Source: a virus. From it: a stretch of 32,372 nt of DNA. The notes under the pieces are model-generated. The model was not told where the DNA came from and did no database searches. It worked only from the letters and a program-made list of their open reading frames with translations. Positions 1-32,372 of this stretch are shown here, piece after piece. Numbering within the stretch: position 1 is the stretch's first letter; each line of letters opens with the position of its first letter. The position numbers were made by a program, and so were the translations under genes. The stretch is from the IMG/VR virus record IMGVR_UViG_3300033144_001600, positions 1 to 32,372 of that record, one strand, 5' to 3'.

Positions 1-1331
1 TGCGCGAACTTGTTGTATTCGTGCATCTGCGCCAGCGAGCAAGACAGCAAATCAATGGTGATGCCATATTCCTCGGGGTTGCCATCATCTGAGATATCGA
101 CCTGAGTATTGGCAAACGCATAGGTCGGCTTTAAGGCGCCGTCGAACCAGCCGGGTAAGTCCGGCCCTTGTGGTGTCGATGCAGATGATCCGGTCGAAGC
201 GCCAGTATCATCGTTGTTATTAACCACACCGCCATCGAAGTCGGCCAGCGGGTCGCCAACAAGATAGTAATGCAGGGTGCGCGTCGGTGTTGTGCCGGTA
301 ATCAGGGTGATGATACCGCGCGCGCCATTGGTAGCATCCTCGATTTCGTCACCAACACTGAAATTGCCAGAGTCACCAGATAGGGTGGTCGAGGCATAGC
401 CGGTCGTGTTCGTACCATCTGCACCAGAGGACAGGCCAGCCGATACGTTACCACCCGAGGCCGAGTTCATGCGGATTACGGCATTGGTATATTTCGAGGC
501 GTACTTGTCAGCCTTGACCGTTAGAAAGCCCAAGTCAATCAGCGGAAAATCGGTGGTCGTGTAGTCCGTGATAGGAATAGCGCGATCAATATGACCATCA
601 GGCCACCAGTCATTGTCCGTTTGATCGTTCGCCGTAACCTTGACGGCATTTTGCAGCACGTAAATATGTGTGTCAGTGACCAGAGCGCCCTGAGAAAAGA
701 CGTTGCCCCAAACCATTTCACCGCTGACAGCAGCACTAGCTTGTACGGAGATATTGGAAGTACCGGCTACAGTGATGTTTCCTGCTACTGAGTTCCAGTC
801 ATCGCCCAACGTATTAGTGTCTGGACGAATCCACAAGTAGTCATCGCCACCACCACCAGTAAGAACAACATCGAGCAGCGTACCGGAGTCGCCATCTGCA
901 TGACTGATTGTGTTGCCAAGATCACTTTTGACGATAGCGCCGCCTGTTGTTACAGGCACTACCACAATACCGATGTTCTCAGTGCCATCACCCGGCAAGA
1001 CTCGCGCCCAACCAGATGTTCTCAACGCACAACCTGTAAAGTTTGCGAAGTCACCGATGATGTGTTCCATCGTTTCGAGATCAATAAACCACGGCTCTGT
1101 TTCACCAGCGTCAATATTGCCAATCGTGTACTCTCCCGGTGTTTCTGCCGAGAAGATCAAGCCATCATTTTGCTGCGTAGGAACTGTGAACAGATCCTCC
1201 GTAGCGCCATATACGTCGATCATCTTCTGAACGTCAGTCTTTAGCGTACCACCAGTCCAGATGATCTGCTTCCTGCGACTTTCGTCAAGATAATAGACCG
1301 TTAGATCTGTTGCTAAAATTGTGTCTGACAT
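1..1331 (-). CDS. Fibre-like virion structural protein, C-terminus beyond the window (partial)
   Basis: An uninterrupted reading frame runs from an ATG at 1331-1329 to the window edge (443 codons, no stop). An AGGAG ribosome site lies 7 bases before the ATG and overlaps the stop of the preceding gene, so it is the last visible gene of the late operon. The protein is rich in Gly, Thr, Asp and Asn and poor in Lys, with many short beta-type segments. It has no signal peptide or membrane segment. The composition and its place after the internal-virion and fibre genes suggest a tail or capsid fibre/appendage protein. I recognise no enzymatic motif. The fibre role is inference, and the C-terminus that would show a receptor-binding or chaperone domain is not in the window. 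Confidence 0.75.
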   Translation of the reverse strand, partial: MSDTILATDLTVYYLDESRRKQIIWTGGTLKTDVQKMIDVYGATEDLFTVPTQQNDGLIFSAETPGEYTIGNIDAGETEPWFIDLETMEHIIGDFANFTGCALRTSGWARVLPGDGTENIGIVVVPVTTGGAIVKSDLGNTISHADGDSGTLLDVVLTGGGGDDYLWIRPDTNTLGDDWNSVAGNITVAGTSNISVQASAAVSGEMVWGNVFSQGALVTDTHIYVLQNAVKVTANDQTDNDWWPDGHIDRAIPITDYTTTDFPLIDLGFLTVKADKYASKYTNAVIRMNSASGGNVSAGLSSGADGTNTTGYASTTLSGDSGNFSVGDEIEDATNGARGIITLITGTTPTRTLHYYLVGDPLADFDGGVVNNNDDTGASTGSSASTPQGPDLPGWFDGALKPTYAFANTQVDISDDGNPEEYGITIDLLSCSLAQMHEYNKFA

Positions 1332-1341
1332 TTCTTATCTC

Positions 1342-3057
1342 CTACGGAATAATTGTATTCTCTTCCATTAGCACAGCCTGAGTAAAGCCTGCTGTTGTAA
1401 TCTCGCCCTTTCCAGACTGTGCAAAATATCTCGGATTGTCCAGATCATCGGACTTGCGTGTTTTCCAAACTATATCTACTGGTGTCGATCCTGCATACGA
1501 TTCCGACGCTATACCAGAGCCGGTTGTATCCTCGTTCATCAATTCAGTAAATGGTGAAGCTGCCAGATGAATTGACGTTTGAACGAGTTCAATCGGTAAA
1601 TCATCGGCTCGATCAGTGACAGTCATCAGTAGCGTAACCGGAGCAACCACCACTGTCACTGTCATGCCGGCCGCATCGTCAACACTGAAATTCTGGCCGC
1701 CACCACTAGCAACCGGGCTGGCGCCATCCACGGTGCAGTCGATCAGGTTCAGCGTCAGTGCGCCGGTTGTCGCCAAGAACCGCAGCGTTGCAGCGTTCGC
1801 ATCATCGACAGCGCCAAAGCCGTTGAAATTACACCCACGCAGCGTGACCGAAACCAATGATGAATCGAAATTTGTGCCGAAGTCTATTGCGTGGTGATCC
1901 GCTGCACCCATTTCAAACGTCATGTCATCGAGCAAACCATCCGTTTCAGTGGCTACGTCCCACTCCAACGCGCCAGCATCAGCCGCGACGGTAGACAGTA
2001 AGACAGACGAACCGTTCATGGTGGCTCCATTCGCCCGAACCTGTCCACTGTCCGTGATGATGGTATCCGTACAGATGTGCCCAGATTGCAGCCCTATACC
2101 GTTGGTGAACCCGGCGATTCGCGAGCCACTGTCTATCACCACATCGGTTACATCGGTGTCTGTATCCGCATCAAACTCCGCACCGACACCCGTAGGCGCG
2201 ATAAGAGCTGAACCGTGGAGCCTGAACGTCGTGGTGCCTGTGCCGTTGTCGGTTATGAATATCTTGTAGAGGTCTGCGCGCATCCCGCGATCTTCAAATA
2301 CGACAGATACGTTTGAATCCTCAAACCATGACGCATTCGAGCCGGTAGCATTACCAAAGCGCAATGGACCCTGAACACCGAACGAACCAACCGCGAGTTG
2401 TCGCACCAGTCCGTAGGCTTCCAGAGTGCCAACGCCTTGATCGGCAGTAGCAATCTCTGCCCATGTACCGGGAGCGCCGCTGGTCCCGGCGATGATGGAC
2501 GCGGCACAGCCGTTGTTTGCTGACACATCCAGTGTGCGAATGATGTCAGCGAAGTATGTGGGGTCCATGCCCGGTGCGGCAGACAGACTGTTTACAATCG
2601 TTCCTATGTCTACAATGGCTGTCATATCAACGAACCCAGCACCGGAGCTTGTATCTACATAGGGCGATGCGGGCAGGGTTGTGGTATCCAGAACCGGGCA
2701 TTGCCAACCAGTCGGGCCGGTATCGTGACGGAACGCAGCAGAATCGGCTCCGTTCACCTTATAGCCGTAGACATCATTGGTATCACCCATCAGTATCATC
2801 AAGCCACCGTTCGTGTCGGCTGTGTCGCCTAACGCAAGCCGGGAAAAGACCCAACAATAGATGATGTGATCGCTAAGATCGGTCGCGCCTATCGTGTGAT
2901 AGCTAAGAAAAATCTCCGCACCTACATTAGCACCCAAGCAACCGCCAGCCTCAATGGGATCGGGATTGGAGGTAGTAACTACAGTCGTGCCCGTCCAACC
3001 GGAGTTCGAGTCGGCCTCATCAATAGTTGTGCGATGATCGGAAACTGTTATTGCCAT
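1342..3057 (-). CDS. Large beta-rich fibre-like structural protein (571 aa)
   Basis: The ATG at 3057 overlaps the stop of the upstream gene (TCATGGCAATAA junction), so translation is probably coupled. Roughly residues 1-230 look like a concanavalin/lectin-type beta-sandwich (alternating hydrophobic strands, WTGTT and GWQCP segments). Residues about 230-460 have short repeated strand-turn units (VVIDSG, DTIITDSG, VTLRGCNFNG, LNLIDCTVDG) typical of a right-handed parallel beta-helix. The C-terminal 110 residues look like a small Ig-like domain. This is the usual architecture of phage fibres, spikes and decoration fibres that bind surface glycans. No catalytic residues are evident. It lies between the SPOUT-like gene and the partial fibre gene. 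Fibre function is inferred from composition and location. Confidence 0.75.
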   Translation of the reverse strand: MAITVSDHRTTIDEADSNSGWTGTTVVTTSNPDPIEAGGCLGANVGAEIFLSYHTIGATDLSDHIIYCWVFSRLALGDTADTNGGLMILMGDTNDVYGYKVNGADSAAFRHDTGPTGWQCPVLDTTTLPASPYVDTSSGAGFVDMTAIVDIGTIVNSLSAAPGMDPTYFADIIRTLDVSANNGCAASIIAGTSGAPGTWAEIATADQGVGTLEAYGLVRQLAVGSFGVQGPLRFGNATGSNASWFEDSNVSVVFEDRGMRADLYKIFITDNGTGTTTFRLHGSALIAPTGVGAEFDADTDTDVTDVVIDSGSRIAGFTNGIGLQSGHICTDTIITDSGQVRANGATMNGSSVLLSTVAADAGALEWDVATETDGLLDDMTFEMGAADHHAIDFGTNFDSSLVSVTLRGCNFNGFGAVDDANAATLRFLATTGALTLNLIDCTVDGASPVASGGGQNFSVDDAAGMTVTVVVAPVTLLMTVTDRADDLPIELVQTSIHLAASPFTELMNEDTTGSGIASESYAGSTPVDIVWKTRKSDDLDNPRYFAQSGKGEITTAGFTQAVLMEENTIIP

Positions 3058-3485
3058 GACTTCACCATCCGGTCATAGAGTACAATCGCCGCGGCCTGAT
3101 CTGGTTGAAGGTAAGAAGTCAGCTCACCGGGAGGCTCGATGCTAACCGACTCACCTTCCCAGCCACCAAAGAAACTCATGCCAGTACGCCCGAACAGGTA
3201 GATAACATCTTGCGGATGCTCGAACGCTTGAAGTCGATTGGGTGAACACTCATCTACCAAGACTGGCACAAGATCAGGGTTTGCCGCGACAGCCTCCATA
3301 ATGTCCTCCACCTCAATGACACGATCATGCCCTGTCACCGGGGCCATATAAAAACCGTCCAGTTCAAACCCTATTGCTAAGAACTTCCAACGGCTGTTGT
3401 ACTCAACCGCCGAGGATGGGAGCATTTTCGTGTCCCAACACCCGGCAATCTTGACCGTTCCCTCAATTCCGACGACTTCAATCAT
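3048..3485 (-). CDS. Small SPOUT/SpoU-like fold protein, uncertain (145 aa)
   Basis: The ATG at 3485 overlaps the upstream stop (ATGA). The C-terminal half resembles the knot region of SpoU/TrmH-type SPOUT RNA methyltransferases. There is a strand ending in DVIYLFGRTGMS (about residues 92-103, like motif 2, ..YVFG.E..G), then a VSIEPPGELTSYLQ segment and an AAAIVLYDRM helix, which parallel the IP...SLN..AA.. motif 3 of that family. The conserved Asn of motif 3 is not clearly kept, and at 145 residues it lacks an extra RNA-binding domain. Its position among virion genes is unusual for an RNA-modifying enzyme. It may be an inactive or repurposed fold, or the match may be coincidental. I treat the coding call as firm and the fold as a hypothesis. 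Confidence 0.7.
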   Translation of the reverse strand: MIEVVGIEGTVKIAGCWDTKMLPSSAVEYNSRWKFLAIGFELDGFYMAPVTGHDRVIEVEDIMEAVAANPDLVPVLVDECSPNRLQAFEHPQDVIYLFGRTGMSFFGGWEGESVSIEPPGELTSYLQPDQAAAIVLYDRMVKSWQ

Positions 3486-3838
3486 TTCCGCATTTCCATC
3501 GGAATAGCGTCTACGAAATCAATCAGCTTGGTGCCGCGGTCCCTGACTACTTTGAGCCGCCATGGCTTACGCGCGGGCGGATCCTTGTCGAGACTGGTAC
3601 GCAGGCCCTCGATGACCTGTGAGTTTTGATCCACCACCCTGCCAAGCTGCTCGTTGATCACGTTCATGCTGGCCTGCATCGAGGCGAACGGGATCGAGTT
3701 ATCCTGAACTGGAGCAGGAGCAGGCGTCGGAGCCGCTGGTGCCGGCGCAGGCTCTGGCTCGGGCTTTGGAGCCCGCCTGACCTTACCGCCCTGCAGCGCC
3801 ATACGATTCAGTGCAGCTTCTGAGATCTTATCAGCCAC
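3482..3838 (-). CDS. Small protein with Pro/Ala/Glu-rich linker (118 aa)
   Basis: It starts at a GTG (3838-3836) that overlaps the end of the 1021-aa gene by 8 bases and ends in an ATGA overlap with the next gene. Residues 1-20 form a short helix. Residues about 22-46 are a low-complexity Pro-Ala-Glu linker. Residues 50-85 are a predicted coiled coil (NVINEQLGRVVDQNSQVIEGL), and the end is a basic strand-rich tail. Such bipartite helix-linker proteins are common minor virion or assembly factors in phages, but no family is recognised. The alternative forward frame over the same bases has no ribosome site and is an antisense shadow. Confidence 0.7.
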   Translation of the reverse strand: MADKISEAALNRMALQGGKVRRAPKPEPEPAPAPAAPTPAPAPVQDNSIPFASMQASMNVINEQLGRVVDQNSQVIEGLRTSLDKDPPARKPWRLKVVRDRGTKLIDFVDAIPMEMRK

Positions 3839-6800
3839 CGATACATCCTCTTAACTGCTCAACCACGTTAGATCGCTTGTCGAGTTGGCGTAACAGGATC
3901 TCGGCGCTCTGATCTACGCTTACCAGTTCGCCGGTTTCCTCTACCTCGAACTCTCGGCTCAAGCGGATCTCGCTCAGCGGCTTGCCGGCGCGGCTGAACA
4001 TATCCAACTGCCCGGTATTGCGGATCCTGTCACGGCGCGCGATCTCTTTGTCCAGCGCCTCTTTGCGCTGAGTTGCCGCATCATCAACCTCGGCCTTTTG
4101 AACAACCTCGTTGAATAATTTAATGGCAGCAGTTTCAGTGTCAGCCCGAAAAGTACCGGCGCCAGCGTCATCAACCCATTGCTCGCTATCTGTATAGATA
4201 AACACACCGTCATCTTCGATTGACAACCCAACCACACGATCAGACTCCTTTGCCAAAAAATCCCGCATCGCTTTTGTCTTTGGAGTGCTGTATCTGTCCG
4301 GGCTCTCTTCGTAAGCGGGGCGCCGTGAAAACGCCGGCACCGCATCACCCAGATCTAAGTCTTGGGCTGGTCTCTTTTTCTTAGCTGCGCGTTTATCCTT
4401 ACCAGCTTTCTTGCCATCAGCACTTCGCCCCTCGATGGCGGGGAGAGCTGTAGCGAGGAAGTCTTTTGCGACTGCTCCGGGTTTTTCGCCGGCTTTGACT
4501 CGCTCGGCTGCTTTTGTGAGGGCATCTGATACTGGTCCTTTTGTGTTAGCCACGGTTGCAAGCGTTGTCAGGGCGCGGTTGGCGTCACTGATCTTCGCCT
4601 CGTTTGCGGCCCGGTCCAGCTTGTTCTCGCCGGTCCCGGTGATGGCTGACTCTTTATCGGTCAGGGTTTTGAAAGTCGCCTTATCTCGACGCGCGAGCCG
4701 TTGTGCTGAATCCAGCACCTTCGCGCGTTCCAGATAAAGGGACTCTGTGACGGTCTGCTCTCCGAACAGATCCTCGGTCGTCTCTTGTGTAGCGCCCGCT
4801 GTAATAGCCTGAGCAACTATCCCCCGGGCTATATTAGCGCTGGCTGGCTCAAGCTGTCGCAGCACGTCCATGATTGCTGGCTGCAGGTCCGGATCCGCCA
4901 CCATTTCACCCACGATGGCCGAGTGAGCCTGCGGGATAACTTCATTCACTGCCAGCTCGAATGCTTCATCGCTCAGCTTGGCAATGGCGTTGCCCTGTTT
5001 TACCAGCGCATGGTTTGGCGGCAGGTTGGCTATCTCTTCGGCGCCGGCCGGACCCATTTCTCGGATCACCTTAGCGGCATCGACCGGGCTGCCAGTCTGC
5101 TCACCGATGTTCTTGAGGGCTGCCAGCCTTGTGACTGACTCCGCGGTGTGTCCATCGGATTCCTTGTAGATCACGGCCGCCATCGCCAGCTCCGATCTAG
5201 GCTGCCCAGCCTCCAATGCCAGCCTCGCAAGTTTAGCCCGCTGATGACCATCCACCGCATACCGAGCACCACCACCTGTCGGGGTTGGCTCAGACACGTC
5301 GCGCTCATGCACAATCGCCAATCCAGCCTTGTATGATTGGAACTCCTTAACACCCTTGAGCGCCTGTGAGACGCCCTGAGCGTCCGTAGACGACTTGAAC
5401 TGGTAGGTTGGGGCATCGATCAGCAGAGAGGACGCATCAACCGTCTCGATCTGCGTGGGCTTTCCTATGTCCAGCTCCATCCTCTCCGCCGCCTCTTCCT
5501 CAGATGGGATGGGTTTGTTCTTTTCAGCCTCGATCTGTTCATCGGTGCCCAGAGCAGGACCCGGATCCGGACCAGTGTTCTGCGCTTCTGGTCCGCCGTC
5601 CGCCTCGACTTCAAGTGCCTCGATGATCTCAACTGCCCGCTCTTCTGAGAGCACACCTGTCGTATAGTCGTGAATGACGTTATTAAGCGCCTTGCGGCTG
5701 ACTTTCTTTGTCGCGCCAACCCGGGCCGCCATCCCGACCGGGCCACCGATCTCTTTGATCGTCTGGTGAAGATCGATAGCTTCCTGTCGCTCTTCGCCGG
5801 CAATCTCTGCCCGGGAGCCTTTCGCACCAAAAGCACCAAACCCACCACCCATCAAACCACCGGCTGCAGCGCCGGCAACGGCCGCCTCAAGGGCGCCCTC
5901 GAAGGTATCAAGATCCGGCTCATACGGCTGGCGGTTGATGTTGGAAATAATTTGCTCGGCGCCTGACTGGAAAAACTCCTGCGTAGCTTCACCTGCGGCA
6001 CCTGTGGCGATACCCCGAGGTAGGGTACTGCTCAATCGTGCTCCGCCAAGTATGCGTCCAAAATAGATTCCCATGGGGGCGCCGAGCAATGCGGTAGTAA
6101 GCCCGGATTGCCAACCGGCCGCTGTGCTGGCCTCGTTGGCAACGGTATCGGCGGCGTATTGATGCCGCTCCAGCTCACTCATTGAGTCGTCGGTAGACTC
6201 GAAAATCTGTTTGTAGCGGTCGTTTTCCAGCAGCTTCTCTGGCTTTAGCGACATGATCTGGTCGTACACACTGGATCCGGCAGAAATGCCGCCTATCGCG
6301 CCTTCACCTAACCCGAACCCAGTACCACCAAGCACGGAATCGACCAGCTTCAATTTCTTGGCGGCCTGCGAAACCCCGCGGCCAACCAACCCACCGTGAG
6401 CTGCCTGAGCGGTAGCCGCCCGGGTCAGTACCGCGCGGCCGAAAGGATTAGCGAAAAGCTGTAGCACCTTCGTCAACCCGGCGCCCACACCCATACCGCC
6501 GGCAGTCCCAATTAGAGACTCAGCGCCCATCAGGCCAACGGTTGAAAGGCTTGCATCGCCCCACTCGTAACCAAACATGCCGCTGCCATCTTCCGACTTG
6601 CGCACTATCTGCTTGGAGATCTCAGCCTTTGCCGGGTCGCTCAGGGCGTCGTGCCAGTGATCTACGGCATCACTACCTATCTCTTCGATGGCCCTGCCGA
6701 CATCTTCACCGCCGAGCTGGCGCGTCAGCCAACCCACCGACTGCGCTAAGTTTGCTGTGCCACCCAGAACTGACTTTGCATAGTCTGCCCACTCGACATC

Positions 6801-6896
6801 ATCCGGTTCAGGAATAGAAGCCGTGGCAACACTTGAGCGCGATGGGATATAGGGCTCAAACTTATTCCAGTCCAGTTGGTTGGATGGTGTACTCAC
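3831..6896 (-). CDS. Very large internal-virion/ejection-type protein with ddrB-like ParB domain (1021 aa)
   Basis: It starts at a GTG (6896-6894) that shares a G with the upstream TAG. Residues 1-100 are acidic and helical. Residues about 115-350 hold several Gly/Ala-rich hydrophobic stretches and an ATQEFFQSGAEQI...FEGALEAAVAG pattern typical of phage polyvalent and ejection proteins. Residues about 486-613 match the ddrB-like ParB superfamily domain: a YQFKSSTDAQG start, the hallmark YAVDGHQRAKLA (VDGHQR at 548-553), then AALKNIGEQTGSPVDAAKVIRE. The rest is long, charged and helical with KKKRPAQ-type basic linkers and an AFSRRPAYEESPDRY segment. Size, Gly/Ala hydrophobicity and position after two coiled-coil virion genes suggest a protein packaged in the capsid and injected with the DNA. 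The injected role is inference. Confidence 0.85.
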   Translation of the reverse strand: MSTPSNQLDWNKFEPYIPSRSSVATASIPEPDDVEWADYAKSVLGGTANLAQSVGWLTRQLGGEDVGRAIEEIGSDAVDHWHDALSDPAKAEISKQIVRKSEDGSGMFGYEWGDASLSTVGLMGAESLIGTAGGMGVGAGLTKVLQLFANPFGRAVLTRAATAQAAHGGLVGRGVSQAAKKLKLVDSVLGGTGFGLGEGAIGGISAGSSVYDQIMSLKPEKLLENDRYKQIFESTDDSMSELERHQYAADTVANEASTAAGWQSGLTTALLGAPMGIYFGRILGGARLSSTLPRGIATGAAGEATQEFFQSGAEQIISNINRQPYEPDLDTFEGALEAAVAGAAAGGLMGGGFGAFGAKGSRAEIAGEERQEAIDLHQTIKEIGGPVGMAARVGATKKVSRKALNNVIHDYTTGVLSEERAVEIIEALEVEADGGPEAQNTGPDPGPALGTDEQIEAEKNKPIPSEEEAAERMELDIGKPTQIETVDASSLLIDAPTYQFKSSTDAQGVSQALKGVKEFQSYKAGLAIVHERDVSEPTPTGGGARYAVDGHQRAKLARLALEAGQPRSELAMAAVIYKESDGHTAESVTRLAALKNIGEQTGSPVDAAKVIREMGPAGAEEIANLPPNHALVKQGNAIAKLSDEAFELAVNEVIPQAHSAIVGEMVADPDLQPAIMDVLRQLEPASANIARGIVAQAITAGATQETTEDLFGEQTVTESLYLERAKVLDSAQRLARRDKATFKTLTDKESAITGTGENKLDRAANEAKISDANRALTTLATVANTKGPVSDALTKAAERVKAGEKPGAVAKDFLATALPAIEGRSADGKKAGKDKRAAKKKRPAQDLDLGDAVPAFSRRPAYEESPDRYSTPKTKAMRDFLAKESDRVVGLSIEDDGVFIYTDSEQWVDDAGAGTFRADTETAAIKLFNEVVQKAEVDDAATQRKEALDKEIARRDRIRNTGQLDMFSRAGKPLSEIRLSREFEVEETGELVSVDQSAEILLRQLDKRSNVVEQLRGCIGG

Positions 6897-7855
6897 TATC
6901 TGCGCTGCCCCATTAAGGCATAAGGATCTTCACCCGCTGGCGGTTTCGGAAACTCCCCGGCCGTTCTGAATAACTCATTCATTGGATATGGCTTGCCAGT
7001 GCGAGGATCGACCCTATCTTGCCACGCCGTACCTTGGTCCTGTAGCGGCGGCAGTTTAGCCGCAGTTGGCTGCTGCAGCGATGCAGCAGCGGTTACAGGG
7101 GCCTCAGTTACAGGTGGTGCAGTTACAGGACTGACCGGGGCTTGGTCGCTATACCCGGGCGGCCTTGCGGTTCGCTGGTAATCACCGATATCGGAAATTG
7201 TTAGTTTAGGATCGCCTAACGAACTCTCACCAAACAGATCCTCGCTACCGCTCACCAGCTTAAAGATATGCTTGGCAGCAGCACCAGCCAGACTAACTGG
7301 CATTCGATTGCGCGTCAGCAAGCCTTTAATGTCAGCCTCTGATTCGGCTTCGTACCCCTCAAACCCCTTGCTGACCATACGCGCAACGTGTGACTGAATA
7401 TCTTTCGACATTTCATTATCAAACTGCCCGTTGATGGCCAGCCGGTCTGCCTCTGGATCCTCAGACATCATTGGATCATAATTTTCAAGCGCATCAGCCC
7501 GACGCTTTTCAATGTCTTTTAATATCGCGTCCAGACTAGCTTCTCGACGCCGTATGTTCTCACGAATAGCGTTCTTTTCAGCCGCGGTGCGGTTTGCCGC
7601 GCCTTCTGTTTCTCTCGATGCTATGTTCGCTGCCTGACGTGTATCGGCAGCCTCTGCAGCCGTTGCCGCTAGTGCCTCTGAGTGTTCAAACCCAGCTTCC
7701 TGACGATCAGTTGCATACCGCTCGCGCTGTGCCATTAGCGCCTCTTGCCACTTGCGTTCCATGGCCTCCTTCTCTTCATCGGCTTTCTTGCCGGCAAACA
7801 AACCCAGCCCCTGCGAGAGAGCGCCTGCTACCTGACCAAATCGTGCGCTACCCAT
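6896..7855 (-). CDS. Coiled-coil internal virion protein (319 aa)
   Basis: The ATG at 7855 follows one base after the upstream stop, and the stop codon shares a base with the next GTG start. After a short Gly-rich helix (about residues 1-22), residues 25-130 are a long uninterrupted amphipathic helix rich in Glu, Ala, Arg and Lys. This is followed by an acidic helical middle and a Pro/Ala/Val-rich low-complexity linker (about residues 235-275). The end, around PYPMNELFRTAGEFPKPPAGEDPY, is disordered. This make-up fits internal core or ejection proteins of short-tailed phages, and the neighbours on both sides have the same style. No named family is recognised. Confidence 0.8.
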   Translation of the reverse strand: MGSARFGQVAGALSQGLGLFAGKKADEEKEAMERKWQEALMAQRERYATDRQEAGFEHSEALAATAAEAADTRQAANIASRETEGAANRTAAEKNAIRENIRRREASLDAILKDIEKRRADALENYDPMMSEDPEADRLAINGQFDNEMSKDIQSHVARMVSKGFEGYEAESEADIKGLLTRNRMPVSLAGAAAKHIFKLVSGSEDLFGESSLGDPKLTISDIGDYQRTARPPGYSDQAPVSPVTAPPVTEAPVTAAASLQQPTAAKLPPLQDQGTAWQDRVDPRTGKPYPMNELFRTAGEFPKPPAGEDPYALMGQRR

Positions 7856-7856
7856 G

Positions 7857-8543
7857 TCAGCCTCCCTGTATGGCCTTGCGGACTCCGCCCGCTACCTGAT
7901 TGCCAATGTTTTCGTGAAAGTTTTCCGGCGTCTCTCCACGTTGGACCTCGCCGGCTACCTGCTGCGCGTAGAAGTTCTGCGCCTGCTCCTGCATCGCACC
8001 GTCATATTTCGGACTGCCAATCAATTCCTCGCCTACGATCTTCTCGGCCTCCAAGAGCGCCATCGCCTGTACCTGTTCGTACTCGTCAGCCTCTTCACTG
8101 AACGGGAAGATCTGAGCTGCTACACCCAGTTCCATCAGGTGCTCGATGATCTCAGCGCCAGCGGCCTGAATAACTTCCATGCCGATCTCTTCGCCAGCAG
8201 ATTGAGCCATGCCGTAGATGCCCTTACCCAACTTCACCGCCAGTGCCGCGACATTCATGTGCACCGGCTGCTCTTTGTTGTTCATAGAGGCAACCAGTTC
8301 ATCCGTATGCTGGCTCATAAAACCAAGCGCCTTCTTTACAAACTGATCGTATTGCGCCTGCTCCTGCTCGGTCGGCTCTTCCTCGTTGAACTCAGGCGTC
8401 CCGGGCATCTTCCCGGTAGGCATGATCCCGGCCATATCTACCGGAGAAGCTATTGGCCCCATGGCATCCGCAGGACCTACTGCCGGGGCTGGTCCTTGCC
8501 CCTGTTGTGGTGGTGGCTGCTGATCATTGAATAATGGATCCAT
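7857..8543 (-). CDS. Helical virion-associated protein, Gln/Pro-rich N-terminus (228 aa)
   Basis: The ATG at 8543 is preceded by a GGAGA site. Residues 1-55 are a disordered Pro/Gln/Gly/Met tract. Residues 56-228 are predominantly helical and acidic with hydrophobic faces, including GMAQSAGEEIGMEVIQAAGAE. There are no cysteines and no predicted signal peptide. It belongs to the run of internal-virion-type genes between the GNAT-like gene and the 1021-aa gene. A nearly full-length open frame lies antisense on the plus strand (7854-8534), but it lacks a ribosome site and has an implausible Leu/Arg/His-rich composition, so I regard it as a shadow. Confidence 0.8.
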   Translation of the reverse strand: MDPLFNDQQPPPQQGQGPAPAVGPADAMGPIASPVDMAGIMPTGKMPGTPEFNEEEPTEQEQAQYDQFVKKALGFMSQHTDELVASMNNKEQPVHMNVAALAVKLGKGIYGMAQSAGEEIGMEVIQAAGAEIIEHLMELGVAAQIFPFSEEADEYEQVQAMALLEAEKIVGEELIGSPKYDGAMQEQAQNFYAQQVAGEVQRGETPENFHENIGNQVAGGVRKAIQGG

Positions 8544-8555
8544 TAGATGTTTCTC

Positions 8556-9593
8556 CTAGACGTAACGAACATTTTCAGCAGGAGCGAATAGCCCGCTAGG
8601 TACTGGTAATTGTGACTGCATAGCCCCGGGCCCGGTAGTCCTTCCCGGTACTGTGGTTCCACCCGGGAACCTCGATTTCTTATCGCGTCCGTCCAGAAGC
8701 GCCTGCTGTTCTGGCGTGACCGCACCACCACGTCCCGGCGACTGTGGCGGCACCGTTGGGGCTTGCGGTCCAGATTGCGCCAGTGCTTGCGGGCTACCCA
8801 TGGGTGACTGTGGTTGCTGCGAGGCTACCTGTAATGGCTGCGCCTGATCTGGTGGCTGTGCCTGTAATGGCTGCACCGGCTGTGGCTCTCCTGCCGTCTG
8901 CGCCTGTAATGGTTGTGCCTGTTCTGGTGGTGGAGCTGCAGGAGCACCGCCAGCCTCCATGCCATAGAACGCGCCGCGGAATTTAGCCGCCTCAATAGCC
9001 TCCGCTTCGGCCTCTTCCTGTGGTGTTGGACCAAACAAGGCCCCGGCCACATCGGTCCCTACTTTAGTGGCAATCAGTTTGTCAGCGAATGACATATTGC
9101 CAAAGCCAGACGCCGCCGCTTTTATGCCGCCGCCAATGCCAGAAAGAACCCCACCAGCAGTTATGGGCGCACTAGCGGCTGCGGTAATAGCGGCGTTTTG
9201 CGCGGCCGTATTAAATACTGAGGCCGTTGTTGTACCAACGGTTGATGCACCACCGGCCGTTAATACTGACCCTGCAGCCGCTGTATTGGCTGCTATTTCC
9301 GCTGCAGCAATCTTGCCAGCGGCAGTCTGAATGCCACCACCAAGACCAATCGCAGTTGCGGCTTTCGAGAATATACCAGTGCCCGCAGTGCCACCTATAC
9401 CAGTGCCAAGGAACCCGCCGCCGGCAAATCCCGGCATCGAAGCCGCGAACCCCGCTGTCGCAGGAAATGCGCTCAAAGCCAACCCGGCCGTAAAATACAC
9501 GGCTGCTGCAATAAGAACTGGCTTGATGATCTTTTTGACCACCTTCACCACTTTCTTAAATACTTTCTTGACGGTTTTCACTACACCACTCAT
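8556..9593 (-). CDS. Internal virion/ejection-like protein with basic N-terminus and hydrophobic core (345 aa)
   Basis: I chose the ATG at 9593 because a GGAGGAA site lies 5 bases upstream and it overlaps the GNAT stop (ATGA). Upstream in-frame starts would lie inside that gene. The N-terminus is strikingly amphipathic and basic (VKKVFKKVVKVVKKIIKP, about residues 6-25) and runs into a hydrophobic segment (LIAAAVYFTAGLALSAF). A long Gly/Ala/Thr/Ile-rich stretch (about residues 55-190) could insert in membranes. The C-terminal third is a Pro/Gln low-complexity region with repeated QPLQAQ units. Such basic-then-hydrophobic proteins occur among ejection proteins of short-tailed phages that line or cross the envelope during DNA entry. 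That role is inferred. Confidence 0.8.
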   Translation of the reverse strand: MSGVVKTVKKVFKKVVKVVKKIIKPVLIAAAVYFTAGLALSAFPATAGFAASMPGFAGGGFLGTGIGGTAGTGIFSKAATAIGLGGGIQTAAGKIAAAEIAANTAAAGSVLTAGGASTVGTTTASVFNTAAQNAAITAAASAPITAGGVLSGIGGGIKAAASGFGNMSFADKLIATKVGTDVAGALFGPTPQEEAEAEAIEAAKFRGAFYGMEAGGAPAAPPPEQAQPLQAQTAGEPQPVQPLQAQPPDQAQPLQVASQQPQSPMGSPQALAQSGPQAPTVPPQSPGRGGAVTPEQQALLDGRDKKSRFPGGTTVPGRTTGPGAMQSQLPVPSGLFAPAENVRYV

Positions 9594-10054
9594 GCTGCTT
9601 CCTCCGCCGCTTCTGGCTCTCTCACGGCTGTATAGATAGCGCCTACCGGGGCCAGTCCGACCCGCTCGTATAGCTGTCTTGTTCGTTCCACGTCGATCCC
9701 GGATGATTGTGCCATCGTGACTTCGATCACGTTTGGCAGGCTCCACGCCCATTTAACAAACTGCCTGATCATGCGGTATCCATCCCCCGGCGTCTCCGCG
9801 TAGGTAATGATATCAGTAGCGCTACGGCTCTTCGAGAACCATAGCGGCACCGCTGCACCGAGTAACAACCCGGTGATCTTGCCATCGTGCTCGGCCACCA
9901 GCGCCATCCCAAAGGCAGAGTTAATGCACTGCCCCAGCGTCTGGCCGGCCGTCAGCGTGTCGATCTTCACGTCAGCATACGGCGTCATCTTAATCAGCCG
10001 CTTGCCCAGCGCAAGAAGCTGTGGCAGATCTGCAACTTGTGCCATCCTGATCAT
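9590..10054 (-). CDS. GNAT-fold N-acetyltransferase-like protein (154 aa)
   Basis: The ATG at 10054 overlaps the upstream stop (ATGA). A second in-frame ATG sits three codons later. The pattern follows the GNAT fold: an N-terminal IRMAQVADLPQLLALGKRL (strand-helix), a central strand pair FGMALVAEHDGKITGLLLG (about residues 48-66) and a final QLYERVGLAPVGAIYTAV (about residues 127-144), the usual YERxGF-like end. The acetyl-CoA loop (R/Q-x-x-G-x-G/A) is degenerate, with DGYRMIRQFVKWA in its place, so catalytic activity is doubtful. GNAT-like proteins are often encoded among internal virion genes of short-tailed phages, where they may be structural. A structural role fits the neighbours, but acetylation of a host target cannot be excluded. 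Confidence 0.8.
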   Translation of the reverse strand: MIRMAQVADLPQLLALGKRLIKMTPYADVKIDTLTAGQTLGQCINSAFGMALVAEHDGKITGLLLGAAVPLWFSKSRSATDIITYAETPGDGYRMIRQFVKWAWSLPNVIEVTMAQSSGIDVERTRQLYERVGLAPVGAIYTAVREPEAAEEAA

Positions 10055-11684
10055 GGTTCGTTATAGACGTTGCCGCCTGCCCCTGTGTCATTCCTATCGT
10101 ACTCGTTATCAAAACCACCATTATCGCCACCAGTACCAGTATCGCCACCAGTACCAGTATCACCACCAGTACCAGTATCACCACCAGTACCAGTATCGCC
10201 ACCAGTACCAGTATCGCCACCAGTACCAGTATCACCACCAGTCTCGCCACTAGTGCCAGTTACATCCCATGTAGGATCCCAGTCCGGATTGCTGCTGTAC
10301 ATGCTGGCGATCATCGCAATATCAGATTCGTAGTTTCTACGCGCTACAGCGACGGCGTTGTTTTGCTGGGCGGCGGTCAGCCCCTGTTGGCCGTAGATGC
10401 TCTGAATCTCTGTAGAGAGTTGACGGTTGCGAGCACTAACCTCAATTAAGTAATTCTGCTGTAGCTGCTCGACAAATCTTTGCTTACTCAGTGCTGCGTC
10501 TACATCTGCTCCCGCCATCAATCTCTCAAGCGCCGCAATATCGGCTTGAGATTGTATGTCAGCGTTGATTCCGCCCTGCGCAATAATCCGATCAAGCGCC
10601 GCAAGGTCTGACTGGGTTTGCAGGTCCCTGTTAATGTCGCCCTGCGCAAGAACACGCGCCAGCGCCGCAAGGTCTGCCTGTGACTGCAGGCCAACATCGA
10701 GTGCGCCTTGCTCCCGTAATCTTTCCAGTGCCGAGGCATCTGCTTGGGCTTGTAAACTAGCGTTGACATCGCCCTGCGCACCAATAGCCTCAATGTTATA
10801 ACTGTGATCCTCGGCCATTCTGGCCAACCACTGCGTATGATCCTGTGCGCTCAGTTCAAGTGCGTTTTCAAGATCAACGGCCGCCAGTTTCAGCCTGTAA
10901 CCATAGTCCTGCTTCATTAGTTCTGTATCAAAGCCAAACTGCTGCAGTAAGCGCTCGGCGTCAATATCGCCCTGCAGTGTGAGTTGCTGCAACCGATGCA
11001 AATTATCCTGTGCAGACAGGTCGAAGTTGTAACCGAACTGCTCTAACTGCAAGCGACTGTTGATGTCGCCTTGCTGGGCCTGTTCAACTAAGTTATTCAG
11101 GTGGTCCTCGGCCATCAGCATTGAATCAATAGTTCCCTGCATTGCCTTCAAACCACCGGCCTGATAGTACTCAGCCTTTTGGGCAGAGCGTCGAGCAAAT
11201 ATATCGGCATCTTGCTGTGCGATAGGCAAGGCGGAATTGATCACGGCCTGACTGGATGCCTCGGCGGCTATATCCGAGTTCTGCAGTCCACGACTATTGG
11301 CATACTGTGATGCCTGCCCGCGAGCCCAGTCGAATAGCAGGTTGTTCTGGTTCAGAAGGCCCTCAAGCCGCCCCTGTACCGTCTGCTCTTCTGTTACCTC
11401 GGGGCCCTTGTCAGCATAGGTCCCTAGCGTATCCGTTATGTCAGCCGTATTTTCCTCAGTGAATAGATCAGTAGAGGCCCCACCACCTACCGGGTCAGTA
11501 AAGCCTGTAGCTGTTTCATCTTTCTGATACTGGTCTTTCTGAACCGTATTGGCAGCCCACCACCTACCGGCCCGGTCATTGCCGTAGACGTATCATCCTT
11601 AACGGACTGGTCTTTTTGAACCACCGGCTGCGCAAACAGCTCGGAGCTATTCAGGGTCTCTTCTTGCGGTATCGTTGTAGGCAT
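10051..11684 (-). CDS. Repetitive coiled-coil internal virion protein, reading frame broken by a single-G deletion
   Basis: An ATG at 11684 with a GAGGA site upstream opens a frame that ends at 11487. A second frame, open from just after 11558 to the stop at 10051, continues the same protein. At 11556-11558 the run reads three Gs, while the second copy of the local repeat has four (11478-11481). Restoring one G gives a single 544-aa product. The body is helical with 22-residue units (QSQADLAALARVLAQGDIN-type), then a (TGTGGD)n acidic Gly/Thr tail and an Asp/Asn-rich end. If the deletion is real, only a product from the GTG at 11244 (397 aa) would be made from the body. Position and composition suggest an internal virion or ejection protein. 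Confidence 0.75.
10123..10248 (-). repeat. 18-bp minisatellite, six copies plus a partial copy
   Basis: The 18-bp plus-strand unit ATCGCCACCAGTACCAGT (fifth-position variants ATCACC...) repeats from 10123 to 10230 without interruption, with a partial seventh copy to about 10248. On the coding strand it gives the hexapeptide TGTGGD. The near-perfect identity of the copies implies recent expansion or ongoing copy-number change. It is inside a coding frame and its unit keeps the frame, so it is not a CRISPR. Confidence 0.9.
10530..10795 (-). repeat. Diverged 66-bp tandem repeats coding 22-residue helical units
   Basis: Four successive protein units of 22 residues start LQAQADASAL, LQSQADLAAL, LQTQSDLAAL and IQSQADIAAL and mostly end in a Q-G-x-[ILV]-[ND] turn. 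The DNA copies have diverged but share segments such as AGCGCCGCAA and GCCCTGCGCA. Twenty-two is two hendecads, so the helices may form a right-handed coiled coil. Looser copies of the QGDIN mark continue towards the N-terminus. Confidence 0.75.
11478..11625 (-). repeat. Two-copy tandem repeat of about 70 bp at the start of the coiled-coil gene
   Basis: Two adjacent copies encode VQKDQSVKDDTSTAMTGPVG and VQKDQYQKDETATGFTDPVG, both ending in the same GGTAGGTGGTGGG DNA stretch. They are similar but not identical, so the duplication is old. The loss of one G in one copy is what breaks the frame. Confidence 0.7.
11487..11684 (-). pseudogene. N-terminal piece of the frame-broken coiled-coil gene (65 aa as written)
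   Basis: This is the part of the preceding gene upstream of the missing G. Its first 43 residues (through TGPVGGG) belong to the intact protein. The last 22 residues, beginning LPIRFRKTS, come from reading on in the wrong frame, which the Arg/Lys-rich composition and similarity lost to the repeat make clear. It has the proper ribosome site and ATG of the full gene. Confidence 0.6.
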
Positions 11685-11793
11685 CTTTCTTTTCCTCGCT
11701 GATATCCGATTTTACCCGGTCCAGCTTTCGCATCCAGTCCAATAGCAATTTCATACGAGCGGCATTGTGCTCGCCTTGATTTTCAAGGTTCAC
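11647..11793 (-). CDS. Possible small charged protein between spanin and virion genes (48 aa)
   Basis: A frame from a GTG at 11793, overlapping the spanin stop, runs to a TAG at 11647-11649. An internal ATG at about 11754 would give 35 residues. The product is helical and highly charged (LLLDWMRKLDRVKSDISEEKK). It fills the otherwise empty bases between the spanin gene and the ATG at 11684, which it overlaps by 38 bases. There is no convincing ribosome site, so expression would depend on coupling. No family is recognised. Confidence 0.35.
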   Translation of the reverse strand: MNLENQGEHNAARMKLLLDWMRKLDRVKSDISEEKKDAYNDTARRDPE

Positions 11794-12070
11794 TACTCTG
11801 CCAATCTTCAATAATGCTGAATCTCTCGTTGCAGGCTCCCTGCTCCGAATCCTTCTGTTTCATCAGCTCCAGTATCTCAAACCACGTCCACAAGCTGCCC
11901 GTTTGCGGCAGAGGCGTCACCTGACACTTCGCCAATAGGTGCCCGGGCACCTGCACCGGCACCAGTTTGTCCTGATAAACTATCTCAGGATCCGATAGCA
12001 CTGTCCGGGTCGTGCAGGCTGTCAATAAGACCAGCAGGCACAAACTCAGAAGCACACTCAAGCTCTTCAT
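11783..12070 (-). CDS. Outer-membrane lipoprotein spanin (o-spanin, Rz1-like), nested start (95 aa)
   Basis: An ATG at 12070 has a strong GGAGGGG ribosome site 7 bases upstream, inside the second duplication copy. The product begins MKSLSVLLSLCLLVLLTAC, a lipoprotein signal peptide with an LTAC lipobox (Cys19). It continues with the Pro-rich LVPVQVPGHLLAKCQVTPLP stretch typical of Rz1-like proteins. With its own ribosome site it can be made independently of the upstream frame and would partner the coiled coil of the inner-membrane spanin. Normally such a gene lies in a different frame from the i-spanin. Here it is in the same frame because of the 32-bp duplication. Confidence 0.75.
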   Translation of the reverse strand: MKSLSVLLSLCLLVLLTACTTRTVLSDPEIVYQDKLVPVQVPGHLLAKCQVTPLPQTGSLWTWFEILELMKQKDSEQGACNERFSIIEDWQSSEP

Positions 12071-12421
12071 CCGTAATCCCCTCCAGCGCAACCTCTCTTC
12101 ATCCGTAATCCCCTCCAGCGCAACCTTTATGCGCTGATCAAAATCCACCTTGGCGCTCACTAATCCTTCCTGCGATAACGCCAGTAGCTTGGTCGCGGCT
12201 TCGGTCTTAATCCGTTGCTCTTTCAACTGATCCATTACGTTGTCGTGGTTAGCCTGTACCTCGACCAGCGTAGCTGCCTGTCTCGCATTCACGCCGGCAG
12301 CCATGTCAATGCCTTGCTGCAGGATCCCATTCGCTTCCTTGGCGCTCAGGAGCAGCCAGCCCACAATGCCCAACGCAACCATGCTGGCAGCCAGCCCACC
12401 TAGAAGGATCTTGCTAATCAT
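11783..12421 (-). CDS. Fused inner-membrane spanin / outer-membrane spanin frame (212 aa)
   Basis: Spanins link the inner and outer membranes at the end of lysis. The ATG at 12421 overlaps the holin stop. Residues 1-30 are a single N-terminal membrane anchor (ILLGGLAASMVALGIVGWLLL), and residues 31-109 are a periplasmic coiled coil, exactly like an i-spanin (Rz type). From residue 118 the same frame continues into a complete outer-membrane lipoprotein (o-spanin, Rz1 type). The joint is a perfect 32-bp tandem duplication (12063-12126). Removing one copy restores an ordinary i-spanin of about 134 aa overlapping an out-of-frame o-spanin. The fusion is therefore either a recent mutation, an assembly artefact, or a new single-chain product. 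Known single-chain u-spanins have the opposite order (lipoprotein end first). Confidence 0.8.
   Translation of the reverse strand: MISKILLGGLAASMVALGIVGWLLLSAKEANGILQQGIDMAAGVNARQAATLVEVQANHDNVMDQLKEQRIKTEAATKLLALSQEGLVSAKVDFDQRIKVALEGITDEERLRWRGLRMKSLSVLLSLCLLVLLTACTTRTVLSDPEIVYQDKLVPVQVPGHLLAKCQVTPLPQTGSLWTWFEILELMKQKDSEQGACNERFSIIEDWQSSEP
12063..12126. repeat. Perfect 32-bp tandem duplication at the spanin junction
   Basis: Copies 12063-12094 and 12095-12126 are identical and abut. Because 32 is not a multiple of three, the second copy shifts the upstream spanin frame into that of the downstream lipoprotein. Each copy carries a GGAGGGG-ATTACGG-ATG start signal on the minus strand. Confidence 0.95.
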
Positions 12422-12600
12422 TGTCCTAGCACGTTTTCCTTCTTAACGTAGCCGACCAAGGCCACCACGAAGGCAACCGATGCAGCAACCAGTGTGGCTC
12501 GCGGATCGGTATCAGTGAACTGTATGACCATTTCCCAGAAAAGCGTCATACCCATGCCCGCCAAGCTGGCGGCCTGAATTGTTGATGATGGTTTGTTCAT
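12418..12600 (-). CDS. Holin (60 aa, two membrane segments)
   Basis: Holins form holes in the inner membrane that set the time of lysis and let the endolysin reach the wall. The product is short. It has two hydrophobic segments, AASLAGMGMTLFWEMVIQF and ATLVAASVAFVVALVGYV, separated by an acidic turn TDTDPR and followed by a charged KKENVLGQ tail, as in class II holins. Two starts are possible: the ATG at 12606 and the ATG at 12600 with a GAGG site upstream. The pair could set up dual-start regulation, as in lambda S. It lies between a membrane protein and the spanin in the lysis cassette, with overlaps on both sides. Confidence 0.8.
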   Translation of the reverse strand: MNKPSSTIQAASLAGMGMTLFWEMVIQFTDTDPRATLVAASVAFVVALVGYVKKENVLGQ

Positions 12601-12893
12601 TAGCATCCTACCTCTGTAAGTATCTTCTCCCGGGCGTCGTCACGACACATCGCGTGATCCGGCAACTCGGTACAAAGATGAATCAACTCTTCCTCCAGAG
12701 CACGGCACAGCCACTCCTGCGGCCCGTTGTCCCTGATCTGCCCCATGTAATCGAACACTGTTCGCACCCGTTGTTCAGACAGGTGCTGCTTGAAATCTTC
12801 GGAGGCAACGTGCGCGTGGTCCATGTACATGGCACCGCCACCGATGGTAGTAATAGCGCCAACTACGGCCGCCCCTGCAATTATTGGATTCAT
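12600..12893 (-). CDS. Small N-terminally anchored protein of the lysis cassette (97 aa)
   Basis: I place the start at the ATG at 12893, which overlaps the amidase stop (ACATGA). Longer in-frame starts lie inside the amidase gene. Residues 1-24 are a hydrophobic Gly/Ala/Ile segment that is either an inner-membrane anchor or a signal peptide. The rest is helical and charged with four cysteines (CRALEEEL, HLC, MCRDD, VGC at the very end) that could pair in the periplasm. The location between endolysin and holin points to a lysis or envelope role, such as an antiholin or accessory spanin-like factor. No family is recognised. Confidence 0.7.
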   Translation of the reverse strand: MNPIIAGAAVVGAITTIGGGAMYMDHAHVASEDFKQHLSEQRVRTVFDYMGQIRDNGPQEWLCRALEEELIHLCTELPDHAMCRDDAREKILTEVGC

Positions 12894-13342
12894 GTTGCAA
12901 ACCCCATGGTTTCTGCCCATTCCTGAGCGTCGAAATTGGGGCACGTCTTGCGGTCGTCCAGATCGCGATGGCCCCTGATAACGCACTGCGGATACACCGC
13001 CAGTACGAACGTAATTGCGTGAGCCAGAGCATCCCACTGCTCGGGCAGGAAATTATTCTCCATGCCGCCATCCTCGCTCATGCCACCAACGAGGCAAATC
13101 CCAAGTGCATGGAAATTATGCCCAGAAACGTGAGCACCCTGATGGTCCAGCGGTCTGGCTATCTCGATGAAACCAGTCTTGTCATTGCTCGGCCGCCTCG
13201 GGATCACAATGTTGTAGCCGGCATCCGACCAGCCGCGGTCCAGATGCCACTGCCGGATCTCATCCTCGTTGATGTGCATCATGCTCGGCTTGGTGTCCGC
13301 GCAATGGATCACGATCATGTCTGTGTATTCACGCTCAGTCAT
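12890..13342 (-). CDS. Endolysin: T7-lysozyme-type N-acetylmuramoyl-L-alanine amidase (150 aa)
   Basis: This enzyme cuts the amide bond between muramic acid and L-alanine in peptidoglycan. The ATG at 13342 overlaps the upstream stop (ATGACTGA). Length matches T7 gp3.5 (151 aa). The Zn ligands are visible as His13 (IVIHC), His125 (RGHRDL) and Cys134 (KTCPNFD), with catalytic-site Tyr43 (DAGYNI) and Lys132 just before the Cys. The family signatures IRQWHLDRGWSDAGY and GAHVSGHNFHALGICLVGG are present. No signal peptide is present, so release depends on the holin two genes downstream. T7 lysozyme also inhibits T7 RNA polymerase, but nothing here shows that second function. Confidence 0.95.
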   Translation of the reverse strand: MTEREYTDMIVIHCADTKPSMMHINEDEIRQWHLDRGWSDAGYNIVIPRRPSNDKTGFIEIARPLDHQGAHVSGHNFHALGICLVGGMSEDGGMENNFLPEQWDALAHAITFVLAVYPQCVIRGHRDLDDRKTCPNFDAQEWAETMGFAT

Positions 13343-13643
13343 TTTTCTTTCTAAGCTCCACCAGAATTTCTCTGTGCCCTGATTCAACCTTCAAGTGCAA
13401 TAATCTGAAATCCTCTTTGTTCTCCAGCCGCCTTGCCTCGAACTTTCGGTCCCACTCACGCCGATCTTTGTTTAAGTTCATCTGGCAGGCAGCATGATGA
13501 GCTTCCGTTTTCTCAAGGTCATCCTCCACCTGCTTTACCCGGCCGCCAAAGTGTTTTTGCACCAACGAAAAAACAGCGCCGGCAAGCAGCATGATCAGGT
13601 AGACGAGATAATTAGTAACCCCGCTGTCTGTCGGCCCATCCAT
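13335..13643 (-). CDS. Single-span membrane protein with cytoplasmic coiled coil, lysis cassette (102 aa)
   Basis: I use the ATG at 13643. A TTG 18 bases upstream is in frame but lies inside the preceding gene and has no ribosome site. Residues about 11-31 (YLVYLIMLLAGAVFSLVQKHF) are one membrane segment. The remainder is a strongly charged heptad coiled coil (KQVEDDLEKTEAHHAACQMNL onward). Its place just before the amidase, with a stop-start overlap, suggests a lysis-timing partner such as a pinholin or antiholin-like protein, or a bitopic helper like XhlA-type proteins. This is inference from layout and topology. Confidence 0.75.
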   Translation of the reverse strand: MDGPTDSGVTNYLVYLIMLLAGAVFSLVQKHFGGRVKQVEDDLEKTEAHHAACQMNLNKDRREWDRKFEARRLENKEDFRLLHLKVESGHREILVELRKKND

Positions 13644-13647
13644 GGTT

Positions 13648-14094
13648 TTATGTTCTCTCAATAAGTAGTGTCACGGTTCCCGGCATCACCGGGGATCCGC
13701 CTCCATTAGTAATTATCTCGATAGCGTTACCAGCCGCCACGGCGTTCAGGGCTGTCGGCACGGATGAAATAACGGTATCGACAGCATCAGTCGATCCAAA
13801 CTCCCAAGTCGGCATAGTCACCACCACGGTCTCCAGCTCCAGCGACAGCGCGGTGAGCGTGGTCGTATTGGCAACCTCATTGACCGCGTAAGCACCGACA
13901 ATGTTCCCAGCCCAAGGGATCGCAACAAACTTGGATGCGGGCGTGTTGAAGTCATCGATTGCCACCACGATAGGGATTGAGTTCATCGCCTGAATCCCGG
14001 TCTCGATGGCCGCGAACTCTGTACGCAGATCACTTGATTTGCCTTTTGACCCAGTTACAGGGACGCCGCTTGGTGTGTAGTGTGGTGCTGCCAT
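13648..14094 (-). CDS. Small virion structural protein after the nozzle (148 aa)
   Basis: The ATG at 14094 overlaps the stop of the nozzle gene (TAATG). The N-terminus HYTPSGVPVTGSKGKSSDLRTEFAAIETG is a pattern shared by many small phage proteins encoded after tail genes: a short beta arm followed by an amphipathic helix. The remainder is beta-rich with aromatic-poor, Thr/Val/Ala strands and no cysteines or membrane segments. It probably decorates the tail or capsid or forms a small fibre. The exact role is not known to me. Confidence 0.7.
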   Translation of the reverse strand: MAAPHYTPSGVPVTGSKGKSSDLRTEFAAIETGIQAMNSIPIVVAIDDFNTPASKFVAIPWAGNIVGAYAVNEVANTTTLTALSLELETVVVTMPTWEFGSTDAVDTVISSVPTALNAVAAGNAIEIITNGGGSPVMPGTVTLLIERT

Positions 14095-16814
14095 TAGTTT
14101 CTCCGATCATCCCTGCGTGGTAGCCACTGCATGGTTACGCCACGCAAGGTGTGGCTTTTATCACTGCTTGAATCGCTTCTAAGGTAGACGGCGGCGTTCA
14201 CGCCCTCGCCCTCCAGTTTTTGTTGCGGGATGCCGGATGTCGGCTTATCCCAGACAAACGCATCCCAGTTAAAATCCTCGTAATATCCGCCGGCTTCATC
14301 GGTCGAAAAGTCCAGTTCATCGGCCAGATTAAATCCATCATCGTCAAAGTCGTACTCGATTTGTCCGACCAGAGTAAGCGCCCCTGACAGCGTTGCATCC
14401 ACCCGGGCCTGCTGGTACTTTTTCATACGTCCCGGGGATTTAGAGTGATACAGAACAGTACGCATGAACGCGCTGATTTGAGCACCATCGAAGCTGGTCC
14501 CTGCCTCAAGTTCATACACAAAGCCATCTTCGGCGCCGACAAATATTCGCTCTCCGCCAGTCGTGTCCTCTTCGGAGCAAGCCACATTCGCCACAAAAGG
14601 AAACTCCAGTGGCATGTGCCCGGATACCTTGTGACCACTAAAGCCAATCGACACAACCCGGCCATCATCAAAGTAGCAGCGGTAGATGTTCTGGTTACGC
14701 AGCAGGTGGCTGCACTTCACCTGCGAGTTTTGGATAAGATCTACCACCAACGGCTGGATCAGTTCGCTAACAGTGTTCTCTAAGAAATTTACCGAGCCGG
14801 ATCGTTGCTGCTGCAGCACCGTTGTAAAGCCGCGATCATCGAAGTAGCAGCCCAACCCTATCCGCTGCAGGCTCCATTCATGCGAGCCTGCGTTGACGTT
14901 AAACTCATCGAGTTGGAAGTTTGCCCGGGTGGTGCCCTGCAGCACATAAGTCTGATCTCGCGTGAAAATGAACAGGCTGTTGCCGACCTCTTCATTAAAG
15001 CCTGATATCTCGTCGCCTACACCGATCTCTGAGGCGCCTGTAATAACCGTGAAGCTCAGCGGTACGCCATCACCGGATAGCTGCACGGATCCGCCGGCAA
15101 AGGCAAGGAACAGGTGCCCGTTATGAGCCGCCAGATGTGTCGGAGTATCCACGGTCATGCCGGTTTCGATCTGCGTGAACACGCCTTCATCCTTATCAAA
15201 CTCAAAGGCGAAGTTCTTGCCGTCCACGCCATACATGCGATAGCTGTCTGAATGGCCGTAAAAGTTGTAGCTGCGAAACTCGTAGCGACCGCCAGCCACC
15301 AAGACAGGCACCGCGCTCGCACCATCAGCATCAGCAATTCTGCTGGCACTCACCAGCAAGACATCATCGTTCACAATGGGTCCGTTCGTAATCGTACCCA
15401 GCACCAGATAACCAACGGCATCAACACCCCACGTCCCGGACGTTTTAACGATGCGTTTTATTTCTGCGCTCTTCGTGCCTGATGTAACCGTAACCGAGTC
15501 GCCTTCGATTGGCTCCGTGCCGTCGCCGGCATCAAAATGCACCACGTCATTTAGCGTAATTTGACTCCAGCCCGAAATACCAGACTCCCACATATCGCAG
15601 GCCGTCGCTCCAACATTATCGCGAAACGCATACACAGTACCTTCGTGCATCCAGACGCCGCGAACAGGGCCAGACCCGGTTGGTGCATCTGCATCACTCT
15701 CGATTGCATCTACCAGCGCCTTGTATTCTGCATCTAGCGTCGGATTGGTTTCTGAGTTGGTGGTGTTTATGCCAATACCTTGGCCGAAAACTGACGCTAA
15801 AACATCAAGATCTTCATCATCAGTATAGGGATCACCCGTAATAGTTGCTGTCCGTAGAACCAGATTACCGCTATTGACGTTCTTTGCAGTGGTGGTGGTA
15901 TTGACGTAGCCGAAACCGCCAGATGGCACAGACTCACTGCCTACGACCACCATCACTCCTGTCATATACATATAATTCCACTGTGGTTCGAGGAACCCGA
16001 CGCTCTGGACTAGACCAAACGACGCTAATGCCTCTATCGCCACTTCGCTTACCCACCACCATCGATACACATCGTCGGACACCAGTTCTAAACCATAATC
16101 AGCAACCGCGCTATTCACGCTCCATATAGTTTTTGTCTTCATATCAAAACCCACTGATGGGCTGCCACCAGATGGAAAAGTAGTTACGGGAGTAGCTATA
16201 GAAGCGCCGAATCTCTCAAGGCCATCAGTATCGCTATATTTGGCATAGCCTGACACATACACGGCATCACCTATCTCAAGTGAAAAAACATCATAATCTG
16301 TATCAACGCGAGTCAAACTCACTGAGTTATTTCTCGTAACCCTCTGCAGGTGTGAGGTCACACCGTTATTCCACACTAAGTCGTCCTTTATAATCTCTGC
16401 GCCAAGCGTATCCCAGTAAGCATTCTCAAAATCTTCATTGTGCAAAACATCGTTGGTGCCAAATCCACCATCAGCCGTATAGGTCAGTACCTCCCCGAGC
16501 GCGCCTGATGAGCCTCCATTGATAATATCGCCTGACAATAACGCTGGGTCAGTTGCCGCACCATACGACAGCAAATCGTAATTCCCCTCCCCAATTAGTG
16601 TTCCATCAAACGCCAGATAGCCACCCACGCGCCGGTAGCCGCCGGCAAAGCCCATTTCATAATTGAGGGCACCTTGGCATTGCCCGGGCTCGACCGATAG
16701 TGGTGAATCAATCAGATTCAGACCACCAGTGAAGTCAAAGCGATCATTGGTCTGGCGGCCAACTCTAGGTAGTCGCCTTTTCCTGTCTCTCCGTGCTGTA
16801 GTGAGGCTCTTCAA
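14094..16814 (-). CDS. Tail nozzle / stabilisation-like protein with inserted lectin-type domain (906 aa)
   Basis: The start is a TTG (16814-16812) with a GGAGG site 6 bases upstream. No ATG is near. The N-terminus FDFTGGLNLIDSPLSVEPGQCQGALNYEM...GYRRVGGYLAF matches the family of short-tail nozzle/DNA-stabilisation proteins. The region from about residue 385 (VRGVWMHEGTVYAFRDN) to 870 has the repeated strand pattern of a beta-propeller (LFLAFAGGSVQLSGDG, LFIFTRDQTYVLQGT, IFVGAEDGFVYELEAGT). It ends with ITLRGV-type closing strands. Residues about 125-300 interrupt this with a jelly-roll-like module (NAYWDTLGAEII...VYVSGYAKYSD...YRWWWVSE) resembling phage carbohydrate-binding modules. It lies next to the adaptor gene, as expected for tail assembly. 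Confidence 0.85.
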   Translation of the reverse strand: MKSLTTARRDRKRRLPRVGRQTNDRFDFTGGLNLIDSPLSVEPGQCQGALNYEMGFAGGYRRVGGYLAFDGTLIGEGNYDLLSYGAATDPALLSGDIINGGSSGALGEVLTYTADGGFGTNDVLHNEDFENAYWDTLGAEIIKDDLVWNNGVTSHLQRVTRNNSVSLTRVDTDYDVFSLEIGDAVYVSGYAKYSDTDGLERFGASIATPVTTFPSGGSPSVGFDMKTKTIWSVNSAVADYGLELVSDDVYRWWWVSEVAIEALASFGLVQSVGFLEPQWNYMYMTGVMVVVGSESVPSGGFGYVNTTTTAKNVNSGNLVLRTATITGDPYTDDEDLDVLASVFGQGIGINTTNSETNPTLDAEYKALVDAIESDADAPTGSGPVRGVWMHEGTVYAFRDNVGATACDMWESGISGWSQITLNDVVHFDAGDGTEPIEGDSVTVTSGTKSAEIKRIVKTSGTWGVDAVGYLVLGTITNGPIVNDDVLLVSASRIADADGASAVPVLVAGGRYEFRSYNFYGHSDSYRMYGVDGKNFAFEFDKDEGVFTQIETGMTVDTPTHLAAHNGHLFLAFAGGSVQLSGDGVPLSFTVITGASEIGVGDEISGFNEEVGNSLFIFTRDQTYVLQGTTRANFQLDEFNVNAGSHEWSLQRIGLGCYFDDRGFTTVLQQQRSGSVNFLENTVSELIQPLVVDLIQNSQVKCSHLLRNQNIYRCYFDDGRVVSIGFSGHKVSGHMPLEFPFVANVACSEEDTTGGERIFVGAEDGFVYELEAGTSFDGAQISAFMRTVLYHSKSPGRMKKYQQARVDATLSGALTLVGQIEYDFDDDGFNLADELDFSTDEAGGYYEDFNWDAFVWDKPTSGIPQQKLEGEGVNAAVYLRSDSSSDKSHTLRGVTMQWLPRRDDRRN

Positions 16815-17564
16815 TTAGGGCCTCCATCGAGTACCGCGATCACCAATATCATCGAATCCGGGAACGTCGATCACCAGTGGAATGTCCTGTGAGTACTGGT
16901 CATCAAACTCGCCACCGGGTAACTGATCGGTTTGCAGTTTGGACAGAAGGTAATCGTATTCGGCCTCCATGCCGCTGATGACCTCGGCCGCAGCTTCCTT
17001 ATTGCCGTACTTGATCGCCGCCTCACAGATGATCAGGCGATGAAAAGTTTCCGGCATTTCCGGGATATCGTTATTAGCCGCCAGAAGCGCCGGTCGCTTG
17101 TAGAACTCTGCGGTAAGCGCATAGGTCGAATTGCAGGGTACATTGAGCAGCAGGCTGCCATCGCGCTTTTGCGTGATGATGGATGGTTTGGTGTTGGTTG
17201 AGGGTGGTCCCGGTAACACATCAGCGCGAAAATCTTCCCACGACAGGTAGGACAGCGGGCCCGCTGATGTCAGGCTGCGATCAATCCAGAAACTTGAGCG
17301 ATCCCATCTTTTTGCGACCTCTTGGCCAGAGTGAACAGGAACAGCGTCGGACCCAATCGACAGCGTTTCGGCATACTCAACTGACAAATATCGCCAGTCA
17401 CTCCACATCAGGTTGATGTTGTTGTTGGCCTTGATGATCCAGTTGACGGCATTCCATAACTGCCCCTTTTGGCCGCTCACACTCTCCGGAACTGTGGCGC
17501 CCTGATTGGCGCCACCTATGCCCAGCTCAGTGACCAGCTCCTGTACGAGCGTCAAAAAGTTCAT
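16815..17564 (-). CDS. Head-to-tail adaptor protein (249 aa)
   Basis: I use the ATG at 17564. A GTG one codon earlier is also possible. The protein starts with a helix (FLTLVQELVTELGI), then WNAVNWIIKANNNINLMWSDWRYL, a signature of the adaptor family placed between the portal and nozzle in many short-tailed phages. Further conserved-type elements are the strand region SLLLNVPCNSTYALTAEFYKRP and PEMPETFHRLIICEAAIKYG, a helix repeated in adaptor proteins. The gene ends one base before the TTG of the nozzle gene, whose ribosome site lies inside its last codons, so the two are coupled. The stoichiometric partners would be the portal ring and the nozzle. Confidence 0.85.
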   Translation of the reverse strand: MNFLTLVQELVTELGIGGANQGATVPESVSGQKGQLWNAVNWIIKANNNINLMWSDWRYLSVEYAETLSIGSDAVPVHSGQEVAKRWDRSSFWIDRSLTSAGPLSYLSWEDFRADVLPGPPSTNTKPSIITQKRDGSLLLNVPCNSTYALTAEFYKRPALLAANNDIPEMPETFHRLIICEAAIKYGNKEAAAEVISGMEAEYDYLLSKLQTDQLPGGEFDDQYSQDIPLVIDVPGFDDIGDRGTRWRP

Positions 17565-17575
17565 CACCCACCACC

Positions 17576-17887
17576 TTATCCAGCCAAAAGTAATTCAATA
17601 TTCTTAGCCTTGGAGCCAGCGCCAGTGATGTACTCAAGGCCGGCGTTGATCACTAGCTTTTTAATCTGACTGACGTGCAGGGCCTGCAGTTCCTCGCGCG
17701 TTACTTTGCCGTCATCCGTTGCCGGCGTAGGTGTAGGCGTAGGTGCAGCGTCTGCTGCAACAGGCGGTGCACCGATCTCGCGATCATCACCACCAAAGCA
17801 AACGCCATCCTGAAAATGCACAGAGCCATCGCTGGCACCGACCACTACTCCAAACTTTCTGGATCGGTCAAGGATCTTAGTCGTCAT
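17576..17887 (-). CDS. Head-associated protein with C-terminal HeH/LEM-like helix pair (103 aa)
   Basis: The ATG at 17887 overlaps the upstream TAA and has a GGAG site 6 bases upstream. Earlier in-frame starts lie inside the neighbour. Residues 1-45 form a short beta domain (KFGVVVGASDGSVHFQDGVCFGGDD). Residues about 47-63 are an Ala/Pro/Thr linker. Residues 64-103 (REELQALHVSQIKKLVINAGLEYITGAGSKAKNIELLLAG) form two helices joined by an extended loop, as in the HeH/LEM or SAP-like fold common in small phage head proteins. It sits between head and tail genes. Confidence 0.75.
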   Translation of the reverse strand: MTTKILDRSRKFGVVVGASDGSVHFQDGVCFGGDDREIGAPPVAADAAPTPTPTPATDDGKVTREELQALHVSQIKKLVINAGLEYITGAGSKAKNIELLLAG

Positions 17888-18125
17888 ACGGTTCTCCCAT
17901 GGGAGTGCGGAACGCAATCCCTTCTTTAAGATTTCCCGTACCAAGATCCGGGTGCATCCGAGCTATCGGACGCCGCTCGTTGATCGCGGGGTTCGGGGTG
18001 CCCATGTCATCTGGCTTGGGCGGGCGATTCGGGCCGAACTCAAAAGGATGCGGCATAGCCAGTTCATTGGCTGCGTAATCATCCTCGGATCCGTTCCCGA
18101 GTGCGTGTCTTGTGTCTTTGTCCAT
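17877..18125 (-). CDS. Small Pro/Asp-rich protein downstream of the capsid terminator (82 aa)
   Basis: I use the ATG at 18125, which has a GGAG site 6 bases upstream. An in-frame ATG at 18167 would make the terminator stem (18142-18164) code for protein and is unlikely. The product is hydrophilic and rich in Pro, Asn, Asp and Arg, with FEFGPNRPPKPDDMGTPNP and INERRPIARMHPDLG segments, and it lacks helical periodicity. It may be a flexible virion or assembly peptide. No family is recognised. The ribosome site overlaps the U-tract of the terminator, so transcripts that read through are translated. Confidence 0.65.
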   Translation of the reverse strand: MDKDTRHALGNGSEDDYAANELAMPHPFEFGPNRPPKPDDMGTPNPAINERRPIARMHPDLGTGNLKEGIAFRTPMGEPYDD

Positions 18126-18141
18126 CGGCTGCTCCAAAATA

Positions 18142-18164
18142 GCCCCGGGCGCAGTGCCCGGGGC
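18142..18164 (-). terminator. Intrinsic terminator after the capsid gene cluster
   Basis: On the minus strand a 9-bp perfect GC stem (GCCCCGGGC / GCCCGGGGC) with a 5-base loop is followed by TATTTTGG. It lies after the major capsid, paralog and tiny-gene block and before the small head genes. It would lower expression of the tail genes relative to capsid genes. The U-tract is short, so partial read-through is expected. Confidence 0.7.
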
Positions 18165-18186
18165 CATACTCAGGTCGCGCCATCAA

Positions 18187-18334
18187 TTACTTGATGGTGT
18201 GGCCGCGGCTGACTTTAACGCTCGGGTTGGCTCCGGACTTCTCGTTCTTGCCAACTGAGTGCATTCCCCTCTTTATGGCTCAAACCAGAAACTACTCCAG
18301 CGCCTTGCTTTGCGTCTCGTTTCATAGATTTCAT
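18187..18334 (-). CDS. Tiny gene after the capsid paralogs, apparently frameshifted at a G run
   Basis: An ATG at 18334 has a strong GGAGG site 8 bases upstream. As written it gives 39 residues ending at 18215 (MKSMKRDAKQGAGVVSGLS...). Dropping one G at the GGGG run near 18265-18268 joins the first 23 codons to a second frame that ends at 18187 and reads HSVGKNEKSGANPSVKVSRG. This gives a smooth 48-residue basic protein. The second frame also has its own ATG at 18264 right after AGAGGGGA, so two short overlapping genes are an alternative. No family is recognised. It may be a small capsid-associated peptide. Confidence 0.5.
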
Positions 18335-18367
18335 ATCGAAATCCTCCGTATTATCGGTCTGCTAATC

Positions 18368-18775
18368 CTACCACCAAGAAATGACAATGTTGATAAACGC
18401 GATGCCATCCGTGGATGCCTGTGTCAACACTACTTCGAGTTGCGTGATGCCTTCGGTTGCAATATCGACTACGCCCTTGCCACCTTGACCGTTATCAAAC
18501 GCCTCGGTCTCCCGGTCCATACTCAGACCGTTAGTGTCGGCCAGCGTCCCGATATTCAGCTCAGCATAGTGAGCTGCATCGCCCGCCGTGCCGATCTCGA
18601 CTTTCGCCGCACCGTCAGTAAACGTCTCGGTACACATGGCATTGATGTCATCAATTCTGCATCGAGACATCCCATCAGGGACAGGAATGGCGAATGCGTC
18701 ACTGCCAGTAGCGCCGAGGTTGTACGAGCCTAGAGAGTAGATTTGAACTCTTGGATTGTCGTAGCTGTTACTCAT
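18368..18775 (-). CDS. Capsid-associated small protein, tandem paralog 2 (135 aa)
   Basis: The ATG at 18775 has a GGGAGGG site just upstream. Longer in-frame starts lie inside paralog 1. It starts SNSYDNPRVQIYSLGSYNLG and ends INIVISWW, and shares about three quarters of its residues with the next gene upstream. The middle is beta-rich with a conserved stretch HYAELNIGTL..., DRETEAFDNGQGGKG, ITQLEVVLT. It lies directly after the major capsid gene, the usual place for decoration or capsid-stabilising proteins. That role is inferred. It has one Cys in the VSRCRIDDIN-type segment and another in MCTETF. Confidence 0.8.
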   Translation of the reverse strand: MSNSYDNPRVQIYSLGSYNLGATGSDAFAIPVPDGMSRCRIDDINAMCTETFTDGAAKVEIGTAGDAAHYAELNIGTLADTNGLSMDRETEAFDNGQGGKGVVDIATEGITQLEVVLTQASTDGIAFINIVISWW

Positions 18776-18785
18776 ATCGCCCTCC

Positions 18786-19187
18786 CTACCACCACGAAAT
18801 AACAATGTTGGTGAAACCGATGCCGGTCGTGGTTGACGTAGTGAGAACCACTTCAAGCTGTGTGATGCTCTCCGTCGCGATGTCAATCACGCCTTTACCT
18901 CCCTGACCGTTGTCAAACGCCTCAGTTTCCCGGTCCATGCTGATACCGTCAGTATCCCCAAGTGTCCCGATATTCAGTTCGGCGTAGTGATTTGGATCGC
19001 CACTGGTGCCGATCTCGACTTTACCGCCAGCCGTGAAAACCTCGGTACACCCCACGTTGATGTCATCAATTCGACACCGTGACACGCCATCAGGAACGGG
19101 GATTGCGAATGCGTCACCAGCATTGGCAAAGTCAAATTGACCAAGACCGTAGGTTTGCACCCTCGGATTGTCGTAACTGTTACTCAT
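18786..19187 (-). CDS. Capsid-associated small protein, tandem paralog 1 (133 aa)
   Basis: The ATG at 19187 follows a GGAGAG site right after the major capsid stop. The sequence begins SNSYDNPRVQTYGLGQFDFA and ends TNIVISWW. It aligns along its whole length with paralog 2, with small indels around residues 20 and 52. The shared core is beta-rich and ends in a Trp pair, a compact single-domain protein without membrane segments. Placement between the major capsid gene and its own copy suggests a decoration or cement protein on the capsid surface. A two-gene set may give hetero-oligomers or two site types. Confidence 0.8.
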   Translation of the reverse strand: MSNSYDNPRVQTYGLGQFDFANAGDAFAIPVPDGVSRCRIDDINVGCTEVFTAGGKVEIGTSGDPNHYAELNIGTLGDTDGISMDRETEAFDNGQGGKGVIDIATESITQLEVVLTTSTTTGIGFTNIVISWW

Positions 19188-19199
19188 AACGACTCTCCT

Positions 19200-20189
19200 T
19201 TAAGCGGCAGATTCCCACTTACAGATACGCGCTTGAACTGCGTCTGCCAAGTGGATAATGCCGAAACCGCCGAGGTAGTACCATGCCACACCCCTTGACC
19301 GGCCGAAGTCCGTTGGGATCTTACCGCGAATTTCCTCGGGGATCGCCAGAGCTTCTGCCACCGTATCTTCACCCAAGAAGAACACCCAGTCGGACTTGCC
19401 GTTATCCCATGCGTCCGCCACCCTAAAGGTGTAGGTCGCAGAATCAACAGCGCCGCCCTTGGCTACGTGTGTCTGCTCGGTGAAACGAATGCCTTCATAG
19501 CGCCCAATCTCGCCGTTCATTATGAACGAGAAGCCGGTCTCGACGTACTGGTGTACGGGTTCGAGATCCTTACGGAGTGCGCGGAAGGTTGTTGGACGGC
19601 CGATAGCGTAATAATCGTCGGCCATGTAAGGCGGGATGTCCCGTTCCTTCATGCCGTCAACAATCGAGCCGATGTGAAGTTTTCCGAGTGCGACGTTATT
19701 GGTGATACTGCAACCACCTTCCTCGAAAACCACGACCTCGACATCTGCGCCAGTGCTTGCTGGCGCGACCGTGAGGGGCGTCAGGTTGAACTGGTTGAAT
19801 GCCGCGCCGTCGAGAGTTTTCTTGGCGTCGTTCTTGAGAACCTTGTGAATAATTTCACTGACAGGCTGCTTGCTCAGATTGTCCAGCTTTCCGCTGTACG
19901 GTACTGAGTTGCCGTATTCAGTGATCGTGAGCTGACCCTGAGTGATCGTGTAATTGGTCTCAGGCATTGCTTCCTGCTCGTCCAGAGCATCGCCGCCTGT
20001 TGCTACATCACTGTAGACATTCCAATGGAACAATTCACCCTTGCCCAGCCCCTTGTCGGTGGCGTCTTTTGCATCACAGAAGTTGCGAAAACGAACAACA
20101 GGCTGCAGTGCAGTCCGCATTACGTTCGTCAGCTCATCGGTGTACATGTAGCCGCCGAGAGCGGATACCGCCCAAAGTTGACCAGCCAT
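19200..20189 (-). CDS. Major capsid protein, N4-gp56-family-like (329 aa)
   Basis: It forms the icosahedral shell with an HK97-type fold. I chose the ATG at 20189 because an AAGGAG site lies 6 bases upstream. The longer frame to 20303 overlaps the scaffold gene. Family-like features are an N-terminal arm (MYTDELTNVMRTALQPVVRFRNFCD), then a region TQGQLTITEYGNSVPYSGKLDNLS (about residues 85-110, the EYG...SxKL pattern of the N4-gp56 family). Next come a helical spine (KQPVSEIIHKVLKNDAKKTLDGA) and a late strand set IRFTEQTHVAKGGAVDSATYTF. The preceding gene looks like a scaffold, and the following genes are small capsid-associated proteins, which is the standard order. Confidence 0.92.
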   Translation of the reverse strand: MAGQLWAVSALGGYMYTDELTNVMRTALQPVVRFRNFCDAKDATDKGLGKGELFHWNVYSDVATGGDALDEQEAMPETNYTITQGQLTITEYGNSVPYSGKLDNLSKQPVSEIIHKVLKNDAKKTLDGAAFNQFNLTPLTVAPASTGADVEVVVFEEGGCSITNNVALGKLHIGSIVDGMKERDIPPYMADDYYAIGRPTTFRALRKDLEPVHQYVETGFSFIMNGEIGRYEGIRFTEQTHVAKGGAVDSATYTFRVADAWDNGKSDWVFFLGEDTVAEALAIPEEIRGKIPTDFGRSRGVAWYYLGGFGIIHLADAVQARICKWESAA

Positions 20190-20223
20190 ACATAACTCCT
20201 TCCGTGGGTTACATGTGTCGGGC

Positions 20224-21567
20224 CTATTGCTTTGGTTGGCCTCGACTTTCAACGCGCATACGTTGAATGTAACCCGAGTTCGATTCAGTTTTCTGCTCAG
20301 CAACTGGTGTATCTGAGAATCGCCCGGAGGCAGGGATTAGAGGCTGTACGACTGTTCGTGACTTTAGCGCCATGCGACCCGCCAGATCTGTGCCCGGTTG
20401 TGGTGCGGCCGGGATAACGGTAGTCACTGGTTCAAGTATCGGCGCGGGCTGCGGCGCTGGCGTTTGCTCCCCAAAGACATCGGCACGAACTCTCATGCCT
20501 GCTTCTCTGGTGATTTCGGCCAGTGGTCGCCCATACATAATTGGCTCAGCAGAAACTTCCTGCACCATATTGTATGTTGCGGTCCTGAGTACTCCGGACT
20601 GTAGATCCGAGAACTCTTCGACGAAAACAGTGTTGGCATCAAGCCGTTCCTTCTCTTTTGCATTAGCTCGCTGTATGGCGAGCTGTTGCTCTTGAGGGGT
20701 CGGCCCCTGCTCTACGGGTGTCACAGCTACATGCTGAACAGACCGTGTAACATCATCCTTAAATGATGTCAGGACCTCCGCAGCCTCGGTAATGGCTGCC
20801 TCTCGATCCCCGCTGTACATTGCGCCAACCAATCGCTCGGCCGCGTTCTGCACATTAACCGTATCGCCCTGATCGCCGGTAGGTGGTAGATCTGGCTCCG
20901 CAGTCGGTCGTGCTGTGGCCTGCGGTTGCTGCACATTCGCAGCTCTGGTTTGAAGCTCTTGATCGTATTGTCGGAGACTCGCCTCGTAGGTAGAGATCCG
21001 CTTCATACGTTCATCGGCTGCCACTGTCTTTTGGTAAGTAGCGATACCGCCTGCAGCATTTACTTCTGCCGTGGGCACTTCCCGCTTTTCACCATAGATA
21101 ACGATAGTAACCGTTTCGTTATTGGGGTCAAGTGCTGGTTGCGCAGGATCAGCAATCGGTGTGGCAGGTTGCGTGATCTGTTCCGGAGCTGCGCCGGTCT
21201 CTACCCAACCCTCTTTTAGCTCGCCATTACCATCGAAAGGATCCGTCTTGTTGTCTGGATCCATGCCGGCAGCTTCTGCATTCATGCGAGCGATGTGCGC
21301 TCGTTGCTCTGGCGTTGCCTCTTCGGAATCCACGGCATCCTGAATGTCGCGAGTCTCTTTGGCCTTCGAGTAAATGTCGTCGCGGCTTAACTCCCCGGGC
21401 TTTTCGGAGACCGTCTGCCCGGGCTCATGGACCTCGGGATCACCTTCCGGCTCTATCGAATGGCCGGCTGATTCGCCGTCGAGCATATCAGTATGATCTA
21501 CGGGCTCGCCCGGGGTAACGATCTCCTGTGTGCCTGAGTCGATGTCTTGTTTTGCTGGTGCGTTCAT
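20224..21567 (-). CDS. Scaffold-like capsid assembly protein (447 aa)
   Basis: It starts at the ATG at 21567, two bases after the stop of the upstream gene, and ends just ahead of the major capsid gene. The first 160 residues are acidic and disordered (Glu, Asp, Pro, Gly). Residues 165-225 (AEVNAAGGIATYQKTVAADERMKRISTYEASLRQYDQELQTRAAN) are a long amphipathic helix. A second helical block follows (AERLVGAMYSGDREAAITEAAEVLTSF and QRANAKEKERLDANTVFVEEF). The tail is basic (SGYIQRMRVESRGQPKQ), as scaffolds have to contact the coat. Acidic N-terminus, central coiled coil, basic C-terminus and position all fit an internal scaffold. It is not similar enough to name a family. Confidence 0.85.
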   Translation of the reverse strand: MNAPAKQDIDSGTQEIVTPGEPVDHTDMLDGESAGHSIEPEGDPEVHEPGQTVSEKPGELSRDDIYSKAKETRDIQDAVDSEEATPEQRAHIARMNAEAAGMDPDNKTDPFDGNGELKEGWVETGAAPEQITQPATPIADPAQPALDPNNETVTIVIYGEKREVPTAEVNAAGGIATYQKTVAADERMKRISTYEASLRQYDQELQTRAANVQQPQATARPTAEPDLPPTGDQGDTVNVQNAAERLVGAMYSGDREAAITEAAEVLTSFKDDVTRSVQHVAVTPVEQGPTPQEQQLAIQRANAKEKERLDANTVFVEEFSDLQSGVLRTATYNMVQEVSAEPIMYGRPLAEITREAGMRVRADVFGEQTPAPQPAPILEPVTTVIPAAPQPGTDLAGRMALKSRTVVQPLIPASGRFSDTPVAEQKTESNSGYIQRMRVESRGQPKQ

Positions 21568-21569
21568 CT

Positions 21570-21971
21570 TTAGTCCTCGATGTCATGTCCCATGTCGTCC
21601 ACCGCACGTAGCTCAGTTTCAGCCTCGCGGGCGGCCTTGAATATAGCATTGACGCTGGCGACAACATCAAAATTAGCGCGCATTCTCTGATGCTCCAGAA
21701 CCAGATCATCGTCAGGAGCAAGGCCAGCAAGTGTTTTGGTTTCGGTCATCAGCGCAAAGAACTCGATGGCGTTTGCCCACATGCCGTACAGCATTGTCCG
21801 CACGACCGCGGAGTTTGCCAGATCCCCTTCGATCTGGAATTTTTTCTGCACTACCTTGAATAGCTCGATCTCTCCCTCTGATTTGAGGTTATCTCTAAGC
21901 TCACGCTCAAGCACGTCATCGCTCATCAACGATGATTGGTCTACGCCGGGGCCTCTGTCTGGCTCAGCCAT
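21570..21971 (-). CDS. Small helical protein between portal/tRNA and scaffold (133 aa)
   Basis: The ATG at 21971 has GGAGAACC upstream, in the 3' flank of the tRNA, and the stop is two bases before the scaffold ATG. The protein is almost all helix (ELRDNLKSEGEIELFKVVQKKF, VVRTMLYGMWANAIEFFALMTETKTL, FDVVASVNAIFKAAREAETEL) and acidic, with no Cys. Small helical proteins at this site in other phages serve head assembly or portal/terminase contacts. I do not recognise its family. Confidence 0.75.
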   Translation of the reverse strand: MAEPDRGPGVDQSSLMSDDVLERELRDNLKSEGEIELFKVVQKKFQIEGDLANSAVVRTMLYGMWANAIEFFALMTETKTLAGLAPDDDLVLEHQRMRANFDVVASVNAIFKAAREAETELRAVDDMGHDIED

Positions 21972-21984
21972 GTGGTTCTCCGTT

Positions 21985-22059
21985 TGGTTGCGCTGGCAGG
22001 ACTTGCACCTACGACCTCCGGGTTATGGGCCCAGCGAGCTGCTACTGCTCCACAGCGCA
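21985..22059 (-). tRNA. tRNA-Met (CAU anticodon), initiator-type (fMet-like)
   Basis: A 75-base tRNA with encoded CCA folds into a full cloverleaf: 7-bp acceptor stem (TGCGCTG/CAGCGCA), 4-bp D stem (GAGC/GCTC), 5-bp anticodon stem (CTGGG/CCCGG, one T-G pair), 5-base variable loop and 5-bp T stem. The anticodon CAT is at 22027-22025. Initiator hallmarks are three G-C pairs at the bottom of the anticodon stem, A11-U24, and a weak U1-A72 end pair in place of the C1xA72 mismatch of E. coli. Oddities are C33 instead of U33, a 7-base D loop without the usual GG, and G55 in the T loop (TGCAAGT). It fills the gap between the portal stop and the next gene. Confidence 0.9.
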
Positions 22060-22064
22060 TCTGT

Positions 22065-24398
22065 TTATTGAATAGTCTCCGTCATTGACGGAATCATGCC
22101 ATAGCGATCCCTTGAAATCACGCCAGCCTTATCTTCCCCGGGCAGGTTAAACGCCCCTGATTCAGCCGGCGGCGTCTTGTCTTGGAGTGCCAGTTGGTAG
22201 TTGCGATCAGCCTCTTGGATCTCATGGCTCAGCGCCTCACGCTGCAAGAACAATTCCTCGCGCTTGATCTTCGACAGCTCGACCTTCACCATGCCGTTGA
22301 TCTGTTCGAGGCGATCCTTCATCTGCTCGATAGCGGCCTTGAGATTGCCATCGGCATTGGCCAGCATCATCTTCGCCTCGATAGCCATCTGCTCTTTCGC
22401 AAGGTTTCCTTGGATCTTCATATTCTCCAGTTCCATCTTGCCCTGCATTTCGGCCTGTTTCTCGGCCTGCTTGGACTCGATTATCTGCATGAGCTGCTGC
22501 ACCTGACCCTCCAGCTCTGCGATCTTCGGATCCTGCTCGTTGTCCGACAGGGATGGATAGAAGCGCACACCATCAGCATAGCCAAGGGCCCCGAATACTT
22601 CCTTCACCAGCTCGGCACCGTCCACCTTCTCAGCCAGTTGCGGCGCGAACTCTCGAATAGCACCCATGCCAAAGGCCAGCCGCTGCACCCGTTTCTCCGG
22701 GTTGGTCGCATCGAAGCCAACATTGACCTTGACCCTGATCGGCTGGGTGATCACATTCAGCACCGCCTGAATATCATCGACGCCGGCACGGTTGGCGGCC
22801 ACATGTAATACCGCCACATCAGTCTCATAGGCAGCTTCCAGCTCCACGATCTGTCGTAGCACCGGCTCGTACCACGTCTCAGAGAAGGTCCGGATATCAA
22901 ACTCGGTGATCATTGAGGCGCCAGCGCCCATCATTTCCATGCCGCCAACAGTCTTGTTCAGGCTGCTGTTTGACTGCACGGATCCTGAATTGAAATCACC
23001 CAAGATATCGTCAATATCCACGTTCAGACGATCCTGCTCTTCGTAGCTGGACCCGGTTACATCGCGAGTCTCCTGCACCTTCACGTCAGTGCCCGGGTTG
23101 CCCATCATGGTGACGGATCCGGCGACGTTCCTGATCAGGCTGCGAATATCAATGCCGGCGCCGCGCTTGGCAAAGTACCGCTTGTTCAGTGCCAGCTTGA
23201 CGTTATCGAGTCTCAGGTTAGCGATATCGTTGGTCTCTTCCTGCAGGCCATCGATCAGCTCAGGCTTGCCGGCCGGGTAGATCTTATGCGGCTCGATGTT
23301 GGTGTAGCCCATCACATACGGACGGTTGCCGGTCAGGTAAACCTCCGGAAGCGGCAACATGTCAGATAGTATGATCTCGCTGCCAATCGTATCCCAGCAG
23401 TAATCCTCGCCACCGATCCGCATGATGTGCTTGTGTACCCAGACGCTCTGGTGTGCGCGCACCATCGTATCGTTGTCGTACTTGTCGATACGATCACCCT
23501 CGCGGGCTTTCCTGACTGAATCCCAGTCCTGATGAATCGAGGCCGCCAGCATTCCCTGCACAACAGGTTTGTAATATGGCTTGCCAGTAATTGGGTTATT
23601 GCGCTGCTGCAGCTCCTGAATGGAATCGATGTACATCGGCACCATTTCGATCACGTATGGGCTGGTATTGACAGGATCCCGCCAGTCGCAGGCCGGGTCG
23701 AACCGCAGATTCTCAATCGGTACGTTATAGATGACCGGGCGATCCTCCAGCGGCTCTTCCTCTTCAACGGTCTGGCTATGTTCGCCGCCCATTTCATCAA
23801 GGTAAGTCTCTTCGTACTGGGTTTTCTTGGTGACGAACCGCCACTCTTGCTTGGTGATGCAGCAGCCGGTTGTATCGGCATCGGTCGCCGCACCGATCAC
23901 AGTCTGATACCAGTATGTCTGCTTCTGGTCGAGACGGAAGTTGGCCAGTGCCATGTGGATCTCAGCGGCCAGTACCTGCTGTGGATCCGCGTCATTCACT
24001 GGTGAGCAGTGCAATACATCCGAACTGGAGAAGAACGCCTTGGCCACGGACGCACTCGATTTCCTGATCGCAGTACGTGTTTTCGGGCGGAAGATCTTGG
24101 ACTTCTTGCGGTACTGCTCGGTGTAGTACTTCGAGCCCGGGGGGTGCTGGTTGTTGAATGCTCTCAGGTTGCGCTCGATCTGGTGGCGCATTGAGCTATC
24201 CCACCACGTCTTTGAGCTGTAGAACGCCTCCCGGGACAGGGTTATCAACGTATCCTCGTACTGCCGGTCGCTATCCTGTGGATCCTTTTCAAAGTGATCC
24301 ACCATGCCCACAGACTCGGCCGGGAGCGTAGTGCGGTCGCCCTCAACTACCGGGCTGAAATGTTTGTCGCCTCTAACTAGCGCCGTCGAGCCCGCCAT
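22065..24398 (-). CDS. Portal protein (777 aa)
   Basis: Twelve copies form the channel through which DNA is packaged and leaves the capsid. The ATG at 24398 has a GGAGAGG site and lies inside the last codons of the upstream gene. The protein has the large podovirus-portal layout. An N-terminal wing leads to the stem/clip region; typical segments are KTWWDSSMRHQIERNLRAFNN, KIFRPKTRTAIRKSSASVAKAFFSS, IENLRFDPACDWRDPVNTSPYVI, and DIANLRLDNVKLALNKRYFAKRG followed by IRNVAGSVTMMGNPG. Residues 627-740 are a long coiled coil (ELEGQVQQLMQIIESKQAEK onward), the barrel-like C-terminal extension seen in large portals. The neighbours are pre-portal small genes and a tRNA. Confidence 0.93.
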   Translation of the reverse strand: MAGSTALVRGDKHFSPVVEGDRTTLPAESVGMVDHFEKDPQDSDRQYEDTLITLSREAFYSSKTWWDSSMRHQIERNLRAFNNQHPPGSKYYTEQYRKKSKIFRPKTRTAIRKSSASVAKAFFSSSDVLHCSPVNDADPQQVLAAEIHMALANFRLDQKQTYWYQTVIGAATDADTTGCCITKQEWRFVTKKTQYEETYLDEMGGEHSQTVEEEEPLEDRPVIYNVPIENLRFDPACDWRDPVNTSPYVIEMVPMYIDSIQELQQRNNPITGKPYYKPVVQGMLAASIHQDWDSVRKAREGDRIDKYDNDTMVRAHQSVWVHKHIMRIGGEDYCWDTIGSEIILSDMLPLPEVYLTGNRPYVMGYTNIEPHKIYPAGKPELIDGLQEETNDIANLRLDNVKLALNKRYFAKRGAGIDIRSLIRNVAGSVTMMGNPGTDVKVQETRDVTGSSYEEQDRLNVDIDDILGDFNSGSVQSNSSLNKTVGGMEMMGAGASMITEFDIRTFSETWYEPVLRQIVELEAAYETDVAVLHVAANRAGVDDIQAVLNVITQPIRVKVNVGFDATNPEKRVQRLAFGMGAIREFAPQLAEKVDGAELVKEVFGALGYADGVRFYPSLSDNEQDPKIAELEGQVQQLMQIIESKQAEKQAEMQGKMELENMKIQGNLAKEQMAIEAKMMLANADGNLKAAIEQMKDRLEQINGMVKVELSKIKREELFLQREALSHEIQEADRNYQLALQDKTPPAESGAFNLPGEDKAGVISRDRYGMIPSMTETIQ

Positions 24399-24903
24399 TG
24401 TCCTCTCCTATTCGTATCGCTATTTGTCGGAACACACTACCATCTGGCTGCACGTTATCCTTATGCACGATTGCCGCCTTGCCCTCTTCAATCGCTTTCG
24501 TTAGATCCTTGTCACGCTGTTTCTTTTGGTCCTTCGATAACCTGTCGGTGATATCCGGGATGAAGTTACCGCGTAGATCCACCATCTTATTCTTGAGCAG
24601 GCTGCGCTTGTACTTGCCACGCCTGATACCGTACCGCTCAAGGATCTCACCACCAGCCATTATGGCAGTCTTGTCGGGTGTGTCCTGCATTTCTTTAATC
24701 TTGACCGTGTAGCCCCACTCACCGGACAGCCTGAGTGCGTAGATGTAGAACACGCCGCCCTCTTCATCCGGATTAAGGCACCACCACCAGCCCGGATATT
24801 TTTTCTCCAGTGCGGCACCCGCGCGCTTGGTCACGTTCTCCAGCGCCCCGCTAACCTCAAGGGTCTTTGGATCCAGAACGTAAGTTGATTCGCCTCTTTT
24901 CAT
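24373..24903 (-). CDS. Conserved-type small protein directly upstream of the portal (176 aa)
   Basis: The ATG at 24903 overlaps the upstream stop (ATGA), and the last 26 bases overlap the portal gene. Residues 35-70 are aromatic and strand-rich (PGWWWCLNPDEEGGVFYIYALRLSGEWGYTVKI). Residues about 78-165 are basic and helical (GRGKYKRSLLKNKM, DRLSKDQKKQRDKDLTKAIEEGKAA). Such alpha/beta proteins directly before the portal are frequent in this phage type and could assist portal or terminase. I know no defined activity. Confidence 0.75.
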   Translation of the reverse strand: MKRGESTYVLDPKTLEVSGALENVTKRAGAALEKKYPGWWWCLNPDEEGGVFYIYALRLSGEWGYTVKIKEMQDTPDKTAIMAGGEILERYGIRRGKYKRSLLKNKMVDLRGNFIPDITDRLSKDQKKQRDKDLTKAIEEGKAAIVHKDNVQPDGSVFRQIAIRIGEDNGGLDGAS

Positions 24904-25115
24904 TGGTAAAACTTCCGCTCATTGGGCCATGTGTAATCAGCTATATCTGGCGTCCCACGGTTATACACGTCAGCGATGGATTTGGCATCTATACTCCTGA
25001 ACCCCGGCCGCAGAATGGGCAGCACCGGCTGAACAATGCCAGCATCACCGTCAAGATCGAAAGCCGACGAAGAAAACGCCAAAACACTAAATGCGGCGGA
25101 GTCAAAGGCAGCCAT
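24900..25115 (-). CDS. Small protein with repeated AFxxxAF motif (71 aa)
   Basis: The ATG at 25115 overlaps the upstream TAA (TAATG), and the stop overlaps the next ATG. The N-terminus carries spaced Ala-Phe pairs (FDSAAFSVLAFSSSAFD), a pattern seen in short phage structural peptides. The rest is PILRPGFRSIDAKSIADVYNRGTPD, probably a short fold. The unbroken coupling with its neighbours supports it as a real gene. The function is unknown. Confidence 0.7.
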   Translation of the reverse strand: MAAFDSAAFSVLAFSSSAFDLDGDAGIVQPVLPILRPGFRSIDAKSIADVYNRGTPDIADYTWPNERKFYQ

Positions 25116-25612
25116 TATGGACTACCTCTAAATTTATCAGCATCGATACCAGTACCAATAAGCAGCGTGTCGTTCATGTACTGAGCGTTCGCATCCAGCT
25201 TGCCGGCGACGGTAAATATAAGTTGGTCGGTTTTTGCCTGAACGACGGCAACACCTGCATTATCAGGAGCGACCGTGTTTGCACCATTGGTGCCGCGCAT
25301 GTCTGTGTTGACAGTGACCGTACCAACCACATAATTACCAGTCTCGAATAGCTCATGCTGCAGTAGTTGATCGGTCATGCCACCGGCCTGCACCAAGAAC
25401 ACCATAGCCTCCGTTACGTTTCCAGAACCGATGGTCATGTCTTCATCGAGCAACAGCGTGTAAACGCCAGTACTACCAAGCTCTATCACAGTCGGAGTGG
25501 TCATCGGAGTAAACGCGCTCCCATTCCTTGACCGATTGACTGTGAAGCCACTCAGCCCGGATGGGCCGAAGAAATAAACGACCTGATCTATTACGCCAGA
25601 TGCAATTCTCAT
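25115..25612 (-). CDS. Beta-rich structural protein of the pre-portal group (165 aa)
   Basis: The ATG at 25612 has AGAGG 5 bases upstream. Residues 1-85 form an Ig-like beta domain (VYFFGPSGLSGFTVNRSRNG..., ELGSTGVYTLLLDEDM). Residues about 100-150 contain TDMRGTNGANTVAPDNAGVAVVQAKTDQL, a helical linker pattern widespread in phage fibre and tail proteins. It has no signal peptide, unlike the three genes upstream, with which it shares the G-V-Y beta domain type. It probably belongs to a fibre or neck appendage. Confidence 0.75.
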   Translation of the reverse strand: MRIASGVIDQVVYFFGPSGLSGFTVNRSRNGSAFTPMTTPTVIELGSTGVYTLLLDEDMTIGSGNVTEAMVFLVQAGGMTDQLLQHELFETGNYVVGTVTVNTDMRGTNGANTVAPDNAGVAVVQAKTDQLIFTVAGKLDANAQYMNDTLLIGTGIDADKFRGSP

Positions 25613-25620
25613 GTCAACCT

Positions 25621-26634
25621 CTACCGGAAAGGATCACAACCCGGGGCTGGGATCAAAATATAAGTGTTTGTGGATACGGCCTGTGTTGCGGCTGGCGTGA
25701 AGTTCACCGTATCACTGCCCGGGGTAAAGCTCGAAATACAAAATGTTTGCCCCAAAATTGATCCATCGGTAAACACAACCGCGATATTCTTGGCCCAATA
25801 ATTAGCATCAGCCTCGGTCAGCGCAGCATCAACAAAAGAGGTCTGGTTGCCGCTATCTGCTGTCCCCTGCAACACAACCAGCTTATCCAGACCAGCATCG
25901 ACTATCGCCGTATCCGCCGCCGTAGCGAGGTCCACAGTAGAAACGTCATTCAACGCAGCGACCAAGGCATCTACATCATCAACTGCTTTACCGGCCGCCC
26001 CAACATGGATCCTGACAACGTCAGCCGGGGCTACCGTGAACCCGCAAGCAGAATCATAAGTAACGGTTTTACCTGCTCCAACGTAGTCAGTAATGGTCTT
26101 GACACATTCCTCAGTGCCGCCAACAAACTCGATGGTCCCAAAGTTATAGGCATCGTTGTTCGATGCTCCCGCGGTCAAGGTGATGGTTGTTGTTGTCGGC
26201 GCCGTGGCAACTGTTGTCTCGTTCATGTTGCCGGCTTGCCGACTGGTCATCAACGTGTCGGTGCCATTACGCAGATCTTTGAATCCAACCGACTCTACCG
26301 CATAGCACTCTTTCCTTGGCAGCGTGCCGGTGATATTTGTGAACACGCAAATATGATCGTCTGCCGTGGAGTCTGTTGCATTGTAAGTGACGGCGTAAAC
26401 CCCATCACCAAGATGCGTGGCATCGGTTGTGTCGCTCTTGGCCGCACATGAGCCGCCGTCCTGACACACTGTGAACTCAGCATCTGCAATAGGCGCCAGT
26501 CCAGTCTCGGCAGTTGCATCGACTGAATCAACAAGCGGGCCAAACTCCAACACCTGACTTGCTGTGGCAGGCTCGATTGTTTGCGCGCTTGCCAGCATTG
26601 GCATCAGTGCCAGAAGGAATAATAGTCGTTTCAT
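25621..26634 (-). CDS. Exported virion-domain protein with Sec signal peptide (337 aa)
   Basis: I chose the ATG at 26634, one base after the upstream stop. The frame is open to 26829 but that part lies inside the neighbour. It starts with a clear signal peptide (MKRLLFLLALMPMLASAQT, cut after ASA). After it come a beta domain containing GDGVYAVTYNATDS and a DLRNGTDTLMTSRQAGNMNETTVAT linker. Two copies of an Ig-like domain follow, with the pattern ...YNFGTIEFVGGTEECVKTITDYVGAGKTVTYDSAC and ...NYWAKNIAVVFTDGS..TFCISSFTPGSDTVNF. Each copy holds Cys that can pair, and eight Cys are visible in all. Equivalent domains in phages lie in fibres. The exported location is inferred from the signal peptide. 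Confidence 0.8.
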   Translation of the reverse strand: MKRLLFLLALMPMLASAQTIEPATASQVLEFGPLVDSVDATAETGLAPIADAEFTVCQDGGSCAAKSDTTDATHLGDGVYAVTYNATDSTADDHICVFTNITGTLPRKECYAVESVGFKDLRNGTDTLMTSRQAGNMNETTVATAPTTTTITLTAGASNNDAYNFGTIEFVGGTEECVKTITDYVGAGKTVTYDSACGFTVAPADVVRIHVGAAGKAVDDVDALVAALNDVSTVDLATAADTAIVDAGLDKLVVLQGTADSGNQTSFVDAALTEADANYWAKNIAVVFTDGSILGQTFCISSFTPGSDTVNFTPAATQAVSTNTYILIPAPGCDPFR

Positions 26635-26635
26635 A

Positions 26636-27385
26636 TCAATTACCCTGTTGATAATATTCGTAAGCCAGTGGTGCAATAGTGCCGCCAGAGGTAAGGTCTT
26701 CTGCATTGAACCAAGTAATCGCAGGATTTTGTGTGCTGCCGATATGCACTCCCGGCTTACCCGCAGTAACGATTCTATTCGCTGACGAGTCCGATAAATT
26801 AGTAACAACCTGCGAATACCCACCGCCATCTAATTCAATCCAAGCGTTGAGTGTCACCGTAGCACCAGTACCTTCAACTTGCAGTTTCAACTTTATTACG
26901 GTAGATCCATTAACCCCGTTCGCAGTATTAAACCCTGTATCAGAGTCCAGCGAATTAAAAGAGCCACTGTCAAGCCGAAGTAAAGTCCATCCATCACTGC
27001 CACGAATACGGAAGATGTAACAGTCTCCCGAAGTATAGTTAGGCGTAGCGTCACATCGAACTGCCGAACCAATTCGGTCGGAAGCCCCAGTACCCCCCGT
27101 TACTGCCTCAATTTCAGTAAAATAGTCTGTCTCAGAGTTGGCGTCATCAATGACACTCACTGATAGTCCTGAACCAGTAGTAAGCACTAAAGTATCGGTT
27201 GCTGCTTCCACGTCTAGGTCTAATGCCTGAGTATCTGCCACCCAAGAGCCGCCCGTATCTTTGGTGTGCGCATCTAAAGCTGTATCACTGGCCTCCGTAA
27301 AGGTATCTGTAGCCATAACCGCCGCGAGCGAAATCGCCGGAAATAGAAGTAAAAACAGTAAGGGAATGAATAGAAGTTTACGCAT
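26636..27385 (-). CDS. Exported lectin-like protein with Sec signal peptide (249 aa)
   Basis: The ATG at 27385 abuts the stop of the upstream gene. Residues 1-22 (RKLLFIPLLFLLLFPAISLA) form a strong signal peptide with an SLA-A cleavage site. The mature part is a single beta-sandwich of the concanavalin/lectin type (FTEIEAVTGGTGASDRIGSAVRC, GDCYIFRIRGSDGWTLLRLDSG, VIKLKLQVEGTGATVTLNAWIELDGG), with two Cys 14 residues apart. Such domains bind glycans or sit in phage fibres. A phage-made lectin exported to the periplasm could act on the host surface, for instance in blocking superinfection, but no evidence here separates that from a virion role. Confidence 0.8.
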   Translation of the reverse strand: MRKLLFIPLLFLLLFPAISLAAVMATDTFTEASDTALDAHTKDTGGSWVADTQALDLDVEAATDTLVLTTGSGLSVSVIDDANSETDYFTEIEAVTGGTGASDRIGSAVRCDATPNYTSGDCYIFRIRGSDGWTLLRLDSGSFNSLDSDTGFNTANGVNGSTVIKLKLQVEGTGATVTLNAWIELDGGGYSQVVTNLSDSSANRIVTAGKPGVHIGSTQNPAITWFNAEDLTSGGTIAPLAYEYYQQGN

Positions 27386-29613
27386 CAGAACGTCACCGTT
27401 TCGTCCGACACACCGTTACTGGCGCTACCGACCGAAGTGCAATCAGCGAAGTGCGGGCTACTTGATATGCTAAGTATGTCTGCAATAATTACATCCGTGG
27501 CTGGGGCTGAAATAATGAACGGCTGCACCGTCAAGTCATTCATCAATGCGTTCGATACCGCGCCACCATCGACATCGCTACCAGTAAGGTTTGTGGTATT
27601 GCCGTAGCCGTAATTTTGATCTCTTGTGCCACCAAACGATCCGGATAAGCCGTTGGCATTTATTAACAAATTACAAGTGAAATCCCCGGTCTGGCCACTG
27701 GTCGCTTCGAGCCAAGTGTCCACGGTCTTGATCGTATTGAACGCCCACTCGTTGAGGTCGTTCGTATTGGCTGGATCCCACTGCTTGAATGCGTCCGACA
27801 CCCCGCTCGTATGCGTGATATCTTCGGCGATATTGCCAATGTAGGACCAGTTATCTACATCAATACCGGCGGAGCCGGTATGCTGAATGAAGTCGGCCAT
27901 GTCCCAAGAAAGATTATTGAGAAAAAGTACATCCGCCATTTCCTGACCATCACCTGTTCCAGCAGCAGCACCCGAATTGCCACTACCCCCAGAACATGAC
28001 GCAACGGTTGGCCTGAAACCGAATATCATGTTGCCTTCGATGCGGATAATTTTGCTCTTACTGGTTTCTCTGGCACCACTGTTTGCTTGTTTAAGCTCTA
28101 TGGATTTTTCAGCACAGGCATGAGTGCCGCTAGGATTTGGCGTGCCATCTGAATCTGTATAGGCGTCAGAGTTTACATAGAACGAATTTCCTGCAATCAC
28201 GGTGCCTTCAAGATCACCACCCGCTTGAAATTGCACTGAATGCGACGTCATGTTCCACGCTTCGTTATTAACAACCCTAGTGCCATTAACACCTTGTCCG
28301 GGCGTAACAAAGTCTGCTTCCTGTGAGCCAGAAGTCACATCCATAGTGGCAACATTATCTTGCACAACGAAGTAATCTGAACCCTGAGTGATGTTCATAA
28401 ATGTCGATGGAACATTACTGCTGGCATTGAATGAACTATAAGCAATCGCCCAATTATCACAGCCACCGGCACCGCTGGTTGAAAACAATGCTGTCTGGTT
28501 GCTGTGATCGGGAACCGTCAAACCCCATATCCACACATAATCATCATCAGCGGTAACACCGCTTTGGTCGCAATTAAACTCGCCAATACGCGCCTGATCA
28601 CCCGTTGCTAGTAAAAAGGGATGTGTAACAAGATTATCAACGTGGCGAATTACTTTGGGGATAATTTGTTTGCACGTACCACCACTCGTGTAGGTCGTCC
28701 ACGCCGGTTGCAAAGCAGTGCCAGTAGCATCTTCTCCTTGCAAATCCACCGTGTCAGGATCGATTACCGTGACCCGGAAATTTCGCCAGTGCAACTGCCA
28801 AGTACCACCAACCGCATCGTCACACCAGATATAATCGTTCGTGCTCCAACCGTGCGACGATGAAAAATCAACACGTACCGGATCGTTGAACGTTATCGCG
28901 CTGATGCTGATCTCACTACCAGCAGAGCCACCATCTGTGATGTTCATCAAACCTTTGACGGTGTTGTGATTGTCCGATGACAGGCAAACGACTTGATTGC
29001 CCGAATTGTTGACCTTGGCCCAAGTGGAGTCGCCCAGCGTTACCGTCGCATCACACGGAAAATCAGTAATGACAATCGGTATGCCGTAATCCAACCCGAC
29101 TACAGGATTCGAGCCAGTACCCGTTTCGTTGCCGCCTGTGGTGCCAGTTCGCGGCGTGCCGAACATATCCCGTTCATAAATTGTGCCGAGTGCCGGTAAC
29201 GACGACACTACAATCGAAAACGCACTCGAATCTACCGGCGGATTGGTGCCATCGTCACAACTGAAAACGCAACTCGTTGTGGTCGCTACCGGAGAAGTAC
29301 CATCCTCGTCCAACTCGTCATTGATATTATCAATCGCCATACCAGTTGGTAAGGTGCAGCCCGCCTCATTGACAAAGGTTAAAGGATCATCATCAGGATC
29401 AGAACAATCCATCGCCAGATCATAAGAAGATGCGACACCTTCTGCAAAAACGGGCGCCGGGGTGTTGTTCCAGACAGGCGAATCATTGGGCGGATCTGGT
29501 GAATCTGCAGGAAAGGAATTATTGGTGCCGGGATAGACTTGCGCTTCACAGGCAACACTGAACACAAAAAAACAGCAAGCTAAAAAAGTGTACTTAAAGC
29601 ACGAATTTTTCAT
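27385..29613 (-). CDS. Exported Ig-plus-beta-helix protein with Sec signal peptide (742 aa)
   Basis: The ATG at 29613 overlaps the 14-codon leader stop (CTATGA). The N-terminus (KNSCFKYTFLACCFFVFSVACEAQ) is a basic then hydrophobic signal peptide. Residues about 45-140 match a cadherin-like/putative Ig domain (SPVWNNTPAPVFAEGVASSYDLAMDCSDPDDDPLTF...) with several Cys. From about 330 to 680 short strand-turn repeats (VQDNVATMDVTS, GTRVVNNEAWNMTSHSVQF, EGTVIAGNSFYVN, IIRIEGNMIFGF, DVLFLNNLSWDMADFIQ) indicate a right-handed parallel beta-helix as in polysaccharide lyases and tailspikes. No lyase motif is certain. Large secreted beta-helices are unusual in phage genomes. It is first in its operon, just behind a near-consensus promoter. 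Confidence 0.8.
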   Translation of the reverse strand: MKNSCFKYTFLACCFFVFSVACEAQVYPGTNNSFPADSPDPPNDSPVWNNTPAPVFAEGVASSYDLAMDCSDPDDDPLTFVNEAGCTLPTGMAIDNINDELDEDGTSPVATTTSCVFSCDDGTNPPVDSSAFSIVVSSLPALGTIYERDMFGTPRTGTTGGNETGTGSNPVVGLDYGIPIVITDFPCDATVTLGDSTWAKVNNSGNQVVCLSSDNHNTVKGLMNITDGGSAGSEISISAITFNDPVRVDFSSSHGWSTNDYIWCDDAVGGTWQLHWRNFRVTVIDPDTVDLQGEDATGTALQPAWTTYTSGGTCKQIIPKVIRHVDNLVTHPFLLATGDQARIGEFNCDQSGVTADDDYVWIWGLTVPDHSNQTALFSTSGAGGCDNWAIAYSSFNASSNVPSTFMNITQGSDYFVVQDNVATMDVTSGSQEADFVTPGQGVNGTRVVNNEAWNMTSHSVQFQAGGDLEGTVIAGNSFYVNSDAYTDSDGTPNPSGTHACAEKSIELKQANSGARETSKSKIIRIEGNMIFGFRPTVASCSGGSGNSGAAAGTGDGQEMADVLFLNNLSWDMADFIQHTGSAGIDVDNWSYIGNIAEDITHTSGVSDAFKQWDPANTNDLNEWAFNTIKTVDTWLEATSGQTGDFTCNLLINANGLSGSFGGTRDQNYGYGNTTNLTGSDVDGGAVSNALMNDLTVQPFIISAPATDVIIADILSISSSPHFADCTSVGSASNGVSDETVTF

Positions 29614-29654
29614 AGCACTACCCGCTCAGTGCTTACTGCTCCACCTACGCTCAT
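29610..29654 (-). CDS. Leader peptide of 14 residues upstream of the 742-aa gene
   Basis: ATG at 29654 with a GGGAGA site 5 bases upstream reads MSVGGAVSTERVVL and ends in TGA that overlaps the ATG of the 742-aa gene (CTATGA). It begins about 20 bases after the predicted start of transcription. The strong ribosome site and stop-start overlap would feed ribosomes into the big gene by re-initiation. No attenuator hairpin or rich codon run is apparent. Confidence 0.55.
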   Translation of the reverse strand: MSVGGAVSTERVVL

Positions 29655-29678
29655 ATCGCTCTCCCAGAGGTTCCAGCG

Positions 29679-29706
29679 ATTATACTGCTTTACTTATTGG
29701 GTGCAA
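29679..29706 (-). promoter_or_regulatory. Sigma-70-type promoter for the exported-protein and structural operon
   Basis: On the minus strand TTGCAC (29706-29701), a 16-base spacer and a perfect TATAAT (29684-29679) point leftward. The -35 box and spacer overlap the last codons of the peptide deformylase gene. Transcription would start near 29672, 18 bases before the leader ATG. This is the best-looking promoter of the late block. Confidence 0.7.
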
Positions 29707-30190
29707 CGTCAGCTATGTTGATGCCATTCAGGTGATCGATCTCGTGCTGGATGCAGGCAGCCTGTGCTTTCTTGCCGCCAACCTTGATACAGCCGCCCCA
29801 GCGATCATAGCCCTCGATGGTGACGCGAGCGTCCCGGCCAATCCTGACAGTATGCCCGGGCCAGCTCAGGCATCCTTCGTCACTGTAATAAGTGCCGCCC
29901 CACTGCTTGATGATCACCGGGTCAACGATCTCGATCTCGCAGTGTCCCGGCACCTTGCAGATGATTGCGCGCACCGGGGATCCGATCTGCGGTGCAGCCA
30001 GACCCCAGCCACCGTACTTGTACAGGGTGCGCCACATGTCATCGAATAACATCCAGATATCAATGCCACGCGGGTTAATCTTATCGATAGGATCACAGAC
30101 GAGCTGCAGCCGTGGATCCGGGTAATACAGCAGTGGCAGGGTTGGCTCCGGGCGATGCTGCACGAAATCCTTGACCGATGGACTAGGCAC
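29690..30190 (-). CDS. Peptide deformylase (166 aa)
   Basis: It removes the formyl group from the N-terminal Met of new bacterial-type proteins using a bound metal (Fe2+ or Zn2+). All three family motifs are present: motif 1 GWGLAAPQ (residues 61-68), motif 2 EGCLS (105-109, ligand Cys107) and motif 3 HEIDH (149-153, ligands His149 and His153, catalytic Glu150). The start is a GTG (30190-30188) that overlaps the stop of the regulator gene and has no visible ribosome site, so translation is coupled. At 166 residues it is near the bacterial length, whereas many phage deformylases are shorter, lacking the C-terminal helix. It sits in the same genome as an initiator-type tRNA. Confidence 0.95.
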   Translation of the reverse strand: MPSPSVKDFVQHRPEPTLPLLYYPDPRLQLVCDPIDKINPRGIDIWMLFDDMWRTLYKYGGWGLAAPQIGSPVRAIICKVPGHCEIEIVDPVIIKQWGGTYYSDEGCLSWPGHTVRIGRDARVTIEGYDRWGGCIKVGGKKAQAACIQHEIDHLNGINIADVAPNK

Positions 30191-30410
30191 TGACGTATCG
30201 CTGGCCGTGTGTATCTGGCTTGACCTCGCGCAGCTCCAGCCGCAGCAACTGCAGGTGGGTCTCGCTCATAGGAAAAAAATCTTTGTGCTTCGGGTCGCGG
30301 GTCCAGCTATAAACGGATGTGCGACCGCAGCGGCAAAGGGCAGCTACTCGCGCCTTGGATAGACCGTGCCTGTCTATCAGGTTCAGTAGTTCTTGGTTTG
30401 GATGTTTCAT
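30183..30410 (-). CDS. Small HTH regulator, Cro/repressor-like (75 aa)
   Basis: I choose the ATG at 30410. Its predicted promoter would start the mRNA at about the same base, so it would be translated as a leaderless message. The 12 upstream codons contain the -10 box. The core HPNQELLNLIDRHGLSKARVAALCRCGRTSVYSWTRDP (residues 3-40) is a helix-turn-helix with SKARVAALCRCGRTSVYSW as the DNA-reading part. It resembles small XRE/Cro-type regulators, and the C-terminus is helical (FFPMSETHLQLLRLEL). It lies divergent to the rightward genes and next to a palindrome that overlaps their promoter, which fits an autoregulated switch. Regulation of the rightward promoter is inferred. Confidence 0.75.
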   Translation of the reverse strand: MKHPNQELLNLIDRHGLSKARVAALCRCGRTSVYSWTRDPKHKDFFPMSETHLQLLRLELREVKPDTHGQRYVSA

Positions 30411-30417
30411 AACGATC

Positions 30418-30446
30418 ATCATATCTGAACATAAGCAAGTTATCAA
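30418..30446 (-). promoter_or_regulatory. Promoter for the HTH regulator, leaderless mRNA predicted
   Basis: On the minus strand TTGATA (30446-30441), a 17-base spacer and TATGAT (30423-30418) form a near-consensus sigma-70 promoter. The expected start site, 6-8 bases after the -10 box, is about 30410-30412, at or next to the ATG of the regulator at 30410. The spacer holds ATAAGCAAGTTAT, a weak palindrome with ATAA/TTAT arms also seen in the larger operator candidate. Confidence 0.7.
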
Positions 30447-30555
30447 ACCCTTTACCTATGCGGTTTAATCTGCGCAAACCCATTGCACCCCGGCCGCAGC
30501 CCAGTGGTGGCCTCATCAACCTGTTCAGTTCCGGACTCAAAACACCCGTAAGCTA

Positions 30556-30580
30556 TTGATAACACGGTACATGTTATAAT
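30556..30580 (+). promoter_or_regulatory. Extended -10 promoter for the rightward genes
   Basis: TGTTATAAT (30572-30580) is an extended -10 box (TGnTATAAT). A TTGATA at 30556-30561 is 13 bases upstream, too close for an ordinary -35 box, so the extended -10 would carry the recognition. Transcription would start near 30587, 20 bases before the ATG at 30607, whose AAGGAG site is well spaced. Confidence 0.65.
30559..30577. promoter_or_regulatory. Palindromic operator candidate overlapping the rightward promoter
   Basis: ATAACACGGTACATGTTAT is an imperfect 19-bp inverted repeat: 8-base arms around a GTA centre with one mismatch pair. Its right arm covers the extended -10 element of the rightward promoter and its left arm covers most of the -35-like TTGATA. 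A dimer of the small HTH protein bound here would block transcription of the 30607-31364 genes. No experiment supports this yet. Confidence 0.5.
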
Positions 30581-30606
30581 ATGTATGTAGGGAAAAGGAG
30601 ATAAAC

Positions 30607-30855
30607 ATGGAACTACAACGATACCTCGACCAAGACAACAAGTACCGCACCGCGATGATCACGGCAGAGGGCCGGATCTGGATGCGGGTCTTGCGTGTTG
30701 ATGATGGCGCGCTCAAGATCGTCAAGCGCCCCATGACCGACCACAAGTACATGACCCCACTACCATGGACCCGCAAGAACAAAGCGAGCCTGCGACGACT
30801 GGCGCGGCGACGTGGAACATCCCGGGCAGTCCGGGCCGCAGTAAAGGAGATCTGA
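30607..30855 (+). CDS. Small basic protein, first rightward gene (82 aa)
   Basis: The ATG at 30607 has AAGGAG 6 bases upstream. The protein begins with a beta-type half (KYRTAMITAEGRIWMRVLRVDDGALKIVKRP) and ends in a very basic helix (RKNKASLRRLARRRGTSRAVRAAVKEI), which suggests nucleic-acid or ribosome binding. Its TGA overlaps the next ATG (TGATG). Expression is from a strong promoter under the operator candidate, opposite to all late genes, as for early phage genes that act on the host. No family is recognised. Confidence 0.75.
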   Translation: MELQRYLDQDNKYRTAMITAEGRIWMRVLRVDDGALKIVKRPMTDHKYMTPLPWTRKNKASLRRLARRRGTSRAVRAAVKEI

Positions 30856-31364
30856 TGAAACTGAACCAACTCAAGGTATCCGGCCAGCATCCGAAGTGGT
30901 GCGGGCCGTCCGCCCTGTCGATAATGACTGGCCGCACTGTCAACCACTGCGCCAAGCTGATCGCTTGGGAACGCAACACGCGGATAGGATGGTTTAGCTG
31001 GTACAAAGGCAAGGGATCCAGTAAGCAAGTCAAGGGCGTAGACAATAGCGAAATGAAACGCGCGCTATCAAAGATGGGCTTCATTATGGAGCGCGTCGAA
31101 ATCCCCCGGCACCACCACCGCCATCAGGTTATGAGCATCAACCCAGATCCGTTCGTAATGCCGACGCTTCACCGCTACATGCGAGAGCGCGGCGGCTCGG
31201 ACTGGAAGGCCGTCATGCTGGTGGAAGTGACCGGGCATTACTTGGTGATCAATCGCGATACCGTCTCGGACAATCACCAACAGGACAAGCACTACACCAA
31301 GCATCGCTGGTCACTAAAGAAGATCGCGCGAGCGTGGATTGTGAAGCGCAAGCCAAAGAGGTAG
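30855..31364 (+). CDS. Papain-like/C39-fold cysteine-protease-like protein (169 aa)
   Basis: I use the ATG at 30855, which overlaps the upstream TGA and has AAGGAG 5 bases upstream. The in-frame ATG at 30765 lies inside the preceding gene. The pattern of papain-like phage proteins is visible. KWCGPSALSIMTG carries the nucleophile candidate (Cys16), the following helix starts with NHCAKLI, and then comes MKRALSKMGF. VEVTGHYLVINRDTVSD carries His128 and an Asp at 135 or 139 that could complete a triad. The tail is basic (WIVKRKPKR). Substrates are unknown. Protein processing, deamidation or transglutamination are all possible within this fold. It sits in the two-gene rightward operon that ends at a strong terminator. 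Confidence 0.75.
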   Translation: MKLNQLKVSGQHPKWCGPSALSIMTGRTVNHCAKLIAWERNTRIGWFSWYKGKGSSKQVKGVDNSEMKRALSKMGFIMERVEIPRHHHRHQVMSINPDPFVMPTLHRYMRERGGSDWKAVMLVEVTGHYLVINRDTVSDNHQQDKHYTKHRWSLKKIARAWIVKRKPKR

Positions 31365-31399
31365 GATTCATCCGCGGGTTTGTTGGTGATACCCATTGA

Positions 31400-31897
31400 T
31401 TATCTTCCCGCACTTTTAAGGGCCCTGCCAGACAGGGCCCTTATTTTATGGTCCCGGTTAAGCCACGCGAACTCCCCGAACTCAACCCATGCCGCGTCGT
31501 CGTAAACCTCGGCCGCTTCCTCGGCGGTCAGGTAATAACCGAGCGACCTGTAGCACAATCTAGCCTGATACCGCTTAATTCTCTTGTGGTCATCGGTCAT
31601 CTTTCTAACGCCTTTGTAGCCACTCACTGGCGCCCGGTTCATCAGGTTCTGCTGGTGGGTGCATATCCTGAGATTGCTGCGGCGGTTATCCAAGCCGTTA
31701 CCATTGATATGATCAATCTCCATCCCTACGGGAGCTGGAAGGATGGCGTTGTGCATCCTTACGTTTTTACCCATTGTTTGACGATAGGCGTATTGCTTAT
31801 ATTTTTGCACAAGAGCCGTCCACTTAACCTCGGCCAAGTGAGCATCGCAGTCATCTATAATCGCCTCAAAGCCGCGTGTTAATTGTATTAAAATCAT
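31400..31897 (-). CDS. HNH endonuclease with AP2-like DNA-binding domain (165 aa)
   Basis: Homing-type nucleases of this class cut DNA and spread their own gene. I use the ATG at 31897. A TTG at 31909 overlaps the terminase stop. Residues 46-90 carry the HNH fold: VRMHNAILP (His49), MEIDHINGNGLDNRRSNLRICTHQQN (Asp62-His63, then the Asn/His finger). Residues about 93-142 match the AP2-like DNA-binding repeat (GYKGVRKMTDDHKRIKRYQARL...GYYLTAEEAAEVYDDAAW). It is just downstream of the terminase, a common place for HNH genes, which can either be parasites or assist DNA cutting for packaging. The last codons are built from the plus-strand terminator stem. Confidence 0.9.
   Translation of the reverse strand: MILIQLTRGFEAIIDDCDAHLAEVKWTALVQKYKQYAYRQTMGKNVRMHNAILPAPVGMEIDHINGNGLDNRRSNLRICTHQQNLMNRAPVSGYKGVRKMTDDHKRIKRYQARLCYRSLGYYLTAEEAAEVYDDAAWVEFGEFAWLNRDHKIRALSGRALKSAGR
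31418..31442 (+). terminator. Strong intrinsic terminator of the rightward operon
   Basis: AAGGGCCCTG / CAGGGCCCTT form a perfect 10-bp stem with a 5-base loop (CCAGA), followed on the plus strand by ATTTTAT. It stops rightward transcription 54 bases after the stop of the papain-like gene. On the minus strand only A residues follow the stem, so it should not stop leftward transcripts. The stem lies inside the last codons of the convergent HNH gene. Confidence 0.9.
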
Positions 31898-31901
31898 ATA
31901 C

Positions 31902-32372
31902 TTAGTCAACTTCTGGTTCGAGATCCGCGCCCATTTCGCCGGCCAGCTTCACAGGCACTGGGTGCGCAAACGTCAGCGCCAGTGCATCGCCGGTATCCGG
32001 GCTCGGCAGTCCACGCTTGGACATATCCTCTTTTGACTCCAGCCGCATACGCATACCAATGTCAAAGTTAAGCATCGGCCCGATCAGATCCTCGAACAGC
32101 TCGTTATTGTCCGGGATGCTGCCGGTCTCCAACCACTTAGCGCAGCGGTGCCAGATCTCGACGCGCGGATTATAGTAAGTCAGCGGCTCCATAACCATCG
32201 AGCGGTCGCCCCAGTAGATCGGGATCACCTGATCGTATCCATTCTGTACCAGTAATAGCCAGACGCCGTGGCCATAGCCAGTGGCGTCAATGAATACGAT
32301 GTCAGGCTCCCACTCGTTGATGGCCTGACCGATGTAGCCGGCGATGACGTTGTGATTGGCATCCTGCAGGTT
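31902..32372 (-). CDS. Terminase large subunit, C-terminal nuclease part (partial, 156 aa)
   Basis: The terminase packages DNA into the head. Its C-terminal RNase H-like nuclease cuts the concatemer. The frame enters from the window's right edge on a codon boundary and ends at TAA. The segment PDIVFIDATGYGHGVWLLLVQ carries an acidic strand (Asp of IDATG). QVIPIYWGDRS is the usual strand after it. The end, MRMRLESKEDMSKRGLPSPDTGDALALTFA, is the classic last motif with the acidic D..DA residues. A short hydrophilic tail follows. The ATPase part lies outside the window. It overlaps the TTG of the HNH gene. Confidence 0.92.
   Translation of the reverse strand, partial: NLQDANHNVIAGYIGQAINEWEPDIVFIDATGYGHGVWLLLVQNGYDQVIPIYWGDRSMVMEPLTYYNPRVEIWHRCAKWLETGSIPDNNELFEDLIGPMLNFDIGMRMRLESKEDMSKRGLPSPDTGDALALTFAHPVPVKLAGEMGADLEPEVD

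Follow-up and report, generated by a model that had tools for sequence, protein, structure and literature searches.

The spanin locus described here is best explained, with a probability that we put at about 0.88, as an ordinary overlapped spanin pair whose frame is broken by a 32-bp tandem duplication, the latter being either recent or present only in the assembly. The window, that is the whole stretch of DNA that was analysed, is a linear IMG/VR virus record of 32,372 bases. It encodes an SU10-type portal and adaptor, and its phage is an environmental phage of the SU10-portal type.

The gene order around the locus is like that of a lysis cassette: an Amidase_2 endolysin, a small membrane protein, and the spanin locus downstream of both, all on the minus strand. 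The endolysin (12890..13351), an N-acetylmuramoyl-L-alanine amidase, matches phrog_822 (3e-48) and PF01510 and is 68% identical to that of the closest relative, IMGVR_UViG_3300027881_000617 (hereafter G001). The small membrane protein (12418..12606) is without a PHROG or Pfam match; given its place in the cassette it may be holin-like.

The fused frame and its two parts

An open frame of 212 aa (11783..12421, minus strand) joins the N-terminal part of an i-spanin to an o-spanin. Its N-terminal TMD (residues ~5-25) is followed by a helical domain and then by another hydrophobic stretch, which contains the lipobox LTAC. Hydropathy places this second segment at residues ~118-136 with positive charges before it; the lipobox cysteine is residue 136, and the other cysteines are residues 166 and 197. 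Residues 117-210 match phrog_456, an Rz-like spanin, and residues 132-209 match PF23793 (LysC). A tblastn search of phages with the fused protein returned no match, nor did megablast with 12 kb of the window.

The i-spanin part (12095..12421, minus strand) runs from the start through the TMD, which is evident from the hydropathy of residues 1-28, and a periplasmic domain of probably helical character to ...VALEGITDEE. It is without cysteine, and its product is 52% identical to residues 3-111 of the i-spanin ORF of G001, which itself matches the Rz-like spanin phrog_214 weakly (E 0.0012). The o-spanin of 95 aa (11783..12070, minus strand) begins at an internal ATG at 12070 and has a signal sequence and the lipobox, which together with its family matches mark it as a spanin lipoprotein: taken alone it matches phrog_456 at 1.5e-11 and PF23793 at 5e-7 (above the cut-off), and it is 72% identical to the o-spanin of G001. 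A Shine-Dalgarno-like run GGAGGGG (12078..12084, minus strand) lies 7 nt before this ATG, and a second GGAGGGG run is present in the other copy of the repeat. If the duplication is real, a free o-spanin could, judging from these signals, still start at 12070. The original prediction, that the two parts are an i-spanin and an o-spanin, is borne out by the phrog_456 and PF23793 matches, the TMD and the lipobox.

With both membrane anchors in one chain, the frame resembles the unimolecular spanin gp11 of T1. However, in u-spanins the lipobox is N-terminal and the TMD C-terminal, and T1 gp11 is beta-rich and without periplasmic cysteine (PMC6139136). The fused frame has the reverse order of anchors, as had been pointed out, it contains the cysteines 166 and 197, and its parts are recognisable as i- and o-spanins. 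Because of the reversed order and the cysteines, we reject its membership among u-spanins.

Could the fusion nevertheless be a functional spanin of another kind, in which the inner-membrane anchor precedes an internal lipobox and processing lets the chain bridge the membranes or yields both parts? The frame is open with both anchors inside, and the Shine-Dalgarno site and start for a free o-spanin are kept. Against this, a second hydrophobic segment that follows an anchor of N-in topology could well leave the lipoprotein domain on the cytoplasmic side and so mislocalise it, and a TMD-first single chain with an internal lipobox is not among the architectures named in a survey of 586 spanin systems (PMC6139136). 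Together with the comparison with relatives given below, this makes a functional fusion highly improbable in our opinion.

The 32-bp duplication

Positions 12063-12094 and 12095-12126 are adjacent copies of 32 bp, 100% identical and exactly 2.0 in number; the gene is on the minus strand. Since 32 is not a multiple of three, the two copies of the unit AGGTTGCGCTGGAGGGGATTACGGATGAAGAG fall in different frames: the upstream one in gene sense (12095..12126) is translated in that of the i-spanin (...ALEGITDEE), the downstream one (12063..12094) in that of the o-spanin (RLRWRGLRMKS...). By chance, the window should contain only ~3e-15 perfect adjacent pairs of 32-mers, or ~5e-5 pairs if every period of 15-300 is admitted, which rules out a chance repeat. 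Hence the perfect tandem duplication noticed originally is indeed in the record, and its proposed role as the cause of the fusion holds, since its length is not a multiple of three and the single-copy relative has two frames. A frame of 11 codons, MKRGCAGGDYG-stop (12067..12102, minus strand), which starts at the ATG of the upstream copy and whose TGA overlaps the o-spanin ATG, is a by-product of the duplication.

The exact 32-bp unit, single or double, was not found in IMG/VR records other than the window. We also surveyed perfect tandem pairs with a period of 15-300 in 73 sequences, 706 kb of contigs in total; the 32-bp pair is the only one with a non-triplet period, the remaining pairs being in-frame and overrunning their unit. 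The 32-bp repeat has zero further matching bases on either flank, and junction microhomology is absent.

A pair of direct copies might act as a reversible switch, in which slippage between them would alternate two-gene and fused states, or +1 frameshifting would restore the i-spanin tail. Slippage can delete a 32-bp direct tandem repeat, the alternative state would be an intact pair, and across the second copy the i-spanin tail remains open and undamaged. However, IMG/VR yielded no second record with two copies, no frameshift motif is recognised, and we know of no precedent for a phase-variable late lysis gene. We regard such a switch as the least probable of all the explanations. Even taken as one broader proposal, a single-chain i-to-o spanin or switching between fused and two-gene states via gain and loss of the 32 bp, with a free o-spanin from the internal start, seems very unlikely to us.

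The locus in related phages

G001 (~70% protein identity, MCP 95%) is the one close relative that covers the spanin locus (n=1). It has a single copy, an i-spanin of 133 aa with its own stop, and an o-spanin of 96 aa in the +1 frame that extends beyond the i-spanin stop. If a single copy is assumed for the window, the arrangement becomes that of G001, with an i-spanin of 134 aa and the lipoprotein ATG at 12070 in the +1 frame. This much of the single-copy reading proposed earlier stands, but its description as nested does not. In the implied ancestral layout the start of the o-spanin lies ~0.8 of the way along the i-spanin, and its frame extends ~200 nt beyond the i-spanin stop, so that we reject a nested or embedded architecture; judged from the sequence, the arrangement is of the overlapped class (Kongari et al. 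2018, PMC6139136).

Related phages were to be compared according to the original prediction, and the more distant ones agree with G001 in using two overlapping frames. A relative found via its capsid protein (L100/L101, MCP 68%) has the two-frame layout, with the o-spanin in +1 (E = 1e-14), an i-spanin at E = 4e-4 and a homologous i-spanin tail. Salmonella phage birk, a weak match to the o-spanin query, is annotated with a holin and an endolysin followed by two Rz-like spanins (YP_009857709, YP_009857708), i-spanin then o-spanin, which overlap by 56 nt in the +1 frame. Its cassette order and tail (CANTVAPSAVLEL versus CASEFVPAGLIDSL) are like those of the window, although identity is low (34% over 68% of the o-spanin) and the duplication is absent. 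Thus an out-of-frame o-spanin and a separate i-spanin stop are found in G001, L100 and birk, but not in the window, because the duplication puts both spanins in one frame. Among known systems, the locus is also close to the overlapped two-component spanins of the P2 LysB/LysC type: the o-spanin matches PF23793 and PHROG 456, lies in +1, extends past the i-spanin and has an endolysin nearby, whereas a single frame for both spanins through a 32-bp duplication is peculiar to this record. That relatives seen with the locus (G001, L100/L101, birk) use two frames argues further against a functional fusion.

Scans of IMG/VR with the spanin protein, the o-spanin alignment and a DNA pattern of the tail matched only G001. 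Neither a search of genome contigs with the o-spanin alignment nor one baited with the gene that follows the spanins gave a match. Another relative, G002 (28760 b), has the common phage backbone; its contig, however, breaks off within the amidase, leaving the spanin region outside.

The unread i-spanin tail

The conserved i-spanin tail, EELECASEFVPAGLIDSLHDPDSAIGS-stop (11985..12068, minus strand), is intact in the DNA, in a frame that the fusion does not read, and carries the sole cysteine of the i-spanin. The window C-terminus is DEELECASEFVPAGLIDSLHD, within 11985-12071, where the fusion reads the other frame; the matching C-termini are DEDLECASEFVPAALIDSLHD in G001, DDDWWCASERIPDIVINGMHM in L100 and DDSCANTVAPSAVLELMR in birk. 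A tail conserved from the window to birk would thus be lost in a functional fusion.

The i-spanin frame is stop-free in the overlap, although unread. Across the 20 overlap codons compared, it differs between the window and G001 by 2 nonsynonymous and 4 synonymous codon changes, the o-spanin frame by 6 and 0, respectively. The frame abandoned by the fusion was therefore the more constrained one, and it has not decayed; 20 codons is a small sample, but the direction is clear. These counts and the undecayed tail indicate that selection acted on the i-spanin frame up to a very recent time, and hence that the duplication is either new or artefactual. The idea of a new way of making a spanin is accordingly disfavoured, given the single copy in the sole close relative, the intact and more constrained tail, and the two further frame breaks described below. 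One may object that it is remarkable for a duplication to yield so long an open fused frame, yet the o-spanin frame is open anyway.

The normal state would be an overlapped two-component pair. The i-spanin, translated in frame 0, would comprise an inner-membrane anchor, a helical periplasmic part and a C-terminal CA...VP...LI tail; the o-spanin lipoprotein would be made in the +1 frame, near the end of the i-spanin, from its own Shine-Dalgarno site and ATG. Their C-termini would meet across the periplasm, and the membranes would be fused at lysis. Only in this record does the duplication carry the reading of the i-spanin over into the o-spanin frame; it either arose very recently or is absent outside the assembly.

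Two-component spanins depend on C-terminal contact and cysteines (PMC6139136), and nonsense mutations along the Rz chain, up to but not including the last residue, abolish lysis by lambda (PMC5295617). On the other hand, where the two genes overlap, the C-termini of i-spanins can differ from phage to phage (Kongari et al., PMC6139136), thus some change of the tail may be tolerated. If the duplication is real, an i-spanin without its tail and sole cysteine and with an extra hydrophobic segment should give a non-functional or impaired pair, and the expected phenotype would be loss or reduction of spanin function. The 212-aa fusion is probably not a working design.

Recent mutation or assembly error

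Frames are broken at two other places in the contig. A small gene (~18190-18343, minus strand), adjoining the capsid-region genes, is split into two frames at ~18268 by a gap of 26 nt in comparison with G001; the gene is intact in 8/8 other distinct relatives where it is found (L100/L101, identical there, counted once). At ~11558 there is a frame change in the gene downstream of the spanins (GGTGGTGGGCTGCC; ~11487-11690, minus strand), inside a diverged in-frame tandem duplication at ~11490-11610 (VQKDQ...PVGGG twice). The main part of this downstream gene, ORF 10051-11244, has no ATG, GTG or TTG start further upstream in frame, and coding similarity to G001 persists upstream of it. With three lesions that disrupt frames within 32 kb of otherwise tightly packed phage genes, consensus error is the favoured reading. 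Sequencing error has likewise been suggested for an undetected spanin frame in phage ADB-2 (PMC6139136).

The original prediction allowed for a mutant or an assembly error, and we keep both. Tandem duplications occur in phage genomes, and lambda tolerates spanin loss conditionally. A genuine natural mutation, fixed or segregating, that disables the i-spanin is therefore possible, with lysis achieved via osmotic or shear rupture or a co-infecting phage; the diverged duplication at ~11490-11610 is a precedent nearby. However, the junction shows no microhomology, and the two unrelated frame breaks point to consensus errors. We hold a genuine mutation to be a tentative, though substantial, possibility, and an error of assembly or consensus to be somewhat more probable than even.

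Two other repeats of the window may be mentioned here. Beside the major capsid gene lie two adjacent diverged paralogs of a ~133-aa protein (18371-18775 and 18789-19187, minus strand); their counterpart in G001 and G002 is one ORF, 146 aa from stop to stop, which matches the two of them. An 18-bp in-frame tandem array at 10117-10242 (7 copies, 96%) gives a tail-fibre-like protein a GGDTGT repeat in its C-terminal part.

Implications

In metagenomic phage contigs, a short tandem duplication, whether genuine or an artefact, can mimic a new protein architecture, and a conserved but unread second frame exposes such mimicry. A fusion that proved both real and functional would give spanins a third mode of construction and would put the handling of internal lipoboxes to the test. 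As for the locus itself, it contributes a divergent overlapped spanin pair, whose tail motif also occurs in cultured phages.

Follow-up and report, generated by a model that had tools for sequence, protein, structure and literature searches.

The DNA analysed here, called the window below, is a 32,372-base metagenomic fragment of a virus (IMG/VR record IMGVR_UViG_3300033144_001600) in which most of the large genes lie on the minus strand. ARAGORN reports a single tRNA in it, with a CAU anticodon, on the minus strand at 22059-21985. Directly upstream of the tRNA lies the gene of an SU10-type portal protein (22065..24398, minus strand; Pfam PF23899, 1e-31; PHROG 1216, 1.5e-21), whose stop codon is found 5 nt before the tRNA starts. 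Directly downstream the ORF list gives a 133-aa protein with no assigned function (21570..21971, minus strand), which adjoins the portal gene also in three related viral contigs, L002, L003 and L004. The CCA of the tRNA ends 13 nt ahead of the start of this ORF, and the gap contains a GGAG ribosome-binding site. Since an SU10-type adaptor protein (16815..17567, minus strand; Pfam PF24175, 2.6e-10) and the major head protein (19200..20303, minus strand; PHROG 1357, 4.2e-12) are encoded nearby, the tRNA lies in the structural module of the virus. A promoter and terminator scan gave no promoter match near the tRNA, no minus-strand terminator match and one terminator-like match on the plus strand at chance level. 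Two further genes are a peptide deformylase (29690..30190, minus strand; Pfam PF01327, 6.8e-35; PHROG 2890) and, near the contig end, an HNH endonuclease (31400-31909, minus strand; Pfam PF13392).

The tRNA reads, from 5' to 3', UGCGCUG UG GAGC AGUAGCA GCUC G CUGGG CCCAUAA CCCGG AGGUC GUAGG UGCAAGU CCUGC CAGCGCA A CCA, so that the CCA is encoded in the gene itself (21985-22059). In a covariance-model check it scores 54.3 bits against Rfam RF00005 (cut-off 29), covers the model from 1 to 71 and adopts the full cloverleaf. It is a real and complete tRNA gene. Thermodynamic folding alone shows no signal: the ViennaRNA minimum for this tRNA is not the cloverleaf, with a z-score of -0.59. What sets the molecule apart are its loops. 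The anticodon loop CCCAUAA carries C33 in place of U33, as a preliminary description of this DNA had noted, the D loop AGUAGCA (7 nt) contains A18 and G19, the variable loop is AGGUC, and the T loop UGCAAGU has G55. Few positions of tRNAs are as conserved as U55 and G18. Three near-universal bases, U33, G18 and U55, are replaced by C33, A18 and G55; the replaced bases are customary in tRNAs in general, are not specific to initiators and are not needed to pass the Rfam family cut-off.

The tRNA was described from the start as having initiator features (CAU, three G-C pairs and A11-U24) and U1-A72 instead of C1xA72, and parse and alignment confirm all of these. The acceptor and D stems contain U1-A72, G2-C71, C3-G70, G10-C25 and A11-U24, and the anticodon stem CUGGG/CCCGG contains G29-C41, G30-C40 and G31-C39. 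G2-C71 and C3-G70 are among the formylase elements of the acceptor stem; both are present, and so is R11-Y24, in the form of A11-U24. Initiators are recognised by the three G-C pairs, by a 1-72 pair that is weak or missing and by the formylase elements of the acceptor stem, with R11-Y24 and 1-72 serving as recognition elements of the formylase (PMC9976931). The window tRNA has the CAU anticodon and the three consecutive G-C pairs (29-41, 30-40 and 31-39), and its weak U1-A72 is in keeping with the lack of a strong 1-72 pair, although the canonical C1xA72 mismatch itself is missing. We compared 87 different viral CAU tRNAs, the majority of which had been chosen solely by their anticodon and T arms: a G-C pair is found at 1-72 in 2/87 and at 2-71 in 82/87, C-G at 3-70 in 77/87 and A-U at 11-24 in 58/87. 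As a class, therefore, these viral tRNAs keep 1-72 weak and 2-71 and 3-70 strong, which matches the expectation for initiators. Identity elements and comparison together support the assignment of the window tRNA to the initiator type. With bacterial tRNA-fMet it shares CAU, the three G-C pairs of the anticodon stem, A11-U24, G2-C71, C3-G70, a weak first pair, the 5-nt variable loop AGGUC and A73; it differs in U1-A72 (usually C1xA72), C33, the 7-nt D loop with A18, and G55. In the open literature, to which our search was confined, we found no paper that describes A18-G55 or treats phage initiator tRNAs as a class of their own.

When viral contigs were scanned with the portal protein, three close relatives emerged, L002, L003 and L004, whose portal proteins are 77%, 65% and 64% identical to that of the window. 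L003 and L004 carry a CAU tRNA at the same portal seam, 1 and 14 nt past the portal stop. In L002 the seam is empty and the ribosome-binding site of the next gene follows directly at the portal stop. Each of the two related tRNAs is identical to the window tRNA at 55 of 76 aligned positions (about 72%). All three same-seam tRNAs have a complete cloverleaf, CAU, C33 and GGG in the anticodon stem (pairing with CCC in the window and L004 and with CUC in L003), and none has a strong 1-72 pair (U-A in the window, UxU in L003 and CxA in L004). The 11-24 pair is A11-U24 in the window and the elongator-like C11-G24 in L003 and L004. When 18 viral CAU tRNAs are aligned without gaps, both sides have changed in 15 of 23 pairs (15-48 included), and 96.4% of the cells pair compared with 79.1% in shuffles, none of 500 of which reaches the observed value; sliding the partners destroys the signal. 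Because diverged tRNAs with compensated stems and C33 occupy the same seam in L003 and L004, the window tRNA is, judged by this comparison, a maintained phage gene and not a scrap of an attachment site. Homologues lacking an intact cloverleaf, or the absence of any related phage carrier, had been named in the preliminary description as signs to the contrary; the tRNAs found in L003 and L004 are intact and lie at the same place.

The D loop AGUAGCA can be aligned column by column with AAUGGCA of L004 and with AGYGGYA of other phages, which assigns A18-G19 to the window tRNA. C56 is kept, so that the outer elbow pair, G19-C56, remains intact, as does the Levitt pair, G15-C48. One contact is replaced, G18-U55 by A18-G55, and not the whole elbow. 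The earlier statement that GG at 18-19 and U55 are changed is therefore correct for G18 and U55 but not for G19. L003 and L004, although of the same portal family, have the normal 18-55 pair. The two positions change together. The 87 viral CAU tRNAs comprise 10 with A18-G55, 76 with G18-U55, none with A18-U55 and one ambiguous exception (Fisher 2.7e-12, a p-value that ignores the shared ancestry of sequences that are not phylogenetically independent), position 18 in longer D loops being assigned by rule. In the subset of identical length, where no choice of alignment enters, the coupling is 6/6 and 13/13. As a control we used 284 non-CAU bystander tRNAs in the fetched loci, which had not been selected on their own T loop: an A18-G19 D loop goes with G55 in 18/18, from 10 loci and several isotypes. 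In the same control, G18-A19 goes with U56 in 7/7; this swap of the outer elbow pair, from G19-C56 to A19-U56, occurs in viral tRNAs of L027, L041, L156, L162, L171 and L173. So both elbow contacts are swapped in compensated form in mobile tRNAs, and since A18-G55 recurs in different isotypes, its distribution argues for repeated events. The two explanations offered at the outset, co-evolution or decay, can now be weighed: 18 changes with 55 across sequences and isotypes in a near-perfect coupling, which supports co-evolution, and decay is not supported, the cloverleaf being preserved in the homologues found at this locus.

G55 cannot be converted into pseudouridine 55, and an A at position 18 does not offer the usual Gm18 site. 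A18-G55 tRNAs are hence unable to take pseudouridine 55, and the loss of these targets may have consequences for the window tRNA. Its T loop, U54-G55-C56-A57-A58, matches the UGNRA form, with A18 as the A from outside. The G of UGNRA T-loops commonly contacts an A that lies outside the loop (PMC2258182), an intercalating A is accepted by the UGAAA T loops of the FMN riboswitch (PMC3764141), and in tRNA the intercalating base is residue 18 (PMC4810234). The window tRNA thus has the U-G-N-R-A loop and the outside A in common with the FMN and TPP riboswitches; it differs from them in that the motif sits in a tRNA elbow, whose geometry is a predicted one. It seems from this likeness that the phage tRNA has exchanged one T-loop module for another.

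G55 initiators are rare in the cellular genomes sampled. The G55-initiator pattern was found in the seed genome only, both among 286 genomes of a Parcubacteria class and among 299 genomes of another phylum. In a separate scan of cells for G55 initiators, tRNAs made up 5 of the 118 stretches among the matches listed, from which no rate can be derived. The Parcubacteria seed, whose family consists of 3 genomes only, is a clear A18-G55, and the second seed has a longer D loop in which position 18 is uncertain. Neither seed, both being draft genomes, shows any other initiator anticodon arm, which suggests that cells, too, can have a G55 initiator as their own. In the Parcubacteria draft genome (L249, 7607) the A18-G55 initiator is the only initiator anticodon arm of the assembly, so that this cell may possibly depend on a swapped elbow. 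The idea that such an elbow has become fixed in a cellular lineage was rejected, the pattern being confined to the seed genome in both samples. In 101 genomes of one phylum, the U33 initiator arm was found in 96 and the C33 pattern at control level. In viral scans there were at least 120 matches for C33 with U55, although no reliable frequency of G55 in phage initiators follows from these scans. C33 is a recurring trait of phage initiators and stays at background level in the cells sampled.

Initiator tRNAs often stand alone in phages: the initiator is the only tRNA in 27 of 43 initiator-bearing viral contigs. That elongators are the usual phage cargo, as had been stated, may hold overall, but lone initiators recur. 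Where their neighbours are recognised, these are often packaging or head genes: a terminase in L046, Donnerlittchen, QDWS359 and Elanor, the portal gene in the window, L003 and L004, a head protein in L075 and a head protease in L150. In L021 an integrase is near, and the initiator tRNA of that phage may also serve as its attachment site. Phage-borne CAU initiators are also known from the isolates Donnerlittchen (ON529854, Janthinobacterium), QDWS359 (ON331942, Stenotrophomonas), Elanor (ON189045, Xanthomonas) and D3 (AF165214, Pseudomonas). In the first three, all Bradleyvirinae, the tRNA likewise lies behind a packaging gene, that of the terminase large subunit, and Donnerlittchen and D3 have C33 as in the window. 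However, these isolates belong to other phage families, have other genes around the tRNA and keep the normal G18-U55 elbow; among the BLAST matches examined, the A18-G55 initiator was not found in cultured phages or plasmids. The phiLM21-like prophages of Sinorhizobium meliloti are comparable in that they measure about 53 kb and carry one gene for tRNA-Met or tRNA-fMet; they are temperate, and the passages describing them mention no loop changes (PMC12429752). A18-G55 recurs in several isotypes in tRNA arrays on putative mobile elements, for example in the Verrucomicrobia-assigned arrays L188 and L261, in which many tRNAs of different isotypes have it. Those arrays are long, whereas the window has a lone initiator.

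We regard it as probable that the window encodes a working initiator tRNA behind the portal gene, which is processed, charged and formylated by the host, adds to the host initiator and carries compensated loop variants. The tRNA would be cut from the late structural-operon transcript by the tRNA-processing enzymes of the host. With methionine attached by host MetRS and the formyl group by host Fmt, it might then add to or replace the host initiator while virion proteins are being made. C33 and A18-G55 would be compensated variants, the UGNRA-type T loop taking the intercalating A in the manner of rRNA and riboswitches while G19-C56 and G15-C48 stay in place. The advantage could be supply, and initiator supply during infection is plausible, or it could be a spare initiator that is poorly recognised by the tRNA nucleases and modification enzymes of the host. 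A different start codon choice, which had been considered earlier, found no support and was dropped, the anticodon being plain CAU. Against a working gene stands L002, the nearest relative by its portal protein, which lives without the tRNA, and the loss of the near-universal U33 and U55 could weaken tRNA function.

Why the loops changed might be explained by evasion of nucleases, which would refine the favoured reading. A spare initiator with C33 and an altered elbow may escape host toxins such as VapC, which cut the anticodon loop of tRNA-fMet, and so keep initiation going; we put this forward tentatively. C33 does recur in phage initiators, at background level in the cells sampled, but to our knowledge no nuclease reads U33 or U55 of initiators, which counts against the idea. 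Changes in the anticodon loop of phage tRNAs have been proposed to escape host nucleases (PMC10264068), and an enteric VapC cleaves initiator tRNA at the step from A38 to C39 (PMC4105405); however, the loop around this cut site is unchanged in the window tRNA, and phages that encounter enteric VapC generally avoid a tRNA-fMet of their own, as one of these two papers also states. A wider hypothesis, which we hold with somewhat more reserve, would be that mobile and viral tRNAs repeatedly swap G18-U55 for the riboswitch-type A18-G55, thereby losing the pseudouridine-55 target and the usual Gm18 site, and that phage initiators add C33. The result might be a second initiator that is poorly read by the modification, surveillance and nucleases of the host and still used by the ribosome. 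Taken more generally, the compensated exchange of elbow contacts in mobile tRNAs and the lone C33 initiators of small phages go beyond the original finding. A recurrent compensated replacement of 18-55, concentrated in phage and mobile tRNAs, would tell apart the structural part of the elbow and the part that marks it for the enzymes of the host, and the lone initiators of small phages point to translation initiation, beyond codon supply, as a step that phages reinforce.

Peptide deformylase removes the formyl group that is added to the initiator. It might be possible that the two window genes form a kit, in which an entry tRNA for formyl-Met and a formyl-removing enzyme keep up with late protein output. 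Both genes lie within the 32-kb window, the three active-site motifs of the deformylase (GWGLAAPQ, EGCLS and HEIDH) are all present, and the genome of Caulobacter phage CcrColossus likewise combines a peptide deformylase gene with an initiator-like tRNA-Met. We nevertheless think such a kit improbable: the window has no formyltransferase domain, and deformylase occurs in many phages (158 records). With deformylase in 2/50 initiator-bearing viral records and 1/49 controls, it is not enriched; there is no general link between deformylase and initiator, and an obligate partnership was rejected.

Less credible still is a tRNA shape that acts as a processing signal between the portal mRNA and the downstream mRNA, with decoding secondary or absent. 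The tight packing at the seam (5 nt past the portal stop, 13 nt to the next start with its ribosome-binding site), the tRNAs of L003 and L004 at the same seam and the lack of a promoter or minus-strand terminator match nearby would suit such a role. Yet a processing signal needs neither CAU nor the GGG stem, A11-U24 or a weak 1-72 pair, all of which are kept, the initiator tRNAs of other phages sit elsewhere or alone between genes, and L002 manages without a tRNA. We consider it very unlikely that the molecule is an elongator Met tRNA or an Ile2 (lysidine) tRNA: CAU would fit any of the three classes, U1 and A72 form a Watson-Crick pair and the orthologues of L003 and L004 have the elongator-like C11-G24, but the three G-C pairs, A11-U24 and the UxU or CxA at 1-72 of the relatives are marks of initiators. 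A decayed host tRNA or an attachment site captured at integration, as might be imagined from the L021 viral contig with its A18-G55 initiator 270 nt from an integrase, can hardly be upheld for a tRNA that lies inside a head module, with compensated stems, an encoded CCA and a coupled 18-55 change, in a window (itself a fragment) that gave no integrase match among the ORFs scanned, and the intact orthologues of L003 and L004 largely refute it.

Several observations were made beside these questions. Met(CAU) tRNAs that lack public annotation were detected by ARAGORN or by our parser in Elanor (L327), Bordetella phage PHB04 (L305), Nocardia phage NTR1 (L331) and Bordetella phage PHB09 (L332). In PHB09 the CAU tRNA lies close to a BrnT family toxin gene (1489-1563 and 1832-2098). 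In Stenotrophomonas phage QDWS359 (L303), an annotated RNA pseudouridine synthase is encoded at 838-1311, just before the terminase and the tRNA-fMet.

Follow-up and report, generated by a model that had tools for sequence, protein, structure and literature searches.

A phage initiator-class tRNA with A18 and G55 at its elbow, read as a compensated variant and as separate from the peptide deformylase of the same genome

The window considered here is the whole of a 32,372-base (32.4-kb) record from an uncultured virus. It encodes what is, judged from sequence, a real and unusual variant of a phage initiator tRNA instead of one member of a recurring pair. The initial annotation had suggested that a phage carrying both an initiator-type tRNA and a peptide deformylase brings with it both ends of the fMet path, perhaps to ease a supply limit late in infection; the class assigned to the tRNA, the intactness of the deformylase and the position of the tRNA in a late gene run have stood, while the pairing as a theme has not. 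The account that seems fairly probable to us is that of a functional phage initiator tRNA produced from a late operon, with a compensated A18-G55 elbow, the deformylase being a separate matter. The features concerned are:

21985 to 22059, minus strand: initiator-class tRNA-CAU with C33, A18, G55 and an encoded 3' ACCA (ARAGORN, Rfam and reading of the sequence)
22065 to 24398, minus strand: SU10-type portal gene, directly upstream of the tRNA (Pfam PF23899, 110.5 bits; PHROG 1216)
21570 to 21971, minus strand: gene for 133 aa, directly downstream of the tRNA, without a family match; it follows the portal gene in contigs L002, L003 and L004 also
29690 to 30190, minus strand: peptide deformylase, a 166-aa ORF with a short C-terminus (PF01327, 120.4 bits; PHROG 2890)

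The one tRNA that ARAGORN finds in the window (21985-22059, minus strand) has a CAT anticodon and passes the Rfam RF00005 cut-off of 29 bits with a score of 54.3. Read on that strand it is UGCGCUG-UG-GAGC-AGUAGCA-GCUC-G-CUGGG-CCCAUAA-CCCGG-AGGUC-GUAGG-UGCAAGU-CCUGC-CAGCGCA-ACCA, with all stems intact, A37, A38 and A73 in place and the CCA encoded. Position 1:72 is U1-A72, a weak pair but not a mismatch, and there is no G1:C72; G2:C71, C3:G70 and A11:U24, which are formylase determinants, are all present, and the anticodon stem, CUGGG/CCCGG, has three consecutive G:C pairs at G29-31:C39-41 (29-41, 30-40, 31-39). Elongator tRNA-Met and tRNA-Ile2 have neither the GGG:CCC stem nor the weak 1:72 pair. 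By established criteria these features therefore make the tRNA initiator class, as first proposed, and neither elongator nor Ile2. It agrees with E. coli tRNA-fMet (metZWV) in the CAU anticodon, GGG:CCC stem, A11:U24, G2:C71, C3:G70, A37 and A73, and differs from it in U1-A72 (C1xA72 in E. coli) and in what are also its departures from the textbook: C33 for U33, which removes the U-turn uridine, a 7-nt D-loop with A18, and G55. C33 had to be given up as a feature unique to this tRNA, with at least 119 viral and at least 117 bacterial or archaeal matches (e.g. Weissella, Leuconostoc) among C33 initiator-type tRNAs. Minimum-free-energy folding of the window tRNA gives no cloverleaf and is not better than that of shuffles (z -0.6); unmodified tRNAs often fail to give a cloverleaf in such folding.

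The tRNA is on the same strand as its neighbours, 5 nt from the stop codon of the portal gene and 13 nt from the next gene, and a promoter search of the tRNA region gave nothing above chance expectation; with such tight co-directional gaps, it is probably cut from a late transcript. Its place inside the portal/head gene run fits the idea of a role late in infection. Contigs L003 and L004, whose portals are ~65% and ~64% identical to that of the window, have a tRNA-CAT in the same post-portal slot, with C33 and GGG:CYC stems, with G18 and U55 kept, and with U1xU72 (L003) or C1xA72 (L004) at the end of the acceptor stem. The slot is without a tRNA in L021, L022 and L025 and also in L002, the closest relative by portal (77%), in whose lineage the tRNA is therefore dispensable. 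A general conserved slot for phage initiator tRNAs was considered and rejected, the neighbours on both sides being diverse and without a dominant family. Nor does standing alone set initiator tRNAs apart: 60-66% of their loci have no other tRNA, and for tRNA-Arg loci the figure is the same (60%). On an unrelated phage contig a C33 initiator-type tRNA is followed directly by a tRNA-Asn (L017, 842-998), and the same pair is present in L026.

Nearly all tRNAs have G18 and U55; the window tRNA is without this canonical elbow pair (U55 being pseudouridine) and has A18 and G55 instead. In canonical tRNA the partner of residue 55 is residue 18, which reaches into the T-loop to pair with it (PMC4810234, PMC7912444), and the near-invariant G18-pseudouridine55 helps to build the elbow gripped by the ribosome, RNase P, RNase Z and CCA-adding enzymes (PMC4810234). 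In samples drawn regardless of bases 18 and 55, G55 and A18 were found in the same tRNAs. Two scans of initiator-type tRNAs fixed one position each, G55 with the D-loop left free and A18 with 55 left free. The former yielded 21 contigs, with A18 in 19 of the 20 readable (L395 is ambiguous, and one contig ends before the D-loop), and the latter had G55 in 19 of 19 contigs; some contigs are on both lists, and the tRNAs of L036 and L090 are identical. Among 257 distinct initiator-type tRNAs, a set in which the 18/55 association is inflated by targeted sampling and kinship, 24 are A18/G55, 228 are G18/U55 and 5 are discordant or unresolved, at least two of these being doubtful readings. The neighbour on which residue 18 stacks, position 57, shifts with the swap from mostly G to mostly A: among viral tRNAs with 7-nt D-loops it is A in 14 of 21 of the A18/G55 form and in 11 of 65 others. 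We read A18-G55 as a compensated replacement of the G18-U55 contact in a subset of phage initiator tRNAs.

Might the partner of G55 instead be nucleotide 20, the D-loop and T-loop forming a short helix (G19:C56, Y20:G55, A21:U54) to which A18 is secondary? Such a helix could form, C20 with G55, in the window tRNA and about half of the class. However, nucleotide 20 is C or U in both classes (11 C, 9 U and 1 A with A18/G55 versus 25 C, 35 U, 3 G and 2 A) and does not follow the swap, as A18 strictly does; the lack of a shift argues against the helix as the reason for G55, and we find this explanation rather improbable. Far less credible still, to the point of being scarcely worth entertaining, is that the gene is decaying and that A18 and G55 are random damage. 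Two normally invariant positions are altered and the closest relative has no tRNA, as decay would have it, but 24 distinct tRNAs have both changes and hardly any has one alone, co-variation that speaks against damage as the cause, and the stems are all intact with the encoded CCA kept. We read the window tRNA as a working phage initiator tRNA, probably expressed late, and not as a decayed gene.

The A18/G55 class is not tied to one form of tRNA or size of contig, with D-loops of 7, 8 and 9 nt, both C33 and U33, and contigs from ~4 to 217 kb. In a tree of viral tRNAs it is scattered, with 22 changes for ~25 tips, support being weak but with four independent pairs on supported branches. Phage tRNA-Met/fMet genes of Janthinobacterium phage Donnerlittchen, Stenotrophomonas phage QDWS359 and Campylobacter phages CP8, CPX and F336 have an initiator-type anticodon arm, as in the window, though mostly in other gene contexts, and that of CP8 shares A18/G55. 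The CP8 tRNA-CAT (L521, 2990-3064) lies between tRNA-Leu and tRNA-Asn and is unannotated in the GenBank record, in which five neighbouring tRNAs are annotated; some tRNA annotation thus misses the class. In bacteria a G55 initiator-type tRNA was found in 0 of 793 genomes (396, 199 and 198; three phyla, Pseudomonadota not included), whereas the matching pattern for the U55 form gave a tRNA in 7 of the 8 genomes to which it was applied. Outside the initiator type, a G55 T-loop is also present in two viral tRNA-His and one viral tRNA-Cys; in the viral tRNA-His(gtg) genes of L443 and L393 the T-loop reads TGC. No description of A18/G55 was found in the open-access papers searched, though an earlier one is possible, at least of artificial A18-G55 tRNAs from laboratory selections; Zagryadskaya et al. 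2004 reportedly dealt with selected suppressor tRNAs. Our broader suggestion is a tentative one, and we would put it at somewhat short of an even chance: some phage initiator tRNAs form a class with A18-G55, and A57 favoured, in place of the near-universal G18-pseudouridine55, a replacement made possibly several independent times; these tRNAs may need no modification by TruB or TrmH, and elbow-recognising host enzymes may read them in another way.

The deformylase, also as initially annotated, appears intact, its motifs GWGLAAPQ, EGCLS and HEIDH corresponding to GxGxAAxQ, EGCLS and HExDH. The solved chains nearest to it are deformylases, including phage Vp16 orf60T, and in catalytic motifs and short C-terminus it resembles the Vp16 enzyme (PMC5591237) and those of cyanophages and huge phages (PMC7162821); its identity to every phage record found is nevertheless below 60%. 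Some 7.6 kb with several genes separate it from the tRNA, and the two therefore share a genome and not one locus. For a wider view, initiator contigs were taken by an anticodon-arm pattern (50 each for C33 and U33, of ~25 kb or more) and searched whole for PF01327; the controls were 50 contigs taken by a tRNA-Arg(TCT) pattern, 0 of 50 having an initiator-type arm. Deformylase was present in one of the 50 C33 and one of the 50 U33 contigs, i.e. 2/100 (95% CI 0.2-7%), versus 5/50 of the controls (95% CI 3-22%), a difference opposite in direction to enrichment (Fisher two-sided p 0.04) between samples that are first-come among the matches listed and not random draws, of contigs that may be incomplete. 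For contigs of at least 60 kb the figures are 2/32 and 5/19 (p 0.09). Among 18 records with related portal genes, many of them short fragments, none has a deformylase, and these include both same-slot contigs and the closest relative. Initiator tRNA and deformylase are found together in at least two more contigs (the L035 and L213 records); in these samples the pair is neither unique nor enriched.

On these counts a linkage of deformylase and tRNA was rejected, and their co-occurrence looks like coincidence. That they form one functional theme, the phage bringing both ends of the fMet path, is accordingly very unlikely: both genes look intact within one 32-kb fragment and have company in the two other contigs, but the control has the higher frequency, the portal relatives have no deformylase at all and the genes are well apart. 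We take the deformylase to be a separate, ordinary phage gene, of predicted activity and not linked to the tRNA. Is the tRNA then there to stand in for host initiator tRNA lost to a nuclease of VapC type, from a defence system or a toxin, with C33 and the elbow giving resistance? VapC enzymes cut tRNA-fMet between A38 and C39 (PMC4105405), and escape from anticodon nucleases has been proposed for phage tRNAs, the anticodon loops of mycobacteriophage tRNAs having changes that are predicted to give resistance (PMC10264068). With C33 the loop of the window tRNA is also changed, but C33 is present in bacterial initiator-type tRNAs too and therefore does not point to escape, A38 and C39 are both retained, and Shigella phages tend to be without tRNA-fMet (PMC10264068); we regard the proposal as unlikely, if the least so of the alternatives. 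A role mainly in punctuation, the tRNA marking where the late transcript is cut so as to part the portal from downstream messages, suits the tight gap between co-directional genes in three contigs. Initiator identity features are kept, however, and are not needed for cutting alone; other phage initiator-type tRNAs adjoin many kinds of gene, and L002 manages without one, all of which makes punctuation as the main role distinctly improbable.

On the preferred reading, of a working initiator tRNA, the tRNA would be co-transcribed with the portal/head genes of a late operon, released from that transcript by host tRNA-processing enzymes, charged, formylated and used at start codons, giving an extra or host-independent supply of fMet-tRNA while structural proteins are made. 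With A18-G55 the host would also have neither a U55 to pseudouridylate nor a G18 to methylate, from which some benefit to the phage might follow. Nature would then have provided, in a strictly co-varying elbow replacement, a ready-made test of what the contact and its modifications are for, and, as the start tRNA works directly in the P site, an elbow test in a P-site tRNA.

Several other features of the window may be recorded. On the minus strand, 18368-18886 and 18786-19187 are close paralogues (MSNSYDNPRVQ..., with similar bodies), a tandem duplication adjoining the major head protein gene; 10051-11244 has a run of GTGGDTG-type repeats in the C-terminal part of its ORF, coded by a tandem DNA repeat; and 3831-6896 encodes a 1021-aa protein that matches parts of very large phage proteins (PHROG 10691, virion RNA polymerase, DarB-like). 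At 30765-31364, on the plus strand and thus against the main gene run, is a sizeable ORF without a Pfam or PHROG match in which HPKWCGPSALSIMTG resembles a cysteine-peptidase motif, and an HNH endonuclease gene (31400-31909, minus strand) adjoins the apparent end of the terminase large subunit gene.
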